Assembly: GCF_014645315.1 (NCBI RefSeq)
Contig: NZ_BMLQ01000002.1
Location: 186,001-250,000 of the forward strand
From: Citricoccus zhacaiensis
Lineage (GTDB): Bacteria; Actinomycetota; Actinomycetes; Actinomycetales; Micrococcaceae
DNA length: 64,000 bases
Reading direction: 5' to 3'
The first letter of the stretch is position 1. Each line of letters starts with the position of its first letter. The notes below the pieces were generated by a model. The model saw only the letters and a program-made list of their open reading frames with translations, was not told where the DNA came from and ran no database searches. The position numbers and the translations under genes were made by a program. Of the stretch, positions 1 through 64,000 are shown piece by piece.

Positions 1-526
1 TGGGAAGGGTATCAACCGGTCCCGCGCCCTCCTGTTGCATGCCCTGTGGCACCGGTGCCCCAGCGCGCGGGACCAGCAACCACACGCCAACGAGGGTGGT
101 GGCCGCCAAGGCCAGAAGTCCGGTCCACCGCCGCCGGTTGGCGGGGCCACCACGGACCAGGAGCACGACGACGGCGGCCCCGACCAGTGCGACGGGCGCG
201 GCCCACAGCAGCCAGCCGTAACCGGTGTGGGGCGGTGCCAGCAGCACCTCATCTCCGTAGCGCTCGGCGAACCACGCCTGGATCTCATGCGCTGAACGGC
301 CCTGTCTGACCTGCTGCTCCACCGTCCGCCGCATCGCATCGGACAGCAGGGCGCTCGAATCGGCGATGCTCTCCCCGGCGCAGGTGGGACAGCGCAGTGA
401 TTGGGAGACTTCGCGGGCCGTGTCCTCCGCCGAGACCGGGCCAGAATCCGTCGCGGCGGACCACAGTCCCAGGATCGCGAAGATCCCGATGGCCACGGCC
501 ACAGACCACGCCAGCACCCGCCTCAT
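1..526 (-). CDS. ccmH: CcmH, System I cytochrome c maturation thiol-reductase (C-terminus off window)
   Basis: CcmH is a membrane-anchored thioredoxin-like partner that keeps apocytochrome CxxCH cysteines reduced for heme attachment outside the membrane. The reading frame, not interrupted to base 1, has an N-terminal membrane segment (about residues 5-22), then the family hallmark RCPTC (C46, C49), then two further hydrophobic segments near residues 105-125 and 140-160. Length is at least 175 residues, so it is already at or above a usual CcmH length and may continue into a CcmI-like tail. Its ATG overlaps the stop of ccmG by ATGA, so it is translationally coupled and last visible in the run. 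The missing ccmA, ccmB and ccmD could lie just left of the window. Confidence 0.85.
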   Translation of the reverse strand, partial: MRRVLAWSVAVAIGIFAILGLWSAATDSGPVSAEDTAREVSQSLRCPTCAGESIADSSALLSDAMRRTVEQQVRQGRSAHEIQAWFAERYGDEVLLAPPHTGYGWLLWAAPVALVGAAVVVLLVRGGPANRRRWTGLLALAATTLVGVWLLVPRAGAPVPQGMQQEGAGPVDTLP

Positions 527-1056
527 GGTTCTTCCTCTTCACTCACAGAGGTGCCGTGGACGAGGGGAACGATGACGGAATCAATCCAGTCCTGGTCCAC
601 CGCACCGAACCGGTGGGCGGCGATGGTCCCGTCCCGGTCCACCACGAAGGTCTGGGGCATCCCGCTGATCCCCCACTCGACCGCAAGGGTCCCCTCGGTG
701 TCCACCACACTGGGGAAGCTCACTCCCGTCTCCGCCACGAGGTCCTGGGCCGCATCCGTCCGGTCCCGGGTGTTGATCCCCAGCACGTGCAGGCCGTCGT
801 CACCGTGAGCATCCTGGGCCGCCTCAAGAACGGGCATCTCGTCCCGGCAGGGTCCACACCAGGATGCCCAGGCGTTGACGACGACAACCTCTCCCGCCAG
901 CTCGGCAATGTCTTGGGGATTGCCCTGGAGGTCGAGACCGGACAAGGGCGGCGCCACGCGGGGGCCGTCGTCGGCGCCGTGCTGGCAGCCCGCCAAGACC
1001 AGCACCCCGATGGCCGTTGCCGCCATGGTGCGCACCGATGCCTTGCCGCGCCTCAT
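523..1056 (-). CDS. ccmG: CcmG/TlpA-type thioredoxin lipoprotein
   Basis: A 177-residue extracytoplasmic thiol-disulfide oxidoreductase that would pass electrons to CcmH and apocytochromes. The N-terminus is a lipoprotein signal ending in LAGC (C24), so it is lipid-anchored rather than membrane-spanning as in proteobacterial CcmG. The thioredoxin fold carries the active site WCGPC (C67, C70) in a WASWCGPCRDEMP context, and a cis-proline strand appears as GMPQTFVVD. It ends in a run of acidic residues. The start ATG lies inside the end of ccmF, and its stop overlaps ccmH, so all three are coupled. A general TlpA/ResA role is possible, but the position between ccmF and ccmH argues for cytochrome c maturation. 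Confidence 0.88.
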   Translation of the reverse strand: MRRGKASVRTMAATAIGVLVLAGCQHGADDGPRVAPPLSGLDLQGNPQDIAELAGEVVVVNAWASWCGPCRDEMPVLEAAQDAHGDDGLHVLGINTRDRTDAAQDLVAETGVSFPSVVDTEGTLAVEWGISGMPQTFVVDRDGTIAAHRFGAVDQDWIDSVIVPLVHGTSVSEEEEP

Positions 1057-3020
1057 GCCCGCTGTCCCACCGGCGCAGGATCTGAGCGAGGGGACGGGCG
1101 CGCTGGTGCGGCACGACGACTGCGCGGCCAACCGGCGATGGCTGCGCCGAGGATCATGATGCCCGCTGACGTCCAGAGCCAGCTGACGAGGGGGTTGACC
1201 GCCAGACGGAGGGTGACAAGCCCGGACTCCTCGTCCACGTCCAGGAGGGTGACGTAGACGTCGCGCAGCAGCTCGCTGCGGATCTGCGGTCCCGCGAGCA
1301 TGGTGCGCTCTGTTTCGTACCAGCGCAGTTCCGGCTCCACGACGGTGACGAACTCCTGCCCCTGGCCCAGCGCCACCTGGGCGGCCGCCACGCTGCGGCG
1401 TCCCTCGTCCCGGCCATCGAGTCCGATCACCGTGACCGTTGTCTCCCCGGCCGTCACCGTCCCCCCGACGGGGACGCTCTCCTGGGTGACCGTGCCCAGT
1501 CCACCGCCCAGAACGGCCACGGCAGCCACGGCGATACCGGTGTGGGCGACCCACGCGCCGACGGCGAGCCGGTCGCGCCGGCGTCGATCGGATGCCACCA
1601 TAGCGAGGCTGGCCACGGCGAAAGCGGCCAGGCCGGCGCTGACGGCCAGCCACACCTCGGAGAAGATCAGGGCGACCGCGCCCAGGCAGGTCAGTCCGGC
1701 CAAGGCCGGCAGGCGCATACGGCGTGCCGTCGAGCGCCACGTGCCGGTACGCACCGGCAGCCACGGTCCGAGCACCATCATGACGAGCAGAAGGAGTGCG
1801 AGTGGAGCCAGTGTCCGGTGGTACCACGGCGGACCGACCGACAGTCGCTCACCCGTGGTGGCCAGCAGGATCGACGGGAGCGTCGTGCCCACCAGCACGA
1901 CGAGGGTGACGAGGACCAACAGCGTCCGGTTGACCCGGAGGGCGGTGGACCGGGACACGAGCGACGGCGTCGAGGTGTCCCCCAGTTCACGGCGGCGCCG
2001 GTGGACCAGGACCGCCCACGGCACGAGGGCGGCCACCACGATGACCAGTAACGCCGGTCCCAGCGGCGATGTGGTGAACGCATGGATGCTCTCCACGAAT
2101 CCGGACCGAGTCAGGAACGTCGCCAACAGCACGAGCACGAAGCTGGCACCGGCCAGTCCGGCCGCCCACAGTCGCCATGCGCCGACACGGGCCCTCGGAG
2201 CCACCGTGTGCAGCACGGCCGTGGCGGTGAGCCAGGGCAGCAGGGAGGCGTTCTCCACCGGATCCCAGGCCCAGTAGCCGCCCCAGCCGAGGACGGCGTA
2301 GGACCACCAGGCACCGAGGACGATCCCGGCGGTGAGCAGGATCCACGACACCAGGGTCCACCGGCGCAATCGAGCCGCCCAGGCGGCATCCATCTGCCGG
2401 GTGACCAAGCCCCCTAACGCGACCGCATAGGGAACAGCCAAACCGAGGAAGCCGGCGTAGAGCAGCGGCGGATGCACGCCCATGGCCACGTGATCCTGGA
2501 GCAGAGGGCTGGGCCGGGCGGATACGGCACCGTCATCCACCGTGAAGGGGGACGCCATCAGGGCCACGATGGCGAAGGCGACCGTGGTCAGGCTCAGGAC
2601 CGAACCGACGACACCTCGGCTGCGTTGCGAGGTGTCAGCAGCATCCCGGACAGCGAGGGCCGAGACAACAGCCAACACGAGCAGCCAGAGCAGCAGCGAT
2701 CCCTCCAACGCGGACCACAGCGCGGTGATGCGGTAGTAGACCGGCAGTTCCGGTCCGGACACCATGGCCACGAAGTTCAATCGCGTGTCGTGGGATACCA
2801 GCGCGACCTCGACGAGCGCCACCGCGGCGACCGCAGCGGCCAGTGCCAGTCCAGTCATCCACTGCCCGACCTTCGCCAGCTGACGACCACGTCCGGCTCC
2901 AGTAGTAGAGGGGCCGGCTACGCGCACGGCCTCCGCCCGGGCAGCGGCGGCCCAGACGATGGCACCGGTCAGCGAGGCGGCCAGCACGAGGATCAACAGG
3001 ACGGTGCCCAGCACGGTCAC
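1053..3020 (-). CDS. ccmF: CcmF, cytochrome c heme lyase
   Basis: A 655-residue polytopic membrane protein that ligates heme, delivered by CcmE, to the CxxCH of apocytochrome c. It has about fifteen hydrophobic segments. The tryptophan-rich signature of the heme-handling superfamily is present as LGWGGYWAWDPVENAS, preceded by WWSY, near residues 240-260. Family histidines are seen in GVHPPLLYAG and in the LHTVAPRAR segment. A large extracytoplasmic loop before the last helix matches the family. Length is typical of CcmF. It overlaps ccmE upstream (ATG inside the ccmE end) and ccmG downstream by 4 bases, so translation is coupled along the whole run. Confidence 0.93.
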   Translation of the reverse strand: MTVLGTVLLILVLAASLTGAIVWAAAARAEAVRVAGPSTTGAGRGRQLAKVGQWMTGLALAAAVAAVALVEVALVSHDTRLNFVAMVSGPELPVYYRITALWSALEGSLLLWLLVLAVVSALAVRDAADTSQRSRGVVGSVLSLTTVAFAIVALMASPFTVDDGAVSARPSPLLQDHVAMGVHPPLLYAGFLGLAVPYAVALGGLVTRQMDAAWAARLRRWTLVSWILLTAGIVLGAWWSYAVLGWGGYWAWDPVENASLLPWLTATAVLHTVAPRARVGAWRLWAAGLAGASFVLVLLATFLTRSGFVESIHAFTTSPLGPALLVIVVAALVPWAVLVHRRRRELGDTSTPSLVSRSTALRVNRTLLVLVTLVVLVGTTLPSILLATTGERLSVGPPWYHRTLAPLALLLLVMMVLGPWLPVRTGTWRSTARRMRLPALAGLTCLGAVALIFSEVWLAVSAGLAAFAVASLAMVASDRRRRDRLAVGAWVAHTGIAVAAVAVLGGGLGTVTQESVPVGGTVTAGETTVTVIGLDGRDEGRRSVAAAQVALGQGQEFVTVVEPELRWYETERTMLAGPQIRSELLRDVYVTLLDVDEESGLVTLRLAVNPLVSWLWTSAGIMILGAAIAGWPRSRRAAPARPSPRSDPAPVGQRA

Positions 3021-3433
3021 GGTGTCACCTCGGCGGGCGCACGGTACTCGTTGGAGTGGCGCAGCACGATCTGGTCGGCGGCGACCACACCGTCCTCGCT
3101 CAGCGTTCCGTCGACGACGGCGCCCTCCCCCTCACGCACGACGTCCGGCAGTCGGCCGGGGTAACTCACCGTGACATCCGTGGCTCCATCGGTGAGTGTC
3201 ATGGTCGATTCCTCGACGGTCTCGACCACCGATCCCGGCATGACCATCCCGCCCAGCCGCACTGAATCCCCCGGTTGCGTGGTTCCCACCAGTTCGCTGG
3301 GTGTCCGGAAATAGGACATACCGTCGTCGGCAGCCGCCACCCCGAGTCCGGCCAGGCCGGCACAGGCGGCGAGCAGTAGGCCCAGCCGCGCTGTCCGCGA
3401 CGTGATCCATGAGGGCCTGGCTCGATCGGTCAT
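3017..3433 (-). CDS. ccmE: CcmE, heme chaperone
   Basis: CcmE binds heme covalently and shuttles it from CcmC to CcmF. This 138-residue protein has one N-terminal membrane helix (about residues 15-33) and a small OB-fold domain. The heme-attachment motif near the C-terminus reads LRHSNEYRAPAEV, giving the ligand histidine H126 and the conserved tyrosine Y130 (HxxxY). This is the histidine form known from proteobacteria, not the cysteine form (CxxxY) reported in some archaea and Gram-positives. ATG overlaps the ccmC stop by 4 bases. There is no separate ccmD between ccmC and ccmE. Confidence 0.92.
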   Translation of the reverse strand: MTDRARPSWITSRTARLGLLLAACAGLAGLGVAAADDGMSYFRTPSELVGTTQPGDSVRLGGMVMPGSVVETVEESTMTLTDGATDVTVSYPGRLPDVVREGEGAVVDGTLSEDGVVAADQIVLRHSNEYRAPAEVTP

Positions 3434-4143
3434 CGGCGCAGCAGCTCCCCTCCGGTGGTGGTCGATGGCAGCTTCGGTTCGGGTAGGGGCACGCCTCGCG
3501 TGGCCGCCTCCCGCAGTGTCACGGCGCGATATCCCACGGCCCACGCCGTCAGCAGGGTGAAACCAAGCACGGCCGCAGCCAGCGCGACGCCCATGAGGGG
3601 GTCGATCGGCGGACTCAGGCTCGGGGCCAGGATCGTCGGAGGCTGGTGCAGGGTCCGCCACCACAGCACCGAGAAGTGAACCAGCGGCACGGTGAGGAAT
3701 CCGACGACGCCGATCACGGAGGCCGACTGACGGCCGCGGCTGGTCCGGACCAGCCCGCTGAGGGTCAGGTAGACCACGTACACCAGGCCCATGGCAACGG
3801 TGGTGATGACGCGTGCGTCCCAGGCCCACCACGTTCCCCAGGTCAGCGCTCCCCAGATGCTTCCGGTGAGCAGGGTCAGGGCGGTCAGGAGGACGCCGGC
3901 TTCGGCTGCAGCGCGGGCCACGGCCCACGCCCGCTCACTGCGGATGAACAGATGCCGGAGGCTGGCCACCAGGACTGCACCGAAGCAGAGGAAGGCGCTC
4001 CAGGCGGCGGGCACATGGAGGTACATCAGCCGTTGCGCCTCTCCCTGGACGGCATCGGCGGGTGCGATGAACAGGGCGAACGGCAGAGTGAGGACGCAGA
4101 CGATCAATCCGGCTGCCAGCAGCTTCTGCTGCCCCGCACTCAT
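3430..4143 (-). CDS. ccmC: CcmC, heme exporter/handler
   Basis: CcmC loads heme onto CcmE at the outer face of the membrane. This 237-residue protein has six predicted membrane helices. The WWD-type signature WGTWWAWDAR lies at residues 102-111, and heme-ligand histidines fit H43 (YLHVPAAW), H156 (LVHFSV) and H166 (LHQP). An upstream in-frame ATG would add about 34 residues, but they would be antisense-like and the chosen ATG overlaps the stop of the cytochrome gene (ATGA), as elsewhere in this unit. The CcmAB ABC transporter that normally releases holo-CcmE is not encoded next to it. Confidence 0.92.
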   Translation of the reverse strand: MSAGQQKLLAAGLIVCVLTLPFALFIAPADAVQGEAQRLMYLHVPAAWSAFLCFGAVLVASLRHLFIRSERAWAVARAAAEAGVLLTALTLLTGSIWGALTWGTWWAWDARVITTVAMGLVYVVYLTLSGLVRTSRGRQSASVIGVVGFLTVPLVHFSVLWWRTLHQPPTILAPSLSPPIDPLMGVALAAAVLGFTLLTAWAVGYRAVTLREAATRGVPLPEPKLPSTTTGGELLRR

Positions 4144-4526
4144 TGGTCGTAGAGGTAGGCGGCGATGTCCCGGGCGTCCTGCTCGGTGACCCCCATGTTC
4201 GGCATGGCGGTGCCCGGCACGATGTCTTGCGGGTTCTTTATCCATCGGATGAGCTCCTCAGGGCGGTTGGGCAATTGACCGGCGATGTAGATCTGGTCAT
4301 CGAATCCGGTGAGATCCGGGCCGATGGTCCGGGAGACGCTCTGGACTCCCGGAACGGTGTGGCAGGAGGCGCAGCCGTACTCGATGATCGCCGCGCTTCC
4401 CGCATCCGGATCACTTCGGGGCACGGGGCCGGACCCGTCTGTGGTGCCAGGCCCGTGATCGCAGGCGGCCACCGCCAGCAACGTGGCGACCGCAGCCACG
4501 GCAATAGCGGCTCTTCGGACGTTCAT
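4140..4526 (-). CDS. Monoheme cytochrome c lipoprotein
   Basis: A 128-residue c-type cytochrome anchored by lipid. The signal peptide ends at C22 (AVAAC). The single heme site is CASCH (C52, C55, H56), and the sixth ligand is probably a methionine in GTAMPNMG (M108 or M111). The fold is a small class I type (GPDLTGF, LIRWIKNPQ, ARDIAAYLYDQ at the end), much like the cytochrome domain at the end of the subunit II gene of the same unit. It probably carries electrons to the oxidase and is an obvious client of the Ccm proteins encoded directly downstream. Start ATG overlaps the upstream stop as TGATG. Confidence 0.88.
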   Translation of the reverse strand: MNVRRAAIAVAAVATLLAVAACDHGPGTTDGSGPVPRSDPDAGSAAIIEYGCASCHTVPGVQSVSRTIGPDLTGFDDQIYIAGQLPNRPEELIRWIKNPQDIVPGTAMPNMGVTEQDARDIAAYLYDQ

Positions 4527-4915
4527 CAGCAGACCTCCAGGACGAGGGGCATGGCCATGATCAGCACGATGCCGAAGCCGAACAGGACGGCCAGGGCACA
4601 GCCGCTGAGGCCCAGGAAGGACATGAGCGGCGCACGGGCACGGTGCCCAGCACGTAGCGCCCGCACGCTGAAGAAGCCGCTGACGACCGTGATCAGCAGC
4701 AGCACCGCGTTCATCCCCATCAGCACCAGGAGCAGCGCCGTCTCGGGAGCCGGGGCCCCCGCGGTCGCCGACGCGGTGCACGTGAAGTCCTGCAGCAGCC
4801 AGGACAACCCCAGCGAGGCGAGCCAGGCGACCGGCGGGATCAGGAGGGGAAGGGCGGCCTGCCACGCCCCGCGCGTCGTCTCGTCGGGCCGGTGCACGAA
4901 GGAGGGAGTAGGCAT
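4526..4915 (-). CDS. Small membrane protein of the oxidase cluster, function unknown
   Basis: A 129-residue protein with three hydrophobic helices (around residues 18-42, 58-83 and 97-122) and no motif I recognise. It sits 1 base after the fused oxidase subunit I-III gene and overlaps the cytochrome c lipoprotein gene, so it is very likely an accessory or assembly subunit of the oxidase. It is not a recognisable CtaF or subunit IV. It has one cysteine in the middle and one as the last residue. Confidence 0.7.
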   Translation of the reverse strand: MPTPSFVHRPDETTRGAWQAALPLLIPPVAWLASLGLSWLLQDFTCTASATAGAPAPETALLLVLMGMNAVLLLITVVSGFFSVRALRAGHRARAPLMSFLGLSGCALAVLFGFGIVLIMAMPLVLEVC

Positions 4916-4916
4916 C

Positions 4917-7424
4917 TCAGATCACCGCCACCGGGAGCAAGTCCGTGGCGACCCAGCTCAGGGCCCAGGCGATCAGGACGGCAACCCACGCAATGGCCGC
5001 GTTCTGCAGCAGCAGCGCCGGCCTCAGGTCCCGCACCTGCATCACCCGGGCGATCATCGCGGCGACAGTGGTGCCCAATGCGAACAGCACCGTCAGTGCC
5101 TGGGTGCCCAACAGCAGCATCACTGAGGAGTCGTAGGCGTGAGCGGTCGGGTCCTTGCCGGCTTGGACCCAGATCGTCAGGAGGAGTGCCAGGAGCACGA
5201 CGCCGGCCACCAGCGCGATCCCGGCGGCCACCAGATGCGCCCGCCGGGAGCCGGCGGGCGCGTGTTGCGTCATACCGTGGCGTGACCCCTGGCGGCAGGC
5301 CAACAGGCCCACGATCGCGCACAGTCCCCCGGCCGCGGTCAGCAGCGGTGCACCGAGCGGTTCCTGCGGCCAGTTGCCGGCATTGACTTGGAGGAAGAGC
5401 GCGCTCAGCACGATCGTCGCCATCCCGACGGTCAGCACGGCCACCAGGCACCAGGCAGCCCACCATCCGATCGCCCTGGATCCGCGGGCTTCGATGGGGT
5501 ATCGCCCTCCGACTGGAGCAGTGGAGGCCTCGCCGTTGTCGATCTCTACCTTGCGCGCCCAGCCCAGCAGGCCGATGGCGACGACCGTGATGCCCACGAA
5601 GGCGATGGGGTAGATCTCCAGTAGCAGCCCGAGGGCGATGACGATGAGCCCCCCGGCGGGCAACAACGGCCAGACGGTCGGCGACGCCAACCGCATCGCC
5701 CCGTCCGGCGATGCCGAGAGCACCGTGGTCAGCGGGGAGACCCGGACCGTGGTCGGCCGGTGGTCGAAGGCGTCGCGCATCGTACGGTGGGATTCCGTGG
5801 TGTCCCGGTCCGGCGCCCACAGTGGATGACGGTCCGTGACCACCGGGATCGTGGGCCAGTTCGACGAGGACGCTGGCGACTCCGTCGCCCATTCCAGGGT
5901 GTCCCCGCCCCACGGATCCCGCGGCGCTGGGCGACCACAGCGCCACGCGTACACCAGGGCCACCGAGAAGATGAGGACGCCGACGGCCATCACGAAGGCC
6001 CCGATGGTCGAGAGGAGGTTCACCGTTTCGACGCCCATGTACTCGTCATAGGTGTACACCCGGCGCGGCAGGCCCCACAGGCCCGTGAGGTGCATGGGAA
6101 AGAAGGTGAGGTGGAAGCCCAGGAAGATCAGCGCGAAACTGGCGTATCCGGCCATGTCGTTGACCATGCGACCGGTGAACTTCGGCCACCAGTGGTACAG
6201 GGCGGCGAAGACGGGGAAGAGCAGACCGCCGATGATCACGTAGTGGAAGTGCGCCACCACGAAGTAGGTGTCATGGACCTGGGAATCGAAGGACGCCGAC
6301 GCGACCATCACGCCGGTGATGCCTCCGGCCACGAAGGTGATGATGAAACCCAGGGCGAAGAGCATGGGCACCGTGAACCTCGGGCGACCGGACCACAGCG
6401 TGGCGATCCAGGCGAAGATCTGGATGCCGCTGGCCAGTGAGATCGACATGCTCGCCGCCGTGAAGAAGGTCAGTGTCAGCGGCGGCAAGCCCGTGACGTA
6501 CATGTGGTGGACCCAGAGCCCCAGACTCATGATGGCCGTCACGATGACCGCGACCACCACGAACGGGTAGGCGACCAGTCGGTGACGGGCATGGATGGGG
6601 ATGACGTGACTCATGATGGCCGCGCCCGGCAGGAACATCACGTAGACCTCAGGATGGCCGAAGATCCAGAACAGGTGCTGCCAGAGCAGCGGGTCTCCAC
6701 CGGCATCCTGGTTGAAGAAGGCGGTACCCACCGATCGGTCGAGCTCCAGCAGCAGCGAGGCGACAATCAACGGCACGAAGGCCACGATGATCAGTACCGC
6801 CACCGAGAGCATGGTCCAGGCGAAGATGGGCATCTTGTCCAGGGACATCCCGGGCGCCCGGGTCTTGAGCACGGAGACGATGATCTCGATGGCCGCGCCG
6901 ACGGCGGCGATCTCGGCCAGGGTGAGCCCGAACAGCCAGATGTCCATCGACTTGTCCGCAAACTCCGGACCGCTGAGGGGAACGTAGGCGAACCAACCGG
7001 CGTCCGGGACGAGGTCCACGAGGAAGCTGCCGTAGAGCAGGAGCCCGCCGAACAGATAGCACCAGTAGTTGAAGACGTTGTACCGCGGGAAGGGCATGTC
7101 CCGGGCTCCGATCTGCAAGGGAAGCAGATAGGTGGCCAGTCCTTCGATGAAGGGTATGGCGAACAGGAACATCATGGTGGTGCCGTGCATGGTGAAGAGC
7201 TCGTTGTAGCTCTCGGCGCTGAGGAAGTCGTTCCCCGGCTTGGCCAGCTGCGTCCGCATCAGCATGGCCTCGAGGCCGCCGATCAGGAAGAAGGCGAACG
7301 CGGTGATCATGTAGCGGGTGCCGACCGCCTTGTGCTGCACACTGGTGAAGAAGCCGCGGAGACCGGGGGGCTTGTCGTAGATGCGCTCGAACTCTGCGGC
7401 GCTGATCGCCATGTCCTGGGCCAT
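4917..7424 (-). CDS. ctaD: Cytochrome c oxidase subunit I fused to a subunit III-like domain
   Basis: An 835-residue heme-copper oxidase catalytic subunit. Residues 1-520 are subunit I with all metal ligands: H80 and H394 for the low-spin heme, H392 for the high-spin heme, and H257, H306, H307 for CuB. GHPEVY (257-261 region) contains the E259 and cross-linked Y261 expected of A1-type enzymes. After an acidic, proline-rich linker (about 525-590), residues 590-835 form about seven more helices resembling a reduced subunit III. Such I-III fusions are known from Thermus caa3 oxidase. It lies 3 bases downstream of the subunit II gene. Confidence 0.93.
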   Translation of the reverse strand: MAQDMAISAAEFERIYDKPPGLRGFFTSVQHKAVGTRYMITAFAFFLIGGLEAMLMRTQLAKPGNDFLSAESYNELFTMHGTTMMFLFAIPFIEGLATYLLPLQIGARDMPFPRYNVFNYWCYLFGGLLLYGSFLVDLVPDAGWFAYVPLSGPEFADKSMDIWLFGLTLAEIAAVGAAIEIIVSVLKTRAPGMSLDKMPIFAWTMLSVAVLIIVAFVPLIVASLLLELDRSVGTAFFNQDAGGDPLLWQHLFWIFGHPEVYVMFLPGAAIMSHVIPIHARHRLVAYPFVVVAVIVTAIMSLGLWVHHMYVTGLPPLTLTFFTAASMSISLASGIQIFAWIATLWSGRPRFTVPMLFALGFIITFVAGGITGVMVASASFDSQVHDTYFVVAHFHYVIIGGLLFPVFAALYHWWPKFTGRMVNDMAGYASFALIFLGFHLTFFPMHLTGLWGLPRRVYTYDEYMGVETVNLLSTIGAFVMAVGVLIFSVALVYAWRCGRPAPRDPWGGDTLEWATESPASSSNWPTIPVVTDRHPLWAPDRDTTESHRTMRDAFDHRPTTVRVSPLTTVLSASPDGAMRLASPTVWPLLPAGGLIVIALGLLLEIYPIAFVGITVVAIGLLGWARKVEIDNGEASTAPVGGRYPIEARGSRAIGWWAAWCLVAVLTVGMATIVLSALFLQVNAGNWPQEPLGAPLLTAAGGLCAIVGLLACRQGSRHGMTQHAPAGSRRAHLVAAGIALVAGVVLLALLLTIWVQAGKDPTAHAYDSSVMLLLGTQALTVLFALGTTVAAMIARVMQVRDLRPALLLQNAAIAWVAVLIAWALSWVATDLLPVAVI

Positions 7425-7427
7425 GGG

Positions 7428-8504
7428 CTACTCCAGACTTTCCAGGTAGGCCAGCAGAGCCTGCAGCTCATCCCCGGCCAGGTCCGTTCCGGGCATTTCG
7501 TTCCCGGGCTTGATCGCTTGGGGATCGACGACCCAGGCGGCGAGGTTTCCGGGGTTGTTCGGCAGCGTACCGGCTGCCAGCGTGTCCCGGCTGGCCAGGT
7601 GGGTGAGGTCCGGTCCTTCACGTCCCTGCGCCTCGGTCCCGGAGATGGCGTGGCAGTACACGCAGGAGGAGGACATGAACACCTCGCGCCCGCGCGCCAC
7701 CAGTTCCGAGTCCTGCTCGGCCGGTGTGTCCTGGGTCGAGACGTCGGGTTCTCCGGACGGCACTGCTGCTGGTTCCGCACCCGGTTGGCCCTGGGCTGCC
7801 AGCCATCCCTCGAACTCTGCCGGCTCATGGACGACGACGATGAACCGCATCAGGGCGTGCTGCATGCCGCAGTACTCGGCGCACTGGCCCCAGTAGGTGC
7901 CAGGTTCGTCCGTCTCGAGCCACATGCTCGTGGCCCGGCCGGGCACCATGTCCGTCTTCCCGCTGAGTTCAGGCACCCAGACGCTGTGGACGACGTCGTC
8001 CGAGGTGAGCTCCAGACGGACCCGCTCGCCGGTTGGAATATGGATCTCGTTGGCGGTGACGACGCCGTGCTCGGGGTACTCGACCTCCCACCAGTACTGG
8101 TGACCAGTGACCGTGATGGTCCTGCCGTCCACCTCTTGTCCAGGGTCCGTCTCCTGCAGCACCCACACCGATTGCACCGTGATGCCGACGATGATCACGG
8201 CTGGGATCACCGCCCCGGCCAGGGCTACGAAGAGGATGGCACGCCCGCCCCCACCTTCGCCTCGGCTCTCGCCCGTTCCATCCTTGCGACGCCGACGCAC
8301 CAGCGTGGCCACCATCATGGCGACGACGATGACCCATACCGCTGTTCCGGTCCAAAGCATGGTCTGCCAGTGCACGTCAATGGCCTCAGCACTGCGTCCG
8401 ACCGGGTTGAGCGGGGACTGCTCCTCGGCGGCAGCGCAACCGCCCAACAGCACCGCCCCCGCGGCTGCCGCGATCACGGGAAGCGATGTTCGACGCCCGG
8501 TCAT
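7428..8504 (-). CDS. ctaC: Cytochrome c oxidase subunit II with C-terminal cytochrome c domain (caa3 type)
   Basis: A 358-residue lipoprotein (lipobox LLGGC, C23) with two membrane helices (about 48-70 and 88-115) and a cupredoxin CuA domain. CuA ligands are complete: H173, C208, E210, C212, H216 and M219. A flexible linker (about 235-265) leads to a cytochrome c domain with CVYCH (C281, C284, H285) and probable axial M337. This makes the enzyme a caa3 oxidase that accepts electrons through its own heme c. The ATG overlaps the stop of the cupredoxin gene by 4 bases; a longer upstream reading exists but would run through that gene. Confidence 0.94.
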   Translation of the reverse strand: MTGRRTSLPVIAAAAGAVLLGGCAAAEEQSPLNPVGRSAEAIDVHWQTMLWTGTAVWVIVVAMMVATLVRRRRKDGTGESRGEGGGGRAILFVALAGAVIPAVIIVGITVQSVWVLQETDPGQEVDGRTITVTGHQYWWEVEYPEHGVVTANEIHIPTGERVRLELTSDDVVHSVWVPELSGKTDMVPGRATSMWLETDEPGTYWGQCAEYCGMQHALMRFIVVVHEPAEFEGWLAAQGQPGAEPAAVPSGEPDVSTQDTPAEQDSELVARGREVFMSSSCVYCHAISGTEAQGREGPDLTHLASRDTLAAGTLPNNPGNLAAWVVDPQAIKPGNEMPGTDLAGDELQALLAYLESLE

Positions 8505-8929
8505 GGCTGCTCCACCCGGATAGTCCCTACCATCTGCTCCCCTTCTCCGTGGTATTCGCACCAGTAGTAGTGGTCACCTGCGACCTGGAAGACGTGGGCG
8601 AACGTCTCGCCCTCCAGCAAGCGTCCGGAGTCGAACTCGGCGGCTCCGCCGGGAACGGGCCGCTGGCCGGGCAGGAGGGCACCGCCACTGGTCACCGTGT
8701 GCGCTTGAGGCTCGCTGTTCGTCCACCGCACCTCGGTGCCGGGGGCGACGACGAGGGTGGCCGGCGAGAAACCGTCGGCCGTGATCTCCACCACGGCGAC
8801 CTCGGGGCCCCCGGGGGCGGCGCACCCGGCCAGCAGCAGCGCAGCGACGGCCGCAGGAGCGAACGTCAGGAGGCGGTTCCTCGGGCTGGCGCCGACCACC
8901 ACGGTGTCGACCGGGTCGTGTTGTCTCAT
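8501..8929 (-). CDS. Cupredoxin (plastocyanin-like) lipoprotein
   Basis: A 142-residue type 1 copper protein, probably an electron carrier. Copper ligands are visible: H77 in PQAHTVT, C124 and H127 in YYWCEYH, and M133 as axial ligand. The lipobox is LLAGC (C36). The segment ahead of the hydrophobic signal is oddly long (about 18 residues) and its first 15 residues resemble the N-terminus of the GMC dehydrogenase encoded next door. Ribosome binding site GGAGG lies just ahead of the ATG. Position between a periplasmic dehydrogenase and a terminal oxidase suggests it bridges the two. Confidence 0.87.
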   Translation of the reverse strand: MRQHDPVDTVVVGASPRNRLLTFAPAAVAALLLAGCAAPGGPEVAVVEITADGFSPATLVVAPGTEVRWTNSEPQAHTVTSGGALLPGQRPVPGGAAEFDSGRLLEGETFAHVFQVAGDHYYWCEYHGEGEQMVGTIRVEQP

Positions 8930-8938
8930 CTCGCCTCC
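8901..8938. repeat. 38-bp direct repeat, copy A (start of cupredoxin gene)
   Basis: Matches 10,709-10,746 at 33 of 38 positions. The copy covers the ribosome binding site, start codon and first ten codons of the cupredoxin gene. Confidence 0.8.
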
Positions 8939-8967
8939 CCTTCTGCCACCGGTCCTCGCGCGCGGCG

Positions 8968-10737
8968 CTAGACGAGCAGCTCTCCTGGATCGTTGAGGTA
9001 CCTGTCACGGATGGCCTCGGCGGTGCGGAAAGCGAGCGCACCCACGGTTCCGGTCGGATTGGCCCCCGGGTTCTGCGGGTAGAGCGCGGCACCGGTGACG
9101 AAGACGTTGGGGGTGTCCCACACCTGGCCATAGCTGTTGGTGACGCTGTTGCCCGGGTCAGTGCCCATGATCGCCCCGCCGGTCGGGTGGGTGCTCTGGT
9201 ACTGGTCGATGCGGTAGTCACCGAGCTCGCGCTCCACGACGACCTCGTCGGCTCCCATCGCGCGGACGATCTCCTCGCTCCGGTCGGCCAGGAAGCGGTG
9301 CATGTTGCGTTCGTTGTCCCGGAAGTCGAAGGTGATACGCAACATGGGCAGGCCCCACTCGTCCTTGTAGGTGGGGTCAAGGTCCAGGAAGTTGCCCTCG
9401 TAGGCCGGGCTCCAGCCCTCGTAACTGAGCTCACCGACGCTGTCCCAGGACTGTCCCAGCATCGCCTTCCAGTCCGCACCCCACTCTCGGTCGGCAAAGC
9501 CGTCGAGTAGGCCGTCGATCGAACTGACCGGTTCTCGCTGGCCCCCTTCGGACTGGATGCGTGCCCCGCCAATGAAGTCGAGGTCACTGTGGTCGAAATT
9601 GTCGCTGTTGAAGTCGTGGATCTGGGCGTTCGTGCACCCGTTGCCGGTGAACAGGTTGAACCTGCGGTTCCGCCACAATCCCCGCGCTGGCGCCTGGTTG
9701 ATCTGGTAGGTGTAGTTCCGCCCCACCATCCCGCGATCGTTGCCGATGCCCTCGGGGTGGGCGTCGCTGCGGGCCAGCAACAGATTTCGCACGTTTTCGA
9801 GGGTGAACGCGGAGCACACCACGATCTCGGCCGGTTGGAAGTGCTCGCGGCCGCGTGAATCCACGTAACGCACGCCGGTGGCCCGGCCATCGTCAGCGGT
9901 CTCGATACCCAGCACCCGGCTATCGGTCCGCACCTCATAGCGTCCGGTGGCCAATGCCGGCGGCAGCCAGGTGGTCAATGGGCTGGTTTTCGCTCCGACC
10001 TCGCAGCCGTATCGGGTGCAGAAACCGCAGTACAGACATGCAGACCGGACGTTGCCGTACGGGTCGGTCCACCCGCGCGAGAGGATGCCGGCCGGCGTCG
10101 GGAAGGGGTGCAGGCCCAAGTCCTGGCAGGCATCCATGTACAGCTCGCCGAAGGCCGTCCGTTCCAGCGGCGGGTTCGGGTACGGACGCTTGCGCGGGCC
10201 CTCGAAGGGATTTCCGCCGGGGAGGATCCGGCCATCCAGGTTGCCGGCCTTCCCGGAGACGCCCATGTCGTACTCCAGGGCATCGTAGTAGGGCTCGAGG
10301 TCCTCGTAGCCGATCGGCCAATCCTGGATCGTCATCTCGGCGGGGATGCGGTCGCGCCCGTAGCGTTCCTCGTTGACGCTCCGGACGTGGAAGTCGTCGG
10401 GCAGGAATCGCCACGTCAGCGCGGTCCAGTGCACCATCGCACCGCCCAGCCCCTGTCCCGGGTGGAAGCTGCCGTACTGCCGGTAGGGCAGAGACGGTGC
10501 GTTGGCGTTCGGCCGCCAGGTCCACGTGGACCGGTTCAGGTCCTGCATCAGGGCGTAGCGGTTGTTGAACCGGAGACTGTCGTGGTTATGGGCGAAGTCG
10601 GGGTACGTCCACTGCGCCGGTCCCTGCTCGATGGACACCATCCGGTGGCTCGTGCTGGGGAGGATCCGGGCTGCGAGGATCGAGGCCGTCATTCCGCCAC
10701 CGATGGTCACGATGTCGACCGGGTCGTGCGTTCTCAT
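8968..10737 (-). CDS. GMC-family flavin dehydrogenase, catalytic subunit
   Basis: A 589-residue GMC oxidoreductase (FAD), related to gluconate, fructose and glucose dehydrogenase catalytic subunits. The dinucleotide-binding start is VTIGGGMTAS (about 10-19), and the C-terminal active-site pair is H517 (STHPTGG) and N560 (NPGANPTGT). Four cysteines, C234, C237, C240 and C245, form a cluster of the kind that holds a [3Fe-4S] center in FAD-glucose dehydrogenase of Burkholderia. It has no signal peptide, so it should be co-exported with the Tat-targeted partner encoded 16 bases upstream. Start at MRTHDPVD is supported by GGAGG just upstream; an earlier ATG would add 25 residues. Substrate (sugar or alcohol) cannot be told. 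Confidence 0.88.
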   Translation of the reverse strand: MRTHDPVDIVTIGGGMTASILAARILPSTSHRMVSIEQGPAQWTYPDFAHNHDSLRFNNRYALMQDLNRSTWTWRPNANAPSLPYRQYGSFHPGQGLGGAMVHWTALTWRFLPDDFHVRSVNEERYGRDRIPAEMTIQDWPIGYEDLEPYYDALEYDMGVSGKAGNLDGRILPGGNPFEGPRKRPYPNPPLERTAFGELYMDACQDLGLHPFPTPAGILSRGWTDPYGNVRSACLYCGFCTRYGCEVGAKTSPLTTWLPPALATGRYEVRTDSRVLGIETADDGRATGVRYVDSRGREHFQPAEIVVCSAFTLENVRNLLLARSDAHPEGIGNDRGMVGRNYTYQINQAPARGLWRNRRFNLFTGNGCTNAQIHDFNSDNFDHSDLDFIGGARIQSEGGQREPVSSIDGLLDGFADREWGADWKAMLGQSWDSVGELSYEGWSPAYEGNFLDLDPTYKDEWGLPMLRITFDFRDNERNMHRFLADRSEEIVRAMGADEVVVERELGDYRIDQYQSTHPTGGAIMGTDPGNSVTNSYGQVWDTPNVFVTGAALYPQNPGANPTGTVGALAFRTAEAIRDRYLNDPGELLV

Positions 10738-10746
10738 CTCCCCTCC
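10709..10746. repeat. 38-bp direct repeat, copy B (start of GMC dehydrogenase gene)
   Basis: Partner of 8,901-8,938. It spans the GGAGG ribosome binding site, ATG and first nine codons of the dehydrogenase gene. Confidence 0.8.
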
Positions 10747-10753
10747 TGACTGC

Positions 10754-11746
10754 TCAGTGGCTGTGGACGCCTTCACGTGGCTGCTCGAGGGCCTCACGGC
10801 CGCCACCGGCACGGTCTGGGTTCATCGGGGTGAGCCCCTCCATGGACGTCGGCTGCTTGTCGGTGCCGTGCATCATCTCGTGCGGTGAATAGGAGCGCTG
10901 GGCTCCCGGCCAGCCGATCAGTGTCCAACCGGCGAGATTGCGGTTCCCGCCGTACGCCGGATCGGAGAACATCCCCTCGATCGTGTCGATGCGCACCGTG
11001 TTGAAGAATGATCCCGGGTCCGCCTCCCCGAACAGGTCTTCCGCCTGGTCCATCTCAGACTCCGACGGGCCGCTGCTGCCCGTGTCCTCACCGGCATCGG
11101 CCTCGGGGTCCGCGCCGCTTCCGCTGCCGCCCCCCTCGCTGCGCTGCTGCACTCCATCGAGCACCATGAGGAGTTCATCCTGCTGGCCGGCATCGAGATC
11201 GGCGAACATAGACCCAGAACGGGTCTGGGCCAGGCGGTCCACCCCGGCGAGACCGAGACGATAGAGCTCCTGGGGCCCGAGCTCTGCCTGATAGCCGTAG
11301 CGGTACAGCTGGTCCTCGGGCACCGGCACCGACTCGGGGTCCGCTGGCGGCTCCTCGCCGTCCTCATATCCCTGGGCGAAAGGGCCGTGCCGGTAGGTGG
11401 GCTCGGCGAACGCCTCGAACATGTCCAGCTTGCGATCGATGTAGACGGGAACGCCGGCCTGGAGGGCACCCGGGTCATCGTCGTCTCCGGGGATGATCCG
11501 CGCAACCATGGCCTCAAGGGACCGCACCTCCTCCTCGGTGAAGAAGGCGTAGGCGTCCGGGCCGAGGTCCCCCGGCGGTGTGGGTTCCCGATCGGGTGCG
11601 AGGATGCTTTGCTCCTCCGGAACCTCTCGCTCGCTCGACGGCGTGCAACCGGCGAGAGCAAGACCACCGAAGATCGCGGTGGAACCCAGCATCGAGCGAC
11701 GGGAGATCGTGGCTCCGAGAAACGTGCGTTCTCGACCCTGAGTCAT
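10754..11746 (-). CDS. Tat-exported lipoprotein, gluconate 2-dehydrogenase subunit 3 family
   Basis: A 330-residue small subunit of a membrane-associated flavin dehydrogenase. The N-terminus has a twin-arginine motif SRRSML (R16, R17), a hydrophobic core and lipobox LAGC (C34). The domain then reads FFTEEEVRSLEAMVARIIPGDD, typical of the family. Family members act as chaperone and Tat hitchhike carrier for the signal-less GMC subunit. An acidic Ser/Gly-rich insertion lies around residues 198-230. It is the first gene of the 11.7-kb unit; a purine-rich GGGGG sequence precedes the ATG. No multi-heme cytochrome subunit, the usual third partner, is encoded alongside. Confidence 0.85.
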   Translation of the reverse strand: MTQGRERTFLGATISRRSMLGSTAIFGGLALAGCTPSSEREVPEEQSILAPDREPTPPGDLGPDAYAFFTEEEVRSLEAMVARIIPGDDDDPGALQAGVPVYIDRKLDMFEAFAEPTYRHGPFAQGYEDGEEPPADPESVPVPEDQLYRYGYQAELGPQELYRLGLAGVDRLAQTRSGSMFADLDAGQQDELLMVLDGVQQRSEGGGSGSGADPEADAGEDTGSSGPSESEMDQAEDLFGEADPGSFFNTVRIDTIEGMFSDPAYGGNRNLAGWTLIGWPGAQRSYSPHEMMHGTDKQPTSMEGLTPMNPDRAGGGREALEQPREGVHSH

Positions 11747-11996
11747 CGTCGGCCCCCTGACGCCGGCATCGTGGTGACCTTGCGGTTCACGTGATCAGTG
11801 CGTAACAGCTTCCGTGCTAGTTGCCGACGCTAACACACAGGGAATTTTAAGGTTAGCCCCATTCTCCGCTCAGGAACCGCATCGGGCCCGAGGACGGCCA
11901 GGGCACCTCGCAGCGTCCGTCACCGCCCATGCGTCGGCTCCGCTCCGTTACCCTTTCGGTCTTGCTGGTCTTGATCCACCGATCCAAAGCCGTGGA
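11747..11996. other. Intergenic region upstream of the respiratory unit
   Basis: This 250-base gap should hold the promoter of the minus-strand unit that starts at 11,746. An AT-richer patch at about 11,820-11,860 is the likeliest core promoter area, but I cannot assign -35 and -10 boxes with confidence. No open frame here looks like a gene. Confidence 0.4.
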
Positions 11997-12275
11997 TCAG
12001 GACTTATCCGGCGGTGCGGGCGGGTCTCCTGGCTTGTCCGCGGATAGCAGTCGCCGGGCTTCGCTCAGCGCCCAGTCAGCGTAGTCCTTTTCCATTTGTG
12101 CCAGCACCAACAGGTTGGCGATTCGCTGTTCGCGGTACATCCGGGCTGTCGCGTCGGCCACGCTGATCATCGCAAGGACTCGGGCCTGAGCCCGACGGCC
12201 ACGGGCCTTGTGCCTGGTGTCATTCACCTCTGTGTTCCCCAGGATCGTCAGAGCTTCTGTCAACAGATTCTTCAC
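11997..12275 (-). CDS. Small helical protein, function unknown
   Basis: A 92-residue soluble protein, mostly helical, with a basic patch (HKARGRRAQAR) and a proline-rich tail (GDPPAPPDKS). I do not recognise a family. GTG at 12,275 is chosen as start because AGGAG lies 8 bases upstream; an ATG 12 codons earlier has no ribosome binding site. It is transcribed toward the respiratory unit but is separated from it by 250 bases. A short palindrome at 12,303-12,316 lies just upstream. Confidence 0.5.
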   Translation of the reverse strand: MKNLLTEALTILGNTEVNDTRHKARGRRAQARVLAMISVADATARMYREQRIANLLVLAQMEKDYADWALSEARRLLSADKPGDPPAPPDKS

Positions 12276-12302
12276 GTCTCGACTCCTCGGCCCTCCTAGT
12301 GG

Positions 12303-12316
12303 ATACCCCACGGTAT
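12303..12316. promoter_or_regulatory. Short palindrome upstream of the 92-residue gene
   Basis: Inverted repeat ATACC-CCAC-GGTAT, 28 bases ahead of the GTG at 12,275. It could be an operator or part of a promoter (GGGGTAT on the minus strand resembles a stress-sigma -10), but no matching -35 is evident. Confidence 0.3.
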
Positions 12317-12362
12317 ATGCCTCCAGCGGTGACTAGCGTGGTCGGAAGACGGAGATCAGAGA

Positions 12363-12887
12363 TCAGTACCGAGGTGTCGCAGCGGTCGTCTCGGCGGTGG
12401 AGTCCGTCCTGCGCGGCAGGAAGGACAGTGCGACCATGGTCACGGCGAGACCCAGGTGCAGTCAGTTGTCGGCATCGTTGAGCGGCACGAAGTTGGCTGG
12501 CGACTCGTGGCCGATGAACAGGCCGTAGAGCCACAGCAGGAGATAGACGATGCCGCCCCACAGCAGGTAATGCCGTGCCATGGTCCCGGTCCGGGCCAGC
12601 GCCAATCCGGCGATGCCATAGAGCAGATGGACGATGTTGTGCAGGATCGAGACCTGGAAGACCCCCATCAGCATGGCCTCGGAGTGGTGTCCTGCGAACT
12701 GCATGGTCTCGTAGTTGGTGGTGATCCCAGGGATGAACCCGGCGATTCCCACCAGCAGGAAGACCACGCCATAGATCAGCGCGACGATCTGGACCGGGCT
12801 ACGCGTGGAGGTGGTTCGTTCGGTGGTGGAACGGCGGGGGAGAAGGCCTTGTGAGCCGAACTTTGGGGAGGCACGCCGCAGGGCCAT
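12363..12887 (-). pseudogene. DUF4383 membrane protein gene broken by an in-frame TGA
   Basis: DUF4383 proteins are small four-helix membrane proteins of unknown function found in actinobacteria. From ATG at 12,887 the frame gives 141 residues with three helices (SPVQIVALIYGVVFLLVG, VFQVSILHNIVHLLYGIAG, LLWGGIVYLLLWLYGL) and ends NDADN-stop at 12,462. The same frame continues straight through as LHLGLAVTMVALSFLPRR and reaches a second stop at 12,363. Family members have tryptophan (ADNWLHL) exactly where the TGA stands, so a single TGG-to-TGA change has removed the last helix. The full frame would be 174 residues. The truncated product might still be made. The start is tentative because nothing conserved lies before TTSTRSPVQ. 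Confidence 0.75.
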
Positions 12888-13088
12888 GTCCAACTTCTCA
12901 GCTGCGGCGGTGGATTGGGCCTTAGGCCGCGTGAACGGCCTCATTGGCCGGTAGAGAGCTGATCGGCCACATTGACGGGTCCCCCTGCCAGGACCTCCAT
13001 CCGAAATCCGGCGCCAAGGCACCGGCTCGTGAACGAGACGTGCGAGGCCGACGTCGTTGACCTGCTCGTGGCTGCCCCGGCTGCGTCT
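12888..13088. other. Intergenic, no gene seen
   Basis: About 200 bases between two minus-strand genes. It must contain the upstream region of the DUF4383 gene. No clear hairpin or promoter was found. Confidence 0.4.
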
Positions 13089-14111
13089 CTACGCCGAATC
13101 AGCTGGGTCCGGCCGGAGCGGCTCCGGTAGCTGCTCGGTGGGGACGATCACCACGTCGTGGATCTTCCAGTCCAGGTCCAGGCAAGCGTGACGAGCGTCG
13201 ATCAAGCGGTCTACCGTGGCGTCGTCGATGGAATCTGGAACCACGAACGCCTCGACATGGAAGACTTGGCCCTGCTCCCGCATCCGCACGCCGACCTCCT
13301 TGACCCACGGCAGAGCCACCAGGTGGTCCTCGACCTCCCCCAGCAACGGGTGCCTATCCTTCCCCTTCAGGTCGTTGGGTACGGCGTCGGTCAGCGACGA
13401 CAGGGCGCCGCGCAGGTTCTTGACCCCGTCCTGGATGATGTCAAGGGAGATGACGATCGCGGCCACCGAGTCGGCCCACCACCAGCCCATCCCGATGCCG
13501 CCCACGCCCAGGATGGCGGCGGCCGACGACAACCAGTCGGCCTTGTTCATTTGGGCATCGGCATACAACATCTTGTTGTGCAGCTTCGGGGCCAGCTTCA
13601 TCTTCATCCGACCGAGGACCAGGGGCGGAACAAGGCCGGCGGCCAGCACTGCGATCATGAACCAACCCAGCCAGACCGTCTCGCCGAGCACTGCGACGGT
13701 ACCGACCGAGGGATGTTCTGCCTGGATCAGGGAGAGCGCCGACTGCACGAGCAGCAGACCACCGAAGCCCAACAGCGCCAAGGCGGCGAACAGGTAGGCG
13801 AGATCGAAGGACTGATGAAATCCGTACGGGTGTTTGCGCGTGGGACGTTTCGCCACCATCCTGACGGTGACCAGGAAGGCCAGCGGCGGGACCATTTCCA
13901 GGAGGTCCTGGACCCAAGCGGCCTGCATGGCTTGCGAGTTTCCGCTCACCAGCAGCACCAGGGCGACGTCCACCAGCAGGTAGCCCAGCGTTACCCATTC
14001 GAGCGTTCTGGCCCGTTTCAGCGCCCGCGCGACGTCATCGGGCATGTCCTCCTGCGCCGCCGCTGCAGTGGTCATCTCTTCCGCTCCTGCCGGCGTTCGG
14101 CCATTCGTCAA
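13089..14111 (-). CDS. Cation diffusion facilitator-type transporter
   Basis: A 340-residue metal/proton antiporter-type membrane protein. It has six helices between about residues 35 and 240, the family HPYG motif (KHPYGFHQSFD) after helix 2, and a C-terminal cytoplasmic domain (about 250-330). The transport site in helix 5, normally HxxxD, reads DAQMNKADWLSS here, so the histidine is not in its usual place, and the substrate may differ from zinc. An acidic, alanine-rich N-terminal extension of about 30 residues precedes helix 1. A second in-frame ATG at residue 13 is possible. The gene stands alone. Confidence 0.8.
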   Translation of the reverse strand: MTNGRTPAGAEEMTTAAAAQEDMPDDVARALKRARTLEWVTLGYLLVDVALVLLVSGNSQAMQAAWVQDLLEMVPPLAFLVTVRMVAKRPTRKHPYGFHQSFDLAYLFAALALLGFGGLLLVQSALSLIQAEHPSVGTVAVLGETVWLGWFMIAVLAAGLVPPLVLGRMKMKLAPKLHNKMLYADAQMNKADWLSSAAAILGVGGIGMGWWWADSVAAIVISLDIIQDGVKNLRGALSSLTDAVPNDLKGKDRHPLLGEVEDHLVALPWVKEVGVRMREQGQVFHVEAFVVPDSIDDATVDRLIDARHACLDLDWKIHDVVIVPTEQLPEPLRPDPADSA

Positions 14112-14426
14112 AGTGCGCTCACGAGGTCGTCTTCACGGATGGACATTGCCACCTCATCTTCCCGACGTTTTCCGCCTTGTCGGCGTGTCGCTGAGGGTCG
14201 CCAAGCGGTCCCCACCATCGATCCTTTCGGTTATCCGAACTGGCACGTCGCGCAGTTTCTTCGACGCGTAAGACTCGCAAAGTTCCCGAGCGAGCACGAG
14301 CGACCGCCCTATGGCACCCGCAATGGGGCGAACCGGGATCCGAATGGGCTCTGGCCCGGTGGCTGGTTGTCTCGTACGGTAGGCACAGAAGTCGTAGCAG
14401 TAAGTCCGTCTTCACTGCGGACCGGA
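14112..14426. other. Intergenic region between divergent CDF and cold-shock genes
   Basis: Together with the leader at 14,427-14,530 this is a 419-base gene-free stretch. It must hold both promoters. TACGGT at 14,375-14,380 is a possible -10 for the cold-shock transcript. No convincing coding frame is present. Confidence 0.35.
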
Positions 14427-14525
14427 CGGCCCCTTGGGGCCGACTGGGGCGTTGGGAAGCGGTTCGCAACATGCCGCTTCGCCCCCGCCGGAAACCCGGC
14501 AGGGGACACATCCCCCTGAAGGAGG
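14427..14525 (+). promoter_or_regulatory. Structured 5' leader of the cold-shock gene
   Basis: Four stem-loops follow one another: 14,427-14,442 (7-bp stem, 2-base loop), 14,456-14,480 (7-bp stem), 14,487-14,500 (GCCGG/CCGGC) and 14,501-14,517 (AGGGG/CCCCT). The last abuts the ribosome binding site GGAGG (14,521-14,525). Cold-shock mRNAs are known to carry long temperature-responsive leaders, so this is a plausible RNA thermosensor. That role is inferred. Confidence 0.5.
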
Positions 14526-14530
14526 CTCAC

Positions 14531-14734
14531 ATGGCCACCGGTACCGTCAAGTGGTTCAACGCCGAGAAGGGCTTCGGCTTCATCGCCCCGGACGACAACT
14601 CCGCCGACATCTTCGTGCACTTCTCCGCCATCGAGGGCAGCGGCTTCAAGGAGCTGCAGGAAGACCAGAAGGTCGAGTTCGAGGCCGAGCAGGGCGCCAA
14701 GGGCATGCAGGCCTCGTCGGTCCGTCCGCTCTGA
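14531..14734 (+). CDS. cspA: Cold-shock protein, CspA family
   Basis: A 67-residue single OB-fold protein that binds single-stranded RNA and DNA and melts RNA structure. RNP1 is KGFGFIAPD and RNP2 is IFVHFSAIE. The start [15 protein letters not shown] is typical. ATG is preceded by GAAGGAGG at 6-base spacing; a longer in-frame reading upstream would consume the hairpin leader and is rejected. The gene is monocistronic. Confidence 0.97.
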
Positions 14735-14792
14735 TCCGCTCAACACATCAATTGAGTACGTGACGTGGGGTTGGGGCGAATCGCGGGAGGGA

Positions 14793-15512
14793 TCAGGAGG
14801 CGGGTTCGATGACCCCGCAGGCCAGTCGATCGCCCGCGTCGCCGGTGCCGGTGGTGTCCTCGTCCGGTCCGTCCGGGGCGTAGCGCTCGGGGACGTTGGC
14901 GTAGTTGTCCGGCTCTGAGTGCACCATCAGCGCGGCGCCGTCCTCGTCCTCGAAGTCCTCCGCGCTCAGCCGGTCAGTCTGGAACGTCAGGTGCGCGTCC
15001 CCGGATTCCTGCACGAGCAGGGTCGGCAGGTCGCCGGCATGGTCCGGATGGTCGGAATCCTCGGAGCCGATGTGGCCGCCGGCCGACTTGAACGCACCGG
15101 TGTCCTCCGGGTCGTCGGGGGCGGCGCTGTCCGGCTCACACTCCCCGATCGCGTGGACGTGCAGGCCGTAGAACCCGGGTTCCATGCCGGTGGCGTCCAC
15201 CGTGAACTCAAGCATCCCCTCGGCGTCGCTGATCTCTGCCGTGACGAGCTCGCCGCCGTCTATGTCCTGCAGAGTGGCGGTGAAGGCAGCGCCGGCCCCC
15301 TCCGCCCCCATGCCGGGGGACTCGTCGGGAGAACCCGGAGCTTCGGGGTCGTCGGCCGGCACCGACGGGGTGGCGGCCTCGGGCACGGGAGCCGGCGTCG
15401 CGTCGACGTCGCCGCCTCCTCCACAGGCACCCAGGGCGAGCATGCCGCCCAGGCCCAGCAGGGCCGTCGTCGTGCGGATCAGGGTGGTCTTCCGGGCAGT
15501 TTGCTGCAGCAT
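14793..15512 (-). CDS. sodC: Cu/Zn superoxide dismutase, lipoprotein
   Basis: A 239-residue extracytoplasmic superoxide dismutase. The signal peptide ends in LGACG (lipobox). A linker rich in Pro, Glu and Asp (about residues 40-80) precedes the domain. Metal ligands are seen in GLHVHAIGEC, the bridging GGH and HPDHAGD, and LMVHSE; the disulfide cysteines are in IGEC and LACGV. It would detoxify superoxide at the cell surface. ATG is supported by GAGAGG upstream; an earlier ATG would add 20 residues with no signal character. Confidence 0.92.
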   Translation of the reverse strand: MLQQTARKTTLIRTTTALLGLGGMLALGACGGGGDVDATPAPVPEAATPSVPADDPEAPGSPDESPGMGAEGAGAAFTATLQDIDGGELVTAEISDAEGMLEFTVDATGMEPGFYGLHVHAIGECEPDSAAPDDPEDTGAFKSAGGHIGSEDSDHPDHAGDLPTLLVQESGDAHLTFQTDRLSAEDFEDEDGAALMVHSEPDNYANVPERYAPDGPDEDTTGTGDAGDRLACGVIEPAS

Positions 15513-15967
15513 GGTGTTCCCTCTCCTCGCGCCGCTGCCGCCGACTGGTGATGGAGCTGCCGACCGCATCACGGCATGGCACCACCCACGGTACCGACGC
15601 CGGCCGCTCCCGTCAGTGGTTCAAAGGTGCCGACATCACGATCTGGCGCCGGGGCCGGTGGCCGTGGCCCTGCAGCACCGACTCGACCAAGTTCACCTCC
15701 TCGACCGTCCAGATCCGCGAACTGAACGTCTCCAGCAGACGGAGCCACCGGGTGTCGTTGATGCGGCTCGGGCGGCCTGCGCGGCAACAGCGGCTCCGAT
15801 GGTGTGATGGTGGACGAATACCGCCTGGGTCCTCGTCAAGGGAGCATTACCCGATCCATGGGTCTTCAGGCGAAGCGGGTACAGGAAGGCCCCCACCGAC
15901 CGTGGCGGTGGAGGCCTTCCTCATGACGGTGTCAGGACCTTCGCTGGGGAAAGCCCCGATTGGATAG
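15513..15967. other. Gene-poor region with a possible gene remnant
   Basis: 455 bases lacking a convincing gene. On the minus strand, frame 15,846-15,613 stays open for 77 codons without a normal start and ends in protein-like text (WLRLLETFSSRIWTVEEVNL). This might be the tail of a lost gene. No repeat or insertion sequence end was recognised. Confidence 0.35.
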
Positions 15968-16198
15968 TCAGCCCGCCTGGTTCTGCAGGCGCTGGGCGAG
16001 CAGCTGCTTGCCCTGCTCGCCGGCTTTGCGGTTGTTCTCCTGAATCGCACGGAACCAGTGGGCGAGTTCGGTGTCACCGGCCTGCTCGGCATCCCGCGCG
16101 TAGGTCTCCATCTTCCACACCATGTGCAGGGATGCTTCCAGGATGGAGATTAGGTCGTAGTTCGGGTCCTTGACGGGACTCTGCGGTTCGTTGGCCAT
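15968..16198 (-). CDS. Small helical protein, function unknown
   Basis: A 76-residue soluble protein with two amphipathic helices: SILEASLHMVWKMETYARDA and a second Lys/Gln-rich helix (NNRKAGEQGKQLLAQRLQNQ). I do not recognise a named family. ATG at 16,198 has AAAGGCAGGG upstream at suitable spacing. It lies among other short stress-type genes and has no operon partner. Confidence 0.6.
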   Translation of the reverse strand: MANEPQSPVKDPNYDLISILEASLHMVWKMETYARDAEQAGDTELAHWFRAIQENNRKAGEQGKQLLAQRLQNQAG

Positions 16199-16362
16199 GG
16201 TCCCTGCCTTTCTATGCGTCATGCTCTGCGTCTGAGGCTGAGCTGCCTGCAGATCCTGGCCCTCCCCAACTCCCAGGGGAAGTAGCCCCCACGCTAGGGG
16301 AATGTAGTGGAGTGGCTCAAGAGGCGATGGCATGAGAGTTCCCTTGTCGGGGTCATATCCCC

Positions 16363-16593
16363 GTGGAAGTCTGGGGGCATGCCCCGTGCAACGGAAGCGA
16401 CTGGCCGATCGTGCCGTTCAGCGGCGGACCCGGCATGTGCCCGGGACGCAACGTGGTGCTACTGACCGCCAGCCTGGTGCTCGGGGACCTGCTGCGCCAG
16501 CGGCGGTTCACGCCCGAACGACCTCTCGACACCGACCAGGTCCCCGGGACCCTGAGCCCATTCCACCTGCGCTTCACCGTGTCACGCGGATGA
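16363..16593 (+). pseudogene. Cytochrome P450 C-terminal remnant
   Basis: This 76-codon frame ends in the last part of a cytochrome P450. The heme-thiolate loop is intact as FSGGPGMCPGRN (the F-x-x-G-x-x-x-C-x-G pattern), preceded by DWPIVP and followed by the L-helix VVLLTASLVLGDLL and a normal C-terminal end. The roughly 350 residues that should come before it are absent; upstream DNA belongs to the promoter area of the divergent 76-residue gene. It is therefore a deletion or insertion relic rather than a working enzyme. Confidence 0.75.
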
Positions 16594-16745
16594 GCCGGAT
16601 CAAAGACCGACAGTGCTGCTCGCCCTGGCAACGCTGGCTCTGCGACAGGCCGGGGAGACGAGAGGTGGACGTCCACGCCAGAAAGCCACCCGGAGGAAGC
16701 CGAAACCGCTCCGCATGTGCAACTGGACCCAGTCGGCTCGGACCT

Positions 16746-17087
16746 CTACTTCTCCGGTTGCGAGGGGTAAGCGGGGTTGCCGTGAAATGGCGGCACGACA
16801 TTCGGTCCGGTGGTCTCCGGAGAGACCGGGGAACCACTACGGCCCTCACTGACCTCGGGAGTGTCCGGCACGGTAGGCCCAGATGGTTCGGCACCGTTGC
16901 GCAAGGCTTCGATGCGTTGTTCGAGGACCTGGACCACCGGAAGACGGTTGCCGTGCGCGGTCTCGTAGGCCAGCAACTGGTTCACCTGGTCTTCGCTGAG
17001 CCCGTTGATTCTGCTGGGCAGTGTCCCCAGCGGGATGTGGTCATAGTCGGGCAGAGGCAGCTGATCATGGTCTGGTACGTCGTTCAT
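16746..17087 (-). CDS. Small actinobacterial protein of the LPDYDH type (DUF8129-like), function unknown
   Basis: A 113-residue soluble protein. The core LPDYDHIPLGTLPSRI, LLAYETAHGNRLPVVQVLEQR (given in parts) matches a family I recall from many actinobacteria, where it is annotated only as a domain of unknown function. The tail from about residue 70 is Pro/Ser/Thr-rich and probably disordered. ATG at 17,087 has AGGAAG upstream. An earlier ATG would add 85 residues with no family character. Confidence 0.65.
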   Translation of the reverse strand: MNDVPDHDQLPLPDYDHIPLGTLPSRINGLSEDQVNQLLAYETAHGNRLPVVQVLEQRIEALRNGAEPSGPTVPDTPEVSEGRSGSPVSPETTGPNVVPPFHGNPAYPSQPEK

Positions 17088-17461
17088 GGGACTTCCTGAC
17101 AAGTTGGGGCTGCTCGGAACTCTCAACGTAACAGCGGTACCGCGGCCTGATAACCCTCGATTGTTGCTTGACGACCAACCCGGGGGGTCGACTTGCCAGC
17201 ACGGAAACGCATCCACAACCGTGCCCCGAAGGAACTGCTCGACGCCGACATCGTCAACTCCGTCCGGTGACTCCCCGTCCGCTCTCATTGATCGATACGG
17301 CCTACCGGGCAGCGGGATTCCCGCTGGATACGTCCATTGCACGCCGCAAGGCCGTCTGGGTCCGGGACTGGACTGCCCATTCGCTATGCCCCAGGATGGG
17401 TGCCCAAGGCCGTGCCGGCCGCTCAGCCGGTTGCGGTGGGAACGACGAAAGGAACACCGTC
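17088..17461. other. Intergenic stretch, no gene seen
   Basis: 374 bases between divergent short genes. On the plus strand about 32 codons ending near 17,271 stay open but have no usable start. No hairpin or mobile-element end was found. Confidence 0.35.
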
Positions 17462-17614
17462 ATGTCCGGTATCGGTGACGCAGCTGATAAGGCAATGCAG
17501 TCCGCCCAAGACAACCCCGAAGACGTCAACCAGCCCAAGGACTTGAACAAGGACTTCGCCGACAAACGCGACAAGGGCGAACAAGAACAGGGCGACGAAA
17601 AGCACCCACAGTAG
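17462..17614 (+). CDS. 50-residue hydrophilic protein, function unknown
   Basis: A very small charged protein (MSGIGDAADKAMQSAQDNPE at its start) rich in Asp, Glu, Lys, Gln and Asn, with no hydrophobic core. Such sequences resemble stress-induced or antitoxin-like small actinobacterial proteins, but the match is not specific. GAAAGGA lies 8-14 bases ahead of the ATG. Confidence 0.5.
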   Translation: MSGIGDAADKAMQSAQDNPEDVNQPKDLNKDFADKRDKGEQEQGDEKHPQ

Positions 17615-17938
17615 AGAACGACTACAGGCCAACATCGAGCCGGGCCGCCCTCCAGACCCGGGCCGCCGGGCCTGCTGCACTGCGGTGGCAACCGCTTCGG
17701 TGTCCAACGCGTGGTCGCCGCCTCGGATCCGACATGGCTTGTCTCTTCCCCGGACGGCCCTGGTCCGCCCAGAATGATGGGCAGGATCAACAGCTGCCAC
17801 TACCTCGACCGACGGGTAACACCATGGGTGTTCACCAGAAGAGACGCCAGAGGATGCCGTGGCCGGCGACGAAAGCATCAGAAGCATCCATTGCTGTGGT
17901 CGTGAAGCCGAGCAAGGGTGCACGACAGGAGGACGAGC
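17615..17938. other. Intergenic stretch, no gene seen
   Basis: 324 bases before the ThDP enzyme gene. It should contain that gene's promoter. I see no reliable coding frame, repeat or terminator. Confidence 0.35.
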
Positions 17939-19711
17939 ATGGGCAACGTTGCAGACGGGATCGTCGACCGTCTCCGGGCTTGGGACGTGCACCGGGTGTT
18001 CGGTTACGCCGGGGACGGGGTGGACCCTCTCCTGGCCTCCCTGCACCGGGCCGAGCAAGGCATAGAGTTCGTCTCGGCCCGGCACGAGGAGATGGCCGCC
18101 TTCATGGCCACCGGCCACGCCAAGTACACCGGAGAAGTCGGGGTCTGTCTGGCCACCCAGGGCCCCGGGGCGGTGCACCTGCTCGCCGGCTTGTACGACG
18201 CCAAACTCGACAGCAAGCCGGTCGTGGCCATCATCGGACAGGTCGTCACCACGGCCCAGGGCAGCGGCTACCAGCAGGAGGTCGAGTTGCCCACCTTGTT
18301 CAAGGACGTGTGCGCCCAGTACGTCCAGACACTCTCCGCCCCGGAACAGCTCGAGGCCGTGGTCGACAACGCTTTCCGCACCGCGATCGCCACCTCGAGC
18401 CCGACCTGCGTGATCGTGGCCCACGACATTCAACAGGCCGAGGTCCCCGCCAAGGAGCACACGCACGGGGTGGTCCCCAGCGCCCCGGTCACCGCCGTCC
18501 CTCGGACTATCCCCGGCGAGGAGGACCTGGATCGAGCCGCAGTGCTGCTCAACGCCGGGGAGCGCGTGGCGCTGCTGGTGGGCCAAGGGGTCTACGGCGC
18601 CAGCACGGAAGTACAGAAGGTGGCCGAGCGGCTCGGCGCCGGAGTCGCCACCTCTTTGCTCGGCAAGCCCGTGCTGGATGAATCCCTCCCGTACTCCTGC
18701 GGGGTCATGGGCCATCTCGGGACCACGGCGGCGGCCGATCTGATGGCCGGGTGCGACACCCTCCTGATCGTGGGAAGCAACGACCCGTGGACAGAGTTCT
18801 ACCCTGCCCCCGGTCAAGCCCGGGCGGTGCAGATCGACATCAACGCGAGCAAGCTCGGCGCCAAGTATCCCGTCGAGGTGGCCCTGGCCGGGGACGCCAC
18901 GGAGACCCTCCGCGCCCTGCTGCCCCGCCTGCAACACTTGGGCACATCATGGCGCGAAGACGTAGAGGAGATGGTCACGTCCTGGCGACGGGTGGCAGAG
19001 CAACGCTGTGCCGAACCGGCGGTTCCACTCAACCCGCAGGCCGTCGTCGCGGCCCTGTCCGCGCATCTGCCCGCGGACGCCCAGGTCGCGGTCGACGTCG
19101 GCTCCGTCACCTACTGGTACGCCCGCTTCCTGCGCCTGCCCCCGAGGGTTCCCGCGCACCTGTCCTCCACCCTGGCCTGCATGGGCTCGGCGATGCCCTA
19201 CGGCCTGGCCGCCAAGTTGGCCCGCCCCGACCGGCCCGTGGTCGCACTGGTCGGGGACGGGGCCATGCAGATGAGCGGCAACGCCGAGTTGATCACCCTG
19301 GCCCACCGGTGGCGGGACTGGGCGGACCCGCGCTTCGTCGTCCTCGTCCTGGTCAACGGAGACCTCGCCGAGGTCTCCTGGGAGCAGCGGGAGATGGAGG
19401 GCGACGCCCGCTTCCCCGCATCCCAGGACGTCCCAGGCTTCTCCTGGACCGCCTACGCCCGCCTGCTCGGGCTGGACGCGATCCGGATCGACCGGCCGGA
19501 GGACATCGACAACGCCTGGGCCGCCGCCCTGGCCGCGGACCGGCCCACGGTGATCGAGGCGATCGTCGACCCGGCCACGCCGCTGTTGCCGCCGCGGGCA
19601 CCGGAACAGAAAGTCACCAAGATGCTGACGGGGCTCGCGCAGGAAGGCAACGACGCCGCCGCACAGCAGTTACGCCGACAACGCGCCCATGAAAACGAAG
19701 TAGACGGGTGA
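17939..19711 (+). CDS. Pyruvate oxidase / pyruvate:quinone dehydrogenase-type ThDP enzyme
   Basis: A 590-residue thiamine diphosphate enzyme of the acetolactate synthase superfamily. The N-terminal domain has the catalytic glutamate E50 (SARHEEMAAF). The middle domain (about 195-330) is the FAD/nucleotide-type domain. The C-terminal domain has the ThDP/Mg motif GDGAMQMSGNAEL starting near residue 439, ending in VLVNGD. Overall pattern (GYAGDGVDPLL at the start, FKDVCAQYV) fits PoxB-type pyruvate oxidases that convert pyruvate to acetate and CO2. AGGAGG lies 6 bases before the ATG. The tail is charged rather than a clear membrane-binding helix. Acetolactate synthase or sulfopyruvate-type activity is less likely. 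Confidence 0.82.
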   Translation: MGNVADGIVDRLRAWDVHRVFGYAGDGVDPLLASLHRAEQGIEFVSARHEEMAAFMATGHAKYTGEVGVCLATQGPGAVHLLAGLYDAKLDSKPVVAIIGQVVTTAQGSGYQQEVELPTLFKDVCAQYVQTLSAPEQLEAVVDNAFRTAIATSSPTCVIVAHDIQQAEVPAKEHTHGVVPSAPVTAVPRTIPGEEDLDRAAVLLNAGERVALLVGQGVYGASTEVQKVAERLGAGVATSLLGKPVLDESLPYSCGVMGHLGTTAAADLMAGCDTLLIVGSNDPWTEFYPAPGQARAVQIDINASKLGAKYPVEVALAGDATETLRALLPRLQHLGTSWREDVEEMVTSWRRVAEQRCAEPAVPLNPQAVVAALSAHLPADAQVAVDVGSVTYWYARFLRLPPRVPAHLSSTLACMGSAMPYGLAAKLARPDRPVVALVGDGAMQMSGNAELITLAHRWRDWADPRFVVLVLVNGDLAEVSWEQREMEGDARFPASQDVPGFSWTAYARLLGLDAIRIDRPEDIDNAWAAALAADRPTVIEAIVDPATPLLPPRAPEQKVTKMLTGLAQEGNDAAAQQLRRQRAHENEVDG

Positions 19712-19763
19712 GAATCCGACCTCCTGTCGCACTGACGGAAAGTCGTCTTTCCAACCGTCACCT

Positions 19764-19787
19764 CGAAGGGTGAAGGGTCGCCCTTCG
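19764..19787. terminator. Hairpin between convergent genes
   Basis: CGAAGGG (19,764-19,770) pairs with CCCTTCG (19,781-19,787) across a 10-base loop. It lies between the ends of the ThDP enzyme gene and the ABC gene. There is no U-run on either side, so terminator function is only suggested by position. Confidence 0.35.
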
Positions 19788-19800
19788 CTGGAGGGCGGCG

Positions 19801-22005
19801 TCATCGTCCGCGGTCGACGCCGGGCGGATTCACGCCCTCCTCCGGCTCGGCCAGTAGCGGAAGCGGTCCAGTGGACACGGGAACGGGAGATTCCCCGGCC
19901 GACACCGGCTGGGCGTCCACCAGCGGGATGGCACCGGTGCCCACGGACACCGCCGCCTCCTCCGCGTCCAGGTCAACGCCCTGGGTGAACTGGGACATGT
20001 ACAGCCGGTAGTAGGCACCCTCGGCGGCGAGCAGCTGCTCATGCGAGCCCTGCTCCACGATGTCCCCGTGCTCCATCACGAGGATCACGTCCGCATCGCG
20101 GATGGTGGACAGCCGGTGCGCGATCACGAAGGACGTCCGGTCCGAGCGCAGGGCCGCCATGGCCTCCTGGACGAGCACCTCGGTGCGGGTGTCCACGGAG
20201 GAGGTGGCCTCGTCCAGGATCAGCAGCGCGGGATCGGCGAGGAAGGCCCGGGCGATCGTGATGAGCTGGCGCTCACCGGCGGAGATGTTGGCTCCCTCCG
20301 CCTCGATCACCGTGTCATAGCCGTCCGGCAATGTGTGCACGAACCGGTCCACGAAGGTCGCCTTCGCCGCTGCCACCACTTCCTCGTCCGTGGCGTCGAG
20401 CCGGCCGTAGCGGATGTTCTCCCGGATGGTCCCGCCGAAGAGCACGGCGTCCTGCAGCACCATGCCGATCTGGCCGCGGAGCACCCCGCGGTCCAGGGTG
20501 GCGATGTCCACGCCGTCGAGCCGGATCTGACCGCCGTCGATCTCGTAGAACCGCATGATGAGGTTGACCAGGGTGGTCTTGCCCGCCCCGGTGGGGCCGA
20601 CGATGGCGACGGTCTCCCCCGGACGCGCGTCCAGGGACAGGTCCGTGATGAGCGGCTTCTCCTGGGTGTAGGAGAACTGCACGTGGTCGAACTCCACCCG
20701 GCCGTGCACGGGCTGGGCCAGCTGGCCGGGCTGCTTGCCGTCCGGATCCAGGGTGCCCTCTTCGGCCTGGTCGGACAGGTCCTCCTCCTGCTCATCGGCG
20801 TCCAGCAGCTCGAAGATCCGCTCGGCCGAGGCCACGCCGGAGATGAGCATGTTCGCCATGCCCGCCATCTCACCCAGCGGGGCGTTGAACTCGCGGGAGT
20901 ACTGGATGAACGCGGTGACCTGACCCAGGGACATCTGGCCGGTGGCCACCCGCAGGCCGCCGACCACGGCGATGCCCACATAGCCCAGGTACGTCACCCA
21001 CTGCATGATCGGCATGATCATGCCGGAGTAGAACTGAGCCCGGAAGGAGGCCTCGTAGAGGTCCTCGTTCCGCTCGTCGAAGCGTTCGCGCATGGATTCC
21101 TGGCGGCCGAACACGGTCACCAGCTCGTGCCCGGTGAAGGACTCCTCGATGTGCCCGTTGAGCCGCCCGGTGTTCTTCCACTGGGCGGTGAACAGCTTCT
21201 GCGACTTCGAGCCGATGAGGCCCACCACGATCCCGGCAATCGGCAGGGCGATCAGGGCGATCAGCGCCAGTTGCCAGGACAGCACGAACATCATGATGGT
21301 GATGCCGATGATGGTCATGACCGCGTAGAACAGGGACGCGAAGGCCTGCTGCATGGCGGTCTGCACGTTGTCCACGTCATTGGTGGTCCGGGACAGGAGA
21401 TCCCCGCGCTGGCGCGTGTCGAAGTAGCTCAGGGGCAGGCGGTTGACCTTGGCCTCGATCTGCTGGCGGATCCGGTAGACCACGCGCATCACGATCTCGT
21501 TGAGCACGAAGCCCTGGAGCCAGTCGAACAGGGACGCCACCACGTACATGCCCAGCACGATCGCCAGCATCCGCGAGAGCGTGGTGAAGTCGATGCCGTC
21601 GCCCAGCCAGCCGTCGAAGATCACGTCCATGGCCTGGCCGAGGATGGCCGGGGCCCAGACCGTCAGGATGGTCGAGATGGCGCCGAAGACGAACACCATC
21701 ACCACCCCGAACTTGTGGTCCTTCAGGGTGCCGAAGAGCCGCCCGAGTGAGGGCCAGAAGGACTTGGCCTTGCGTGGCGCGGAGCCCTCGCCCCACTCGC
21801 CGGTGCCCACACTGTCCTGCAGCTCGGCGATCTCCTGCTCGGACACGACGCCGGCCGCGGCGCCGCCGTCCTTCACGGCACCTCCGGCAGTGCGCCGGAA
21901 GGCGGTGGACCGGTACGCGGGGCGCTGGACCTCCGGGAAGAGGTCCTCTGGGCGGCCGGTTCGCTGGCTGGACTGGGTGCTGTTGTTGCTCTCGCCCGTG
22001 CTCAT
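19801..22005 (-). CDS. ABC exporter half-transporter with consensus ATP-hydrolysis residues
   Basis: A 734-residue type IV ABC exporter half: six membrane helices (about residues 80-370) and an ATPase domain. Walker A is GPTGAGKTT, Walker B LLILDEATSSVD (catalytic Glu present) and the switch His is in IAHRLST. Its signature motif is NISAGERQL instead of LSGGQ. It has an unusual N-terminal extension of about 75 residues and an acidic insertion between the membrane and ATPase parts (EEDLSDQAEEG). It overlaps the gene upstream by ATGA, and the two surely form a heterodimer, probably for drug or lipid export. Confidence 0.9.
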   Translation of the reverse strand: MSTGESNNSTQSSQRTGRPEDLFPEVQRPAYRSTAFRRTAGGAVKDGGAAAGVVSEQEIAELQDSVGTGEWGEGSAPRKAKSFWPSLGRLFGTLKDHKFGVVMVFVFGAISTILTVWAPAILGQAMDVIFDGWLGDGIDFTTLSRMLAIVLGMYVVASLFDWLQGFVLNEIVMRVVYRIRQQIEAKVNRLPLSYFDTRQRGDLLSRTTNDVDNVQTAMQQAFASLFYAVMTIIGITIMMFVLSWQLALIALIALPIAGIVVGLIGSKSQKLFTAQWKNTGRLNGHIEESFTGHELVTVFGRQESMRERFDERNEDLYEASFRAQFYSGMIMPIMQWVTYLGYVGIAVVGGLRVATGQMSLGQVTAFIQYSREFNAPLGEMAGMANMLISGVASAERIFELLDADEQEEDLSDQAEEGTLDPDGKQPGQLAQPVHGRVEFDHVQFSYTQEKPLITDLSLDARPGETVAIVGPTGAGKTTLVNLIMRFYEIDGGQIRLDGVDIATLDRGVLRGQIGMVLQDAVLFGGTIRENIRYGRLDATDEEVVAAAKATFVDRFVHTLPDGYDTVIEAEGANISAGERQLITIARAFLADPALLILDEATSSVDTRTEVLVQEAMAALRSDRTSFVIAHRLSTIRDADVILVMEHGDIVEQGSHEQLLAAEGAYYRLYMSQFTQGVDLDAEEAAVSVGTGAIPLVDAQPVSAGESPVPVSTGPLPLLAEPEEGVNPPGVDRGR

Positions 22006-23759
22006 GCCACTTCCTCCGCGCTGATCTGGGAATCCACGATCTCCCGGTAGGTCTCCGAGGTGTCGAGGAGTTCCTGGTGGGTGCCGCGGCCGACGACTCG
22101 GCCCTCCTCGAGCACGATGATCTGGTCCGCCTCGGTGATGCTGGAGACGCGTTGGGCCACCATGATCGTGGTGGCCCCCTCGGTGTAGCCGTTCAGGGCA
22201 GCCCGCAGCCGGGCGTCCGTGGTGACGTCCAGGGCGGAGAACGAGTCGTCGAACAGGTAGATGCGGGGCTTCGCCACCAGGGCCCGGGCGATGCAGAGTC
22301 GCTGGCGCTGACCGCCGGAGACGTTGGTGCCGCCCTGCGAGATGGACGAGTCGAGCCCGGTCGCGGCGCTCTCACCCTCGCCGGTGGTCCGGTCCCGGAC
22401 GAACTCGGTGGCCTGGGCGGTGTCCAGGGCCGCCCAGAGCTCCTGCTCGGAGGCATCCGGCTTGCCGAAGCGGAGGTTGTCCGCCACGGAACCAGAGAAC
22501 AGGAACGGCTTCTGGGGAACGAATCCCACAGCTTCGGTGAGGGCGGCCCGGGACATCTCCGCCACCGGCACGCCGTCGATCAGCACGGTGCCCCCGGTGG
22601 AGTCGTAGAGCCGGGGGACGAGGTTGATCAGGGTGGTTTTGCCGGAACCGGTGGAGCCGATGATCGCGGTGGTCCGGCCGGCCTCGGCAGTGAAGGAAAC
22701 ACCGTCCACGATGGGCGCCTCGGCGCCCGGATAGGCGAAGGACACGTTGCGGAACTCGACCGTGCCGTCCTTGCTCTGCGGCTCGATGGAGTACTCCGGC
22801 TCCTGGACGGAACCGGTGGTGGTGAGCACCTCGCCGATGCGGCGGGCGGTGATGATCGCGCGCGGGAACATCATGAACATGAACGTGCCCATCATGACGG
22901 CCATGAGGATCTGCAGCAGGTACTGCATGAACGCGGTCAGGGCGCCGACCTCCACGAGGCCGTCGTCCACGCGGTGGCCGCCGAACCACAGCACGGCGGC
23001 GGTGGCCAGGTGCAGGACCATGGTGATGAGCGGGCCCATCAGGATGAACAGCCGGCCGATGTTCACGGAGGTCTTGGTCAGCGTCGCGTTGGCGTCCGTG
23101 AAGCGACCGGTCTCGTGGCGCTCCCGCACGAAGGCCCGCACCACGCGGATACCCATGATCTGCTCGCGCATCACGCCGTTGACGTCATCGATGTTGGTCT
23201 GCATCCGCTCGAACAGCGGCATCAGCCGCCGCACCAGCACGCCCACGATCAGCAGCAGCACGGGAACGGACACCCACACGAGCCAGGACAGGCCCGGGTC
23301 CTCCTGGATGGCCATCACGATGCCGCCGATGGACATGATGGGGACCATCACCATGAAGTTCAGGGCCATCAGCACGACCATCTGCACCTGCTGCACGTCG
23401 TTCGTGCCGCGGGTGATCAGGGTGGGGGCACCGAAGCGGCCCATCTCCTCGGCGGAGAAGTGGTCCACGCGGGTGTAGATGGCTTGGCGGATGTCCCGGC
23501 CGATTGACATGGACATGCGCGCACCGAACCAGACCGCCGCGATGGCGGTGATGACCTGGGCGAGGGCGACGGCCAGCATGACGGCGCCCACGCGCCAGAT
23601 GTACTCGGTGTCACCGGTGGCGATGCCGTTGTCGATGATGTCAGCGTTGAGACTGGGCAGGTACAGCGTGGCCAGGGTGGCGGCCAGCTGGAGCACCAGG
23701 ACGGCCACGACATGGGCCCAGTAGGGCTTGCCGTAATGCCGGACGAGTTTCCACAGCAT
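22002..23759 (-). CDS. ABC exporter half-transporter with degenerate catalytic residues
   Basis: A 585-residue exporter half with six helices (about 15-310) and an ATPase domain. Walker A is GSTGSGKTT and the signature is VSGGQRQR, both normal. Walker B reads IYLFDDSFSALD, so the catalytic Glu is Asp, and the switch histidine is replaced by Gln (MVAQRVSS). These are the marks of the non-catalytic half of heterodimeric exporters such as TM287/288 or BmrCD. It is the first gene of the pair. A TipA-type MerR regulator gene lies 249 bases upstream on the same strand. Confidence 0.9.
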   Translation of the reverse strand: MLWKLVRHYGKPYWAHVVAVLVLQLAATLATLYLPSLNADIIDNGIATGDTEYIWRVGAVMLAVALAQVITAIAAVWFGARMSMSIGRDIRQAIYTRVDHFSAEEMGRFGAPTLITRGTNDVQQVQMVVLMALNFMVMVPIMSIGGIVMAIQEDPGLSWLVWVSVPVLLLIVGVLVRRLMPLFERMQTNIDDVNGVMREQIMGIRVVRAFVRERHETGRFTDANATLTKTSVNIGRLFILMGPLITMVLHLATAAVLWFGGHRVDDGLVEVGALTAFMQYLLQILMAVMMGTFMFMMFPRAIITARRIGEVLTTTGSVQEPEYSIEPQSKDGTVEFRNVSFAYPGAEAPIVDGVSFTAEAGRTTAIIGSTGSGKTTLINLVPRLYDSTGGTVLIDGVPVAEMSRAALTEAVGFVPQKPFLFSGSVADNLRFGKPDASEQELWAALDTAQATEFVRDRTTGEGESAATGLDSSISQGGTNVSGGQRQRLCIARALVAKPRIYLFDDSFSALDVTTDARLRAALNGYTEGATTIMVAQRVSSITEADQIIVLEEGRVVGRGTHQELLDTSETYREIVDSQISAEEVA

Positions 23760-24008
23760 GGGTTTCGCTTCCGGATCGTTCCGCCCACCTGCCGATCAGG
23801 CAGGAGGGATGTTGATGATGGGGACCGCTTCCGGGCGCAGGAATGCCGCTGTGACCGAGAGGGCGTGGGCTGCGGGATCGGGGAGCCGAAAATGGTCCAT
23901 CGTTATCATGCCCGAATATCGCGTGAAATGGGCGCTTCTCTGCTGACAGTGAAACCTTCTGAGCAGAATCGGAGAACCCGCCCGCAGATCCCGGTGGCGG
24001 GCGGCGGA
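23760..24008. other. Intergenic region upstream of the ABC exporter pair
   Basis: 249 bases likely to hold the exporter promoter and any MerR-type operator. An AT-richer patch spans about 23,885-23,930; no confident box assignment was possible. Confidence 0.35.
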
Positions 24009-24873
24009 CTACCGCGCCATCCGGTCCGCATTGGCGTGGATGGCGTCCCGGAGATACTGAGCCAGCCCGGGGCGCAGGTCCTCATAGGTCTTCATGAACC
24101 GGGGATCCTGGACGTACATGTCCCCGAGGTTCTTGTGGAACTTTCCGTCGATCGGGAAGAACCAGTGGTCCATGTGTACGCGCATGGCCTCGGCTGCGGC
24201 CATGGCCTGCTCCGAGTCGGCCGGCAGGCCGGCGTCCATCGCGTCCAGGATCAGCCGGTTGTTCTCCTCCGTCTCCGCGCTGATCTTGGCCCAGTCCTCC
24301 TGCGTGTACGCCGTCGTCCGGCGTTGCGACTCCTTCCAGGCCTCGGTCTGGCCCCAGCGGTCCTCGGCCTCGGCCTGGTACTCCTCGAAGTGCTCCGTGT
24401 AGGAGTCCCCGAAGAGCTCGCGCATCTCGTCCTCGTTCAGGTCGATGTCCTTCATGTCCTTCTCCAATGCAGTGTCCAACGCGGCCAGCAGCCGCGTGAG
24501 TTCGGTGATCTTCTCCTCCACCAGCTCGCGCTGGCGTTCTAGTGCCCGACGCCGGCCGGCAGGCCGGTGTGCCCCGCGCACCCGGGTGCGCGCCGTCGTC
24601 GCGCCCGGGCCCCTCTGCGAGCGCGGCGGCGATGTCCTCCAGCCCCAGGCCCAGCCGCCGGTAGGCGACCACCTGCTGGAGGCGCTCGAGGTCGGCGGGG
24701 GCGTAGAGCCGGTAGCCGGCCGAGGAGCGGGCGGCCGGGGAGACCAGCCCGATCTCGTCATAGTGGTGCAGGGTGCGCACGGTGACGCCGGTGGCGGAGG
24801 CGGTCTCCCCCACCGTCATCAGTGCGAGCTCCGGATGGGCTCCGGGTCTCATCCGCTGCTTCTCGTTCTTCAT
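24009..24873 (-). pseudogene. MerR-family regulator with TipAS domain, frameshifted
   Basis: The N-terminal half, from ATG 24,873, encodes a MerR winged helix (TVGETASATGVTVRTLHHYD, then GYRLYAPADLERLQ). The C-terminal half, a TipAS ligand-binding domain (AALDTALEKDMKDI to YLRDAIHANADRMAR), is in another frame and ends at 24,009. The frames would join cleanly (GARAHRPAGRRRALERQREL) if one base were removed from the C-run at 24,572-24,575 (G-run on the coding strand). TipA proteins sense thiopeptide and other drugs and activate efflux genes; the exporter pair follows downstream. Either a true null regulator or a sequencing error in a homopolymer. Confidence 0.8.
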
Positions 24874-24907
24874 GGCTCCCACTGAACAGCCTCACGTCGC
24901 GTCAGGG

Positions 24908-25867
24908 TCAAGTCAGGTGGTCCATCCGGCCCTCGGCCCAGTCCGCATGCCGCCGCGCGGACCGGTGCACCACCGCGGAGGCTTCGGAGGAGATGACCCC
25001 GGAGAAGTTGTCATAGAGCCGCTCGTACTCGTACCGGTCCAGGTGCCCGGCGATCCGCCGGGCCACGGCCCCGGACAGCGGCAGGTAGTTGGGGAACGAG
25101 CGCATGAACGTGGCCCACTTCCGGTCCCGGGCCACGCCCACGGTGTCCCCGGCCAGCAGCACGCCCGCCCCGTCCTGGCCGGTGAAGTGCACCACCACGC
25201 TGCCGGGGAAATGCCCGCCGGGCTGGGAGGCGGTCACTGGTGAGCCGGGCAGTCCGGACTGCCCGGGCAGCGGCGTCAGGGAATCGGACCACACGATGGT
25301 GTTCGCCGGCCGCCGGGCCAGCCAGCCGGCGTCGGGCTCGGAGATGTAGACGGGCACCGGACCGTCCGTTCCTCCACAGGCCTCGGCCCAGGCGGACTGC
25401 GCGCCGTACATGTGCGGGTGGGAGGCGATGATCCCCGCCAGCCCGCCCAACCCCATCACGGCGTCCACGGCCGCGCGGTCGATGTACGCGGGGACGTCCA
25501 CCATGAGGTTCCCGGCCCCGGTGACCAGGATCTTGGCATGCTGGCCGATCCCGACGCCGGCGCTCACCCGCACGGCCCACAGGTTCGGTTCCAGCTCGGT
25601 CACCTCGGTGCTCGCACCCGACGCGCGGAGTTCACCCACCGTGGTCCAGCGCTGCCCGTCGGCGGGAACCCACTGCCGGTCGTCCGCGCAGATGGCGCAG
25701 ACCGCCGGCAGGGCATCAGTCAGGGCGTCAGTCAGGGAATCAGCGGCGGTGTCCGCCTGCTCGACCCCGCAGGTGGCGCACAGGACGAGACCGTCCCAGG
25801 CGGCGGGGTCTATCGCCGCGTGCTCGATCGTGTTCTGGTCGACCGCGGCGGGGTTGGGGTCCATCAT
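24908..25867 (-). CDS. Metallo-beta-lactamase-fold hydrolase with N-terminal zinc-ribbon-like segment
   Basis: A 319-residue MBL-fold protein. Paired cysteines, CATCG (near residue 24) and CAIC (near 50), precede DDRQWVP and the family GQRW motif. In the MBL part the classic HxHxDH reads ASHPHMYGAQSAW, a variant known in this subfamily, while GDTVGV supplies an acidic ligand. The exact substrate is unknown. The region SLTDALTDAL is a small tandem repeat. GAAGGAG precedes the ATG, which overlaps the stop of the glycosylase gene by ATGA, so the two are co-translated. Confidence 0.75.
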   Translation of the reverse strand: MMDPNPAAVDQNTIEHAAIDPAAWDGLVLCATCGVEQADTAADSLTDALTDALPAVCAICADDRQWVPADGQRWTTVGELRASGASTEVTELEPNLWAVRVSAGVGIGQHAKILVTGAGNLMVDVPAYIDRAAVDAVMGLGGLAGIIASHPHMYGAQSAWAEACGGTDGPVPVYISEPDAGWLARRPANTIVWSDSLTPLPGQSGLPGSPVTASQPGGHFPGSVVVHFTGQDGAGVLLAGDTVGVARDRKWATFMRSFPNYLPLSGAVARRIAGHLDRYEYERLYDNFSGVISSEASAVVHRSARRHADWAEGRMDHLT

Positions 25868-26922
25868 CGGGCACTCCTTCGTGGTCGGGCGTCCCGTCCC
25901 ATGGTGGCGCGACGGCCCGCCAGCTGCCAGAGGTGCAGGGCGGCGGAGGAACGAAAGGGCGACCAGTCCGCGGCTCGGAGGGCCAGGGCCTTGTGCGCCG
26001 CCGACCCGGTGAGGTCCGGTGCCAGCAGCCCCGCAGCCCGTGCTCCGGCCACGAGCGCCACATCCCCGTCGAGCCAGGCATCGGGATCTCTCAGCACGCG
26101 CATCGCCACGTAGGCCGCGGTCCACGGCCCGATGCGCGGCCGTGCCAGCAACGCCCGGCGCAGCGCCTCCGGCTCGGCTTCCGCGTGCACGGCCAGCTCA
26201 CCGTCGGCCAGGGCGCGGCAGGCCCCGACGACGGCCCGCACGGCCTGTCCCGGCAGCCTCAGGAGTCGCTCGGGGTCGGGTCTCTCGCCGGGAATCGGTT
26301 CGGGCACGCCGGAGGCGATCTGGGCCGCCGTCGGGAAGTGCCGGTGCAGTGAGGCCACGAGCGAGTCCTCGTCCGGGCGTTCCTCTGACTGGCGCATCGG
26401 CGGGAAGCCGCGAGGGGCGTACGGGGTGCCCAGGGCCCCGGCCAGCCGCCCGAGATGCGTGCGGGCGGCGGCGACCGAGATCTGCTGGCCCACGAGCGCG
26501 CGGACCACGAGTTCGTGAGGGTCCACCGTGCCCGGGATCCTGATGCCCGGGGTGCGCCGCACGAGGGGAGCCAGAGCGGGGTCGGCGGCCAACAGACCAT
26601 CTGCCTCGACTGCATCGCGGTCCGCATCGAACAGCGCCCGGAGGACGGCGAGCGCGGGGCCCTGGTCTGCGGCGGAGGCCAGCTGCAGCCTCGCCCGCAG
26701 GGTCCAGCTCCGGTTCCGGGTCCAGGTGGCGGACACCAGGACCGCGGCCGGACCGTTCGGCAGGGTCAGTGTGCGGGCGTATCGGAGGTCCTCGGGCCGT
26801 GTCAGGTCGGCGGCCTCGACGCCCGTGATGGCGCGCGCCGCCAGGAAGCGGAAGATCCCGGGGGCGTCGTAGGGCGCGGTGACGGGCACCCCGACCTCGA
26901 GCTCGACCGGGCAGACGTCCAT
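25864..26922 (-). CDS. alkA: AlkA-type DNA-3-methyladenine glycosylase
   Basis: A 352-residue base-excision repair enzyme that removes alkylated purines. The N-terminal AlkA domain (about 1-115) is followed by a helix-hairpin-helix GPD fold: VRALVGQQISVAAARTHLG, the hairpin LLARPRIGPWTAAYVAMRVL, and the catalytic aspartate in DAWLDGDVAL. It lacks the Ada methyltransferase domain often fused to AlkA in actinobacteria. TAGGGT ends 6 bases before the ATG, so the mRNA is probably leaderless. Divergent from an SRPBCC gene. Confidence 0.88.
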   Translation of the reverse strand: MDVCPVELEVGVPVTAPYDAPGIFRFLAARAITGVEAADLTRPEDLRYARTLTLPNGPAAVLVSATWTRNRSWTLRARLQLASAADQGPALAVLRALFDADRDAVEADGLLAADPALAPLVRRTPGIRIPGTVDPHELVVRALVGQQISVAAARTHLGRLAGALGTPYAPRGFPPMRQSEERPDEDSLVASLHRHFPTAAQIASGVPEPIPGERPDPERLLRLPGQAVRAVVGACRALADGELAVHAEAEPEALRRALLARPRIGPWTAAYVAMRVLRDPDAWLDGDVALVAGARAAGLLAPDLTGSAAHKALALRAADWSPFRSSAALHLWQLAGRRATMGRDARPRRSAR

Positions 26923-26928
26923 GCGTGG

Positions 26929-26934
26929 ACCCTA
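26929..26934 (-). promoter_or_regulatory. -10 box of a leaderless alkA transcript
   Basis: TAGGGT on the minus strand, 6 bases upstream of the ATG at 26,922; transcription would start at or near the start codon. Confidence 0.5.
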
Positions 26935-26956
26935 TCGCCACGCCGGGTGCAGGCGG

Positions 26957-26962
26957 TATCTT
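26957..26962 (+). promoter_or_regulatory. -10 box of a leaderless SRPBCC transcript
   Basis: TATCTT, 6 bases before the ATG at 26,969. No ribosome binding site is present. Confidence 0.5.
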
Positions 26963-26968
26963 CACCGC

Positions 26969-27445
26969 ATGACAGAGCCAGTAGACCTCACCGAGCTGTC
27001 CTTCACCGTGACGGGGCGGATCGCCAGGCCGGTGGCGGAGACCTATGAGGCCGTGGCGGACCCGGGCCGGATCTCGCGGTACTTCACCACCGGCGGCGCG
27101 CGGGGCCGGCTGGAGACCGGTGCCGAGGTGACGTGGGACTTCGCCGACTTCCCCGGGGCGTTCCCGGTCGAGGTGGTCGAGGCCATCGCGCCGCAACGGA
27201 TCGTGCTGCGGTGGGACGGCGAGTCGGCCGTGGATGAGTCCGGCATGACCACGGTGACGTTCACGTTCTCCCCGCTGGACGGAGACACTCGCACGCTGGT
27301 CTCGATCACGGAGTCCTCCTGGCATCCCACCCAGGACGGCGCACGCAACGCGTTCGGCAACTGTATGGGCTGGACCGGGATGCTGGCAGCCATGAAGGCC
27401 TGGGTGGAGCACGGGATCAATCTGCGGGACGGGTTCTACACCTGA
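26969..27445 (+). CDS. SRPBCC (AHSA1-type) protein
   Basis: A 158-residue START-like fold protein. It begins with the usual β-strand FTVTGRIARPVAETYEAVAD and ends with the long C-terminal helix (GWTGMLAAMKAWVEHGINL). Such proteins bind hydrophobic ligands or act as Hsp90 co-chaperone-like activators; the ligand here is unknown. ATG is chosen because a -10 box sits 6 bases upstream and no family sequence precedes it. Confidence 0.85.
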   Translation: MTEPVDLTELSFTVTGRIARPVAETYEAVADPGRISRYFTTGGARGRLETGAEVTWDFADFPGAFPVEVVEAIAPQRIVLRWDGESAVDESGMTTVTFTFSPLDGDTRTLVSITESSWHPTQDGARNAFGNCMGWTGMLAAMKAWVEHGINLRDGFYT

Positions 27446-27523
27446 GTCCCCGTCGTGTGACTCACCACCTGCGAGCGGCCCGCGGGCTTCGCACAGCCCT
27501 CGGCCGAGGAGCAGTCCTCCCCG

Positions 27524-28474
27524 TCAGCCGCCGGCCCATTCGTGGGCGGCCTTGTTCCGCAGGCCCACGAGTTCCAGGGCACGCCGTTCCAGGGCCTGGT
27601 CCTGCTCGGTCACGGCGGTCCACTGCTTGACGGGCAGGGCCTTGCCGTCCGCTCCGGCGGACACCATCACCGTGAGCCCGTGGGCGATCAGCATCGGTTC
27701 GCGTTCACGCCGGTCCCCGCCCCGGGCGCGGACGGACAGGTGCATGGAACGCGGGCCGGTGTGCACGAGCCGGGCCTCCAGTTCCACGAGGTCGCCCACC
27801 CGGACGGGCTGGTAGAAGCGCACGCCGCCGGCGAAGACGGCGACCACAGGCACGCCTGACCACCGGGAGGCGCAGACGTTGGCCGCCTCGTCGATCCACC
27901 GCATGACAGTGCCACCCTGGACCTTCTCCCCGGGGTACACCTCGCGGGTGTGGGCCAGGAACCTCATGACCACTGATTCGCTGGTCAGCTCACCGGCCGG
28001 CGGAGGGGCCGCGATCATGGCCTCCTCCACCTCACGGCGGACCGTGCCCCGCAGTTTGGCCAGGCGCTCCCGCTCCAGCTCCTCCGGGGTGTCCGGCTCC
28101 CAGGGGCGGACGGGGATGGAGTTGCCCTGCGCGTCCACTGCCACATAGACCATGACGCACTCGGTGCACACCGTGGACTTGCCGTCAGCACCCTTGATCT
28201 CCGGCAGCACCACCCGAGTCTGCACGTGTACCGAGGTCCGGCCGGTGTGCACCACCCGCGACTGCACCACCACGCGGGTCTCCACCGGCACCGGGTTGCC
28301 GAAGTGCATGTTGCCCACATAGGAGGAGACCACGTTGGTGCCGGACCAGGAGGCGGCGGAGGCGTAAGCAGTCTTGTCGATCCAGGTCATGACAGTGCCG
28401 GCGTCCACGGAGCCATCAGGGTGGTCATAGGCTTCGGCCCTGAACTGCAGGGCTACGGAACTGTGGGTGGGCAT
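27524..28474 (-). CDS. Acyl-CoA thioesterase, double hotdog
   Basis: A 316-residue thioester hydrolase with two hotdog domains (about 8-140 and 160-290). Each has the HGGxVxxWID-like helix, seen as VDAGTVMTWIDKTAY and VQGGTVMRWIDEAAN, followed by FGNPVPVETRV and FYQPVRVGDLVEL strands. It would release free CoA from acyl-CoA in the cytoplasm. It is paralogous to the divergent gene at 28,591. A -10-like TAGTTT lies 7 bases before the ATG. Confidence 0.88.
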   Translation of the reverse strand: MPTHSSVALQFRAEAYDHPDGSVDAGTVMTWIDKTAYASAASWSGTNVVSSYVGNMHFGNPVPVETRVVVQSRVVHTGRTSVHVQTRVVLPEIKGADGKSTVCTECVMVYVAVDAQGNSIPVRPWEPDTPEELERERLAKLRGTVRREVEEAMIAAPPPAGELTSESVVMRFLAHTREVYPGEKVQGGTVMRWIDEAANVCASRWSGVPVVAVFAGGVRFYQPVRVGDLVELEARLVHTGPRSMHLSVRARGGDRREREPMLIAHGLTVMVSAGADGKALPVKQWTAVTEQDQALERRALELVGLRNKAAHEWAGG

Positions 28475-28481
28475 ACCACCG

Positions 28482-28487
28482 AAACTA
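28482..28487 (-). promoter_or_regulatory. -10 box of a leaderless thioesterase transcript
   Basis: TAGTTT on the minus strand, 7 bases before the ATG at 28,474. Confidence 0.45.
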
Positions 28488-28578
28488 GCACCCGTGACGG
28501 ACGCCACGTTCACCGGATTCTCGCCCAGCGGAAACTTTCGGCAAGTCCACAGCCGACGTCCAGCCCCCGGCCGCAGGT

Positions 28579-28584
28579 CACAAT
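28579..28584 (+). promoter_or_regulatory. -10 box of the second thioesterase transcript
   Basis: CACAAT, 6 bases before the ATG at 28,591; spacing fits a leaderless mRNA, although GGTGGG could act as a weak ribosome binding site. Confidence 0.4.
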
Positions 28585-28590
28585 GGTGGG

Positions 28591-29709
28591 ATGGAGATTT
28601 CCCCGACGCCGGCCGCTCCGGCATCGCTGACGCCAACGGCGGACCGCCGGCACGAGGTCACGCTGCGCTTCCTCGCGGCCCCCACCGATCGTGGCAAGGC
28701 CGGGACGGTGGATGCCGGCCGGGTGCTGGAGTGGGTGGACAAGGCCGCCTTCGCCGCCGCCACGGGCTGGAGCGAGAGCTATTGCGTCACCGCCTACGTG
28801 GGCAACGTCCACTTCGAATACCCCGTCCAGATCGGCGAGATGGTCGAGATCACGGCCACTGTCCTCTACACGGGCCGGTCCTCCATGCACATCAACACCA
28901 TGGTGCGATCGGGAGACCCGAAGACCGGTCAGCTCGCAGAACGTGCCCGCTGCCTGGTGATCTTCGTGGCCGTGGACGCGGAGGGCCACTCCACGCCCGT
29001 GCCCGAGTTCGTCCCCCGCACCCTGGAGCAGCAGCTCGCCCGCGACTACGCCAGGTCCCGCATCCCGGTCCGGGACGAGATCTCGGCCGAGCTCCGGGGG
29101 CAGCAGTACACCGAGGCCGGCACCGCCGAGAAGGTGGTGCTGCGCTTCCTGGCCGAACCCACGGACGTGAACTGGGGCGGCAAGGTCCACGGCGGGATCG
29201 TCATGGAATGGATCGACTCCGCGGCCTACCTCTGCTCCTCCCGCTACTGCGGCCGGGACACCGTGGCGGTGTTCTCCGGCGGCATCCGCTTCCTGCGCCC
29301 CCTGCACATCGGAGACCTCGTGGAGGTGGAGGCCCGCCTGATCTACACGGGGAACAAGGGCATGCACATCGCCGTCGAAGTCCGGTCCGGGGACCCGAAG
29401 GGTCAGGAGCTGGCCCAGACCACGAACTGCATCACCGTCATGGTGGCCCGGGACAGTTCCGGGACGTCCGTGCCGGTCCCCACGTGGAAGCCGGCCAATG
29501 ACGAGGACCGGAGGCTGTGGCAGCACGCCCGCACCCTCCTGGAGATCCGCGGCCGGGCACCGGGGAACCGGCTGCCCAACCACCTGCTGGAGGAACAGAA
29601 GGGCGACGCCGGCCGCGCACCGGCCGCAGGGGGCCCGGGACCCAGTACTGAGACAGACAACGAGACAGTCAATGAGACAGCCGAGACCCAGGAAAGAGGG
29701 CAGCACTGA
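28591..29709 (+). CDS. Acyl-CoA thioesterase, double hotdog
   Basis: A 372-residue paralog of the divergent thioesterase. Hotdog helices are VDAGRVLEWVDKAAF and VHGGIVMEWIDSAAY; the second carries the full HGG motif. Domain borders are about 20-155 and 175-310. A disordered tail of about 45 residues ends with acidic Glu/Thr repeats (TETDNETVNETAETQE). Its stop overlaps the start of the HEAT-repeat gene (TGATG), so the two are coupled. Two paralogs sharing one 116-base intergenic region may serve different acyl chain lengths. Confidence 0.88.
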   Translation: MEISPTPAAPASLTPTADRRHEVTLRFLAAPTDRGKAGTVDAGRVLEWVDKAAFAAATGWSESYCVTAYVGNVHFEYPVQIGEMVEITATVLYTGRSSMHINTMVRSGDPKTGQLAERARCLVIFVAVDAEGHSTPVPEFVPRTLEQQLARDYARSRIPVRDEISAELRGQQYTEAGTAEKVVLRFLAEPTDVNWGGKVHGGIVMEWIDSAAYLCSSRYCGRDTVAVFSGGIRFLRPLHIGDLVEVEARLIYTGNKGMHIAVEVRSGDPKGQELAQTTNCITVMVARDSSGTSVPVPTWKPANDEDRRLWQHARTLLEIRGRAPGNRLPNHLLEEQKGDAGRAPAAGGPGPSTETDNETVNETAETQERGQH

Positions 29710-30308
29710 TGGCCGACCGCTTCTGGGAGGTGAACCTGCCGGGCCCCGCCGAGGGCGAGGAGGCCGCCATGGTGACGGCCGCCGTCGAGCAGGTGGGCGG
29801 GCACCAGCTGGCCGACTGGGCCGTGCGGCTGCTCAGGGGCCGGGCGCGCCCCGGGGATGTCGGGGATCCGGACATCGCGTTGATCCGCGGCGAGGCCGAC
29901 ACCCTGGACCCGGAACTGGCCCTGGACCCGCACCTGCCCCGCATGCTGGGCGCCCGCGTGCTGGTGCACCATTGGCACCCGCGGGCCGCCGATGCCGTGC
30001 TGGCCGGCCTCACGGACGAGAGCACGGCGGTGCGGCGGATGTGCTGCCGGGTCGTCGCGGCCCACGCGGCGGAGGGCCTGGCGTCCGCCGCCCGCACCGT
30101 CGAAGCGCTGTTGTCCGACCCGGATCCGCGGGTCCGCAGCGCCGCCGCGCAGGCCCTCGGTGAGGTCGGCGGGGAGTCGACCGCATCTGCCCTGCAGGGT
30201 CTGCTCATGGACCCCGATTCGGTGCTGGCCTCAGCCGCCGAGGACGCCCTGGACCGCCTGGCCGAGCGTTTCGCCCGGCCGGACCTGCGCGCCGAACCGG
30301 AGTACTGA
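29709..30308 (+). CDS. HEAT-repeat protein
   Basis: A 199-residue all-helical scaffold. HEAT or PBS-lyase-type repeats are clear from about residue 75 onward: AADAVLAGLTDESTAVRRMC, VEALLSDPDPRVRSAAAQAL, LQGLLMDPDSVLASAAEDAL. Such proteins usually mediate protein contacts. Translation is coupled to the thioesterase gene, which hints at a partnership; the partner is not otherwise identifiable. Confidence 0.75.
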   Translation: MADRFWEVNLPGPAEGEEAAMVTAAVEQVGGHQLADWAVRLLRGRARPGDVGDPDIALIRGEADTLDPELALDPHLPRMLGARVLVHHWHPRAADAVLAGLTDESTAVRRMCCRVVAAHAAEGLASAARTVEALLSDPDPRVRSAAAQALGEVGGESTASALQGLLMDPDSVLASAAEDALDRLAERFARPDLRAEPEY

Positions 30309-30351
30309 GCCGAATCTGCGCTGCGTGCCGGGCTGCCTGCCGCGCGGTCGG

Positions 30352-31950
30352 CTACTCGACGCGGAACTGGACCTCATGCCAGCCGCTCGCGCCGTCCGGC
30401 ACGGTGTCAGCACGCTCTGCGGTCTGCACCTCGCCGTCGCGGTTCACGGCGCGGACCCGGGCCGTGTGGTTGCCGGGCTCGCCCTCCCACTCCAAGGACC
30501 ACTGCCGCCAGGTGTCCACGGTGGCCTCGGCCGCCAGGGTGGCGTCCTGCCACGCCCCGTCATCCACCTGCACCTGGACCCGGTCGATGCCGATGGTCTG
30601 GGACCAGGCCGTGCCGCCCAGGACGGTAGCGCCGGCCGGCACCGCCTCGAAGCCCCGCGGGACATCGATCCTTGAGGCCAGCTTGATCGGGCCGCGTTCC
30701 GACCAGCCGCGGTCCGTCCAGTAGGCGGTCTTGTCCGCGAAGCGGGTGACCTCCAGGTCCACCACCCACTTGGTGGCCGAGACGTAGCCGTACAGTCCGG
30801 GTACCACCATCCGCACGGGAAAGCCATGCTCCAGCGGGAGCGGCTCCCCGTTCATGCCGACCGCGAGCAAAGCGTCCCGGCCGTCGGTCAGGACGTCCAG
30901 GGAGGTCGAGGCACTGAAGCCGTCAACCGACGTCGAGAGCACCATGTCCGCACCCGCCTGCGGCCGGGCCCGGGCCAACAGGTCCTGGAGCGGGTATCCC
31001 AGCCACTTGGCGTTGCCGGCCAGGTCCCCGCCCACGGGGTTGGACACGCACGTCAGGGTCACCCAGCTCTCCTGGAGGTCCAGCTCCAGCAGTTCGGTGA
31101 AGCTCAGGGTGAACTCCTCCTCGACCATGCCGTGCACCCGCAGTTCCCAGGTGGAGGGGTCGATCCGGGGGACGGCCAAGGCCGTGTCGATGCGGTAGAA
31201 GTCGCCGTTGGGGGTGACGAACGGTGGCATCCCGGGGGCCGGTGCGCCCACTCCCGGGGGCAGCGGCGCGGCCGTGCGGCGCGCCCCGGGCAGGCGCAAG
31301 GCGTCACGGGTGGCCATCGCGGCCGTGCTGACGGCGGAGAGGGCGCGGCCTCCGGCCATGGTTGCCACGGCCACCACCGCCGTCAGCCCGGCGCCGATCA
31401 GGAAGGTGCGCCGTGCCGCCTCCGGCCGAGCGGAACCTGATGCGCCACCCTCGGTGGACTCCGGGCCAGGGCTGTCGCCGTTCGGAACGGTGCGCCGATG
31501 CGCCAGCCGCACGAGCCAGTTCAGCGCCGCGATGCCAGCCACGCCGCCGAGAACGGTGGGCAGCAGGTCGAGCCACCCCGTCGCCGGCCGACTCAGGACG
31601 GCGGCGCCCAGAAGAACGGCGATGGCGGCACAGAGCACCGAGGCCAGTGCCACCCGGCGGCGGGCGATGAGCCCCAGGACGGCGGCCAGGGCCAGGGCCA
31701 CCACGCCCATGGACACCATCAGCACGAGCTTGTCCGCAGTGCCGAAGACGTCGATCGCGAAGTCCTTCAGCCACGAGGGCGTGATGTCGATGAAGGCCGC
31801 CCCCACGGCCACCAGGGGTGAGGACACCGGGGAGAACAGCGCGGAGGCGATCTCGGCGATGCCCAGCAGGAGGGCGGCGGCAAGGGCGCCGGAGGCGGCG
31901 AAGGGCCAGCCGCGGGCGGAGCCTGGTTCAGCGTGCCTCGTCATGGCCAT
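30352..31950 (-). CDS. Membrane-anchored molybdopterin oxidoreductase (sulfite oxidase family)
   Basis: A 532-residue protein. The first 150 residues contain four to five membrane helices, followed by a twin-arginine-like internal segment (ARRTFLIGAGL, about 179-189) with one more helix. The outer part is the sulfite-oxidase Moco fold; the molybdenum-ligating cysteine is C301 in LTCVSNPVGG. A dimerisation domain ends the protein (about 430-530; WSQTIGIDRVQVQVDDGAW). The substrate is unknown, as in most actinobacterial members. A fasciclin lipoprotein gene follows upstream in the same orientation (170-base gap). Confidence 0.87.
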   Translation of the reverse strand: MAMTRHAEPGSARGWPFAASGALAAALLLGIAEIASALFSPVSSPLVAVGAAFIDITPSWLKDFAIDVFGTADKLVLMVSMGVVALALAAVLGLIARRRVALASVLCAAIAVLLGAAVLSRPATGWLDLLPTVLGGVAGIAALNWLVRLAHRRTVPNGDSPGPESTEGGASGSARPEAARRTFLIGAGLTAVVAVATMAGGRALSAVSTAAMATRDALRLPGARRTAAPLPPGVGAPAPGMPPFVTPNGDFYRIDTALAVPRIDPSTWELRVHGMVEEEFTLSFTELLELDLQESWVTLTCVSNPVGGDLAGNAKWLGYPLQDLLARARPQAGADMVLSTSVDGFSASTSLDVLTDGRDALLAVGMNGEPLPLEHGFPVRMVVPGLYGYVSATKWVVDLEVTRFADKTAYWTDRGWSERGPIKLASRIDVPRGFEAVPAGATVLGGTAWSQTIGIDRVQVQVDDGAWQDATLAAEATVDTWRQWSLEWEGEPGNHTARVRAVNRDGEVQTAERADTVPDGASGWHEVQFRVE

Positions 31951-32098
31951 CGTTCTTCTCTCGTCGATTGCGCCTGGCGGCGGGGGGCGGACAATGTGGA
32001 ACTTGAAGAGTGTCGCTAGGTCAAGAGTGGCGGGTGCGGAAGTGGCCGGCCCCGCACCTCCTTCGGTACTGGACCGGCCACCTCCGCGCCGTCAATGG

Positions 32099-32113
32099 AC
32101 CGGCTCAGCCGGT
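32099..32113. terminator. Small hairpin after the fasciclin gene
   Basis: ACCGGC-TCA-GCCGGT, directly past the stop of the minus-strand gene ending at 32,120. It has a strong stem but no U-run, so the call is tentative. Confidence 0.35.
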
Positions 32114-32119
32114 GGAGGA

Positions 32120-32824
32120 TCAGTCCATGGCCGGCATCAGGACGGAATCGACCAGGTAGACGGTCGCGTTGGCGGTCTGCACGCCACCGCAGATGACGTT
32201 GGCGTCGTTGACGGTCAGCTCGTCACCACTGCCGGCCACCTCGAGGTCCTCGCCCTGCACGGTGGTGTGGGTTCCGGCGATCTCATCCGGGGAGATCTGG
32301 CCGGGGACCACGTGGTAGGTGAGCACCGAGGAGAGCATATCGGCATCCTCCACCACGGCGTTCAGGTCTGCCTCGGGGATGGCGGCGAAGGCGTCATCCA
32401 CCGGGGCGAACACGGTGAACTCGTCACCGTTCAGGGTGTCCACCAGGTTGACATCCGGGTTCAGTTCGCCGGACACCGCCGAGGTGAGGGTCGTCAGCAT
32501 GGGGTTGTTCGAGGCGGCCACGGCCACGGGGTCCATGGCCATGCCCTCCACCGAGCCGGCACCGTCCGGGACCTCCTCTGCGTAGGCGGCGCAGCCCGGG
32601 CCGACCAGGTTGGCGGCCGGATCCATCATGGACTCCGAGGCACTGGCAGATCCAGATCCGGACTCCATGGACTCCTCCATGGACGGCGAGGCGGTCATGG
32701 AGGATTCGGACGAGGCGGCCGCCGAGGAGGAGGCCGGCTCGTCTGCGGCGCCGCCACAGGCGGTCAGTCCGAGTGCCGTCACAGCGAACAATCCAAGCAT
32801 GGTGTTGCGCATCGTGGTCTTCAT
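32120..32824 (-). CDS. Fasciclin-domain lipoprotein (MPT70-like)
   Basis: A 234-residue surface lipoprotein. The signal ends at LTACG; a low-complexity Ser/Met/Glu linker (about 28-68) precedes one FAS1 domain with the hallmark [13 protein letters not shown] and the H2-box YHVVPGQIS, ending [16 protein letters not shown]1 proteins mediate adhesion or act as secreted accessory proteins; mycobacterial MPB70 is the familiar relative. Fasciclin and molybdopterin oxidoreductase genes recur as neighbours in actinobacteria as far as I recall, which hints at a shared cell-surface redox role. GGAGTAGTCATC precedes the ATG. Confidence 0.9.
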
Positions 32825-32969
32825 GATGACTACTCCTTGAAGTGCGTGGAACGTGCTGTCCCACTGGTGCCTCCCGCCGGTCTTCCGTGCGGGCTGTCAT
32901 GGAGTATTCGGAGCCACCCGGCCGGCGGATGGGTCCGGGTGGGGAATCGGCAGAACTTTCTTCAGCCAC

Positions 32970-32975
32970 TAACCT
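32970..32975 (+). promoter_or_regulatory. -10-like box close to the rlmC start
   Basis: TAACCT, 9 bases before the ATG at 32,985; the leader would be only a few bases long and has no ribosome binding site. Confidence 0.35.
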
Positions 32976-32984
32976 TGAGACACC

Positions 32985-34271
32985 ATGCAATGCCCCCATT
33001 TCGACGCCGGCGAGTGCCGTTCCTGTCCCCTGATGGGCGTGCCCTACGCGGAGCAATTGGACCGGAAACAGGCCGGCGTCCGCCGCCTCCTGGATCCGGT
33101 GGCCGGCACCCGGACCCCGGATGGCTCGCAGCTGTGGCTGGACCCGGTCCCCTCACGTGAGTCCGGCTTCCGCAACAAGGCCAAGATGGTCGTCACGGGC
33201 ACCGCCGAGAACCCCCGGCTCGGCATCCTCGATCCACGCCAGCATCCCAAGCACCATGACGGCACCGGTGTGGACCTGCGCGACTGCGGCCTCTATGAAC
33301 CGGCCCTCGGGGCGGCCTTCCCCGTGGTCGCGGAGGTCATCACCACTGCCGCACTGACCCCGTACAGCGTCGGCACGCGCACCGGTGAGCTCAAGCACGT
33401 CATCATGACCCTCTCCCCTTTCGGCGGTCTGATGATCCGGTTCGTGCTGCGTTCCACGGACCAGCTGCCTGCCCTCCGTGCTGCGGTCCCCGCCCTGCTG
33501 GCGGCCCTGCCGAACACCGAGGTGGTCACCGCGAACCTCCTGCCGGAGCACCGCGCCCTGCTCGAAGGCCCGGAGGAGATCCACCTGGCCGGGGCACAGA
33601 CGCTGACGATGCGTCTCAACGGCATCCCCCTGAACCTGCGCCCCCAGGGCTTCTTCCAGACCAACACCGCCATGGCGGCCGCCCTCTACTCCCTGGCCGC
33701 CGAGTGGCTGGACACCACGGATGCCGCCAGCGTCTGGGACCTGTACTGCGGCGTGGGCGGCTTCGGCTTCCAGCTCGCCGAGGTCCGCCCTCACGACGAC
33801 GGCCGGCCCGGCCCGCTCCCGGCCGGCACCGAGCGCACGGTCTGGGGCCTCGAGACGTCCGCGGACGCCGTCGCCGCCGCCCAGGTGACGGCACGGGAGC
33901 TCGGCGTGCAGGACCGCGTGCGCTTCGCCGTCGGGGATGCCACCGCGATCCCCACGGGACGAACACCGGACCGCGCACCCGACCTCGCCCCGGACGGGCC
34001 GCCGGCCATGGGCACCGGCGCCGGCGAGGTGCCCGCGGAGCTGCCGGACGCTGTCGTGGTCAATCCGCCGCGGCGCGGCATCGGCTCGGAGCTGGCGGAC
34101 TGGATCCAGGCCTCCGGGATTCCGCACGTGCTGTACTCGAGCTGCCATGCCGCCACGTTGGCGCGGGACCTGGAGCACCTGCCCGGGTACCGTCCGGTGC
34201 GGGCGCGGCTGCTGGACATGTTCCCGCAGACCGAGCACTACGAGGTCCTGATGCTCCTCGAACGGCGCTGA
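32985..34271 (+). CDS. rlmC: 23S rRNA (uracil-5-)-methyltransferase, RlmC type
   Basis: A 428-residue SAM-dependent RNA methyltransferase. The N-terminal Fe-S cysteines are C3, C11, C14 (CPHFDAGECRSC) and C101 (LRDCGLYEP). The SAM motif is WDLYCGVGGFGFQLA, followed by VVVNPPRRGIG and the catalytic Cys in LYSSCHAATLARDL. The short N-terminus without TRAM domain separates RlmC from RlmD. An insertion of about 30 residues rich in Asp, Pro and Gly (after GDATAIPTG) interrupts the methyltransferase fold compared with enterobacterial RlmC. Confidence 0.9.
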   Translation: MQCPHFDAGECRSCPLMGVPYAEQLDRKQAGVRRLLDPVAGTRTPDGSQLWLDPVPSRESGFRNKAKMVVTGTAENPRLGILDPRQHPKHHDGTGVDLRDCGLYEPALGAAFPVVAEVITTAALTPYSVGTRTGELKHVIMTLSPFGGLMIRFVLRSTDQLPALRAAVPALLAALPNTEVVTANLLPEHRALLEGPEEIHLAGAQTLTMRLNGIPLNLRPQGFFQTNTAMAAALYSLAAEWLDTTDAASVWDLYCGVGGFGFQLAEVRPHDDGRPGPLPAGTERTVWGLETSADAVAAAQVTARELGVQDRVRFAVGDATAIPTGRTPDRAPDLAPDGPPAMGTGAGEVPAELPDAVVVNPPRRGIGSELADWIQASGIPHVLYSSCHAATLARDLEHLPGYRPVRARLLDMFPQTEHYEVLMLLERR

Positions 34272-34427
34272 CTTCCCCGGCCCCTGCGCTCGCCGTGCCC
34301 GGGTGGCCTCGGGTTGATCCACTGCACGTCCCCCTCGTTAGGCTGGCCCCAAGACCTGTGGCCGGGTCCATGCAGGGGACTGACCGCGATCGTCCCGAGG
34401 TCACCGCCCGAGGAACAGGAAGGCTTC

Positions 34428-37400
34428 ATGCATCCACTGACTCGTCCCGTCCAGCTGACGGGACCCGCCCGCCGCCACACCCTCCGCCATTTCCGAGCGG
34501 TCATCTTTGACATGGATGGGGTGGTCACGGACACCGCCGGCGTGCACGCCAGGGCGTGGAAGGAACTCTTCGACGCCTCGATCGCGGCGGTCGGCACCCT
34601 GCCCCACAACCTGGCCACGGTGACCGCGGACCCGCGAGCGCTGCGCCCCTTCGACCACGTCACAGACTACCTGCAGTTCGTGGACGGCCGGCCCCGTGAG
34701 GACGGTGTCCGGGCCTTCTTCGCCTCCCGCGGACTGGTGGTGCCGGAAATTCCGGACGTGCTCACCGAGTTGTCGGGCCCAAGGGCTCCCGCGGGCCCGG
34801 AGGCTGCCGCGGGAGCAGCTGCGGGGGCGGCGAGCACGCCGGCCGCCGAGGGGGTCGACGTTGGCGCGGACGGCGCGCTGACCGTGCAGGCCCTGGCGGC
34901 CCGCAAGCAGGGATTCTTCGAGGAGGTCCTGGCGCGCGAGGGCGTCGCGGTCTTCCCGGAGGCTCTCGCCCTGCTGACGCAGCTGCGGCACGATTCCGTG
35001 CCCACCGCCCTCGTCACCTCCTCCCGCAACTCCGCGGCGGTGCTGGGAGCCGGCCACGTGGACAAGCTCTTCGACGTGGTGGTGGACGGCAACACCGCCC
35101 TGGAACGGGACCTGCCCGGCAAACCCGATCCGGCGATGTTCCGGCTGGCCGCCCAGCAACTGGGCGTGGAGCCGGTGGACGCGATCGTCCTTGAGGACGC
35201 TGCCTCCGGAGTGCAGGCGGCGCACGACGGCGGCTTCGGCCTGGTGGTCGGCGTGGACCGGGCGCGTGACCCGGACCGGCTCAAGAACGCCGGCGCGGAC
35301 GTGGTGGTGGAGGACATCACCATGCTGCACCTGGAACAGCGCACCACCCGGCCCTTCGACCCGAACTGGGTGCTGGCCTATGACGAGTTCGACCCGGCGG
35401 AAGAGGGCACCCGGGAGGCCCTCTGCACCCTGGCCAACGGCTACTGGGGCACGCGTGGCTCCGTCCCCGGCACCACCTCCGGCCCCACCCACTACCCCGG
35501 GACATACGTGGCCGGCGTCTTCAACCGGCTGACGTCCACGGTCCAGGGCAAGGCGGTGGAGACGGAGCACATGGTCAACGCCCCGGACTGGACGTTCGTG
35601 CTGGTCACCCTGGACAACGGCGAGGAACTGGTGCCGGGCAACCCGAACATGGTCTCCTACCGCCAGGAGCTGGACCTGCGCCGAGGGCTGCTGAGCCGCA
35701 CCATGCGGTTCCGGGATGATCGGGGCCGCACCACCCGGGTCAGCACCCGCCAGTTCCAGTCCTTCGCCGGCCACCACCTGGCCGCCATGGAACTGACGGT
35801 GGAGGCCGAGGACTGGACCGGCACCGCCACGGTGCGGTCCATGATCGACGGCCGTGTGTCCAACCAGAACGTGGCCGATGACCGCGAGCTCGCCTCGGAC
35901 CACTGGGAGCCGGCCCAGACCCGGGAGATCGACGGGGAGACCGTCCTGCTGGAGACCGTGACCAGCCAGTCCCGCGTGCACGTGGCCACCGCCGCGCGGA
36001 CCCGTTTCCAGTCTCCCGCCGATGCGCCCGAACCGGTCCGCACCCCGGTGGAGCTGGGCCCCATGGTGATCGGCCACGACATCGAGATCGAGCTCGCCGA
36101 GGGCGTGCCGGTGATGTTCGACAAGATCGCGGCAGCGGCCAACACCCACGACCACGCCATCTCCTCGGTCTGGCACAACGCGGCCAAGCGGATCGAGCGG
36201 ACCGGCTCATTCCGCCAGCTGCTGACCTATCACGAGGAGATGTGGGGCATCAACTGGTCCCGCTTCGCCGTGAAACTGGACCAGGCCCCGGAGCAGCACG
36301 GCCACCTGCTCCCCCCGGCCACCCGGCTCGACGCCACCGAGGCCCTGGTCCGCAAGGGGGCCAATCAGCGCCACCAGATGGCTCTGAACCTGCACACCTT
36401 CCACGTGCTGCAGACCAGCTTCGGCTCCCGCCGGGACCTGGACGCCGGCCTGGGCGCCCGTGGCCTGCACGGGGAGGGCTACCGCGGGCACATCTTCTGG
36501 GACGAGATCTTCATCTATCCCATGCTGACACTGCGCCGGCCGGAGCTGACCCGCGGACTGTTGATGTACCGCTACCGCCGGCTCGGCGAGGCCAGGGCCA
36601 ACGCCCGCGCCGAGGGATACCAGGGCGCCATGTTCCCCTGGCAGTCCGGGTCAGATGGTCGCGAGGAGACGCCCACCGAGCTGTGGAACGAACGCTCCCA
36701 GCAGTGGATGCCGGACAACTCGCACCGCCAGCGGCACGTCTCCCTGGCCGTGGCGTACTCCGTGCTGCGTTACGTGGAGGCCACGCAGGACCAGACCTTC
36801 GTCTCCGACTACGGCGCCGAGATGCTCGTGGAGATCTGCCGGTTCTTCGTGTCCATGACCCACTACAACCCCGAGCGCGGCCGGTACGAGTTGCACGGCG
36901 TGATGGGCCCGGACGAGTACCACGACGGCTACCCGGAGGCCCCCGGCTCCGGTGTGCGGAACAACGCCTACACCAACGTGCTGCTGTCCTGGGTGCTCTC
37001 CGAGACCGTGCGGCTGGTGCACTGGCTGGACGGACTGGACGACCCACTGACCGAATGGCTGGACGTCTTCGAGGATGAGCTGGACCACTGGGCGGACATC
37101 AGCCTGAAGCTGCGGGTACCGTTCCAGGACGGCGGCGTCATGAGCCAGTTCGACGGCTACGAGGACCTGCTGGAGTTCGACTGGGACGCCTACCGGGCGA
37201 AGTACGGCAACATCGGGCGGCTCGACCTCATCCTGCAGGCGGAGGGTGACACCACGAACCGCTACAAGCTCTCCAAGCAGGCGGACGTGCTGATGCTCAC
37301 CTACCTGTTCTCCTCCGAGGAACTCCAGGGCATCCTCAACCGGATGGGGTACCACTTCACCTCCGAGGACTTCGCGGCCACCGTGGACTACTATCTGGCC

Positions 37401-37907
37401 CGCACCTCCCACGGATCCACCCTGTCCCGGCTGGTCCACGGCTGGGTCGCGGCCCGCACGGACCGCTCCAGCTCCTGGGAACTCTTCCAGGAGGCCCTCG
37501 AGGCGGACCTGTCCGACACCCAGGGCGGCACCACCCGCGAGGGCATCCACCTGGGGGCCATGGCCGGCACCGTGGACATGATCATCCGCTGCTACGCCGG
37601 CGTGGAGACCCGTGCGGACACCCTGTGGCTGCACCCCCTACTCCCCCTGGAACTGCCGGGCCTGCAGTTCACCATCCGGTTCCGCCGTCAGCCGTTGAGC
37701 GTGCGCATCACCCAGTACTGCATCACCCTGGAGCTGCTGGACGGCTCCGCCCATCCCATCCACCTCAACGTGGAGGGCCGGGACAAGACCATGCATCCGG
37801 GCGAGAAGTGGACCGTGCCGCTGCTGAACCGTCACCCGTCACTGACGGCTTCCGTGGACCCCATGGCGTGTGTCTCCCCGGACGCCAACCGGCTCGGCAT
37901 CCTCTGA
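34428..37907 (+). CDS. Fusion of HAD phosphoglucomutase and GH65 disaccharide phosphorylase
   Basis: A 1,159-residue two-enzyme protein. Residues 20-305 are a HAD beta-phosphoglucomutase with nucleophile motif DMDGVVTDT and GKPDPAMF, VLEDAASGVQAA; an Ala-rich insertion of about 35 residues lies in its cap. Residues 315-1,159 are a glycoside hydrolase family 65 enzyme with catalytic acid E830 in GPDEYHDGY and the phosphorylase loop TSHGSTLS. Phosphorolysis of an alpha-linked disaccharide gives beta-glucose 1-phosphate, which the HAD part would convert to glucose 6-phosphate. AGGAAGG precedes the ATG. Whether the sugar is maltose, trehalose or kojibiose cannot be read. Confidence 0.92.
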   Translation: MHPLTRPVQLTGPARRHTLRHFRAVIFDMDGVVTDTAGVHARAWKELFDASIAAVGTLPHNLATVTADPRALRPFDHVTDYLQFVDGRPREDGVRAFFASRGLVVPEIPDVLTELSGPRAPAGPEAAAGAAAGAASTPAAEGVDVGADGALTVQALAARKQGFFEEVLAREGVAVFPEALALLTQLRHDSVPTALVTSSRNSAAVLGAGHVDKLFDVVVDGNTALERDLPGKPDPAMFRLAAQQLGVEPVDAIVLEDAASGVQAAHDGGFGLVVGVDRARDPDRLKNAGADVVVEDITMLHLEQRTTRPFDPNWVLAYDEFDPAEEGTREALCTLANGYWGTRGSVPGTTSGPTHYPGTYVAGVFNRLTSTVQGKAVETEHMVNAPDWTFVLVTLDNGEELVPGNPNMVSYRQELDLRRGLLSRTMRFRDDRGRTTRVSTRQFQSFAGHHLAAMELTVEAEDWTGTATVRSMIDGRVSNQNVADDRELASDHWEPAQTREIDGETVLLETVTSQSRVHVATAARTRFQSPADAPEPVRTPVELGPMVIGHDIEIELAEGVPVMFDKIAAAANTHDHAISSVWHNAAKRIERTGSFRQLLTYHEEMWGINWSRFAVKLDQAPEQHGHLLPPATRLDATEALVRKGANQRHQMALNLHTFHVLQTSFGSRRDLDAGLGARGLHGEGYRGHIFWDEIFIYPMLTLRRPELTRGLLMYRYRRLGEARANARAEGYQGAMFPWQSGSDGREETPTELWNERSQQWMPDNSHRQRHVSLAVAYSVLRYVEATQDQTFVSDYGAEMLVEICRFFVSMTHYNPERGRYELHGVMGPDEYHDGYPEAPGSGVRNNAYTNVLLSWVLSETVRLVHWLDGLDDPLTEWLDVFEDELDHWADISLKLRVPFQDGGVMSQFDGYEDLLEFDWDAYRAKYGNIGRLDLILQAEGDTTNRYKLSKQADVLMLTYLFSSEELQGILNRMGYHFTSEDFAATVDYYLARTSHGSTLSRLVHGWVAARTDRSSSWELFQEALEADLSDTQGGTTREGIHLGAMAGTVDMIIRCYAGVETRADTLWLHPLLPLELPGLQFTIRFRRQPLSVRITQYCITLELLDGSAHPIHLNVEGRDKTMHPGEKWTVPLLNRHPSLTASVDPMACVSPDANRLGIL

Positions 37908-37923
37908 CCCGCCTGCGTTGTGT

Positions 37924-37970
37924 GTCGAGTTGGGGTGGGTGTTTCGGCGAAACACTCACCCCAACTCGAC
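37924..37970. repeat. 47-bp near-perfect palindrome (REP-like)
   Basis: Two 21-base arms (37,924-37,944 and 37,950-37,970) pair at 20 of 21 positions around a CGGCG loop; the one mismatch is a G-T wobble. The arms are not GC-only (GTTGGGGTGGGTGTTT in the left arm). No U-run follows, so it looks more like a REP-type or mobile palindrome than a terminator, although it sits 17 bases after a stop codon. Confidence 0.8.
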
Positions 37971-38075
37971 GGAAAACGAGAGGGTCTGGGTCATCCCCTG
38001 GTTGTACACCGCGGGCCACAGGTTCACCCTCCGGTGTCTTCTGCGAGACCGGTCCCGGCGGGCACTCTGGAGAAC

Positions 38076-38471
38076 ATGAGCACGCCGACCCTGACCCCCA
38101 CCTCCGCCACCACCGCCACCCACGCTGACGCCACCCACACCGATGCCCCCGCCGAGGATCTCCGCGTCATCACCATCCCGGCCACGGACGGAATGGCCGA
38201 TTCCGAGCCCGTCCACCACGTCATCTCGGCCTCCAGCTACGCCGCGGACATCACCGACCCGGCCGCCGAGACCCGCCCCGCCCGTACCGAGTCCACCGGT
38301 CGCGGCCCTGCCCTGCTGGGCATGCTGCTCGCCATGATCGCCGTGGGTGCGTTCCTCACCCAGTTCACGGACGCCGGCCAGGAGATCGTCCTGGCCGCGA
38401 TGCTGGTCTCGGCGCTCGCCACGGCTGGCATCACGCAGGTGCTCGCGCTCCGTGCCAGAATCCACCCATGA
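38076..38471 (+). CDS. Small membrane protein, function unknown
   Basis: A 131-residue protein: a Thr/Ala-rich, probably disordered cytoplasmic N-terminus (about 75 residues) and two membrane helices (PALLGMLLAMIAVGAFL and IVLAAMLVSALATAGI). No family recognised. GGAGAAC before the ATG may be a ribosome binding site. Its stop overlaps the start of the nitronate monooxygenase gene (ATGA), placing it first in a coupled row that continues to the two-component system. Confidence 0.6.
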   Translation: MSTPTLTPTSATTATHADATHTDAPAEDLRVITIPATDGMADSEPVHHVISASSYAADITDPAAETRPARTESTGRGPALLGMLLAMIAVGAFLTQFTDAGQEIVLAAMLVSALATAGITQVLALRARIHP

Positions 38472-39676
38472 GCTCTGATTCACCCGACGCCCCGCTCACC
38501 GGCTCTCCGTTCGTCTCACCGGCCGCGCCCGGCACCAGCCCGCACACCGCCCCGCAGTTCGCGCCTCCCGCGGTACCCGTGGTCGCCGCGCCGATGGCCG
38601 GCGGCCCCTCCACCTGGCAGCTCGCCGTTGCGGTCTCGGCCGCGGGCGGTCTGGGGTTCCTGGCCGGCGGCATGCGTCCGGTGGACCAGCTCACCGCGGA
38701 CGTCGAGGCGGCCCGCCAGGTCACGGACCGGACCATCGGGGTCAACCTCTTCGTCCCCGAACCGGCCAACACCGCCATCCCCGCCTCCCGCAAGGCACCC
38801 GGTTCCGAGGCACGACGCCGGCGCGCGGCCGAGGTGGCCGCCTACCGTTCCGCGCTGCTCGCCGAGGCGGCAGCCCTCGGTGTGGACCTGCCCGGTACCG
38901 ACGTCCCGCCCACCCAGGGCCCGGCCGTGAACCCGGACGCGATGGACGGCTGGGACGCCAAGCTCCAGGCCGCCGAGGCCGGCGCCTGGCCCCTGATCAC
39001 CTTCACTTTCGGCCTGCCCGCACCCGAGGTCTTCGACCGGCTGCACGCCGCCGGCTGCGTCCTCGGGGTCACCGTGACCACCGTCGAGGAGGCCACCGCC
39101 GCCCTGGCCCACGGCGCTGACGTGCTCAGCGTCCAGGGGCCTGAATCCGGCGGCCACCGCTCCGTCCACGATCCCCAGGCCGCCCCCGCCACCACCGCCC
39201 TGGCCGAGCTGCTCGCCGAGGTGCGGGCCGGCGTCGGGCCCCAGGTTCCCCTGTTTGCCGCTGGCGGCATTACGGACGCGGATGGGGTGCGTGCTGTGCT
39301 GGCCGCCGGGGCCGCCGCCGCCCAGTGCGGCACCGCGTTCCTGCGGGCCGAGGAGGCCGGCACCTCCGCCCTGCAGCGCGCGGTCCTGGAGCAGACCGCC
39401 GCCGGCACCCGCTTCACTCACGGCGACGGCTCTGCCCGCACCGCGCTGACCCGCGCCTTCTCCGGGCGCTGGGCGCGGGGCCTGGAGAACCGGTTCATGC
39501 GCGACCACGCCGACGCGCCGGCCGCGTATCCGGAGGTCAACGTCCTGACCCAGCCGCTGCGGGCTGCGGCCACCGCGGCCGGTGACGCTGAGGCAGTGAG
39601 CCTGTGGGCCGGCGTCGGAGCCGCACGGACGCGCGTGGCCCCGGCCTCGGAGATCCTGGCGGACCTCACACCGTGA
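38468..39676 (+). CDS. Nitronate monooxygenase (2-nitropropane dioxygenase family)
   Basis: A 402-residue FMN TIM-barrel enzyme that oxidises propionate 3-nitronate and similar toxic nitronates. Family signs are APMAGGPSTWQLAVAVSAAG at the start, GVNLFVPEP, the phosphate-binding part VQGPESGGHRS and FAAGGITDADGVRAVLAAG. An insertion with Arg- and Ala-rich text follows VPEPANTAIPA. It overlaps both neighbours (ATGA upstream, GTGA downstream with the histidine kinase gene), so it is expressed with the sensor kinase although no functional link is known. Confidence 0.85.
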   Translation: MSSDSPDAPLTGSPFVSPAAPGTSPHTAPQFAPPAVPVVAAPMAGGPSTWQLAVAVSAAGGLGFLAGGMRPVDQLTADVEAARQVTDRTIGVNLFVPEPANTAIPASRKAPGSEARRRRAAEVAAYRSALLAEAAALGVDLPGTDVPPTQGPAVNPDAMDGWDAKLQAAEAGAWPLITFTFGLPAPEVFDRLHAAGCVLGVTVTTVEEATAALAHGADVLSVQGPESGGHRSVHDPQAAPATTALAELLAEVRAGVGPQVPLFAAGGITDADGVRAVLAAGAAAAQCGTAFLRAEEAGTSALQRAVLEQTAAGTRFTHGDGSARTALTRAFSGRWARGLENRFMRDHADAPAAYPEVNVLTQPLRAAATAAGDAEAVSLWAGVGAARTRVAPASEILADLTP

Positions 39677-40947
39677 ACCCTCTGCGCCGCCTCGACTCGT
39701 TTTTCCGCAACCATCCCGTCATCACGGATGTGCTGGTGGCGTGCGTGTTGGTGCTCCTGTTCTCCACGCTGTCGATCGGGGCTGCGGCCCCCATGTCGGG
39801 TTCGGGAGCGTCGTCCATGGGCTGGGAGATACTGGCGTTCATCATCTCGGTCGGCCAGCTCGTCCCGTGGGCCATCCGGCGGTGGAAGCCCGTGCTGGCA
39901 GCTGGGGTCACCGTGTTCTTCTGTCTTGTGCAGCTGCTGATCGGCCCGGACCTGCTGCCCTCGGTCATCATCGTGCCGATGATGGTGCACAACCTCGCCG
40001 CGAACGGGCCCCGGTGGGCCTCCTTCGCCGGCCTCGGTACCGCCCTCGCGGGGGCCGTGCTCAACGGAGCGAAGATCGCCTACGCCCCGCCGTCCTTCCT
40101 GGATCCAGGTGCGGATCTGATCTCCAACAACGCGTCGATGTACGCCGATTCGGCCCAGCAGGCCGTGATCGCGGTGTCCTTCGCCGTGGGGGCCGCGGCG
40201 ATCGTGCTGGCGGCGTGGGCCTTCGGCGATCTCGCCCGCACCCGCCGCCTGGCCATGGAGCAACTGCGGGACCGGGCCCGGCAGCTCGAGGTGGAGGCGG
40301 CCCAGGAGCGCGAACTGGCGGCAGCGGACGAGCGGAACCACATCGCGCGCGAGATGCATGACATCGTCGCGCACTCGCTGCAGGTCATCATCACCCAGGC
40401 CGACGGCGGCCGGTACGCCGGTGCGCACGACCCGCAGGTCGCCGTCAACACCCTGGGCACCATCTCCGAGACCGGCCGCAAGGCCCTCGGGGAGATGCGC
40501 CGGCTGCTGGGCGTGCTGCGCGGACCGGAGGCCACCGAGTTCCACCCGCAGCCCGGGCTGGTGGACCTCGAGGACCTCATCAACACCATCCGCCTCACCG
40601 GACTGGATGTGGACTACTCGGTGGAGGGCACTGCCCGCCGGGCCCTGCCGACCGGCGGCGAGCTGGCGGCCTACCGTGCCGTGCAGGAGTCCCTGACCAA
40701 CACCGTCCGCCACGGTGGCCCGAACGCCCGGGCCACGGTACTGCTGAGCTGGACCGGCACCGGCCTCGAGATCGAGGTCACGGACAACGGGCGCGGAGCC
40801 GCCGCCTCGGAGTCCACCAAGGGCTCCCAGCAGGGTCTGGTGGGCCTGCGCGAACGCATCGCCCTGTTCGGCGGCTCCGTCCAGGCCGGCCCCCGGCAGG
40901 GCGGTGGCTTCGCCGTGCGCGCCTCGGTGCCGTATCAGGAGATCTGA
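39673..40947 (+). CDS. Sensor histidine kinase, NarL-system type (HisKA_3)
   Basis: A 424-residue membrane kinase. About four to five N-terminal helices (residues 18-190) give a membrane sensor without large outer domain. The dimerisation motif is ERNHIAREMHDIVAHSLQVI, with the phospho-acceptor His in EMHD; the ATPase domain has AYRAVQESLTNTVRH (N box), DNGRG (G1) and GLVGLRERIALFGG. GTG is the start, overlapping the upstream TGA. It should phosphorylate the response regulator encoded 57 bases downstream. Confidence 0.92.
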   Translation: MNPLRRLDSFFRNHPVITDVLVACVLVLLFSTLSIGAAAPMSGSGASSMGWEILAFIISVGQLVPWAIRRWKPVLAAGVTVFFCLVQLLIGPDLLPSVIIVPMMVHNLAANGPRWASFAGLGTALAGAVLNGAKIAYAPPSFLDPGADLISNNASMYADSAQQAVIAVSFAVGAAAIVLAAWAFGDLARTRRLAMEQLRDRARQLEVEAAQERELAAADERNHIAREMHDIVAHSLQVIITQADGGRYAGAHDPQVAVNTLGTISETGRKALGEMRRLLGVLRGPEATEFHPQPGLVDLEDLINTIRLTGLDVDYSVEGTARRALPTGGELAAYRAVQESLTNTVRHGGPNARATVLLSWTGTGLEIEVTDNGRGAAASESTKGSQQGLVGLRERIALFGGSVQAGPRQGGGFAVRASVPYQEI

Positions 40948-41004
40948 GATGCCGCCTGTGCACCTCCGCACCGCAGGGAGCACCGGACAGGAGATGATGG
41001 AAGC

Positions 41005-41829
41005 GTGACCGAGACCCAGCATCCCGCAGCCATTCGCGTGGCCCTGGTGGACGACCAGCAACTCGTCCGCTCCGGCCTGGCCATGCTCATCAACTCCCAG
41101 CCGGACCTCGAGGTCGTGGCCGAGGCCTCGAACGGCCGGGACGCCGTGGCCTCCCCCGCCGTCCGCAGTGCCGACGTGGTGCTGATGGACATCCGCATGC
41201 CGCAAATGGACGGCATCTCCGCCACGCGTGCCCTGCTGCCCCAGACGCCCGACGCCGGCCCCGCACCGGCCACGGCTGGCCGCACCGCCTCGGACGGTCG
41301 CGCCACCACGGACGGACCGGGGAACGGCCGCGCCGCCCACCCGAGTTCGCTGGGCGGTGCGGCCACGGGCGAACCGGAGGGACCGCGCGTCGTGGTGCTG
41401 ACCACTTTTGACCTGGACGAATACGCGTTGGAGGCAATCGAGGCCGGGGCATCCGGGTTCCTCCTGAAGGACGCGCCCCCGGAAGAGCTGCTCGCGGCGA
41501 TCCGCACGGTGCACCGCGGTGACGCCGTGATCGCCCCCTCCACCACGCGCCGCCTCCTGGACCACATGGCGCCGACCCTGCGCCGGGACCAGGCGGCCGA
41601 CGATCGGCGCCAACGGGAGACGGCCTCCGTGGATTCGCTCACACCGCGAGAGCGCGAGGTGCTCGTGCTGATGGCGCGCGGTGACTCCAATCAGGAGATC
41701 GCCGCCGGGCTGTTCCTCTCCGAGGCCACCGTGAAGACCCACGTGGGCCGGGTGCTGGCCAAGCTCGGGGCCCGGGACCGCGTCCAGGCCGTGGTGACGG
41801 CCTACCGGGCGGGCCTGGTCACGCCGTAG
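41005..41829 (+). CDS. NarL/LuxR-type response regulator with an insertion in its receiver domain
   Basis: A 274-residue DNA-binding response regulator. The receiver has acidic D16 and D17, phospho-acceptor D62 (VVLMDIRMP), T133 and K155. Between the third helix and fourth strand, residues about 80-127 form a Gly/Ala/Thr-rich insert absent from ordinary receivers. The LuxR helix-turn-helix is at the end (LTPREREVLVLMARGDSNQE, then SEATVKTHVGRVLAKL). GTG start; GACAGGAGATGATGG upstream supplies a ribosome binding site. Likely targets include the ABC system at 43,492. Confidence 0.9.
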   Translation: MTETQHPAAIRVALVDDQQLVRSGLAMLINSQPDLEVVAEASNGRDAVASPAVRSADVVLMDIRMPQMDGISATRALLPQTPDAGPAPATAGRTASDGRATTDGPGNGRAAHPSSLGGAATGEPEGPRVVVLTTFDLDEYALEAIEAGASGFLLKDAPPEELLAAIRTVHRGDAVIAPSTTRRLLDHMAPTLRRDQAADDRRQRETASVDSLTPREREVLVLMARGDSNQEIAAGLFLSEATVKTHVGRVLAKLGARDRVQAVVTAYRAGLVTP

Positions 41830-41835
41830 CCGGAT

Positions 41836-43308
41836 TCACCCGGCGGCGGGCAGGAACAGCAGGCAGGCGAAGCCCCAGATCACCAGGCAGGCCAGGAAGA
41901 AGGGCATGGTGATCCGCAGCAGGGCGCCCCGGCTGAGCGTCCGCCCGGGGGTGTCCTCGAGCACGTGCGGCTGGGCCAGCCGGTAGGCCAGCTCGATCCG
42001 GGCGGGGCTCGTCAGGCAGCCGAGTCCGGCGGCGGCGTTCTGCCCGCCCATGACCCAGAGCGGCTCCACCCCGAGGGCGTGGGCGGCGGCGGTCTGGGTG
42101 CCACCGAACATCGAGTTCGCCCCCGTATTGGAGGCGGTGATGTAGCCGCCGAGTCCGCCGATGAACGGCACCAGGAACAGGAATCCGCCCCCGAGAGAGG
42201 TCAGCGCGGCGGCCAGGCTGTCCGCCAGCCCACCACCGGAGATGGCGTAGCCCAGCAGCAGGTAGAGCCCGGTCGGGATGGCCGTACCCAGCCACATCCG
42301 CCCGGTCTCGCGCGGCAGCAGCCAGCGGTGGTGCCGTTCCATGGCCAGGATCCACACGCCCGCCAGGGCACCGCTGATGGACCACAGTGCCGGGGAGCCC
42401 AGCACAGCCCCCACGCCGTTGGGCAGCAGGGTGCGCTCGATGACCTGACCGGCGATGGTCCCGAGGAGCAGGATCAGATACGGGGACAGGTAGCGCCAGG
42501 GGGTGGGCTGGAGCTTGCCCCGGCTGATGATCACGGCCCACAGGGCGGCCATGACCAGGGAGCCGACGGCGCCGGCCACGGCCGTGCCGAGCAGCAGGTT
42601 GGCCAGCACGACGACGGAGCCCTGGACGAGCCCGGCGGTGAACCCGGTGGCGGCCCACACGGCGTAGGCCTTCCACGTCAACTCGCCCCGGTGGGCTCCC
42701 ACCTCGTGGGATCCGCGGCCCGCCACGATGGCGGCCAGGGTCCCCCCGCCCACGAAGGCCACGATGTTGAAGGCCCCGGAGGCCAGGCCCATGTCCAGCA
42801 GCGGGACACCGGCGATCTCGGCGCCGAGCAGGGTGCCGGGCGCCATGGATCCCCACGGGGCCACCGTCAGGCCGAGCAGGGAGAGCAGCGCCGCCCGCAG
42901 GGGCGTGAATCCCAGGGCCAGCAGCAGCGGCAACCCGATGATCACGGACACCCCGAAACCCGTCACTGATTCCAGGAACGGCACCACGCCCGTCACCATC
43001 AGCAGCGCCGTGGAGACGGTGGGCCCGCCGCCGGCAGAGAGCCAGATCGCGATCCGCTGCTGGCCGCCGGTGCGGTCCATGACCCGAGACAGCAGGATGC
43101 CGCCGCCGATGATGGCCAGCACCTCCACGACCGTCCCGGCGCCACCGCCGAAGGCCTCCCCCACGTGGGACCACGGGGTGGCGAACCAGGCGACGGCGAT
43201 CACCAGCGCGGCCGCCAGGCCCACACCGGGCGCCACCCAGGAGGGGAGTTTCGTCGGGAGTAGTCCTAAGGTCAGCACGATCGGCAGAGCCGCCATGACC
43301 ACATCCAC
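41836..43308 (-). CDS. lldP: L-lactate permease family transporter
   Basis: A 490-residue membrane protein with about 13 helices, matching LldP/GlcA lactate or glycolate permeases, which bring in lactate with protons. Family text includes VVPFLESVTGFGVSVIIG, GASGAFN-like LASGAFNIVAFVGGG and FIGGLGGYITASNTGANSMF (read in part). GTG at 43,308 is chosen as start because GGAGG sits 6 bases upstream; an ATG four codons later is the alternative. It converges with the response regulator gene, leaving only 6 bases between them, and is divergent from the ABC genes. A D-lactate dehydrogenase-type gene lies at the right end of the window. Confidence 0.87.
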   Translation of the reverse strand: MDVVMAALPIVLTLGLLPTKLPSWVAPGVGLAAALVIAVAWFATPWSHVGEAFGGGAGTVVEVLAIIGGGILLSRVMDRTGGQQRIAIWLSAGGGPTVSTALLMVTGVVPFLESVTGFGVSVIIGLPLLLALGFTPLRAALLSLLGLTVAPWGSMAPGTLLGAEIAGVPLLDMGLASGAFNIVAFVGGGTLAAIVAGRGSHEVGAHRGELTWKAYAVWAATGFTAGLVQGSVVVLANLLLGTAVAGAVGSLVMAALWAVIISRGKLQPTPWRYLSPYLILLLGTIAGQVIERTLLPNGVGAVLGSPALWSISGALAGVWILAMERHHRWLLPRETGRMWLGTAIPTGLYLLLGYAISGGGLADSLAAALTSLGGGFLFLVPFIGGLGGYITASNTGANSMFGGTQTAAAHALGVEPLWVMGGQNAAAGLGCLTSPARIELAYRLAQPHVLEDTPGRTLSRGALLRITMPFFLACLVIWGFACLLFLPAAG

Positions 43309-43405
43309 TGACGGCCTCCACTTTCTGCTGGGCATCCCTGTTCGCGGGCTCCGGGCTCGGCCCCCGCACCGTCGAATGCTACCCCTGAGTCCGGGAGGAC
43401 CCCGA

Positions 43406-43423
43406 GTCATCCCTGAGGATGAC
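43406..43423. promoter_or_regulatory. Palindrome between lactate permease and ABC genes
   Basis: GTCATCC-CTGA-GGATGAC, a perfect 7+7 inverted repeat, 68 bases upstream of the ABC ATPase ATG and 97 bases upstream of the permease start. It has the size of a NarL-type dimer site and is a candidate operator for the nearby response regulator. Confidence 0.5.
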
Positions 43424-43491
43424 CCTGATTGGCCACGGAACGGGCCCGTCGGTGGATCCGTGGCGGCGGTGAAACCGGTTGAGTGGGTGCC

Positions 43492-44274
43492 ATGGATACC
43501 AGTACGGACGTCATCGCCTCCACCACTCCCGCTTCCCCGGACACCCCCTCGGCCGCCATCTCGGCTCGCGGCCTCGTCAAGACCTACGGCAAGGGCGAGG
43601 CTGTGGTCCACGCCCTCGCCGGCGTGGACGTGGACTTTGCCGAGGGCCGCTTCACCGCCATCATGGGCCCCTCCGGTTCCGGCAAGTCCACCCTCATGCA
43701 CTGCCTGGCCGGCCTGGACACCGCGGATTCCGGCTCCATCGTGCTCGGCGGCCGGGAGATCACCGGCCTGAACGACACCGAGCTGACCCGGCTGCGCCGC
43801 GACCGGATCGGCTTCGTCTTCCAGGCCTTCAACCTCGTCCCCACCCTGACGGCCGAGCAGAACATCGTGCTGCCCCTGGACCTGGCCGGCAAGCCGGTGG
43901 ACCAGGCCTGGATGGCCGATGTCGTGGGGATCCTCGGCCTGACGGACCGCCTCAAGCACAAGCCCCACCAGCTCTCCGGCGGCCAGCAGCAGCGCGTGGC
44001 CGTGGCCCGGGCCCTGCTGACCCGCCCGGACGTGGTGTTCGGCGACGAGCCGACCGGCAACCTCGACTCCGCCACCGGCGCCGAGGTGCTCTCCCTGCTG
44101 CGCCGCTCCTCGCGGGAGATGGGCCAGACCATCATCATGGTCACCCACGATCCGGCCGCCGCCGCCTACGCGGACCGCGTGGTCCTGCTGGCGGACGGCC
44201 AGCTCGCCGGCGAGATCACGGACCCCACCCCGGACAACGTGCTGGCCTCCCTCGCGAAGCTGGGGGTGGCCTGA
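43492..44274 (+). CDS. ABC transporter ATPase, MacB/LolD type
   Basis: A 260-residue ATPase. Walker [11 protein letters not shown]-loop [17 protein letters not shown], signature LSGGQQQR, Walker [14 protein letters not shown] and switch HD in VTHDPAAAA are all standard. The first 25 residues are a disordered Ser/Thr/Pro stretch. GTG three codons earlier is an alternative start. It is followed after 3 bases by its FtsX-type permease. MacB-type mechanotransmission systems move substrates or signals at the cell surface and are often controlled by an adjacent two-component system. Confidence 0.92.
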
Positions 44275-44277
44275 GCC

Positions 44278-47040
44278 ATGCTGAAGCTCGCCCTGTCCCA
44301 ACTGAGGGACCAGCCGCGCCGCTACATCTCGGTGCTGCTGGCCATCACCATCGGCGTGACGTTCCTGGCCTCCGCGCTGCTCGTGGGCTCCTCCTCCACG
44401 GCCAGCCTGCGCAACTCCATCGGCGCCACCTACTCCAAGGCCGACCTGGTGGTCGGCCCGTCCTCCGGCTCCGGCGACACGTTCGATGCCATGACGTCCA
44501 TGGCCGAGGTGGCCGGTACCTCCTCCGAGCCCGGCCCCCTGCAGGACGTCGAAGGCGTGAAGGACGCCTACGCCCACGTGGTCTCCTCCGTGGGCGTCCA
44601 GCGTCCCTCCGACGCCGAGGGCGAGGGCACCTGGAGCCCCGACTCCGACTTCGCCATGGCCTCCACCGTCCCCGAGGACACCTCCCTGGTGGCCGAGCGG
44701 CTTACGGCCGGCGAATACCCGGCCGCCGGCTCCACCACGGAGATCACCCTGGACGAGCGCACCGCCGAGAACTTCGGGCTCGACGTCGGCTCCTCCACCT
44801 TCCTGATGTCCGGCATGTCCTCTGACGCGGCCGGCCGCAAGGTCACCGTGTCCGGGCTGACCGAGGTCTCGCAGAACCCCAGCGCGATCGGCGCGATCCA
44901 GCTGAAGGTGGACGACGCCCTGGCCGAGGCCCTGAAGCTCGACGCCGTCCAGGCCATGGCCCCCGAGGCCGGTGCCGCCGGCGAGGAGGCGGTTGACCCG
45001 GAGGAGATCCTCGGCCAGGACTACGCCGAGTACGTCCTGATCAGCCTCGAGGACGGGGCCGACCAGGCCGCCGTCCAGGCCGCCCTGCAGGAGTTCGCCA
45101 AGTCCGAGGGGATGGCGGTCACCGTGGCCACCCCGGACGTGCAGGCCCAGGAGCAGGTCGCCCAGATGGCCGGCTCCAATGTCTTCGTCTGGGTGCTCGG
45201 TGCCTTCGCCGTGATCGCCCTGCTCGTCACCGCACTGGTCATCTCCAACACCTTCTCCGTGCTGGTGGCCCAGCGGTCTCGCGACCTGGCCCTGCAACGG
45301 GCCCTGGGTGCCTCCCGCCGGCAGGTGCGCGGATCCGTGCTGGTCGAGGCCGGCGTCATCGGCATCATCGGCGCGATCATCGGCTCGGCCCTGGCCAGCG
45401 GCATCGTGGCGGCCCTCGTCCTGTGGGGCTCCACCAACGAGGGCTTCGGATTCCTGACCTTCGAGGCCAACCCGCGGGACCTCCTCGCCTGTGTGGCCGT
45501 GGGCATGGTGATGACGATCATCGCGTCGATGTCCGCCGCCCTGGCCGCGACGCGCGTCTCCCCGCTGGAGGCCATGCGCCCCCGTGAGGACGCCGCCGTC
45601 GGCAACCGGGCCGGAGCCCTGCGTCTGGTCTTCGGCACCCTGTTCCTGGCGGTCGGCGCGGCCGGGCTGGTCTGGGGCGCCGCGGAGGCAAATCTGGTGA
45701 CCGCCGTGGCCGGCGGCGCGCTGTCCTTCGTGGGCGTGCTCATGCTCGCCGTGCTGTTCGTGCCCGCGGTCGTCTCCGTGGCCGGACTGGCGGCTCGCCC
45801 GGCCGGCGTGCCCGGCCGGATGGCCCGCCTCAACGCCACCCGCAATCCGGGCCGGACCGCCTCCACGGCCGCGGCCCTGCTGATCGGCACCACCCTGGTG
45901 GCCATGATGCTCACGGGCGGGCGCACCGCCCAGCAGCAGATGGACACCATCTTCGCCACGGAGTTCCCCGTGGACCTGCAGGTGGAGCTCGTGTCCGGCA
46001 GTGGCAATGAGTCCGCCGTGGGCGCCGCCCCGCCAGCCGGTGACGGCTCTGGTGCCGCCGGCGGCATGGGCCTGGACTCCTCCGAGGCCCAGACGGCCCG
46101 GGACAACGTGGCGCAGGTGGAGGGGATCGACGCCGCGGCCCTGCTGCTGCCGGCCGGTGTGACCGAGCCTGCAGCAGGCGACGGTTCGGCCTCGGGCGAG
46201 GGTTCCGACGCCGGCGCACCCGTCTATGCCGCCGACCCTGCGGACCTGAGGTCCGTCGTCTCCGGCATGCCGGAGGGCGTAGGCGCCGACCGGCTCGGCG
46301 AACCCGGGACCATCCTGATGCCCAACACCGTCGAGACGGACACCGTGACCGTCACCGGCGCCAGCGGTTCCCTAGAACTCGAGGTCATCCAGAGTGCCTC
46401 CTCCACCGTGCGGCCCGTGATCACCCTCGAGGATGCACAGTCGATCGGTCTGGCGGAGAACGCCGGCGCGGCACCGCAGCTCTGGCTCAACGCCTCGGAC
46501 ACGGTCACCATGGACGGCCTGCAGGAGCTGAACACCGGGATCGCGCAGGCGGCCGGGGTCTCCCAGGACAAAATCTCCGGGGACCTCAGCATGCGGCTGA
46601 TGTTCTCCGTGGTGATCGATGGCATGCTCATGGTGGTCACCGCCCTGCTCGCCGTCTCGGTGCTGATCGCCCTGATCGGCGTGGCCAACACCCTGTCCCT
46701 GTCCGCCATCGAGCGCTCACGGGAGAACTCGCTGATGCGGGCCCTGGGCCTGACCCGGCGCGGGCTCCGCGGCATGCTGGCCCTGGAGGCCGTGTTGATC
46801 TCGGGGGTGGCGGCACTGATCGGCTCCGCTCTGGGAACCGTCTACGGCGGCCTGGGTGCTCACACTGTCTTCGCACCGATGGCGGCCGGGATCGGTCAGT
46901 CCATTGTCTGGCCGGTCGTCCCCTGGTGGGAGTTGGCCGTGATCGTGGGCGTGTCTGTGCTGGCCGGGCTGCTCGCCTCGGTGGCCCCCTCGCAACGGGC
47001 CGCGAAACTGGCCCCGGTACAGGGGCTCGCCCTGGCCTGA
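44278..47040 (+). CDS. ABC transporter permease, FtsX/MacB type
   Basis: A 920-residue permease made of two FtsX repeats. Helix 1 (about 20-40) is followed by an outer domain to about residue 295, then three helices (VFVWVLGAFAVIALLVTALV and so on), two linking helices near 455-500, a second outer domain (about 555-775) and three final helices. The outer domains contain acidic Gly/Ser linkers. Partner of the ATPase at 43,492. The exported compound or signal is unknown; antimicrobial peptide resistance is typical for this arrangement. Confidence 0.9.
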   Translation: MLKLALSQLRDQPRRYISVLLAITIGVTFLASALLVGSSSTASLRNSIGATYSKADLVVGPSSGSGDTFDAMTSMAEVAGTSSEPGPLQDVEGVKDAYAHVVSSVGVQRPSDAEGEGTWSPDSDFAMASTVPEDTSLVAERLTAGEYPAAGSTTEITLDERTAENFGLDVGSSTFLMSGMSSDAAGRKVTVSGLTEVSQNPSAIGAIQLKVDDALAEALKLDAVQAMAPEAGAAGEEAVDPEEILGQDYAEYVLISLEDGADQAAVQAALQEFAKSEGMAVTVATPDVQAQEQVAQMAGSNVFVWVLGAFAVIALLVTALVISNTFSVLVAQRSRDLALQRALGASRRQVRGSVLVEAGVIGIIGAIIGSALASGIVAALVLWGSTNEGFGFLTFEANPRDLLACVAVGMVMTIIASMSAALAATRVSPLEAMRPREDAAVGNRAGALRLVFGTLFLAVGAAGLVWGAAEANLVTAVAGGALSFVGVLMLAVLFVPAVVSVAGLAARPAGVPGRMARLNATRNPGRTASTAAALLIGTTLVAMMLTGGRTAQQQMDTIFATEFPVDLQVELVSGSGNESAVGAAPPAGDGSGAAGGMGLDSSEAQTARDNVAQVEGIDAAALLLPAGVTEPAAGDGSASGEGSDAGAPVYAADPADLRSVVSGMPEGVGADRLGEPGTILMPNTVETDTVTVTGASGSLELEVIQSASSTVRPVITLEDAQSIGLAENAGAAPQLWLNASDTVTMDGLQELNTGIAQAAGVSQDKISGDLSMRLMFSVVIDGMLMVVTALLAVSVLIALIGVANTLSLSAIERSRENSLMRALGLTRRGLRGMLALEAVLISGVAALIGSALGTVYGGLGAHTVFAPMAAGIGQSIVWPVVPWWELAVIVGVSVLAGLLASVAPSQRAAKLAPVQGLALA

Positions 47041-47124
47041 TCCGGGCTGATTCCACCCTCCTCCGGGAACCGACAGGCTGACGTGATGGCCGCTGGGGAC
47101 GTACCCTGGCGGCCATCGCTCTGG

Positions 47125-47130
47125 CATGAT
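47125..47130 (+). promoter_or_regulatory. -10-like box before the EamA gene
   Basis: CATGAT, 7 bases before the ATG at 47,138; this spacing argues for that start over the ATG at 47,126, which lies inside the box. Confidence 0.35.
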
Positions 47131-47137
47131 GGGCCCG

Positions 47138-47959
47138 ATGTTGGCGCTCGCCTCCGCCGTGGTCTATGGCCTGGTCGATTACGCCGGCGGGATCCTGTCC
47201 CGCCGGCTCCACTACGCCTTCGTCGCCTGGGTGGGCCAGGTGGGCGGACTACTCTTCGCACTGCTGGCCGCGATCGCGGTCCCCACCGAACATGTCGGTC
47301 TCATCGATCTGGGGTTCGGTGCACTCTCAGGAGTCGGCAGCGCCGTGACCATGCTCTACCTGAACCGTGCATTGGCCCGCGGGGACATGAGCGTCGTCCT
47401 GCCCATCAGCGCCGTCACCGGCGTGGCCCTGTCCGTGCTGTGCGGGGTCTGGTTCCTCGCCGAACAGCCCGCGCCGGCGGCATGGGTGGGCATCGGAGTC
47501 ATGTTGCCGGCCCTGTGGCTCGTCTCCAGCGGCAGGAGGCGACACCACGGCTCCTCGGCGATCCGGGACGGACTCATCGCGAGCGTCGGCGTGGCGGTCC
47601 AGTACATCGGGCTGGGCCTGGCCACCGACGGCAGCGGTCTCTGGGCAGTGGTCGCCGGCCGTGCCGCCGCGGTCCTGGTCCTCGCTCCGGTGTTCACCAC
47701 CGCCCGGAACGCCTGGCCCGTCAGCTGGGCAGACACCGCCAAGGCCTTGACCATCGGGGCTGGAGCCGCCCTCGGACTCTCCTTGTACCTGCTGGCCACG
47801 CGGCAGCAACTGCTCGCGATCGCCGTCGCGCTGGCCTCGCTCTACCCGGTGATCCCAGTCCTGCTCGGGGTCTTCGTCCTCCGTGAACACGTCACCCACC
47901 GGCGGATCATCGGCCTGGTGGCCGCCGGCGTCGCCGTGGTGCTGCTCAGCCTCGGGTAG
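47138..47959 (+). CDS. EamA/DMT-family transporter
   Basis: A 273-residue exporter of the drug/metabolite superfamily with ten helices in two five-helix repeats (about 1-130 and 145-273). The repeat ends carry the usual family text: LYLNRALARGDMSVVLPIS and YPVIPVLLGVFVLREHVTHR. Substrate is unknown. Four more N-terminal residues are possible if the ATG at 47,126 is used. Confidence 0.85.
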   Translation: MLALASAVVYGLVDYAGGILSRRLHYAFVAWVGQVGGLLFALLAAIAVPTEHVGLIDLGFGALSGVGSAVTMLYLNRALARGDMSVVLPISAVTGVALSVLCGVWFLAEQPAPAAWVGIGVMLPALWLVSSGRRRHHGSSAIRDGLIASVGVAVQYIGLGLATDGSGLWAVVAGRAAAVLVLAPVFTTARNAWPVSWADTAKALTIGAGAALGLSLYLLATRQQLLAIAVALASLYPVIPVLLGVFVLREHVTHRRIIGLVAAGVAVVLLSLG

Positions 47960-48027
47960 CCGGTCCTACGGCCCGCGGCATCGTCGGGCTGCGCAGGATT
48001 GGAGTCGGCCCCGGGACAGCACGGTCC

Positions 48028-48033
48028 TAGGGT
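48028..48033 (+). promoter_or_regulatory. -10 box of a leaderless VOC-gene transcript
   Basis: TAGGGT, 7 bases before the ATG at 48,041, with no ribosome binding site between. Confidence 0.5.
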
Positions 48034-48040
48034 CGATTCC

Positions 48041-48493
48041 ATGAACCAGACCAGCACGGGCATCGGCTCGAACATCTACGTCAACCTGCCCATCCAGGAC
48101 GTGGCTGCGGCGAGGACCTTCTGGACCGCGGTGGGGGTGCGCATCTCGGAGGACTACTCCGATGAGAACGCGCTCTCGCTCTCCTTCAGCCAGCACGTCA
48201 CCGTGATGCTGCTGGCCCGGGACTTCTACGCCAGCTTCCTCAACGGCAAGCCGGTGGCGGACACCCAGGCCGCCAACGGCGCGATCATCGCCCTGGACGC
48301 AGCGGCCCAGGAGAACGTGGACCCGTTCGTGGACGCCGCCCTGGCCGCCGGAGCCACGGAGGTTCCGCCCAGTGATCCGAACCCCGCGCAGGAGATGGTG
48401 GATGCCGGCCTGATGTACGGGCGCACCTTCACGGACCCGGACGGCCACCAGTGGGAGATCCTCTGGATGTCCTCGGAGATGCCCGCCGGCTGA
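48041..48493 (+). CDS. VOC-family (glyoxalase-like) protein
   Basis: A 150-residue vicinal-oxygen-chelate fold protein, PhnB/lactoylglutathione-lyase-like. The two beta-alpha-beta-beta-beta units are visible; the C-terminal unit ends in the characteristic FTDPDGHQWEILWM. Metal ligands are not fully conserved. Substrate unknown. Confidence 0.82.
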   Translation: MNQTSTGIGSNIYVNLPIQDVAAARTFWTAVGVRISEDYSDENALSLSFSQHVTVMLLARDFYASFLNGKPVADTQAANGAIIALDAAAQENVDPFVDAALAAGATEVPPSDPNPAQEMVDAGLMYGRTFTDPDGHQWEILWMSSEMPAG

Positions 48494-48531
48494 ACGCTCA
48501 CCCCGGGCAGGCCGGATTCGGAGCACATGAC

Positions 48532-49386
48532 ATGCTGACAACAGCCGTGGCACGCCACCACACTAGGTCCGTGAAAGACCAGCGCGGAGAGCACGTGGCC
48601 GCGGCGCAGCGGGCCGCCCTGTTCATTGCCACCCATGCCACCGAGCCCATCACGGTCGCGGACATGGCCGATGCCGCCGGCTACAGCCAGTTCCACTTCA
48701 CCCGGATGTTCGCCCAACAGCTGCGCGTCACCCCCAACCGCTTCCTCGCCGGAGTCCGGTTCCACCGGGCCAAGGAACTGCTCCTGACGGAGGACCACTC
48801 CGTGGTGGACATCTGCCACGAGGTGGGGTTCTCCTCCCCTGGCACGTTCACCCGACGTTTCCGTGACGCGGTCGGCGTGGCACCCTCGGAGCTGCGCCGC
48901 CTCGCGGACACCCTCACCACCACCACGTTGGCCCCGTTCGCCGTGCTCCCGCCCGGCATCACGGAGGCCGACCTGACCGAAGGCGTGCCGAATCCCACCA
49001 CCGGCCAGCTCGGGACCGTCCACGGCACCGTCCGCCTGCCGCCCCATCTGCGCGGCGGACCGGGCCTGGAATCGCTGGTCTGGATCGGCTTCTACCCGTC
49101 CCCGTCCCCTGCCGGCCTGCCGGTGACGGGCGTCCTCCGCCTCGGCGAGGGCTCGTTCCGATTGCCCCTCGTCGCCTCCGCACCGTGGCTGCTGGCCACG
49201 GCCGTGCCGGCCACCACGGAACCGGTGGAGCACCTGGCCAACCCGCGTCCCGCCGTCGGCGTCCATCCCCAACCGCTCACGGCCTCGGCCACCGTGGCGC
49301 TGAGCCTGGACTTCGCGGCCCCGTGGCAGTTCCCGATGCTCAGCGCGCTGCCGTCGATGATGCCCCGGTACCGCCCACCGGCCTGA
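48532..49386 (+). CDS. AraC-family regulator with C-terminal ligand domain
   Basis: A 284-residue regulator with the DNA-binding part first: two helix-turn-helices (ITVADMADAAGYSQFHFTRM and VVDICHEVGFSSPGTFTRRF) at about residues 35-120, followed by a 160-residue domain ending MLSALPSMMPRYRPP that resembles the effector part of AraC/VOC-associated regulators. ATG is preceded by GGAGCACATG. The two-domain VOC gene starts 62 bases downstream and is a likely target or partner. Confidence 0.85.
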   Translation: MLTTAVARHHTRSVKDQRGEHVAAAQRAALFIATHATEPITVADMADAAGYSQFHFTRMFAQQLRVTPNRFLAGVRFHRAKELLLTEDHSVVDICHEVGFSSPGTFTRRFRDAVGVAPSELRRLADTLTTTTLAPFAVLPPGITEADLTEGVPNPTTGQLGTVHGTVRLPPHLRGGPGLESLVWIGFYPSPSPAGLPVTGVLRLGEGSFRLPLVASAPWLLATAVPATTEPVEHLANPRPAVGVHPQPLTASATVALSLDFAAPWQFPMLSALPSMMPRYRPPA

Positions 49387-49448
49387 CCCATCCGAACCCG
49401 GCGAGACCAACCGGCCCCGCCATCCTCCGCCGTCACCAGGAGACCACC

Positions 49449-50345
49449 ATGACCGCGAACACCAGCCCCGCCGCCAGTACCGCTCACACCGGCATCACCG
49501 CCGGACCACCCGTCTGGGTGGACCTCGGTGTCCCGGACCTCGATGCCGTCAAGGGCTTCTACCAGTCCCTGTTCGGCTGGGAGTTCGAGGACATGGGACC
49601 GGACTTCGCCAACTATCACATGATCACCCGCCACGGTGCGTCGGTGGGCGGTGCCATGTCCCAGATGGAGTCCGACGCCGATCAGCCTGCCGCGTGGACC
49701 GTCTACCTCAAGAGCGACGACATCGAGAAGTCCCTGACGGATACCGCCGCGGCGGGCGGCAGCGTGATCGTCCCTGCCATGCCGATGCCCGGCCTCGGCT
49801 CGATGGGTGTGGTGATCACGCCCGGTGGGGAAGGCATGGGCATCTGGGAGGCGGACGGTTTCGAGGGCTTCGTCCTGGACGGCACCGTCGGTGCCCCAGT
49901 CTGGTTCGAGGTCATGAGCTTCGACTACGACGCCGATGCCGAGTACTACCGGACGGTCTGGGGATGGGAGCCGACGCTGCTGGGGGACGACGGCCAGGAG
50001 GCCGGCGCGGACACGGACGCCGGTGCGAGCGAGCAGTCAGACGAGACCGTCGCGACCGACGACGCCGGCGACGGTACTGAGGGCGGGCGTTATGCCAACA
50101 ACCACCCGGGCGAGGCCGCGACCGCCGGACTGTGCGATGCCCCGCGCAACTGGTTCCCCGAGGGCACCGGCTCCTTCTGGCGCCCGTACTTCATCGTCGA
50201 GAACGCCGATGCCGCCGCGGACCTCGTCCGGGCGCAGGGCGGGACCGTGCTGGACGGCCCGATGGACACGCCCTTCGGCCGCCTGGCCACCGTGGCCGAC
50301 CCGGCCGGGGCCACGTTCCAGATCTCAGAGCTGCCGGCCGGGTAA
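49449..50345 (+). CDS. Two-domain VOC protein
   Basis: A 298-residue protein with two glyoxalase-like modules (about 20-130 and 140-295). The first begins PVWVDLGVPDLDAVKGFYQS, with GWEFEDMG; the second begins PVWFEVMSFDYDADAEYYRT. An acidic insertion of about 45 residues (ADTDAGASEQSDETVATDD and neighbours) splits the second module and is probably a loop. Similar proteins are annotated as possible antibiotic-binding or aldehyde-metabolising enzymes. AGGAGA precedes the ATG. Confidence 0.85.
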   Translation: MTANTSPAASTAHTGITAGPPVWVDLGVPDLDAVKGFYQSLFGWEFEDMGPDFANYHMITRHGASVGGAMSQMESDADQPAAWTVYLKSDDIEKSLTDTAAAGGSVIVPAMPMPGLGSMGVVITPGGEGMGIWEADGFEGFVLDGTVGAPVWFEVMSFDYDADAEYYRTVWGWEPTLLGDDGQEAGADTDAGASEQSDETVATDDAGDGTEGGRYANNHPGEAATAGLCDAPRNWFPEGTGSFWRPYFIVENADAAADLVRAQGGTVLDGPMDTPFGRLATVADPAGATFQISELPAG

Positions 50346-50350
50346 CGGAC

Positions 50351-51037
50351 TCACGTATTGGGGGTGTCCGGCAGCGTGTCCGGCGCGCCCGTGGCAATCT
50401 GCCGCAGCCGCTCGGTGTAGCCGGCCCACCAGTCCGCTGAAACACCGTCCGCCTCGCCGGGGAGGTTGGTGTTGCCGGGCGCCAGGCCGGCGGCACCGTC
50501 GAACAGTTCCCGCACGATGTCCGCGTGCCCCAGGTGCCGCTGGTACTCGGCCACCATGTGCACCAGCAGCCGGCCGAGCGTCACGGTCCCGTTCGTCCAC
50601 CACGGAACGTGCCCGACGGCGGCCAGGTCCAGTTCCGCGATCGCCGCATCCGACGCGGCGGCGCAGCGGTCCGCGAGCGCGAAGACCCACTCCACCGATT
50701 CCTCAGCCGTGGCATACATGTCCGCGTTGGGCTCCGAGTCGTCATCGAACCACGGCATCTCGATCCCGGAGGGCCGGCCGAAGCAGCCGGTGAAGTAGTC
50801 GACCTCCACCGAGGCCACGTGCTTGAGGACCCCCAGCAGGTTCGTGCCGGTGGGGGTCATGGGCGTGCGGAGCTGGCGCTCGGTGAGCCCCTCGAGCTTC
50901 CACCGCAGGTCACGCCGGGCGGTCATCAGGTAGTGGTGCAGGACGGCCTTCACGCCGCCGTCCTCCGCGGAGCCGCTGGGCGGCGGTGATGGTGCATCGG
51001 TCGGCGAGGGCGGCGGCGCGTCAGTCATGGGTGACAT
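50351..51037 (-). CDS. DinB-fold protein (DUF664-like)
   Basis: A 228-residue four-helix-bundle protein of the DinB superfamily. The core is LTERQLRTPMTPTGTNLLGVLKHVASVEVDYF, with a metal-site His in LKHVASVE and others in LVHMVAEYQRHLGHADIVREL. Many members use bacillithiol or mycothiol as cofactor. A Pro/Ser-rich tail of 25 residues precedes the fold. ATG at 51,037 is favoured; an ATG three codons later is possible. Confidence 0.82.
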   Translation of the reverse strand: MSPMTDAPPPSPTDAPSPPPSGSAEDGGVKAVLHHYLMTARRDLRWKLEGLTERQLRTPMTPTGTNLLGVLKHVASVEVDYFTGCFGRPSGIEMPWFDDDSEPNADMYATAEESVEWVFALADRCAAASDAAIAELDLAAVGHVPWWTNGTVTLGRLLVHMVAEYQRHLGHADIVRELFDGAAGLAPGNTNLPGEADGVSADWWAGYTERLRQIATGAPDTLPDTPNT

Positions 51038-51077
51038 GGTCCCACTTGCAGGGGGAACGGACCAGTGCCCGGATCGG

Positions 51078-51083
51078 TACACT
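51078..51083 (+). promoter_or_regulatory. Possible -10 box for the DUF368 gene
   Basis: TACACT, 59 bases before the ATG at 51,143; no convincing -35 was found. Confidence 0.3.
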
Positions 51084-51142
51084 CGGGACTTCGCCCATCC
51101 CGCCGTCCGCGGCCCGCAGCGACCCATGGAGTCCCCCGCCTC

Positions 51143-52300
51143 ATGTCCAGTGCCGAGTCCAGTGCCGAGTCCAGTTCCGAGCCCACCCCCGCGTCCGATG
51201 ACGTGCCCGCGACCGCAGGCACCACCGCGTCCGCAGCGCTCTCCGCGGAAGGACCCACAGCAGGAGCGGGGTCCGGGACCACCCCGGCAGCCGGACCGTC
51301 CATCCCGGCCGGGCGGCCGACGTCGTTGCTGGGAAACCTCGTCCGCGGGGCTCTGATCGGAGCAGTGGAGACCGTGCCCGGCGTCTCCGGAGGCACCGTC
51401 GCGCTGGTGGTGGGCATCTACCACCACATCATCGACTCCGCGGCGCACGTCATCTCCGCGGTCCGCCGGCTGATCACCGGTCCGGACCGCACGGCAGGGG
51501 CGCGAGAGCACCTGGCGTTGGTGCACTGGAAGGTCGTCCTTCCCGTGGCCCTCGCCATGGTGGTCGCGGTGTTCACGGTGGCCGGTCCCATGGCGGATGC
51601 CATGGAGAGTCACCCGGTGCAGATGCGTGCCCTGTTCTTCGGCATGGTCCTGGCTTCCGTGGCCGTGCCGGTACGGATGATGCTCCAGGGACTGACCACG
51701 CAACGGTTCAGGGCCGTGGCGTCCGGCCGCGATCCCGCTGTGGTCCGGTTGCGCCCCGGCCATGTGATCGCCGGACTCGGCGCCGCGGTGGCCACGTTCC
51801 TGCTCGTCTCCCTGCCACCGGCGTCCGTGGAGGCCCACCCGCTCGTCCTGGTCCCGGCCGCCATGGTGGCGGTGTCAGCCCTCGTGTTGCCGGGACTCTC
51901 CGGCTCGTTCCTCCTGCTGACCTTCGGACTCTACGAGCCGACCCTGCGCGCCGTGGACGAACTCGACCTCGCCTACCTGGGGATCTTCGCCCTCGGCATG
52001 GTGCTGGGCATGGTCTTGGTGGTGAAGCTGCTGAAGTGGCTCCTGGACCACCGTCACACGATCACCCTGGCCGTCCTGAGCGGCGTCATGGTCGGCGGCC
52101 TGCGGACCCTGTGGCCCTGGCAGGACGAGAGCCGGACGCTGCACGCCCCCGGCGAGGGAGCAGGCCTGGTGCTGCTGCTGTTCCTGGCGGGCTTCGCGGT
52201 GGTCGCCGTCCTGCTCTTGGTGGACGCGCGGCTGCAGAAGCGGTTCCTGCGGGAGCACGGCCGGCACGGCCAGGCTGCCCCGGAGACAGCTGCATCGTGA
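51143..52300 (+). CDS. DUF368 membrane protein, undecaprenyl-phosphate translocase type
   Basis: A 385-residue membrane protein. The DUF368 core from residue 60 starts NLVRGALIGAVETVPGVSGGTVALVVGIY and repeats a similar reentrant pattern at LVLPGLSGSFLLLTFGLYEP; about eight helices follow. DUF368 proteins (PopT) have been shown in other bacteria to recycle undecaprenyl phosphate for cell-wall synthesis. The first 60 residues are Ser/Ala/Thr-rich, encoded partly by a 12-base tandem repeat (51,146-51,181). The gene appears monocistronic. Confidence 0.88.
   Translation: MSSAESSAESSSEPTPASDDVPATAGTTASAALSAEGPTAGAGSGTTPAAGPSIPAGRPTSLLGNLVRGALIGAVETVPGVSGGTVALVVGIYHHIIDSAAHVISAVRRLITGPDRTAGAREHLALVHWKVVLPVALAMVVAVFTVAGPMADAMESHPVQMRALFFGMVLASVAVPVRMMLQGLTTQRFRAVASGRDPAVVRLRPGHVIAGLGAAVATFLLVSLPPASVEAHPLVLVPAAMVAVSALVLPGLSGSFLLLTFGLYEPTLRAVDELDLAYLGIFALGMVLGMVLVVKLLKWLLDHRHTITLAVLSGVMVGGLRTLWPWQDESRTLHAPGEGAGLVLLLFLAGFAVVAVLLLVDARLQKRFLREHGRHGQAAPETAAS
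51146..51181. repeat. Three tandem 12-bp units in the DUF368 gene
   Basis: TCCAGTGCCGAG twice, then TCCAGTTCCGAG, encoding repeated Ser-Ser-Ala-Glu in the disordered N-terminus. Copy number could vary between strains. Confidence 0.8.
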
Positions 52301-52348
52301 TCAGAACGGACTGATCAGAACGGTTCGATCAGAACGAACTCAGAACGG
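52299..52348. repeat. Tandem 14-bp repeat between convergent genes
   Basis: Three units GATCAGAACGGACT, GATCAGAACGGTTC and GATCAGAACGAACT followed by a partial fourth (CAGAACGG). The array starts within the stop codon of the DUF368 gene and ends inside the last codons of the Nudix gene. Confidence 0.85.
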
Positions 52349-52795
52349 GCGGCGGCGCGCCAGCTCCGGGAAGACGGCCCGCAACAGCGGTGCGACGCCG
52401 TGCCCGGCCGGGGCCACCGGGGCGGCCGGGTCCATCCAGACCAGTTCCTCGATCTCGGCGTTGGCCTCCGGAACCTCATTGCGGGCCAGCGGACGCAGGA
52501 GGACGAAGACCTCCGAGTGGAGCTGGTGCCCGTTCTCATTGGCGGCCGGGGTGTCCCAGGCGCCGATGTGCTCCAGGTCCTCCGGGGGCACGGCCAGGCT
52601 CGTCTCCTCCGCCAGTTCGCGGATCGCGGTGTCCAACGGGGTCTCGTCGTCCTGGGGCTTGCCACCGGGGAACATGAACATGGTGGTGCCGGCCTTGCGC
52701 ACCGTCAGCACCCTGCCGTCCGGACGGTACAGCACCACCGCGGCAACCGCGATCGGCTGGGTGGTGCTGGGTCCGTCCGGAACTGAGTTCTGCAT
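52340..52795 (-). CDS. Nudix hydrolase
   Basis: A 151-residue nucleoside-diphosphate-X hydrolase. The Nudix box is GGKPQDDETPLDTAIRELAEET plus SL, matching GX5EX7REUXEEXGU except for the final position. The fold begins IAVAAVVLYRPDGRVLTVRK. Substrate could be an oxidised nucleotide or ADP-sugar. ATG at 52,795; a purine run (GGGGGG) sits directly upstream. The last codons overlap a 14-bp tandem repeat. Confidence 0.9.
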   Translation of the reverse strand: MQNSVPDGPSTTQPIAVAAVVLYRPDGRVLTVRKAGTTMFMFPGGKPQDDETPLDTAIRELAEETSLAVPPEDLEHIGAWDTPAANENGHQLHSEVFVLLRPLARNEVPEANAEIEELVWMDPAAPVAPAGHGVAPLLRAVFPELARRRPF

Positions 52796-52928
52796 CCCCC
52801 CATCTTCTCCCGGCCGCCGCGAAAAGGTTGAAGATGTCAGCGAGGGCGTGTTGTACCCGGCGGTAGGCACTCCGGGACAGTGGCGCGGGCAGGGCGGGCG
52901 GAGCCCTGCCGCCGGGGACCGAGAAGTG

Positions 52929-53261
52929 TCAGGCCTCGTCGTAGAGGCGGAACGCCAGGGTCCCGTGAGTGACCGCCGCGCCCGCCCCCAGGGCGGCGGC
53001 GATCATGCTCGCCTCAGCGATCTGGGCCTTGGTGGCACCGGCCTTCTTCGCCTGACCCACGTGGACCTGGATGCAGTAGGGGCACTGGGAGGAGATCGCA
53101 ACGCCCACGGCGATGAGCTCACGGTGCAGGAGGTCGATCGCTCCTCCCTCCCGGCCGATGCTCCCGTCGAACTTGGCATAGGCGGCGAACTCGGGGCCGG
53201 CCAGTTCCTTGTACTCGCGCAGTTGGTCGAGGTCTTCAGGGGAGTGGTAATGCGTGGTCAT
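52929..53261 (-). CDS. AhpD/carboxymuconolactone decarboxylase-family protein
   Basis: A 110-residue alkylhydroperoxidase-like protein. The redox motif is CPYCIQVHVGQAKKAGAT, with the CxxC and His of the AhpD proton relay, and helices around match the family. It would help reduce peroxides through a lipoamide- or thiol-linked partner. AAGGA upstream supports the ATG. Confidence 0.9.
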   Translation of the reverse strand: MTTHYHSPEDLDQLREYKELAGPEFAAYAKFDGSIGREGGAIDLLHRELIAVGVAISSQCPYCIQVHVGQAKKAGATKAQIAEASMIAAALGAGAAVTHGTLAFRLYDEA

Positions 53262-53346
53262 GGGGTGGTCCTTCCGATCTATTGAGGGGTAGGTCCCGGT
53301 GCGCGTCATGCTCTCACGTGCCGGGGAGCGCGGTCTACCGACTGGT

Positions 53347-54243
53347 CTACATCCGGACCGTGCCCTCGAGCACCGTGACGCAGTCCCCGCCCACCCAGAT
53401 GGTCGCTGGGTCCGCGGCGCCCTGCTCCACGTGGACCCGCCCGGCGCGCTGCAGCGCAGTGCCTTGCGCGGCCACGTACCGGGCCGGCAGCCGCCCCGCG
53501 CCGATGAGCCACTGCGCCAGGCCTGCATTGAGGCTGCCGGTCACCGGGTCTTCCGGGATGCCCAGGCCGGGGACGAAGGCGCGGACCTCGACGTCGGCCG
53601 GGGACGGTGCGGTCACGTGCGGTCCTATGAGGCCCACCTTGAGTTCGGATCCGGCCTGCGGGGCTGCCCGCAGGACCGCTGCTGCGTCCCTGAGCAGCAG
53701 TCCCATCCAGCCGGGGCCGTTGTCCACCCAGGCCGCGTCCACGAGGTCGGCCTGTTCCAGCCCCGCCTCGGCCAGCGCGCGGTCCACGTCGGCGGGGTCC
53801 ACCGGGCCGGAGCGCACCAGGGGCGGGGCGGCGAAGGCGAGCCGGCCGACGTCGTGGGCTGGTCCGTCCCCCTGCTCCCGGCGCAGTGTGATCAGGCCCG
53901 CCGCACACTCCTGCACGACCCGCCCCTCGGAGGCCGGGCGTCCGCCGGCGGCCAGCCAGGCGTGCGCCGAGCCGAGCGTGGGATGCCCGGCGAAGGGCAG
54001 CTCACCACCCGGGGTGAAGATACGCAGCCGGTAGTCGGCGGCGGGGTCCGTGGGGGTCAGCAGGAACGTGGTCTCGGAGAGGTTGGTCCACCGGGCGAAG
54101 GCCGCCATCTGTTCCTCGTCAACGCCGTCCGCCGCGTGCACCACGGCCACCGGGTTGCCGGCCAGCGGCTCCGCGGAGAAGACGTTGACCTGGGAGAAGG
54201 GGCGCGTGGTGAGGTGTGGCGCGGGCGCCGCGGGCTGGTCCAT
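53347..54243 (-). CDS. PhzF-family isomerase
   Basis: A 298-residue protein with the two-domain PhzF fold (diaminopimelate-epimerase-like). Family signs are FSQVNVFSAEPLAGNPVAVV, the catalytic glutamate in TNLSETTFLL, RIFTPGGELPFAGHPTLGSA and PEDPVTGSLNAGLAQWL. No phenazine genes are present, so it is one of the many PhzF proteins of unknown reaction. TACACT lies 6 bases before the ATG, giving a leaderless mRNA; it is divergent from the gene at 54,301. Confidence 0.9.
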   Translation of the reverse strand: MDQPAAPAPHLTTRPFSQVNVFSAEPLAGNPVAVVHAADGVDEEQMAAFARWTNLSETTFLLTPTDPAADYRLRIFTPGGELPFAGHPTLGSAHAWLAAGGRPASEGRVVQECAAGLITLRREQGDGPAHDVGRLAFAAPPLVRSGPVDPADVDRALAEAGLEQADLVDAAWVDNGPGWMGLLLRDAAAVLRAAPQAGSELKVGLIGPHVTAPSPADVEVRAFVPGLGIPEDPVTGSLNAGLAQWLIGAGRLPARYVAAQGTALQRAGRVHVEQGAADPATIWVGGDCVTVLEGTVRM

Positions 54244-54249
54244 GCGCCG

Positions 54250-54255
54250 AGTGTA
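54250..54255 (-). promoter_or_regulatory. -10 box of a leaderless phzF-type transcript
   Basis: TACACT on the minus strand, 6 bases before the ATG at 54,243. Confidence 0.55.
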
Positions 54256-54288
54256 ACCTCGGCCCGGATCCTGCCGGGCCCCGTGGCC

Positions 54289-54294
54289 TAGGGT
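54289..54294 (+). promoter_or_regulatory. -10 box of a leaderless mycothiol-type enzyme transcript
   Basis: TAGGGT, 6 bases before the GTG at 54,301. The divergent pair shares only 57 bases. Confidence 0.5.
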
Positions 54295-54300
54295 GGGACC

Positions 54301-54942
54301 GTGAACCACCTCTGGGAACTCATCCACACCGAACGCGCGGCCCTCGCTGACGACCTGGCGGGCCTGGACGAGGAGCAGTGGCAGTTGCAGACGCTGTCCA
54401 CGGCGTGGACGGTGGAGCAGGCCGTGGCGCACCTGACGGCGGGGGCCTCGACCGGCTTCTGGGCGTGGATCCGCAGCATCGTGGGGGCGGGATTCAACGC
54501 GGACCTCCACAACCAGCGCCGGCTCGAGGAACGGCTGGGCCCGACCCCGGCAGGGACGCTGGAGCAGTTCCGCGCCACCATCGACTCCACCGTCTCCCCC
54601 ACCGGGACCCTGCAGGCCTGGCTGGGCGAGGTGGTCATCCACGGCGAGGACATCCGCGTGCCACTGGGCCTGCACCGGAACTACCCGGACGAGGTCCTGG
54701 TGACGCTGCTCGACTTCTTCGAGTCCTCGAACTTCACGGTCCCCTCGAAGGCCCGCGCCCGGGGGCTGACCCTGGTGGCCCGGGACGTGCACCACTGGGT
54801 GGGCGCCGGCCCGGAGGTGGAGGGCACCGCCCTGGACCTCATCATGGCCATGGCCGGGCGGCCGGTTCCCGCCGAGCGGTTTCGCGGGCCGGGAGCGCTC
54901 GACTTCGACGCCCGCGGCCACGAACCCTCCCAGCGCCGCTGA
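54301..54942 (+). CDS. Maleylpyruvate isomerase-like (mycothiol-dependent, DinB-fold) protein
   Basis: A 213-residue DinB-superfamily protein of the actinobacterial TIGR03083 type. It starts WELIHTERAALADDLAGLDE, with the metal-site histidines in VEQAVAHLTAGA and EVVIHGEDIRVPLG, and ends in the small C-terminal sterol-carrier-like part (GTALDLIMAMAGRPV). Such enzymes use mycothiol to isomerise or conjugate small molecules. GTG start with the -10 box 6 bases away. Confidence 0.85.
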   Translation: MNHLWELIHTERAALADDLAGLDEEQWQLQTLSTAWTVEQAVAHLTAGASTGFWAWIRSIVGAGFNADLHNQRRLEERLGPTPAGTLEQFRATIDSTVSPTGTLQAWLGEVVIHGEDIRVPLGLHRNYPDEVLVTLLDFFESSNFTVPSKARARGLTLVARDVHHWVGAGPEVEGTALDLIMAMAGRPVPAERFRGPGALDFDARGHEPSQRR

Positions 54943-54946
54943 GGGA

Positions 54947-55597
54947 TCAGGCGTCCGAGACCGTGAACCGGGTGTTGTGGTGGACCGGGTTCTGCAGCTC
55001 GTCGAGGATGCCCACGGCCATGGTGCCGGCGGTGGTGTGGGAGCCCCCGTCCGCGGCAGTCAGCAGGGAGTCTTGACCCACCTGCGGCGTGGTGGCCTCA
55101 CCGGGGGTGAACATCATCTGCGGGGAGACCCCCACCCAGTCCACCGAGTCCACGGTGCGCAGATACTCCAGCTGCTCCAGGGCCGCCTCCGGGATGCTGA
55201 TCCAGGCCTCGGAGCCGGGGGCCTTCCGGATGTCCTCGATCGCGAGCCGGCCGGTCTCCGGGTTGGTCAGCGAGCCTGCACCGAGGATGAACAGCAGCCG
55301 CGGGGACACCTGATTGGAGGCGGGCGCCGCCTGCACCAGCTGACGCACCAGGTCGTTGTGGGTGTGGGCCTGGTCCGGCGAGGTGCCGAAGGCGTCCACC
55401 ACCGCGTCGAAGCCGGCCAGGTCCGCGGAGGTCAGGTCGAAGGCGTCCTTCTCCACGACGGCGGCCCCGGACCCCAGCAGCTCCCTCGCCTTCGCGGCGT
55501 CGCGGACGAGCGCCACGGCCTCCTCGCCGCGGCGCACGGCCTCGCGGTAGATCTCCTGGCCGGCCATGCCGGTGGCTCCGATGATGCCGATCTTCAT
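54947..55597 (-). CDS. NAD(P)-binding NmrA/SDR-like protein
   Basis: A 216-residue atypical short-chain dehydrogenase. The dinucleotide motif GATGMAGQEI is at residues 7-16, and FDAVVDAFGT and LLFILGAGSL follow the Rossmann pattern. It resembles YwnB/NmrA-like proteins that sense redox cofactors or reduce quinones. AGAAGGAG is well placed before the ATG. Confidence 0.85.
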   Translation of the reverse strand: MKIGIIGATGMAGQEIYREAVRRGEEAVALVRDAAKARELLGSGAAVVEKDAFDLTSADLAGFDAVVDAFGTSPDQAHTHNDLVRQLVQAAPASNQVSPRLLFILGAGSLTNPETGRLAIEDIRKAPGSEAWISIPEAALEQLEYLRTVDSVDWVGVSPQMMFTPGEATTPQVGQDSLLTAADGGSHTTAGTMAVGILDELQNPVHHNTRFTVSDA

Positions 55598-55754
55598 GTT
55601 GTGCTCCTTCTCGACGACGTGTCCATCCTCAGGGATAACGGCGCGGGGCCGAGGTCTCTTCCCACCACACGGAATGCGTGCCGACATGGCCGGAGTCCAG
55701 GCTCGCCGCTTGGAGGTGCCTCAGCGCCTCAGTGCCGGCAACTATCCACGTAGA

Positions 55755-56330
55755 TCATGTCGCGCGCGAGGTGGGGGCATAGGTGAGAGCGATCAGGTCT
55801 GCTTCAAGTGCAGAGCGGTCGGAGTCATTGAGGACAGGGCCCAAGAGCGGGGCGATGTTGCTGCCGTCGGCGGCCGCGATGATCATGCGGACGGTTGCGG
55901 GGTCGATGCCGTCGTCGAAGAGGGCGGCCCGCCATCGCCGTGCATCCTGTCGGGCCAATTCCTCCGGGCCCGGTTCGAACATGAGGCGCGCTGCGAGGGA
56001 AAGGTAGTCCCGCAGCCCGATGAGGTCCCTGGCATCGGCGAAGCACACCCGGATGTACGCCCTGGTGAGCCGTCCCGGCGTCTGTTCGTCCTCCTCGGCC
56101 GCAGCCTGCTCGACTTCCCGGCGGAACTGGCTCATCAGACTGCTGGCGAGACCGTTGAGGAGTTGCTCCTTGCTGGGGAAGTGGTAGAGCAGTCCTCCCT
56201 TGGAAACGCCGGCGGCCGCGGCGATGTCCGAGACGGGTACTGCCGTTCCGCGCCTGCCGATCAGCTGCGCGGCAGCTTCAAGAATGAGTCGTTTGGTGTC
56301 CTCCGCGTCGCGCCCAGCGGTGCGTGCCAT
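55755..56330 (-). CDS. TetR-family regulator of the adjacent MFS pump
   Basis: A 191-residue repressor. The N-terminal helix-turn-helix reads VPVSDIAAAAGVSKGGLLYHF. The C-terminal ligand domain ends DADLIALTYAPTSRAT. It is transcribed just after the MFS pump gene (36-base gap), so it very likely autoregulates that operon through the palindrome at 57,890-57,903. Confidence 0.9.
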   Translation of the reverse strand: MARTAGRDAEDTKRLILEAAAQLIGRRGTAVPVSDIAAAAGVSKGGLLYHFPSKEQLLNGLASSLMSQFRREVEQAAAEEDEQTPGRLTRAYIRVCFADARDLIGLRDYLSLAARLMFEPGPEELARQDARRWRAALFDDGIDPATVRMIIAAADGSNIAPLLGPVLNDSDRSALEADLIALTYAPTSRAT

Positions 56331-56366
56331 GGTGTCGTCCTTTCTCTGCGCCTCAGATACAGGATC

Positions 56367-57869
56367 TCAGTGTTGGGCCGGCACGGCCGCTTTCGTGTTG
56401 GGGATGAGCGTGAACGCGACGACCGCGGCAATGACCATCACCAGCCCGGCGATCAGGGTGGTCGCCTGCATGCCGGAGACGAAGGCGTGCTGCGCCGCCG
56501 CCAGCGCGGCGCTGCCGGGTTCCAAGACCTCGGTCGCAGCGGCCAGCGAGTCCTCGGCCCAGGCGGCTCCCTCGCCGGCACCGACAGCAGACAGGTCCAG
56601 GTTGGATCGGTAGAACACCGACATCAGCGAGCCGAGGACGGCGATCCCCAGGGCGACACCGAGCTCGTACGCGGTCTCGGCGATCGAGGAAGCGGCCCCG
56701 GCCTTGGCTGGATTGACGGCGGAGACCACCGCGTCGACGCTGAGGGTCTCGGCGACGCCGATCCCCAGACCCAGCGGGACGAGCGCCAACAACACCCAGA
56801 TCAGCTGTTCACTGCTCTCCAGGGTGGCCAGCAGCCCCAGGCCGATCGCGCCGACGAGCAGGGCGATGGCGATGGCACGCCCCCTCCCGAACCGGGCGAG
56901 CAGGAATCCGACGACCGCCACGGCGGCCATGGCCGCGAGCGCGACCGGCAGTTGCGCCAACCCTGCCTGAAGCGGACCGAGGCCCCGGGCGAGCTGGAGG
57001 TACTGGGAGAAGAAGAACAGCACGCCGCTGAGGGCGAAGACGGAGATGAAGTTCACCAGTACCGCACCACTGAAGGCGGAATTGCGGAACAGGTCCACGT
57101 CGATCATCGGTGACTCCGCTCGACGCTGGCGGCGCACGAAGGTGACGCTCCCGACCACGCTGGCCAGGATCGCGAGCACGGTGACCGCGTCGAACGTGCC
57201 ACCGGTGATCTGCTTGACCGTGAAGACGAACGGCACGAGGGACAGCATCGACAGTCCGCTGGAGATCAGGTCGAACCGGCCGGGGTTCGGGTTGCGGGAC
57301 TCCGGAAGGAGCACTCCGCCGAAGACCAGGACCAGCGCGATGACCGGCAGGTTGATGAGGAACACCGATCCCCACCAGAAGTTCTCCAGCAGTGCTCCGC
57401 CCAGCAGCGGGCCGAGCGCGATGCCGCTGGCGGCCGCTGCCGACCACAGCGCAATGGCGCGGGTGCGCTCGGTCGGGTCCGGGAAGATGTTCCGGATCAG
57501 CGACAGGGTCGAGGGCATGATGGTCGCCCCTGCCACGCCGAGCAGCAGGCGGGCCACGATCAACACCTCCGCCGTGGGCGCGAAGGCCGCCATCAACGAG
57601 GCCGCACCGAACGCGGCTGAGCCGATCAGCAACAACTTCTTGCGGCCGATCCGGTCGGCGAGGTTGCCCATGGTGACCAGCAGGCCCGCCAGGGCCAGCG
57701 AGTAGATGTCGCCGATCCACAGAACCTGGGTCGCGGTGGGTGACAGGTCAGCCGTCAGTGATGGCACCGCCAGGTACAGCACGGTCGCATCGATGGCCAA
57801 CAGCAGGACCGCACCCACCAGGACGGCCAGCGAAGCCCACCGCCACCTCGAACCCGCAACGTCACCCAT
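56367..57869 (-). CDS. MFS drug exporter, 14-helix DHA2 (EmrB/QacA) type
   Basis: A 500-residue proton-driven efflux pump. Motif A is GNLADRIGRKKLLLIGSAAF, motif C ALGPLLGGALLENFWWGSVF (in part), and the intramembrane aspartate AIDATVLYLAVPSL is in helix 1, all typical of QacA/SmvA relatives that expel cationic drugs and dyes. Helix count fits 14. ATG at 57,869 is chosen; earlier frame would run through the operator. First gene of a two-gene operon with its TetR regulator. Confidence 0.92.
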   Translation of the reverse strand: MGDVAGSRWRWASLAVLVGAVLLLAIDATVLYLAVPSLTADLSPTATQVLWIGDIYSLALAGLLVTMGNLADRIGRKKLLLIGSAAFGAASLMAAFAPTAEVLIVARLLLGVAGATIMPSTLSLIRNIFPDPTERTRAIALWSAAAASGIALGPLLGGALLENFWWGSVFLINLPVIALVLVFGGVLLPESRNPNPGRFDLISSGLSMLSLVPFVFTVKQITGGTFDAVTVLAILASVVGSVTFVRRQRRAESPMIDVDLFRNSAFSGAVLVNFISVFALSGVLFFFSQYLQLARGLGPLQAGLAQLPVALAAMAAVAVVGFLLARFGRGRAIAIALLVGAIGLGLLATLESSEQLIWVLLALVPLGLGIGVAETLSVDAVVSAVNPAKAGAASSIAETAYELGVALGIAVLGSLMSVFYRSNLDLSAVGAGEGAAWAEDSLAAATEVLEPGSAALAAAQHAFVSGMQATTLIAGLVMVIAAVVAFTLIPNTKAAVPAQH

Positions 57870-57889
57870 GCACACTCCCAAGAAACACA

Positions 57890-57903
57890 ACCGTCTGGAC
57901 GGT
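57890..57903. promoter_or_regulatory. TetR operator palindrome
   Basis: ACCGTC-TG-GACGGT, perfect 6+6 inverted repeat, 20 bases upstream of the pump ATG. It overlaps the expected transcription start of the promoter at 57,907-57,935. Confidence 0.7.
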
Positions 57904-57906
57904 ATA

Positions 57907-57935
57907 GTTTTAGTCCTGGGCGCCTCGGAGGTCAA
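57907..57935 (-). promoter_or_regulatory. Promoter of the MFS-TetR operon
   Basis: On the minus strand, -35 TTGACC (57,935-57,930) and -10 TAAAAC (57,912-57,907) with 17-base spacing. The +1 would fall in the TetR palindrome. Confidence 0.6.
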
Positions 57936-57991
57936 GTTCACCCACGACCGTCCATCCCTACCCATCTACCCCTACTCGGAGGAGGTGCCTC

Positions 57992-58528
57992 GTGGCAGGC
58001 TCTCTGGCAGTCTTCGGCTCCCCCCTGGGGTTGCTGGACCAAATAGCAAGTGATCTTCAGACTCTGGGGGTTCGCGTGCTGCGCTCCCGGCATCCGCACG
58101 GCGGACTGCCCTTCCCACGTGTCCTGTTGGGCGCAGCGTTTCAGTGGCGTCGAGGATGGCTGGCCAACGGCCTGTCGAGGTGGAAACTCAGGCGGGCCAT
58201 CGCCAACATCGAACCCGTCATCGCGCAGAACGGCATGGTGCTGGTCCTGGTCCAGCTCATCGGGGTGCCGGCGACCCGCCTCGAGGCCGTGCTGGATCGC
58301 CTCTCCGAGATCGCCGAGGACGCCACCGCGCGGGTGACGAATCTACAGGGCAGGGATGCGACCATCAACATTCTGGCGTTCGACAACACCTCCCAGCGAC
58401 CGGCCATCCGAACCACCGTTCTTGATTACCTCAAGAGCGGCGGAAGGATCACCACGGGCGAATGCGTACATCACCGAGAGCTAGATGGCCGCAGTCTTCA
58501 CGATGCCTTGACCAACCGCGTCCTCTGA
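57992..58528 (+). CDS. Unknown 178-residue protein
   Basis: No family recognised. The sequence is soluble and mixed alpha/beta, with basic WKLRRAIANIEPVIAQNGMV, then VLVLVQLIGVPATRLEAVLD and DATINILAFDNTSQRP. GTG start with a strong GGAGGAGG 6-13 bases upstream, which supports real expression. It is divergent from the MFS-TetR operon and might share its regulation. Confidence 0.6.
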   Translation: MAGSLAVFGSPLGLLDQIASDLQTLGVRVLRSRHPHGGLPFPRVLLGAAFQWRRGWLANGLSRWKLRRAIANIEPVIAQNGMVLVLVQLIGVPATRLEAVLDRLSEIAEDATARVTNLQGRDATINILAFDNTSQRPAIRTTVLDYLKSGGRITTGECVHHRELDGRSLHDALTNRVL

Positions 58529-58596
58529 AGGCCGTCGGTGACATCGACGACCACTTCTGTCGGCGGTCGAACTCCGCAATGGAGTCAGCAGACGCC

Positions 58597-59430
58597 TCAC
58601 CCAAAGGCGAGGCTCCCCGCGATGAACACCATCACCGCACCGACCACGAGGTCCACGATCTTCCACGTCCGCGGGGTGTCCAGCAGCGGGGCCAGGGCGC
58701 GGACGCCGAAGCCCAGGGTCAGGAACCAGATCGCCGAGCCGGTCAGGGCGCCGCCGGCGAAGACCCACTTCTCCGCCCCGTAGGAGTTGGCCAGGGTGCC
58801 CAGCATGACCACCGTGTCCAGGATCGCGTGCGGGTTCAGCAGGGACACGGACAGCGCGGTCAGCACCACGGTCCACACGGGGCTCAACGCCCGCTGCCGC
58901 CCGCCGGAGCGGTCCATCCGCACGGACAGCCGCTGCCGGTCCGCGACCACGGACAGGGTCCCGGTCGCCGGTCCGCCGGCGGTCCCCGTCCCGCGCCCGA
59001 CGCCGGCCCCGGCACCCACCAGCGCGGGCTCGCCCCCTGGTGCGCGGCCCTCCCCCGCGTCCTCGGCGACGTCGGCACCCGGCTGTGCGCCGCCGTCGTG
59101 CTCTGCGCCTGCCTCTTCCCCTTCGTCCGTGCTCACCGCCATGGACCGCCGCGCGCCGAAGGCGGAGCGGAAGGAGGAGTACGCGAACCAGAGCAGGTAG
59201 GCCACGCCGCCCCACTTGAGGACCTCCAGCAGCCACGGGGCGTTCTCGGTGATCACGCCGACGCCGGCCGTCCCGGCCGTGATCAGCACGATGTCTCCCA
59301 CCATGCAGACGGCGAGGGCCAGCAGGAGCCGGTCGCGTCGGATGGCCTGGCGCATGATGAACAGGCTCTGGGCACCGATGGCCACGATGAGGGCGAGGCA
59401 GGTCAACAGACCGGTTAGGAAGATCGTCAC
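58597..59430 (-). CDS. lysE: LysE/ArgO-family amino-acid exporter
   Basis: A 277-residue exporter for basic amino acids. Six helices: the first set (FLTGLLTCLALIVAIGAQSL onward) matches LysE, and the last set includes SLLNPHAILDTVVMLG, a family motif with the NPxA turn. Between helices 3 and 4 lies a long low-complexity cytoplasmic insert (about residues 98-165) not found in Corynebacterium LysE. GTG start with a -10 box TACCGT 6 bases away. Divergent from lysG. Confidence 0.9.
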   Translation of the reverse strand: MTIFLTGLLTCLALIVAIGAQSLFIMRQAIRRDRLLLALAVCMVGDIVLITAGTAGVGVITENAPWLLEVLKWGGVAYLLWFAYSSFRSAFGARRSMAVSTDEGEEAGAEHDGGAQPGADVAEDAGEGRAPGGEPALVGAGAGVGRGTGTAGGPATGTLSVVADRQRLSVRMDRSGGRQRALSPVWTVVLTALSVSLLNPHAILDTVVMLGTLANSYGAEKWVFAGGALTGSAIWFLTLGFGVRALAPLLDTPRTWKIVDLVVGAVMVFIAGSLAFG

Positions 59431-59436
59431 GCCGCC

Positions 59437-59442
59437 ACGGTA
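59437..59442 (-). promoter_or_regulatory. -10 box of a leaderless lysE transcript
   Basis: TACCGT on the minus strand, 6 bases before the GTG at 59,430. Confidence 0.45.
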
Positions 59443-59487
59443 GGTTGACCTGCGACTTCCGTTCCACCTACATATCCTTCAGGGTAT

Positions 59488-59493
59488 TAAGCT
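59488..59493 (+). promoter_or_regulatory. -10 box of a leaderless lysG transcript
   Basis: TAAGCT, 7 bases before the ATG at 59,501, within an AT-rich patch; TATTAA three bases earlier is an alternative. Confidence 0.45.
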
Positions 59494-59500
59494 TTGCTTC

Positions 59501-60439
59501 ATGAATACTGACCACCTACGAGCTCTGGCCGCCGCCGTGGACGAGGGCACCTTTGACGCCGCCGCCGACGTCCTGCGGATCTCCGGTTCCGCCTTCTCCC
59601 AGCGCATCAAAGCGCTGGAGAAGGACGCCGGCCAGGTCCTGCTGACGCGCACCGTCCCGGTGGGCACCACGTCCGCCGGGGACCGGATGCTGCGCCTCGC
59701 CCGGCAGGTGGCGGTGCTGGAGGATGAGACGAGGCGCTCACTCGGCCAGGGCACCGGCGGGCGCACGGTGCTGTCCGTGGCGGTGAACGCCGACTCGATG
59801 GCGACCTGGTTCGTGGAGGTGCTGCGGCAGGCCGCCACGTGGGATGACGCCGTGCTGCAGCTGCATCTGGAGGATCAGGAGCACACGCATGAACTGCTGC
59901 GTTCCGGCACGGTCATCGCGGCCATCACGGAGGATCCCGCCCCGGTCTCAGGCTGCCTCTCCATGGAACTGGGAGCCATGGATTACCACGCGGTGGCGGC
60001 GTCCGCCCTGCTGGACCGGTACCGCCGCGAGGACGGGTCCGTGGACTTCGGGGCCGTTCCCGTGCAGGATTTCGGCACCCGGGACAATCTGCAGCGCAGC
60101 CGGCTGGCGGCATGGCAGGCAGACCAGACTGGTCGAGGGCCGTCCGATGCCGGAGCAGGCAGGGGTGGCACAGGGATGGCAGAGGCCGGGCCCCCGCGCC
60201 ATCAGGTCCCCACCGTTGGCGGATTCAACGCCGCTGTGGCCGCGGGGCTGGGATGGGGCATGATCCCGGCAGGCCAGTTGCCCGAGGGTGTCCTGGAGGG
60301 CACCCATCCAGACCTGGTGGCCATTCCCGAACTGGGCCAGTCACGGGTGGCCCTGCACTGGCAGCGCTGGTCCGCGGGCACCGAGGCCCTGGACCGTCTC
60401 ACCGCCGCCGTGCAGCAGGCGGCACGCAACATGGCCTGA
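59501..60439 (+). CDS. lysG: LysR-type regulator LysG/ArgP
   Basis: A 312-residue LysR activator. The winged helix reads LRALAAAVDEGTFDAAADVL followed by SGSAFSQRIKALEKDAGQVL; the effector domain follows from about residue 88. A Gly/Ala-rich insertion (GRGPSDAGAGRGGTGMAEAG) near residue 210 is additional to the family. LysG senses lysine, arginine or histidine and switches on lysE; the divergent layout with a 70-base gap matches that of Corynebacterium. Confidence 0.9.
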   Translation: MNTDHLRALAAAVDEGTFDAAADVLRISGSAFSQRIKALEKDAGQVLLTRTVPVGTTSAGDRMLRLARQVAVLEDETRRSLGQGTGGRTVLSVAVNADSMATWFVEVLRQAATWDDAVLQLHLEDQEHTHELLRSGTVIAAITEDPAPVSGCLSMELGAMDYHAVAASALLDRYRREDGSVDFGAVPVQDFGTRDNLQRSRLAAWQADQTGRGPSDAGAGRGGTGMAEAGPPRHQVPTVGGFNAAVAAGLGWGMIPAGQLPEGVLEGTHPDLVAIPELGQSRVALHWQRWSAGTEALDRLTAAVQQAARNMA

Positions 60440-60514
60440 ACGGTCGCGGCGATGGTGTGGACTGGGAACCTCGGCCCCCGGGCCGGCCCAGACCTCACCC
60501 GCGAAGGACCCCGC

Positions 60515-61441
60515 ATGTCCCAGACCGTTCGGCCCACACCCGCCCGTGTGCTCCTGTTGGGCTTCGGCGCCATCGGCCGCCACGTCGCCACGCTGCTGGC
60601 ACCGGAGCGGGATGCCGGCCTGCTGCAGCTGCGGGCGGCCGAGCGGAACGTGGCCTCGCACGGTCACCGGACCATCCCGGGAGTCGAGCTGGTCACCACC
60701 GGTCAGGACACCGGCTGCCTCACGTGGCTCGAGGCGCTGGCCGAGGCTGACCTGGTGGTGGAGTGCGCCGGCGTCGCCGCCGCGGGTGAGTACGGCCCCG
60801 GGGTCATCACCGCGGGGACCGATCTGGTCCTGACCAGCGTCGGAGCCCTCGCCGATCCGGATCTGGCACGGACGCTGCTGGTCGGCCCCGGGCGACTCTG
60901 GGTCACCAACGGGGCCATCGGCGGTTTCGACGTCCTCGCCGCGGCGGCCGATGCGGACGGCCTGGACTCGGTCCGCATCCGCACCTCCAAACTCCCCACC
61001 TCCCTGATCCGGCCGTGGATGGCCCCGGACGAGGAGGAGCGGCTGCACGGCCTGCGTCCGGAGGACGGCCCCTTGACGGTCTTCGCCGGCGGTCCCGCCG
61101 AAGCCATCGGACGGTTCCCCGCCAACGTCAACGTCGCCGTCGGGCTGGCGTGGGCCACGCGCGGGCGGCCGGGGGCCGGCGCCGGGGTTGGCACGGTTGT
61201 CGGTACTGACGGGCCGGAGGACGCGGAACTGTTGCGGCGGTCCCTGGAGCGCGTCCAGGTGGAACTCGTTGCCGACGCCGCAGCCGTCCGCAGCCGCCAC
61301 GAAATCCTGGCCACCGGTCCTGCCGGGCGCATCGAACTGGCCTTCGAATCGGCGCCCAGCCCGGAGAACCCCAAGACGTCCGGAATGACGGCCCTCTCGG
61401 TGACGCGCACGATCCGGGAGGCCCTCGGCCTCCGCGGTTAG
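60515..61441 (+). CDS. L-aspartate dehydrogenase-family protein
   Basis: A 308-residue NAD(P)-dependent dehydrogenase. The Rossmann start is VLLLGFGAIGRHVATLL; VVECAGVAAAGEYGPGVI and the substrate part TSKLPTSLIRPW follow; FPANVNVAVGLAWA, NPKTSGMTALSVTRTIREA match the aspartate dehydrogenase domain. It would convert aspartate to oxaloacetate or iminoaspartate for NAD synthesis. GAAGGA precedes the ATG. It follows lysG by 75 bases, and its stop overlaps the convergent DUF2087 gene by 4 bases. Confidence 0.87.
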   Translation: MSQTVRPTPARVLLLGFGAIGRHVATLLAPERDAGLLQLRAAERNVASHGHRTIPGVELVTTGQDTGCLTWLEALAEADLVVECAGVAAAGEYGPGVITAGTDLVLTSVGALADPDLARTLLVGPGRLWVTNGAIGGFDVLAAAADADGLDSVRIRTSKLPTSLIRPWMAPDEEERLHGLRPEDGPLTVFAGGPAEAIGRFPANVNVAVGLAWATRGRPGAGAGVGTVVGTDGPEDAELLRRSLERVQVELVADAAAVRSRHEILATGPAGRIELAFESAPSPENPKTSGMTALSVTRTIREALGLRG

Positions 61442-62013
61442 GGGATGCGGGAATCCGCCGGGATCGCGTACTCGGTGCCCGTCGCAGTGCGCTCCAACAG
61501 GGACGCATCCACCAGATAGCGGCGCAGCATCGCCACATCCGGGTGGAACACGTGCAAGCGCTGGTTCAGCTGCGCCTCCGTGAGGACCTCGTCCGCCCCG
61601 AGGGCGTGATCGCGCACCCACCGCAGCACCTCAGTGCGCTCGGCCGGTGAGGCGGGCATCGTGTTGATCCGCGGCCCGCGTCCGTCCACCAGGAACTTCC
61701 CGACGCCGTCCCTCGCCTCCCGCTGACCACCACGGGCGGTCACGGTGAGCGGCGCCCGCAGCGCGTTGCCGTCCACGGTGACGGAGCCGATGTCATCCTC
61801 CGTCAGGATGCGGAGCTTCAACCAACCCTCCACGGACTTCTGTTCCTTGGTGGTCAGGTCCCCGCGGGCCACCGGGTCCAGGGTGCCGAGGGCGGCTCGG
61901 GCGAAGACCGTGCGGGCGGCCTCGTTGCCGAGCGCGGCGAGGATCGGCTTCCAGTCGGGTGCGGCGTCGGAGGGGTGCGGGGACGGGGCGGGAGTGTTGG
62001 CTGGATCACTCAT
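61438..62013 (-). CDS. DUF2087 protein
   Basis: A 191-residue protein. The N-terminal half (KPILAALGNEAARTVFARAA) looks like a winged-helix; the C-terminal half is DUF2087, with INTMPASPAERTEVLRWV, then YLVDASLLERTATGTEYAIP. Such proteins are often transcription-factor-like, with unknown function. AATACT lies 6 bases before the ATG (leaderless type). Confidence 0.82.
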   Translation of the reverse strand: MSDPANTPAPSPHPSDAAPDWKPILAALGNEAARTVFARAALGTLDPVARGDLTTKEQKSVEGWLKLRILTEDDIGSVTVDGNALRAPLTVTARGGQREARDGVGKFLVDGRGPRINTMPASPAERTEVLRWVRDHALGADEVLTEAQLNQRLHVFHPDVAMLRRYLVDASLLERTATGTEYAIPADSRIP

Positions 62014-62019
62014 GACCCC

Positions 62020-62025
62020 AGTATT
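62020..62025 (-). promoter_or_regulatory. -10 box of a leaderless DUF2087 transcript
   Basis: AATACT on the minus strand, 6 bases before the ATG at 62,013. Confidence 0.4.
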
Positions 62026-62138
62026 GCCCAAGCCCGGGACAACAGACAGGGTCTTCCATGCTTGCCCGTGTCCCAGCGGTCCGGCACAGTGCAGGGACAG
62101 GACCCGAAGCCGCCCGCACCCCGAAGGAACCCCCACCC

Positions 62139-64000
62139 ATGGACCTTGAGACGGACCTGGACCCGGACTCCCAGCCGACCACGCGCCCCGATGGCCACCA
62201 CGCCACCAGGCCTGGCTCCGGACCGGGTGCCGATCTGAGCGCCGATGCCGCCGTCCGGGAGCTCGAGCAGCAATTGCGCGGCGAGGTCCACACCTCGGCA
62301 CTGCGCCGGGCCCTCTACTCCTCGGACGCCTCCAACTACCGGATCGCACCACGGGTGGTGGTCTGCCCGCTGGACGAGGCCGACGTCGTGACCGCCGTCC
62401 GGATCGCGGCCCGGCACGGGCTGCCCGTGACCGTGCGGGGCGGAGGCACCTCCATCGCGGGCAATGCGGTCGGCCCCGGGCTGGTCCTGGATGTGGGGAA
62501 ACATCTGCATCGGATCGTACGGATCGATGCGGAGGCCCGCTCCGCCGTCGTGCAGCCGGGCGTGGTGCTGACAGACCTGCAGGCCGCGGCGGCGCCGCAC
62601 GGACTGCGCTTCGGACCGGATCCGTCCTCGGCGAGCCGCTGCACGATCGGCGGGATGATCGGCAACAACGCGTGCGGCCCCCACGGGCTGGCCTACGGGC
62701 GGACCGCGGACAACGTCCGCCGCCTGCGCTGGCTGCTGCCGAACGGGCGGATCCTGGACGTGGTCCCGGGGCGCGACGCGCTGGATCAAATACCCGGGCT
62801 GGAATCCTTCGTCCAGCAGCACCTCGAACTGCTGCGCACCGAGTTGGGCCGGTTCAACCGCCAGATCTCCGGCTACAGCCTCGAGCACCTGTTGCCGGAG
62901 AACGGCCGCAACCTGGCCGCAGCACTCGTGGGGACGGAGGGGACGTGCGGGGTGTTGCTCGAGGCCGAGGTCGAGCTGGTGCCCCGGGCGCCGGCCCCCG
63001 CACTGGCGGTGATCGGTTACCCGGACATGCCTGCGGCGGCCGACGACGTCCCCTCGCTGCTGCCCCACCGGCCGCTCGCGCTGGAGGGCCTGTCCGGCGA
63101 GATGGTCGAGGTGGTGCGGCGGTCCCCCGGCGGTGACGACGTGCCGGAGTTGCCGGCCGGCGGCGGCTGGCTGATGGTCGAGGTCGGCGGGGCGGACACG
63201 GCCGAGGCGGTGGCCGCCGCCGAGGCGATGGTCCGTGCCGCACACGGCCTGGAAGCGGTGGTGCTGCCCTCCGGTCCGGAGGCCGCCCGGCTGTGGCAGA
63301 TCCGCGCCGACGGCTCCGGGCTGGCGGTGCGGACGGCCGCGGGGGCCCACGCCTGGCCCGGCTGGGAGGACGCCGCCGTGCCACCGGAGCACCTCGGATC
63401 CTACCTGCGGGACCTGAAGGAGCTCATGGACGGCCGCGGCCTCTCCGGTCTGGCCTACGGGCACTTCGGGGACGGCTGCATCCACATGCGCATCGACTTC
63501 CCCTTCGCCTCCGGCTCCTCGGAGTTCCGGGAGTTCATGGAGTCCGCTGCGAAGCTGGTGGCCCGGTATGGCGGATCCCTGGCCGGTGAGCACGGGGACG
63601 GGCGGGCGCGCAGCGAACTGCTGCCGGCCATGTACTCACCGCAGGCCCTGGAGGCCTTTGCCCGGTTCAAGGCCCTGTTCGACCCGGCGGGGCTGATGAA
63701 TCCGGGGGTGATGGTGGACCCGGACCCGATCGACGCCGCCCTGCGCCGTCCCGCCTCCTCCGAGCAGCGGGCCGCGGACGGTTTCGCCTTCGCCGACGAC
63801 GACGGCTCGGTCGCCGATGCCGTGCACCGCTGCGTGGGCATCGGCAAGTGCCGGGCGGACCTGCGCGAGCAGGGCACCTTCATGTGCCCGTCCTACCTGG
63901 CGACCGGGGATGACAAGGACTCGACGCGCGGGCGGGCCCGGGTGCTGCAGGAGATGCTCAACGGCGGGGTGGTCACGCTCGGGTGGGAGTCCCCCGAGGT
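62139..64000 (+). CDS. FAD-linked D-lactate dehydrogenase-type oxidoreductase with Fe-S domain (3' end off window)
   Basis: At least 620 residues are visible and the frame continues past base 64,000. After a disordered N-terminus (about 35 residues) comes a PCMH FAD-binding domain: TVRGGGTSIAGNAVGPGLVL and CTIGGMIGNNACGPHGLAYG. A cap domain follows, with the family end YGHFGDGCIHMRIDFPF, GEHGDGRARSELL and NPGVMVDPDP. At the edge begins a ferredoxin-like domain with cysteines in RCVGIGKCRAD and MCPSYLAT. This is the architecture of large actinobacterial Dld/GlcD-GlcF fusions that oxidise D-lactate or 2-hydroxyacids at the membrane. GAAGGA lies about 12 bases before the ATG. Confidence 0.9.
   Translation, partial: MDLETDLDPDSQPTTRPDGHHATRPGSGPGADLSADAAVRELEQQLRGEVHTSALRRALYSSDASNYRIAPRVVVCPLDEADVVTAVRIAARHGLPVTVRGGGTSIAGNAVGPGLVLDVGKHLHRIVRIDAEARSAVVQPGVVLTDLQAAAAPHGLRFGPDPSSASRCTIGGMIGNNACGPHGLAYGRTADNVRRLRWLLPNGRILDVVPGRDALDQIPGLESFVQQHLELLRTELGRFNRQISGYSLEHLLPENGRNLAAALVGTEGTCGVLLEAEVELVPRAPAPALAVIGYPDMPAAADDVPSLLPHRPLALEGLSGEMVEVVRRSPGGDDVPELPAGGGWLMVEVGGADTAEAVAAAEAMVRAAHGLEAVVLPSGPEAARLWQIRADGSGLAVRTAAGAHAWPGWEDAAVPPEHLGSYLRDLKELMDGRGLSGLAYGHFGDGCIHMRIDFPFASGSSEFREFMESAAKLVARYGGSLAGEHGDGRARSELLPAMYSPQALEAFARFKALFDPAGLMNPGVMVDPDPIDAALRRPASSEQRAADGFAFADDDGSVADAVHRCVGIGKCRADLREQGTFMCPSYLATGDDKDSTRGRARVLQEMLNGGVVTLGWESPE

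Follow-up and report, generated by a model that had tools for sequence, protein, structure and literature searches.

Three-gene FAD-GMC dehydrogenases with a cytochrome c donate electrons to ubiquinone. In membrane enzymes of this gluconate 2-dehydrogenase type, of which the glucose dehydrogenase 6a2u and the fructose dehydrogenase 7w2j were the solved relatives used for comparison, a Gluconate_2-dh3 subunit with a Tat signal is followed by a GMC-family subunit, and the three-subunit forms have a multihaem cytochrome c subunit. The caa3 oxidases with fused subunits I and III, such as Thermus 2yev, have a subunit with CuA and a fused cytochrome c domain, a GHPEVY motif and a nearby CtaG, and System I for haem attachment comprises CcmABCDEFGHI. 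The operon of Citricoccus zhacaiensis analysed here shares features with each of these systems and differs from each. A search of the open-access literature found no description of its gene composition, which agrees with the statement in the preliminary description that no system of exactly this composition was known.

The operon consists of 14 genes on the minus strand, running from position 11746 of the window (the whole stretch of 64,000 nucleotides that was analysed) to position -2807, about 2.8 kb beyond the window start, so that 12 genes lie wholly or partly inside the window. The start and stop positions give overlaps at 9 of the 13 junctions and a widest gap of 38 bp (in order 16, 38, -4, 3, 1, -1, -4, -4, -4, -4, -4, -4 and -4 bp). 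Pfam matches and this geometry bear out every gene named in the preliminary description, with its position and strand, and the tight same-strand arrangement that was claimed proved to be larger than first described. We infer that the operon is one transcript; no sigma-70-like promoter was found in the two stretches scanned, terminator-like sites were about as frequent as expected by chance, and these scans decide nothing.

The first gene (10754..11746) encodes a 330-aa small subunit, subunit 3, of the Gluconate_2-dh3 family (PF13618, 2.2e-27), with a twin-arginine motif, SRRSMLG, followed by a lipobox, LAGC, both read by eye at the N terminus. The second (8968..10737) encodes the large subunit, a 589-aa FAD dehydrogenase of the GMC family (GMC_oxred_C, 3.1e-19; GMC_oxred_N, 4.7e-08), in which no signal peptide was seen by eye. 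The large subunit contains a four-Cys motif, CLYCGFCTRYGC, which aligns with the Cys-rich segment of 6a2u and is probably an iron-sulfur site, judging only from its Cys residues, which are also kept in GMC proteins without an oxidase. Active-site-like residues are retained, including STHPTGG, and the His of the C-terminal active-site motif of 6a2u, which we take to be catalytic, is conserved, whereas the Asn adjoining it is replaced by Thr. The GMC protein matched the glucose and fructose dehydrogenases of the PDB at E ~1e-31, and a PDB search with subunit 3 returned just one weak match, to an unrelated protein. Against NCBIfam, subunit 3 had no match and all matches of the GMC protein were below cut-off, with no equivalog, and therefore no substrate can be named for it. 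Unlike the three-subunit dehydrogenases, the operon has no gene for the multihaem cytochrome c subunit, and in its place are genes for a cupredoxin-like lipoprotein and for a whole caa3 oxidase; its haem-c proteins are a monohaem lipoprotein and CtaC, with no others. On these features we file the dehydrogenase as a relative, not a member, of the FAD-GMC three-subunit membrane dehydrogenases.

Subunit II of the oxidase, CtaC (7428..8504), has a lipobox, a CuA domain and a fused cytochrome c domain with the motif CVYCH (COX2, 1.6e-21; Cytochrom_C, 3.3e-11) and passes the cut-off of NCBIfam model TIGR02866. CtaD (4917..7424, 835 aa; COX1, 6.2e-147) is subunit I with a subunit III-like C-terminal part; it passes the TIGR02891 cut-off and contains GHPEVY with the Glu and Tyr of family A haem-copper oxidases. 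The I-III fusion named earlier is indicated by homology only: the C-terminal part of the window CtaD, like that of its relative L057, had no match to COX3 models, and it aligns (E 8e-14) to that of the relative L007, which does match COX3 (8.4e-09). The Lys of the K pathway, a feature of canonical A1 oxidases, is replaced by Gln, in contrast to oxidases like Thermus 2yev. This was considered as a novelty of the operon and rejected, being a trait of the oxidase family (Gln in 79 and Ala in 1 of the 80 nearest CtaD relatives); the partner oxidases of genomes G066, G108 and G131 have Ile. Alignment A1 comprised the window sequence and 15 of the 80 relatives, L016 being dropped for a stop in its translation. 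Loss of the K channel inside family A has already been published, and PMC8239418 indicates that the Lys is not required of the whole family. A second difference from oxidases like that of Thermus is the presence of dedicated dehydrogenase genes ahead of the oxidase genes.

Three further operon genes encode a 129-aa hydrophobic protein (4526..4915) without a match in Pfam or NCBIfam, which has a Myceligenerans homologue at 48% identity; a second cupredoxin-like lipoprotein (-406 to -879), recognised by eye and without a Pfam match; and a CopD-Caa3_CtaG fusion (-876 to -2807; Caa3_CtaG, 6e-77; CopD, 8.3e-19). The last two lie outside the window, and all three are on the minus strand.

The pairing of dehydrogenase and oxidase is not confined to this operon. 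In sampled searches, which are not a census, the subunit 3-GMC-cupredoxin set adjoined caa3 oxidase genes in seven genomes of three lineages (the window's, Myceligenerans pegani, Thermomicrobiales G451, G591, G066, G108 and G131), some of them only distantly related. The condition under which the preliminary description would have been refuted, that the dehydrogenase and oxidase parts are never found together, thus does not hold. In G591, the order is CtaG-cytochrome-subunit 3-GMC-cupredoxin, and the contig stops short of subunits I and II. Between the window and Myceligenerans, the GMC proteins are 79% and the CtaD proteins 62% identical, and third codon positions change most. In trees from which pieces shorter than 330 aa were excluded, the seven GMC proteins formed one side of a branch (95/92). 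The six readable partner oxidases do not form one clade (AU p 0.0023, with the host's own aa3 excluded), and therefore the two parts came together, or did so anew, on at least one further occasion. For the CtaD tree, sequences of at least 80% identity were thinned, and 46 of 82 were kept. The case for re-pairing depends mostly on the oxidase of Thermomicrobiales, because those of G066, G108 and G131 stand beside the window's group (94/81). Since a single dehydrogenase lineage is combined with two or more lineages of oxidase, the pairing probably has a function. The proposal in the preliminary description that dehydrogenase and oxidase belong together is supported by this, but the oxidase family itself is common and mostly without a GMC neighbour (2 of the 80 nearest relatives have one).

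The carriers are less constant. The cupredoxin-like lipoprotein of the window (8501..8929, 142 aa) matches Copper-bind weakly, barely above cut-off (7.8e-05), and an NCBIfam plastocyanin model below its cut-off (3e-08), and has all the copper ligands, H..C..H..M. The monohaem cytochrome c lipoprotein (4140..4526) contains CASCH (Cytochrom_C, 2.3e-08). In the Myceligenerans cupredoxin all four ligands are lost, and its contig, which ends inside CcmH, shows no separate gene for a cytochrome c; within the part of the operon that can be read, the sole haem-c site is in CtaC. The electron route that had been proposed, by way of either the cupredoxin or the cytochrome lipoprotein, is therefore not general, and, by comparison of these sequences, the carriers are not fixed parts across the paired operons. 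With GMC and CtaD conserved, the Myceligenerans operon fits direct transfer to CtaC.

Our favoured reading, which we consider more likely than not, is that an exoplasmic FAD dehydrogenase of the gluconate 2-dehydrogenase type feeds its own caa3 oxidase and bypasses quinone, forming a short respiratory chain. In the chain we infer, subunit 3, with its Tat signal and lipid anchor, would export the FAD-GMC enzyme and keep it at the outer face of the membrane, where it would oxidise a substrate presumably of the alcohol or aldose type. From its Cys-rich site, which is probably iron-sulfur, electrons would reach the haem c/CuA arm of the neighbouring oxidase, either directly or aided by the cupredoxin and monohaem cytochrome lipoproteins, and the oxidase would reduce O2. 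Copper would be supplied by CtaG/CopD, and CcmC-E-F-G-H, working without CcmAB, would attach haem to both cytochromes. The host genome also has a second oxidase, an ordinary aa3, and System II for cytochrome maturation, with three ResB genes, and so different acceptors could serve the dehydrogenase and the cytochromes could mature in a different way.

The Ccm block comprises CcmC (3430..4143; Pfam, 5.1e-24; TIGR01191, 5.7e-44, below its cut-off), CcmE (3017..3433; Pfam, 1.2e-22) with the haem-binding motif HSNEY in the alignment, CcmF (1053..3020; CcmF_C, 5.3e-42, and alignment), a thioredoxin-like CcmG-like thiol-disulfide lipoprotein with WCGPC (523..1056; Redoxin, 3.5e-22) and CcmH (1..526, continuing outside the window to -409; CcmH, 3.7e-28) with a fused TPR, CcmI-like tail. 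These share their order, and the His of CcmE, with System I. In contrast to System I, they sit in an oxidase operon, in a host that also has System II, and the operon lacks CcmA, CcmB and CcmD: there is no CcmA among the 14 operon genes, there can be no CcmD between CcmC and CcmE because these overlap by 4 bases, and CcmB (PF03379) had no match at E 1e-3 in the window's own genome, whereas among 170 genomes of the phylum that carry CcmE, 167 have one. The block occurs in two of the seven paired operons, those of the window genome and Myceligenerans, with no CcmB in either genome; the Myceligenerans match is below cut-off and adjoins an ABC ATPase gene, the two looking by eye like an ABC-2 drug-export-like pair. 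Two further candidate cases without CcmAB, G070 and G126, were set aside, since in both the contig that carries CcmE is truncated close to that gene (CcmC starts at the contig start in G070; in G126 the contig ends at most 0.6 kb from CcmE, with no CcmC). Thus the haem-attachment machinery described earlier is present as five genes and is incomplete, and it is not a constant part of the module, being absent from the three related operons seen whole (G066, G108 and G131).

The block could accordingly be a non-working remnant, with System II (ResB/CcsA) maturing CtaC and the cytochrome, and we regard this as a possible though less likely account. The lack of a CcmB match and the three ResB genes speak for it, as do G066, G108 and G131, which gave neither a CcmE nor a CcmB match and whose related operons must rely on another system; some otherwise conserved positions are also altered, such as a CcmF Asn that is Arg in both genomes carrying the block. 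Against this, the columns conserved at 90% or more are unchanged in both genomes at 26 of 31 positions in CcmC, 6 of 6 in CcmE and 53 of 63 in CcmF (CcmG and CcmH had too few alignment rows for conservation to be judged), all five genes are open, and mainly third codon positions diverge between the two genera, as under purifying selection. We tentatively put forward a bolder form of the short chain, in which the GMC enzyme would dock on the caa3 oxidase as a substrate:O2 supercomplex with optional carriers, neither of which Myceligenerans seems to need, together with a working CcmCEFGH needing neither CcmAB nor CcmD; here CcmC, alone or with help from System II, may carry haem over the membrane.

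It is rather unlikely, in our estimate, that the dehydrogenase is quinone-linked, the caa3 an ordinary terminal oxidase on the general chain, and the operon shared merely for joint regulation. Plasmid loci of Azospirillum lipoferum, Deinococcus gobiensis and Pseudoroseomonas cervicalis share the first two genes and their order, with GMC proteins 44-47% identical, and a cytochrome c gene lies right after GMC, as in three-gene dehydrogenases; the gene tables, which are incomplete, list no oxidase within 8 kb. It also counts against the favoured reading that close GMC relatives occur without a visible oxidase, in all five plasmid loci and three of six loci of the window's phylum; in the class of G451, where several loci are on short contigs, this holds for 9 of the 11 close loci and all 3 of the more distant ones. 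The oxidase too is mostly found without the dehydrogenase, 78 of the 80 nearest CtaD relatives having no subunit 3 inside the stretch covered. However, the window operon has no gene for the cytochrome subunit through which quinone would be served, and cupredoxin and oxidase genes occupy its place, and joint regulation alone explains less well why the same GMC clade accompanies oxidases of more than one lineage. That the GMC protein and subunit 3 act together as an accessory for oxidase assembly or copper handling, as its neighbours CtaG, CopD and two cupredoxin-like proteins might suggest, is very improbable, since GMC keeps active-site-like residues and the same pair elsewhere adjoins a cytochrome c gene with no annotated oxidase nearby.

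The operon sits on an insertion of about 22.7-22.9 kb, with its left border between -3014 and -2799 and its right border at about 19916 (1..19915 within the window), as found by comparison with four same-genus genomes, in all of which the site is empty. The insertion also carries DUF4383, cation efflux, Cu/Zn SOD and TPP-enzyme genes. Searches for tRNA genes and for direct repeats at its borders, and a GMC scan of viral contigs, revealed nothing that points to a mobile element. A tblastx comparison of the remaining insertion with Myceligenerans and two Thermomicrobial loci gave, in the portion of the output examined, short scattered matches, which we attributed to high GC and set aside.

If the short chain is real, extracellular sugar or alcohol oxidation would be wired straight to an energy-conserving oxidase, skipping the quinone pool, and with the same dehydrogenase lineage joined to different oxidases, this wiring would have arisen on more than one occasion. 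The Ccm block is relevant to a current dispute over whether CcmC or CcmB is the transmembrane haem carrier; PMC11868835 argues that CcmB carries haem over the membrane, is essential and is always encoded in the ccmABCD operon. A host that encodes CcmC-E-F-G-H and has no detectable CcmB makes this question testable.

The respiratory module is encoded by 14 consecutive minus-strand genes running from position 11746 of the window to -2807, beyond the window start, with 12 of them at least partly inside the window. In order, they encode a Gluconate_2-dh3 small subunit (subunit 3), a predicted FAD dehydrogenase large subunit (GMC), a cupredoxin-like lipoprotein, CtaC (caa3 oxidase subunit II) with a fused cytochrome c, CtaD (subunit I) with a fused subunit III-like part, a 129-aa membrane protein, a monohaem cytochrome c lipoprotein, CcmC, CcmE, CcmF, CcmG, CcmH with a TPR tail, a second cupredoxin-like lipoprotein (named by eye, without a Pfam match) and a CopD-CtaG fusion. 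Nine of the 13 junctions overlap, eight by 4 bases and one by 1 base, and the other four have gaps of 1, 3, 16 and 38 bases. Gene order and junction geometry therefore bear out the preliminary description, which had reported eleven or more closely packed genes.

Reading by eye revealed a twin-arginine motif and a lipobox in subunit 3, and lipoboxes also in the cupredoxin, CtaC and the monohaem cytochrome. The GMC has no export signal of its own; export by a Tat-bearing partner is a known way in this family. The beginning of the GMC gene, from its ribosome-site region through the first ~30 coding bases (GGGGAGATGAGA..CACGACCCGGTCGAC; window 10710-10755), recurs in slightly different form where the cupredoxin gene begins (8900-8945), as though by copying of the 5′ end; this repeat was not seen at the Myceligenerans junction.

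The GMC is akin to glucose and fructose dehydrogenases of solved structure (E about 1e-31), and its C-x2-C-x2-C-x4-C motif aligns with the Cys-rich segment of the solved glucose dehydrogenase, a segment that binds an iron-sulfur cluster in that enzyme. The four Cys are retained across a set of 28 GMC rows, except for one row that is unreadable there, and are therefore not special to the oxidase-linked GMCs; in a wider set, the motif is absent from some more distant GMCs.

The oxidase is a member of the widespread caa3 family. The K-pathway Lys position is Gln in 79 and Ala in 1 of the best 80 of 592 oxidase relatives and Ile in three genomes of one genus (G066, G108 and G131), and the Lys is present in the other oxidase of the window's genome and in the aligned Mycobacterium chain. 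The D-pathway Asp position is variable among the same 80 (D 48, N 16, E 10, S 5 and A 1). K-channel loss within parts of family A is already in print (PMC8239418), and the absent Lys is therefore not counted as new.

Linkage of subunit 3 and GMC genes to caa3 oxidase genes is rare from the oxidase side and more frequent from the GMC side. Among the best 80 of 592 oxidase relatives, the two genes adjoin the oxidase in Myceligenerans pegani and a Thermomicrobiales MAG (G451), and in a further three a weaker GMC is found, more than 5 kb away from the gene for subunit I. Some GMC match occurs in 70 of 158 genomes of the MAG's class, and oxidase genes are linked at 2 of the 14 loci fetched from it (11 close and 3 more distant, several on short contigs), those of G451 and G591. 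Within the phylum, taken as Actinomycetota from the nearest named relatives and model hits, 15 of 396 genomes (one of them the window's) yielded a GMC with an E-value of 1e-80 or lower. Three of six neighbourhoods fetched are linked (G066, G108 and G131), in the order subunit 3, GMC, cupredoxin, CtaC, CtaD, cytochrome c and CtaG; the other three (GMC about 40% identical) are without that order. G108 has two GMC copies, in tandem within its one operon (locus L213, 7986-11920). Among 180 matching plasmid records, five GMC loci were read; the collection's incomplete gene tables list no oxidase within 8 kb of any of them, and a cytochrome c gene follows the GMC in three. A Thermus thermophilus plasmid (locus L218, 7332-9746) and one of the archaeon Halorussus limi carry subunit 3 with a GMC 49% and 47% identical, respectively, and no cytochrome gene annotated beside it. 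In total, the sampled loci gave linkage in seven genomes, the window's included, which runs against the refuting case set by the preliminary description, a dehydrogenase and oxidase that are never found together.

In the tree of 28 GMC rows, the eight linked rows (seven genomes) form one side of a branch (95/92), and next to them lies G590, with a contig too short for linkage to be assessed. The window and Myceligenerans oxidases group with those of Gemmatimonadota, Acidimicrobiia, Blastococcus, a Nitriliruptorales and an Anaerolineae MAG (95/84); those of G066, G108 and G131 adjoin this group (94/81). The Thermomicrobiales oxidase is placed inside a mainly proteobacterial branch (98/94). Constraining the six linked oxidases as one clade was rejected (p-AU 0.0023), and the constraint on the window, Myceligenerans and Thermomicrobiales oxidases alone gave p 0.001. 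Because the linked GMCs share one branch while their partner oxidases do not follow, one dehydrogenase lineage came together with caa3 oxidases on at least two occasions. Such repeated meeting is the strongest evidence in the analysis for a functional dehydrogenase-oxidase pairing.

The small carriers are less constant. The ligands His, Cys, His and Met are in place in the cupredoxins of the window, G451, G591, G066, G108 and G131; none of the four is left in the Myceligenerans cupredoxin-like protein (locus L005, about 6235-6620), and only the Met is retained in L165 and L166, two Thermomicrobial relatives in which no oxidase is visible. Between Myceligenerans and the window, codon-position differences are almost equal in the cupredoxin (0.47/0.46/0.56), unlike in the GMC (0.17/0.13/0.37). 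In the visible Myceligenerans operon, CcmC comes directly after the membrane protein and there is no separate cytochrome c, although the contig ends inside CcmH and a carrier may follow further on; CtaC has the sole haem-c site there, the other CxxCH being the CcmG thioredoxin motif. The simplest reading is that electrons would pass directly from the GMC complex to CtaC, with the carriers optional.

Among the best 80 of 592 oxidase loci, that of Myceligenerans alone has CcmC, CcmE, CcmF and CcmH; a CcmG-like gene is present there and at one other locus. No CcmB match at E 1e-3 was obtained in the window's genome, which is 99.98% complete. Myceligenerans has one sub-cut-off match, a permease beside an ABC ATPase that by eye form an ABC-2 drug-export-like pair, and G451 also has one sub-cut-off match. 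In a survey of 396 genomes of the phylum, CcmE was found in 170 and a CcmB match at E 1e-3 in 198 (179 over cut-off). A CcmB match accompanies CcmE in 167 of the 170, at least two such matches being weak (G257 and G430); the remaining three are the window's genome and two MAGs in which the contig breaks off next to CcmE. Only the window's genome and G037, whose CcmB is over cut-off, are labelled nearer than 'same phylum' among the 170. Among alignment columns with at least 90% conservation in other Ccm proteins, 26/31 in CcmC, 6/6 in CcmE and 53/63 in CcmF are unchanged in both carriers (window and Myceligenerans), the changes including Asn to Arg in CcmF of both, and divergence in all five Ccm genes is mainly at third codon positions. 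Because of the missing CcmB match, the mostly unchanged conserved columns and the third-position divergence, the block looks like a maintained System I (Ccm) without CcmB. System II (ResB/CcsA) is probably the ordinary haem-attachment route of this genome, since three ResB genes are present. According to the title of a 1999 paper, CcmC reportedly may work independently of CcmAB. In the literature, holo-CcmE release is ascribed to CcmAB (PMC12285233), haem translocation is argued to be the work of CcmB (PMC11868835), CcmABCEF alone suffices in Methanosarcina (PMC9084895), and Systems I and II are given as alternatives in model bacteria (PMC9145763); no report of a system without CcmAB was found in the accessible open-access literature.

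At the module's site, window position -3006 (-3014) joins 19916 (19917) in the same-genus genomes G001 and G005 (DNA 93-94% identical), with 220-265 bases between; in G003 and G007 the flanks are joined in the same way, mostly at 70-87% identity and separated by about 1.3 kb. Some 22.7-22.9 kb of the window's genome is missing from all four same-genus genomes compared at the site (seven exist in the set). This insertion comprises the operon and a further stretch of some 8 kb that carries genes for DUF4383, cation efflux, Cu/Zn SOD and a TPP enzyme. The last is pyruvate-oxidase-like (17918-19708; named by eye, its TPP domains identified by Pfam) and is encoded at the far end of the insertion on the opposite strand. 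No integrase or transposase was detected among ten island and border proteins scanned, no tRNA genes were found, and the insertion borders have no 13-mer in common. Gain of the insertion is more economical than its loss from the relatives, because the GMC has no match whatever in the seven same-genus genomes, its best match among 58 relatives searched is 38% identical, and, among 396 genomes sampled from the order (in which Myceligenerans was not seen), only the window's own has it at E 1e-90.

Neither this combination nor the CcmB-less maturation block was found described in the accessible open-access literature. Taken together, the respiratory module is real and unusual; its parts belong to known families. 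The module was probably gained horizontally, and recurrence across lineages supports the proposed pairing of dehydrogenase and oxidase.
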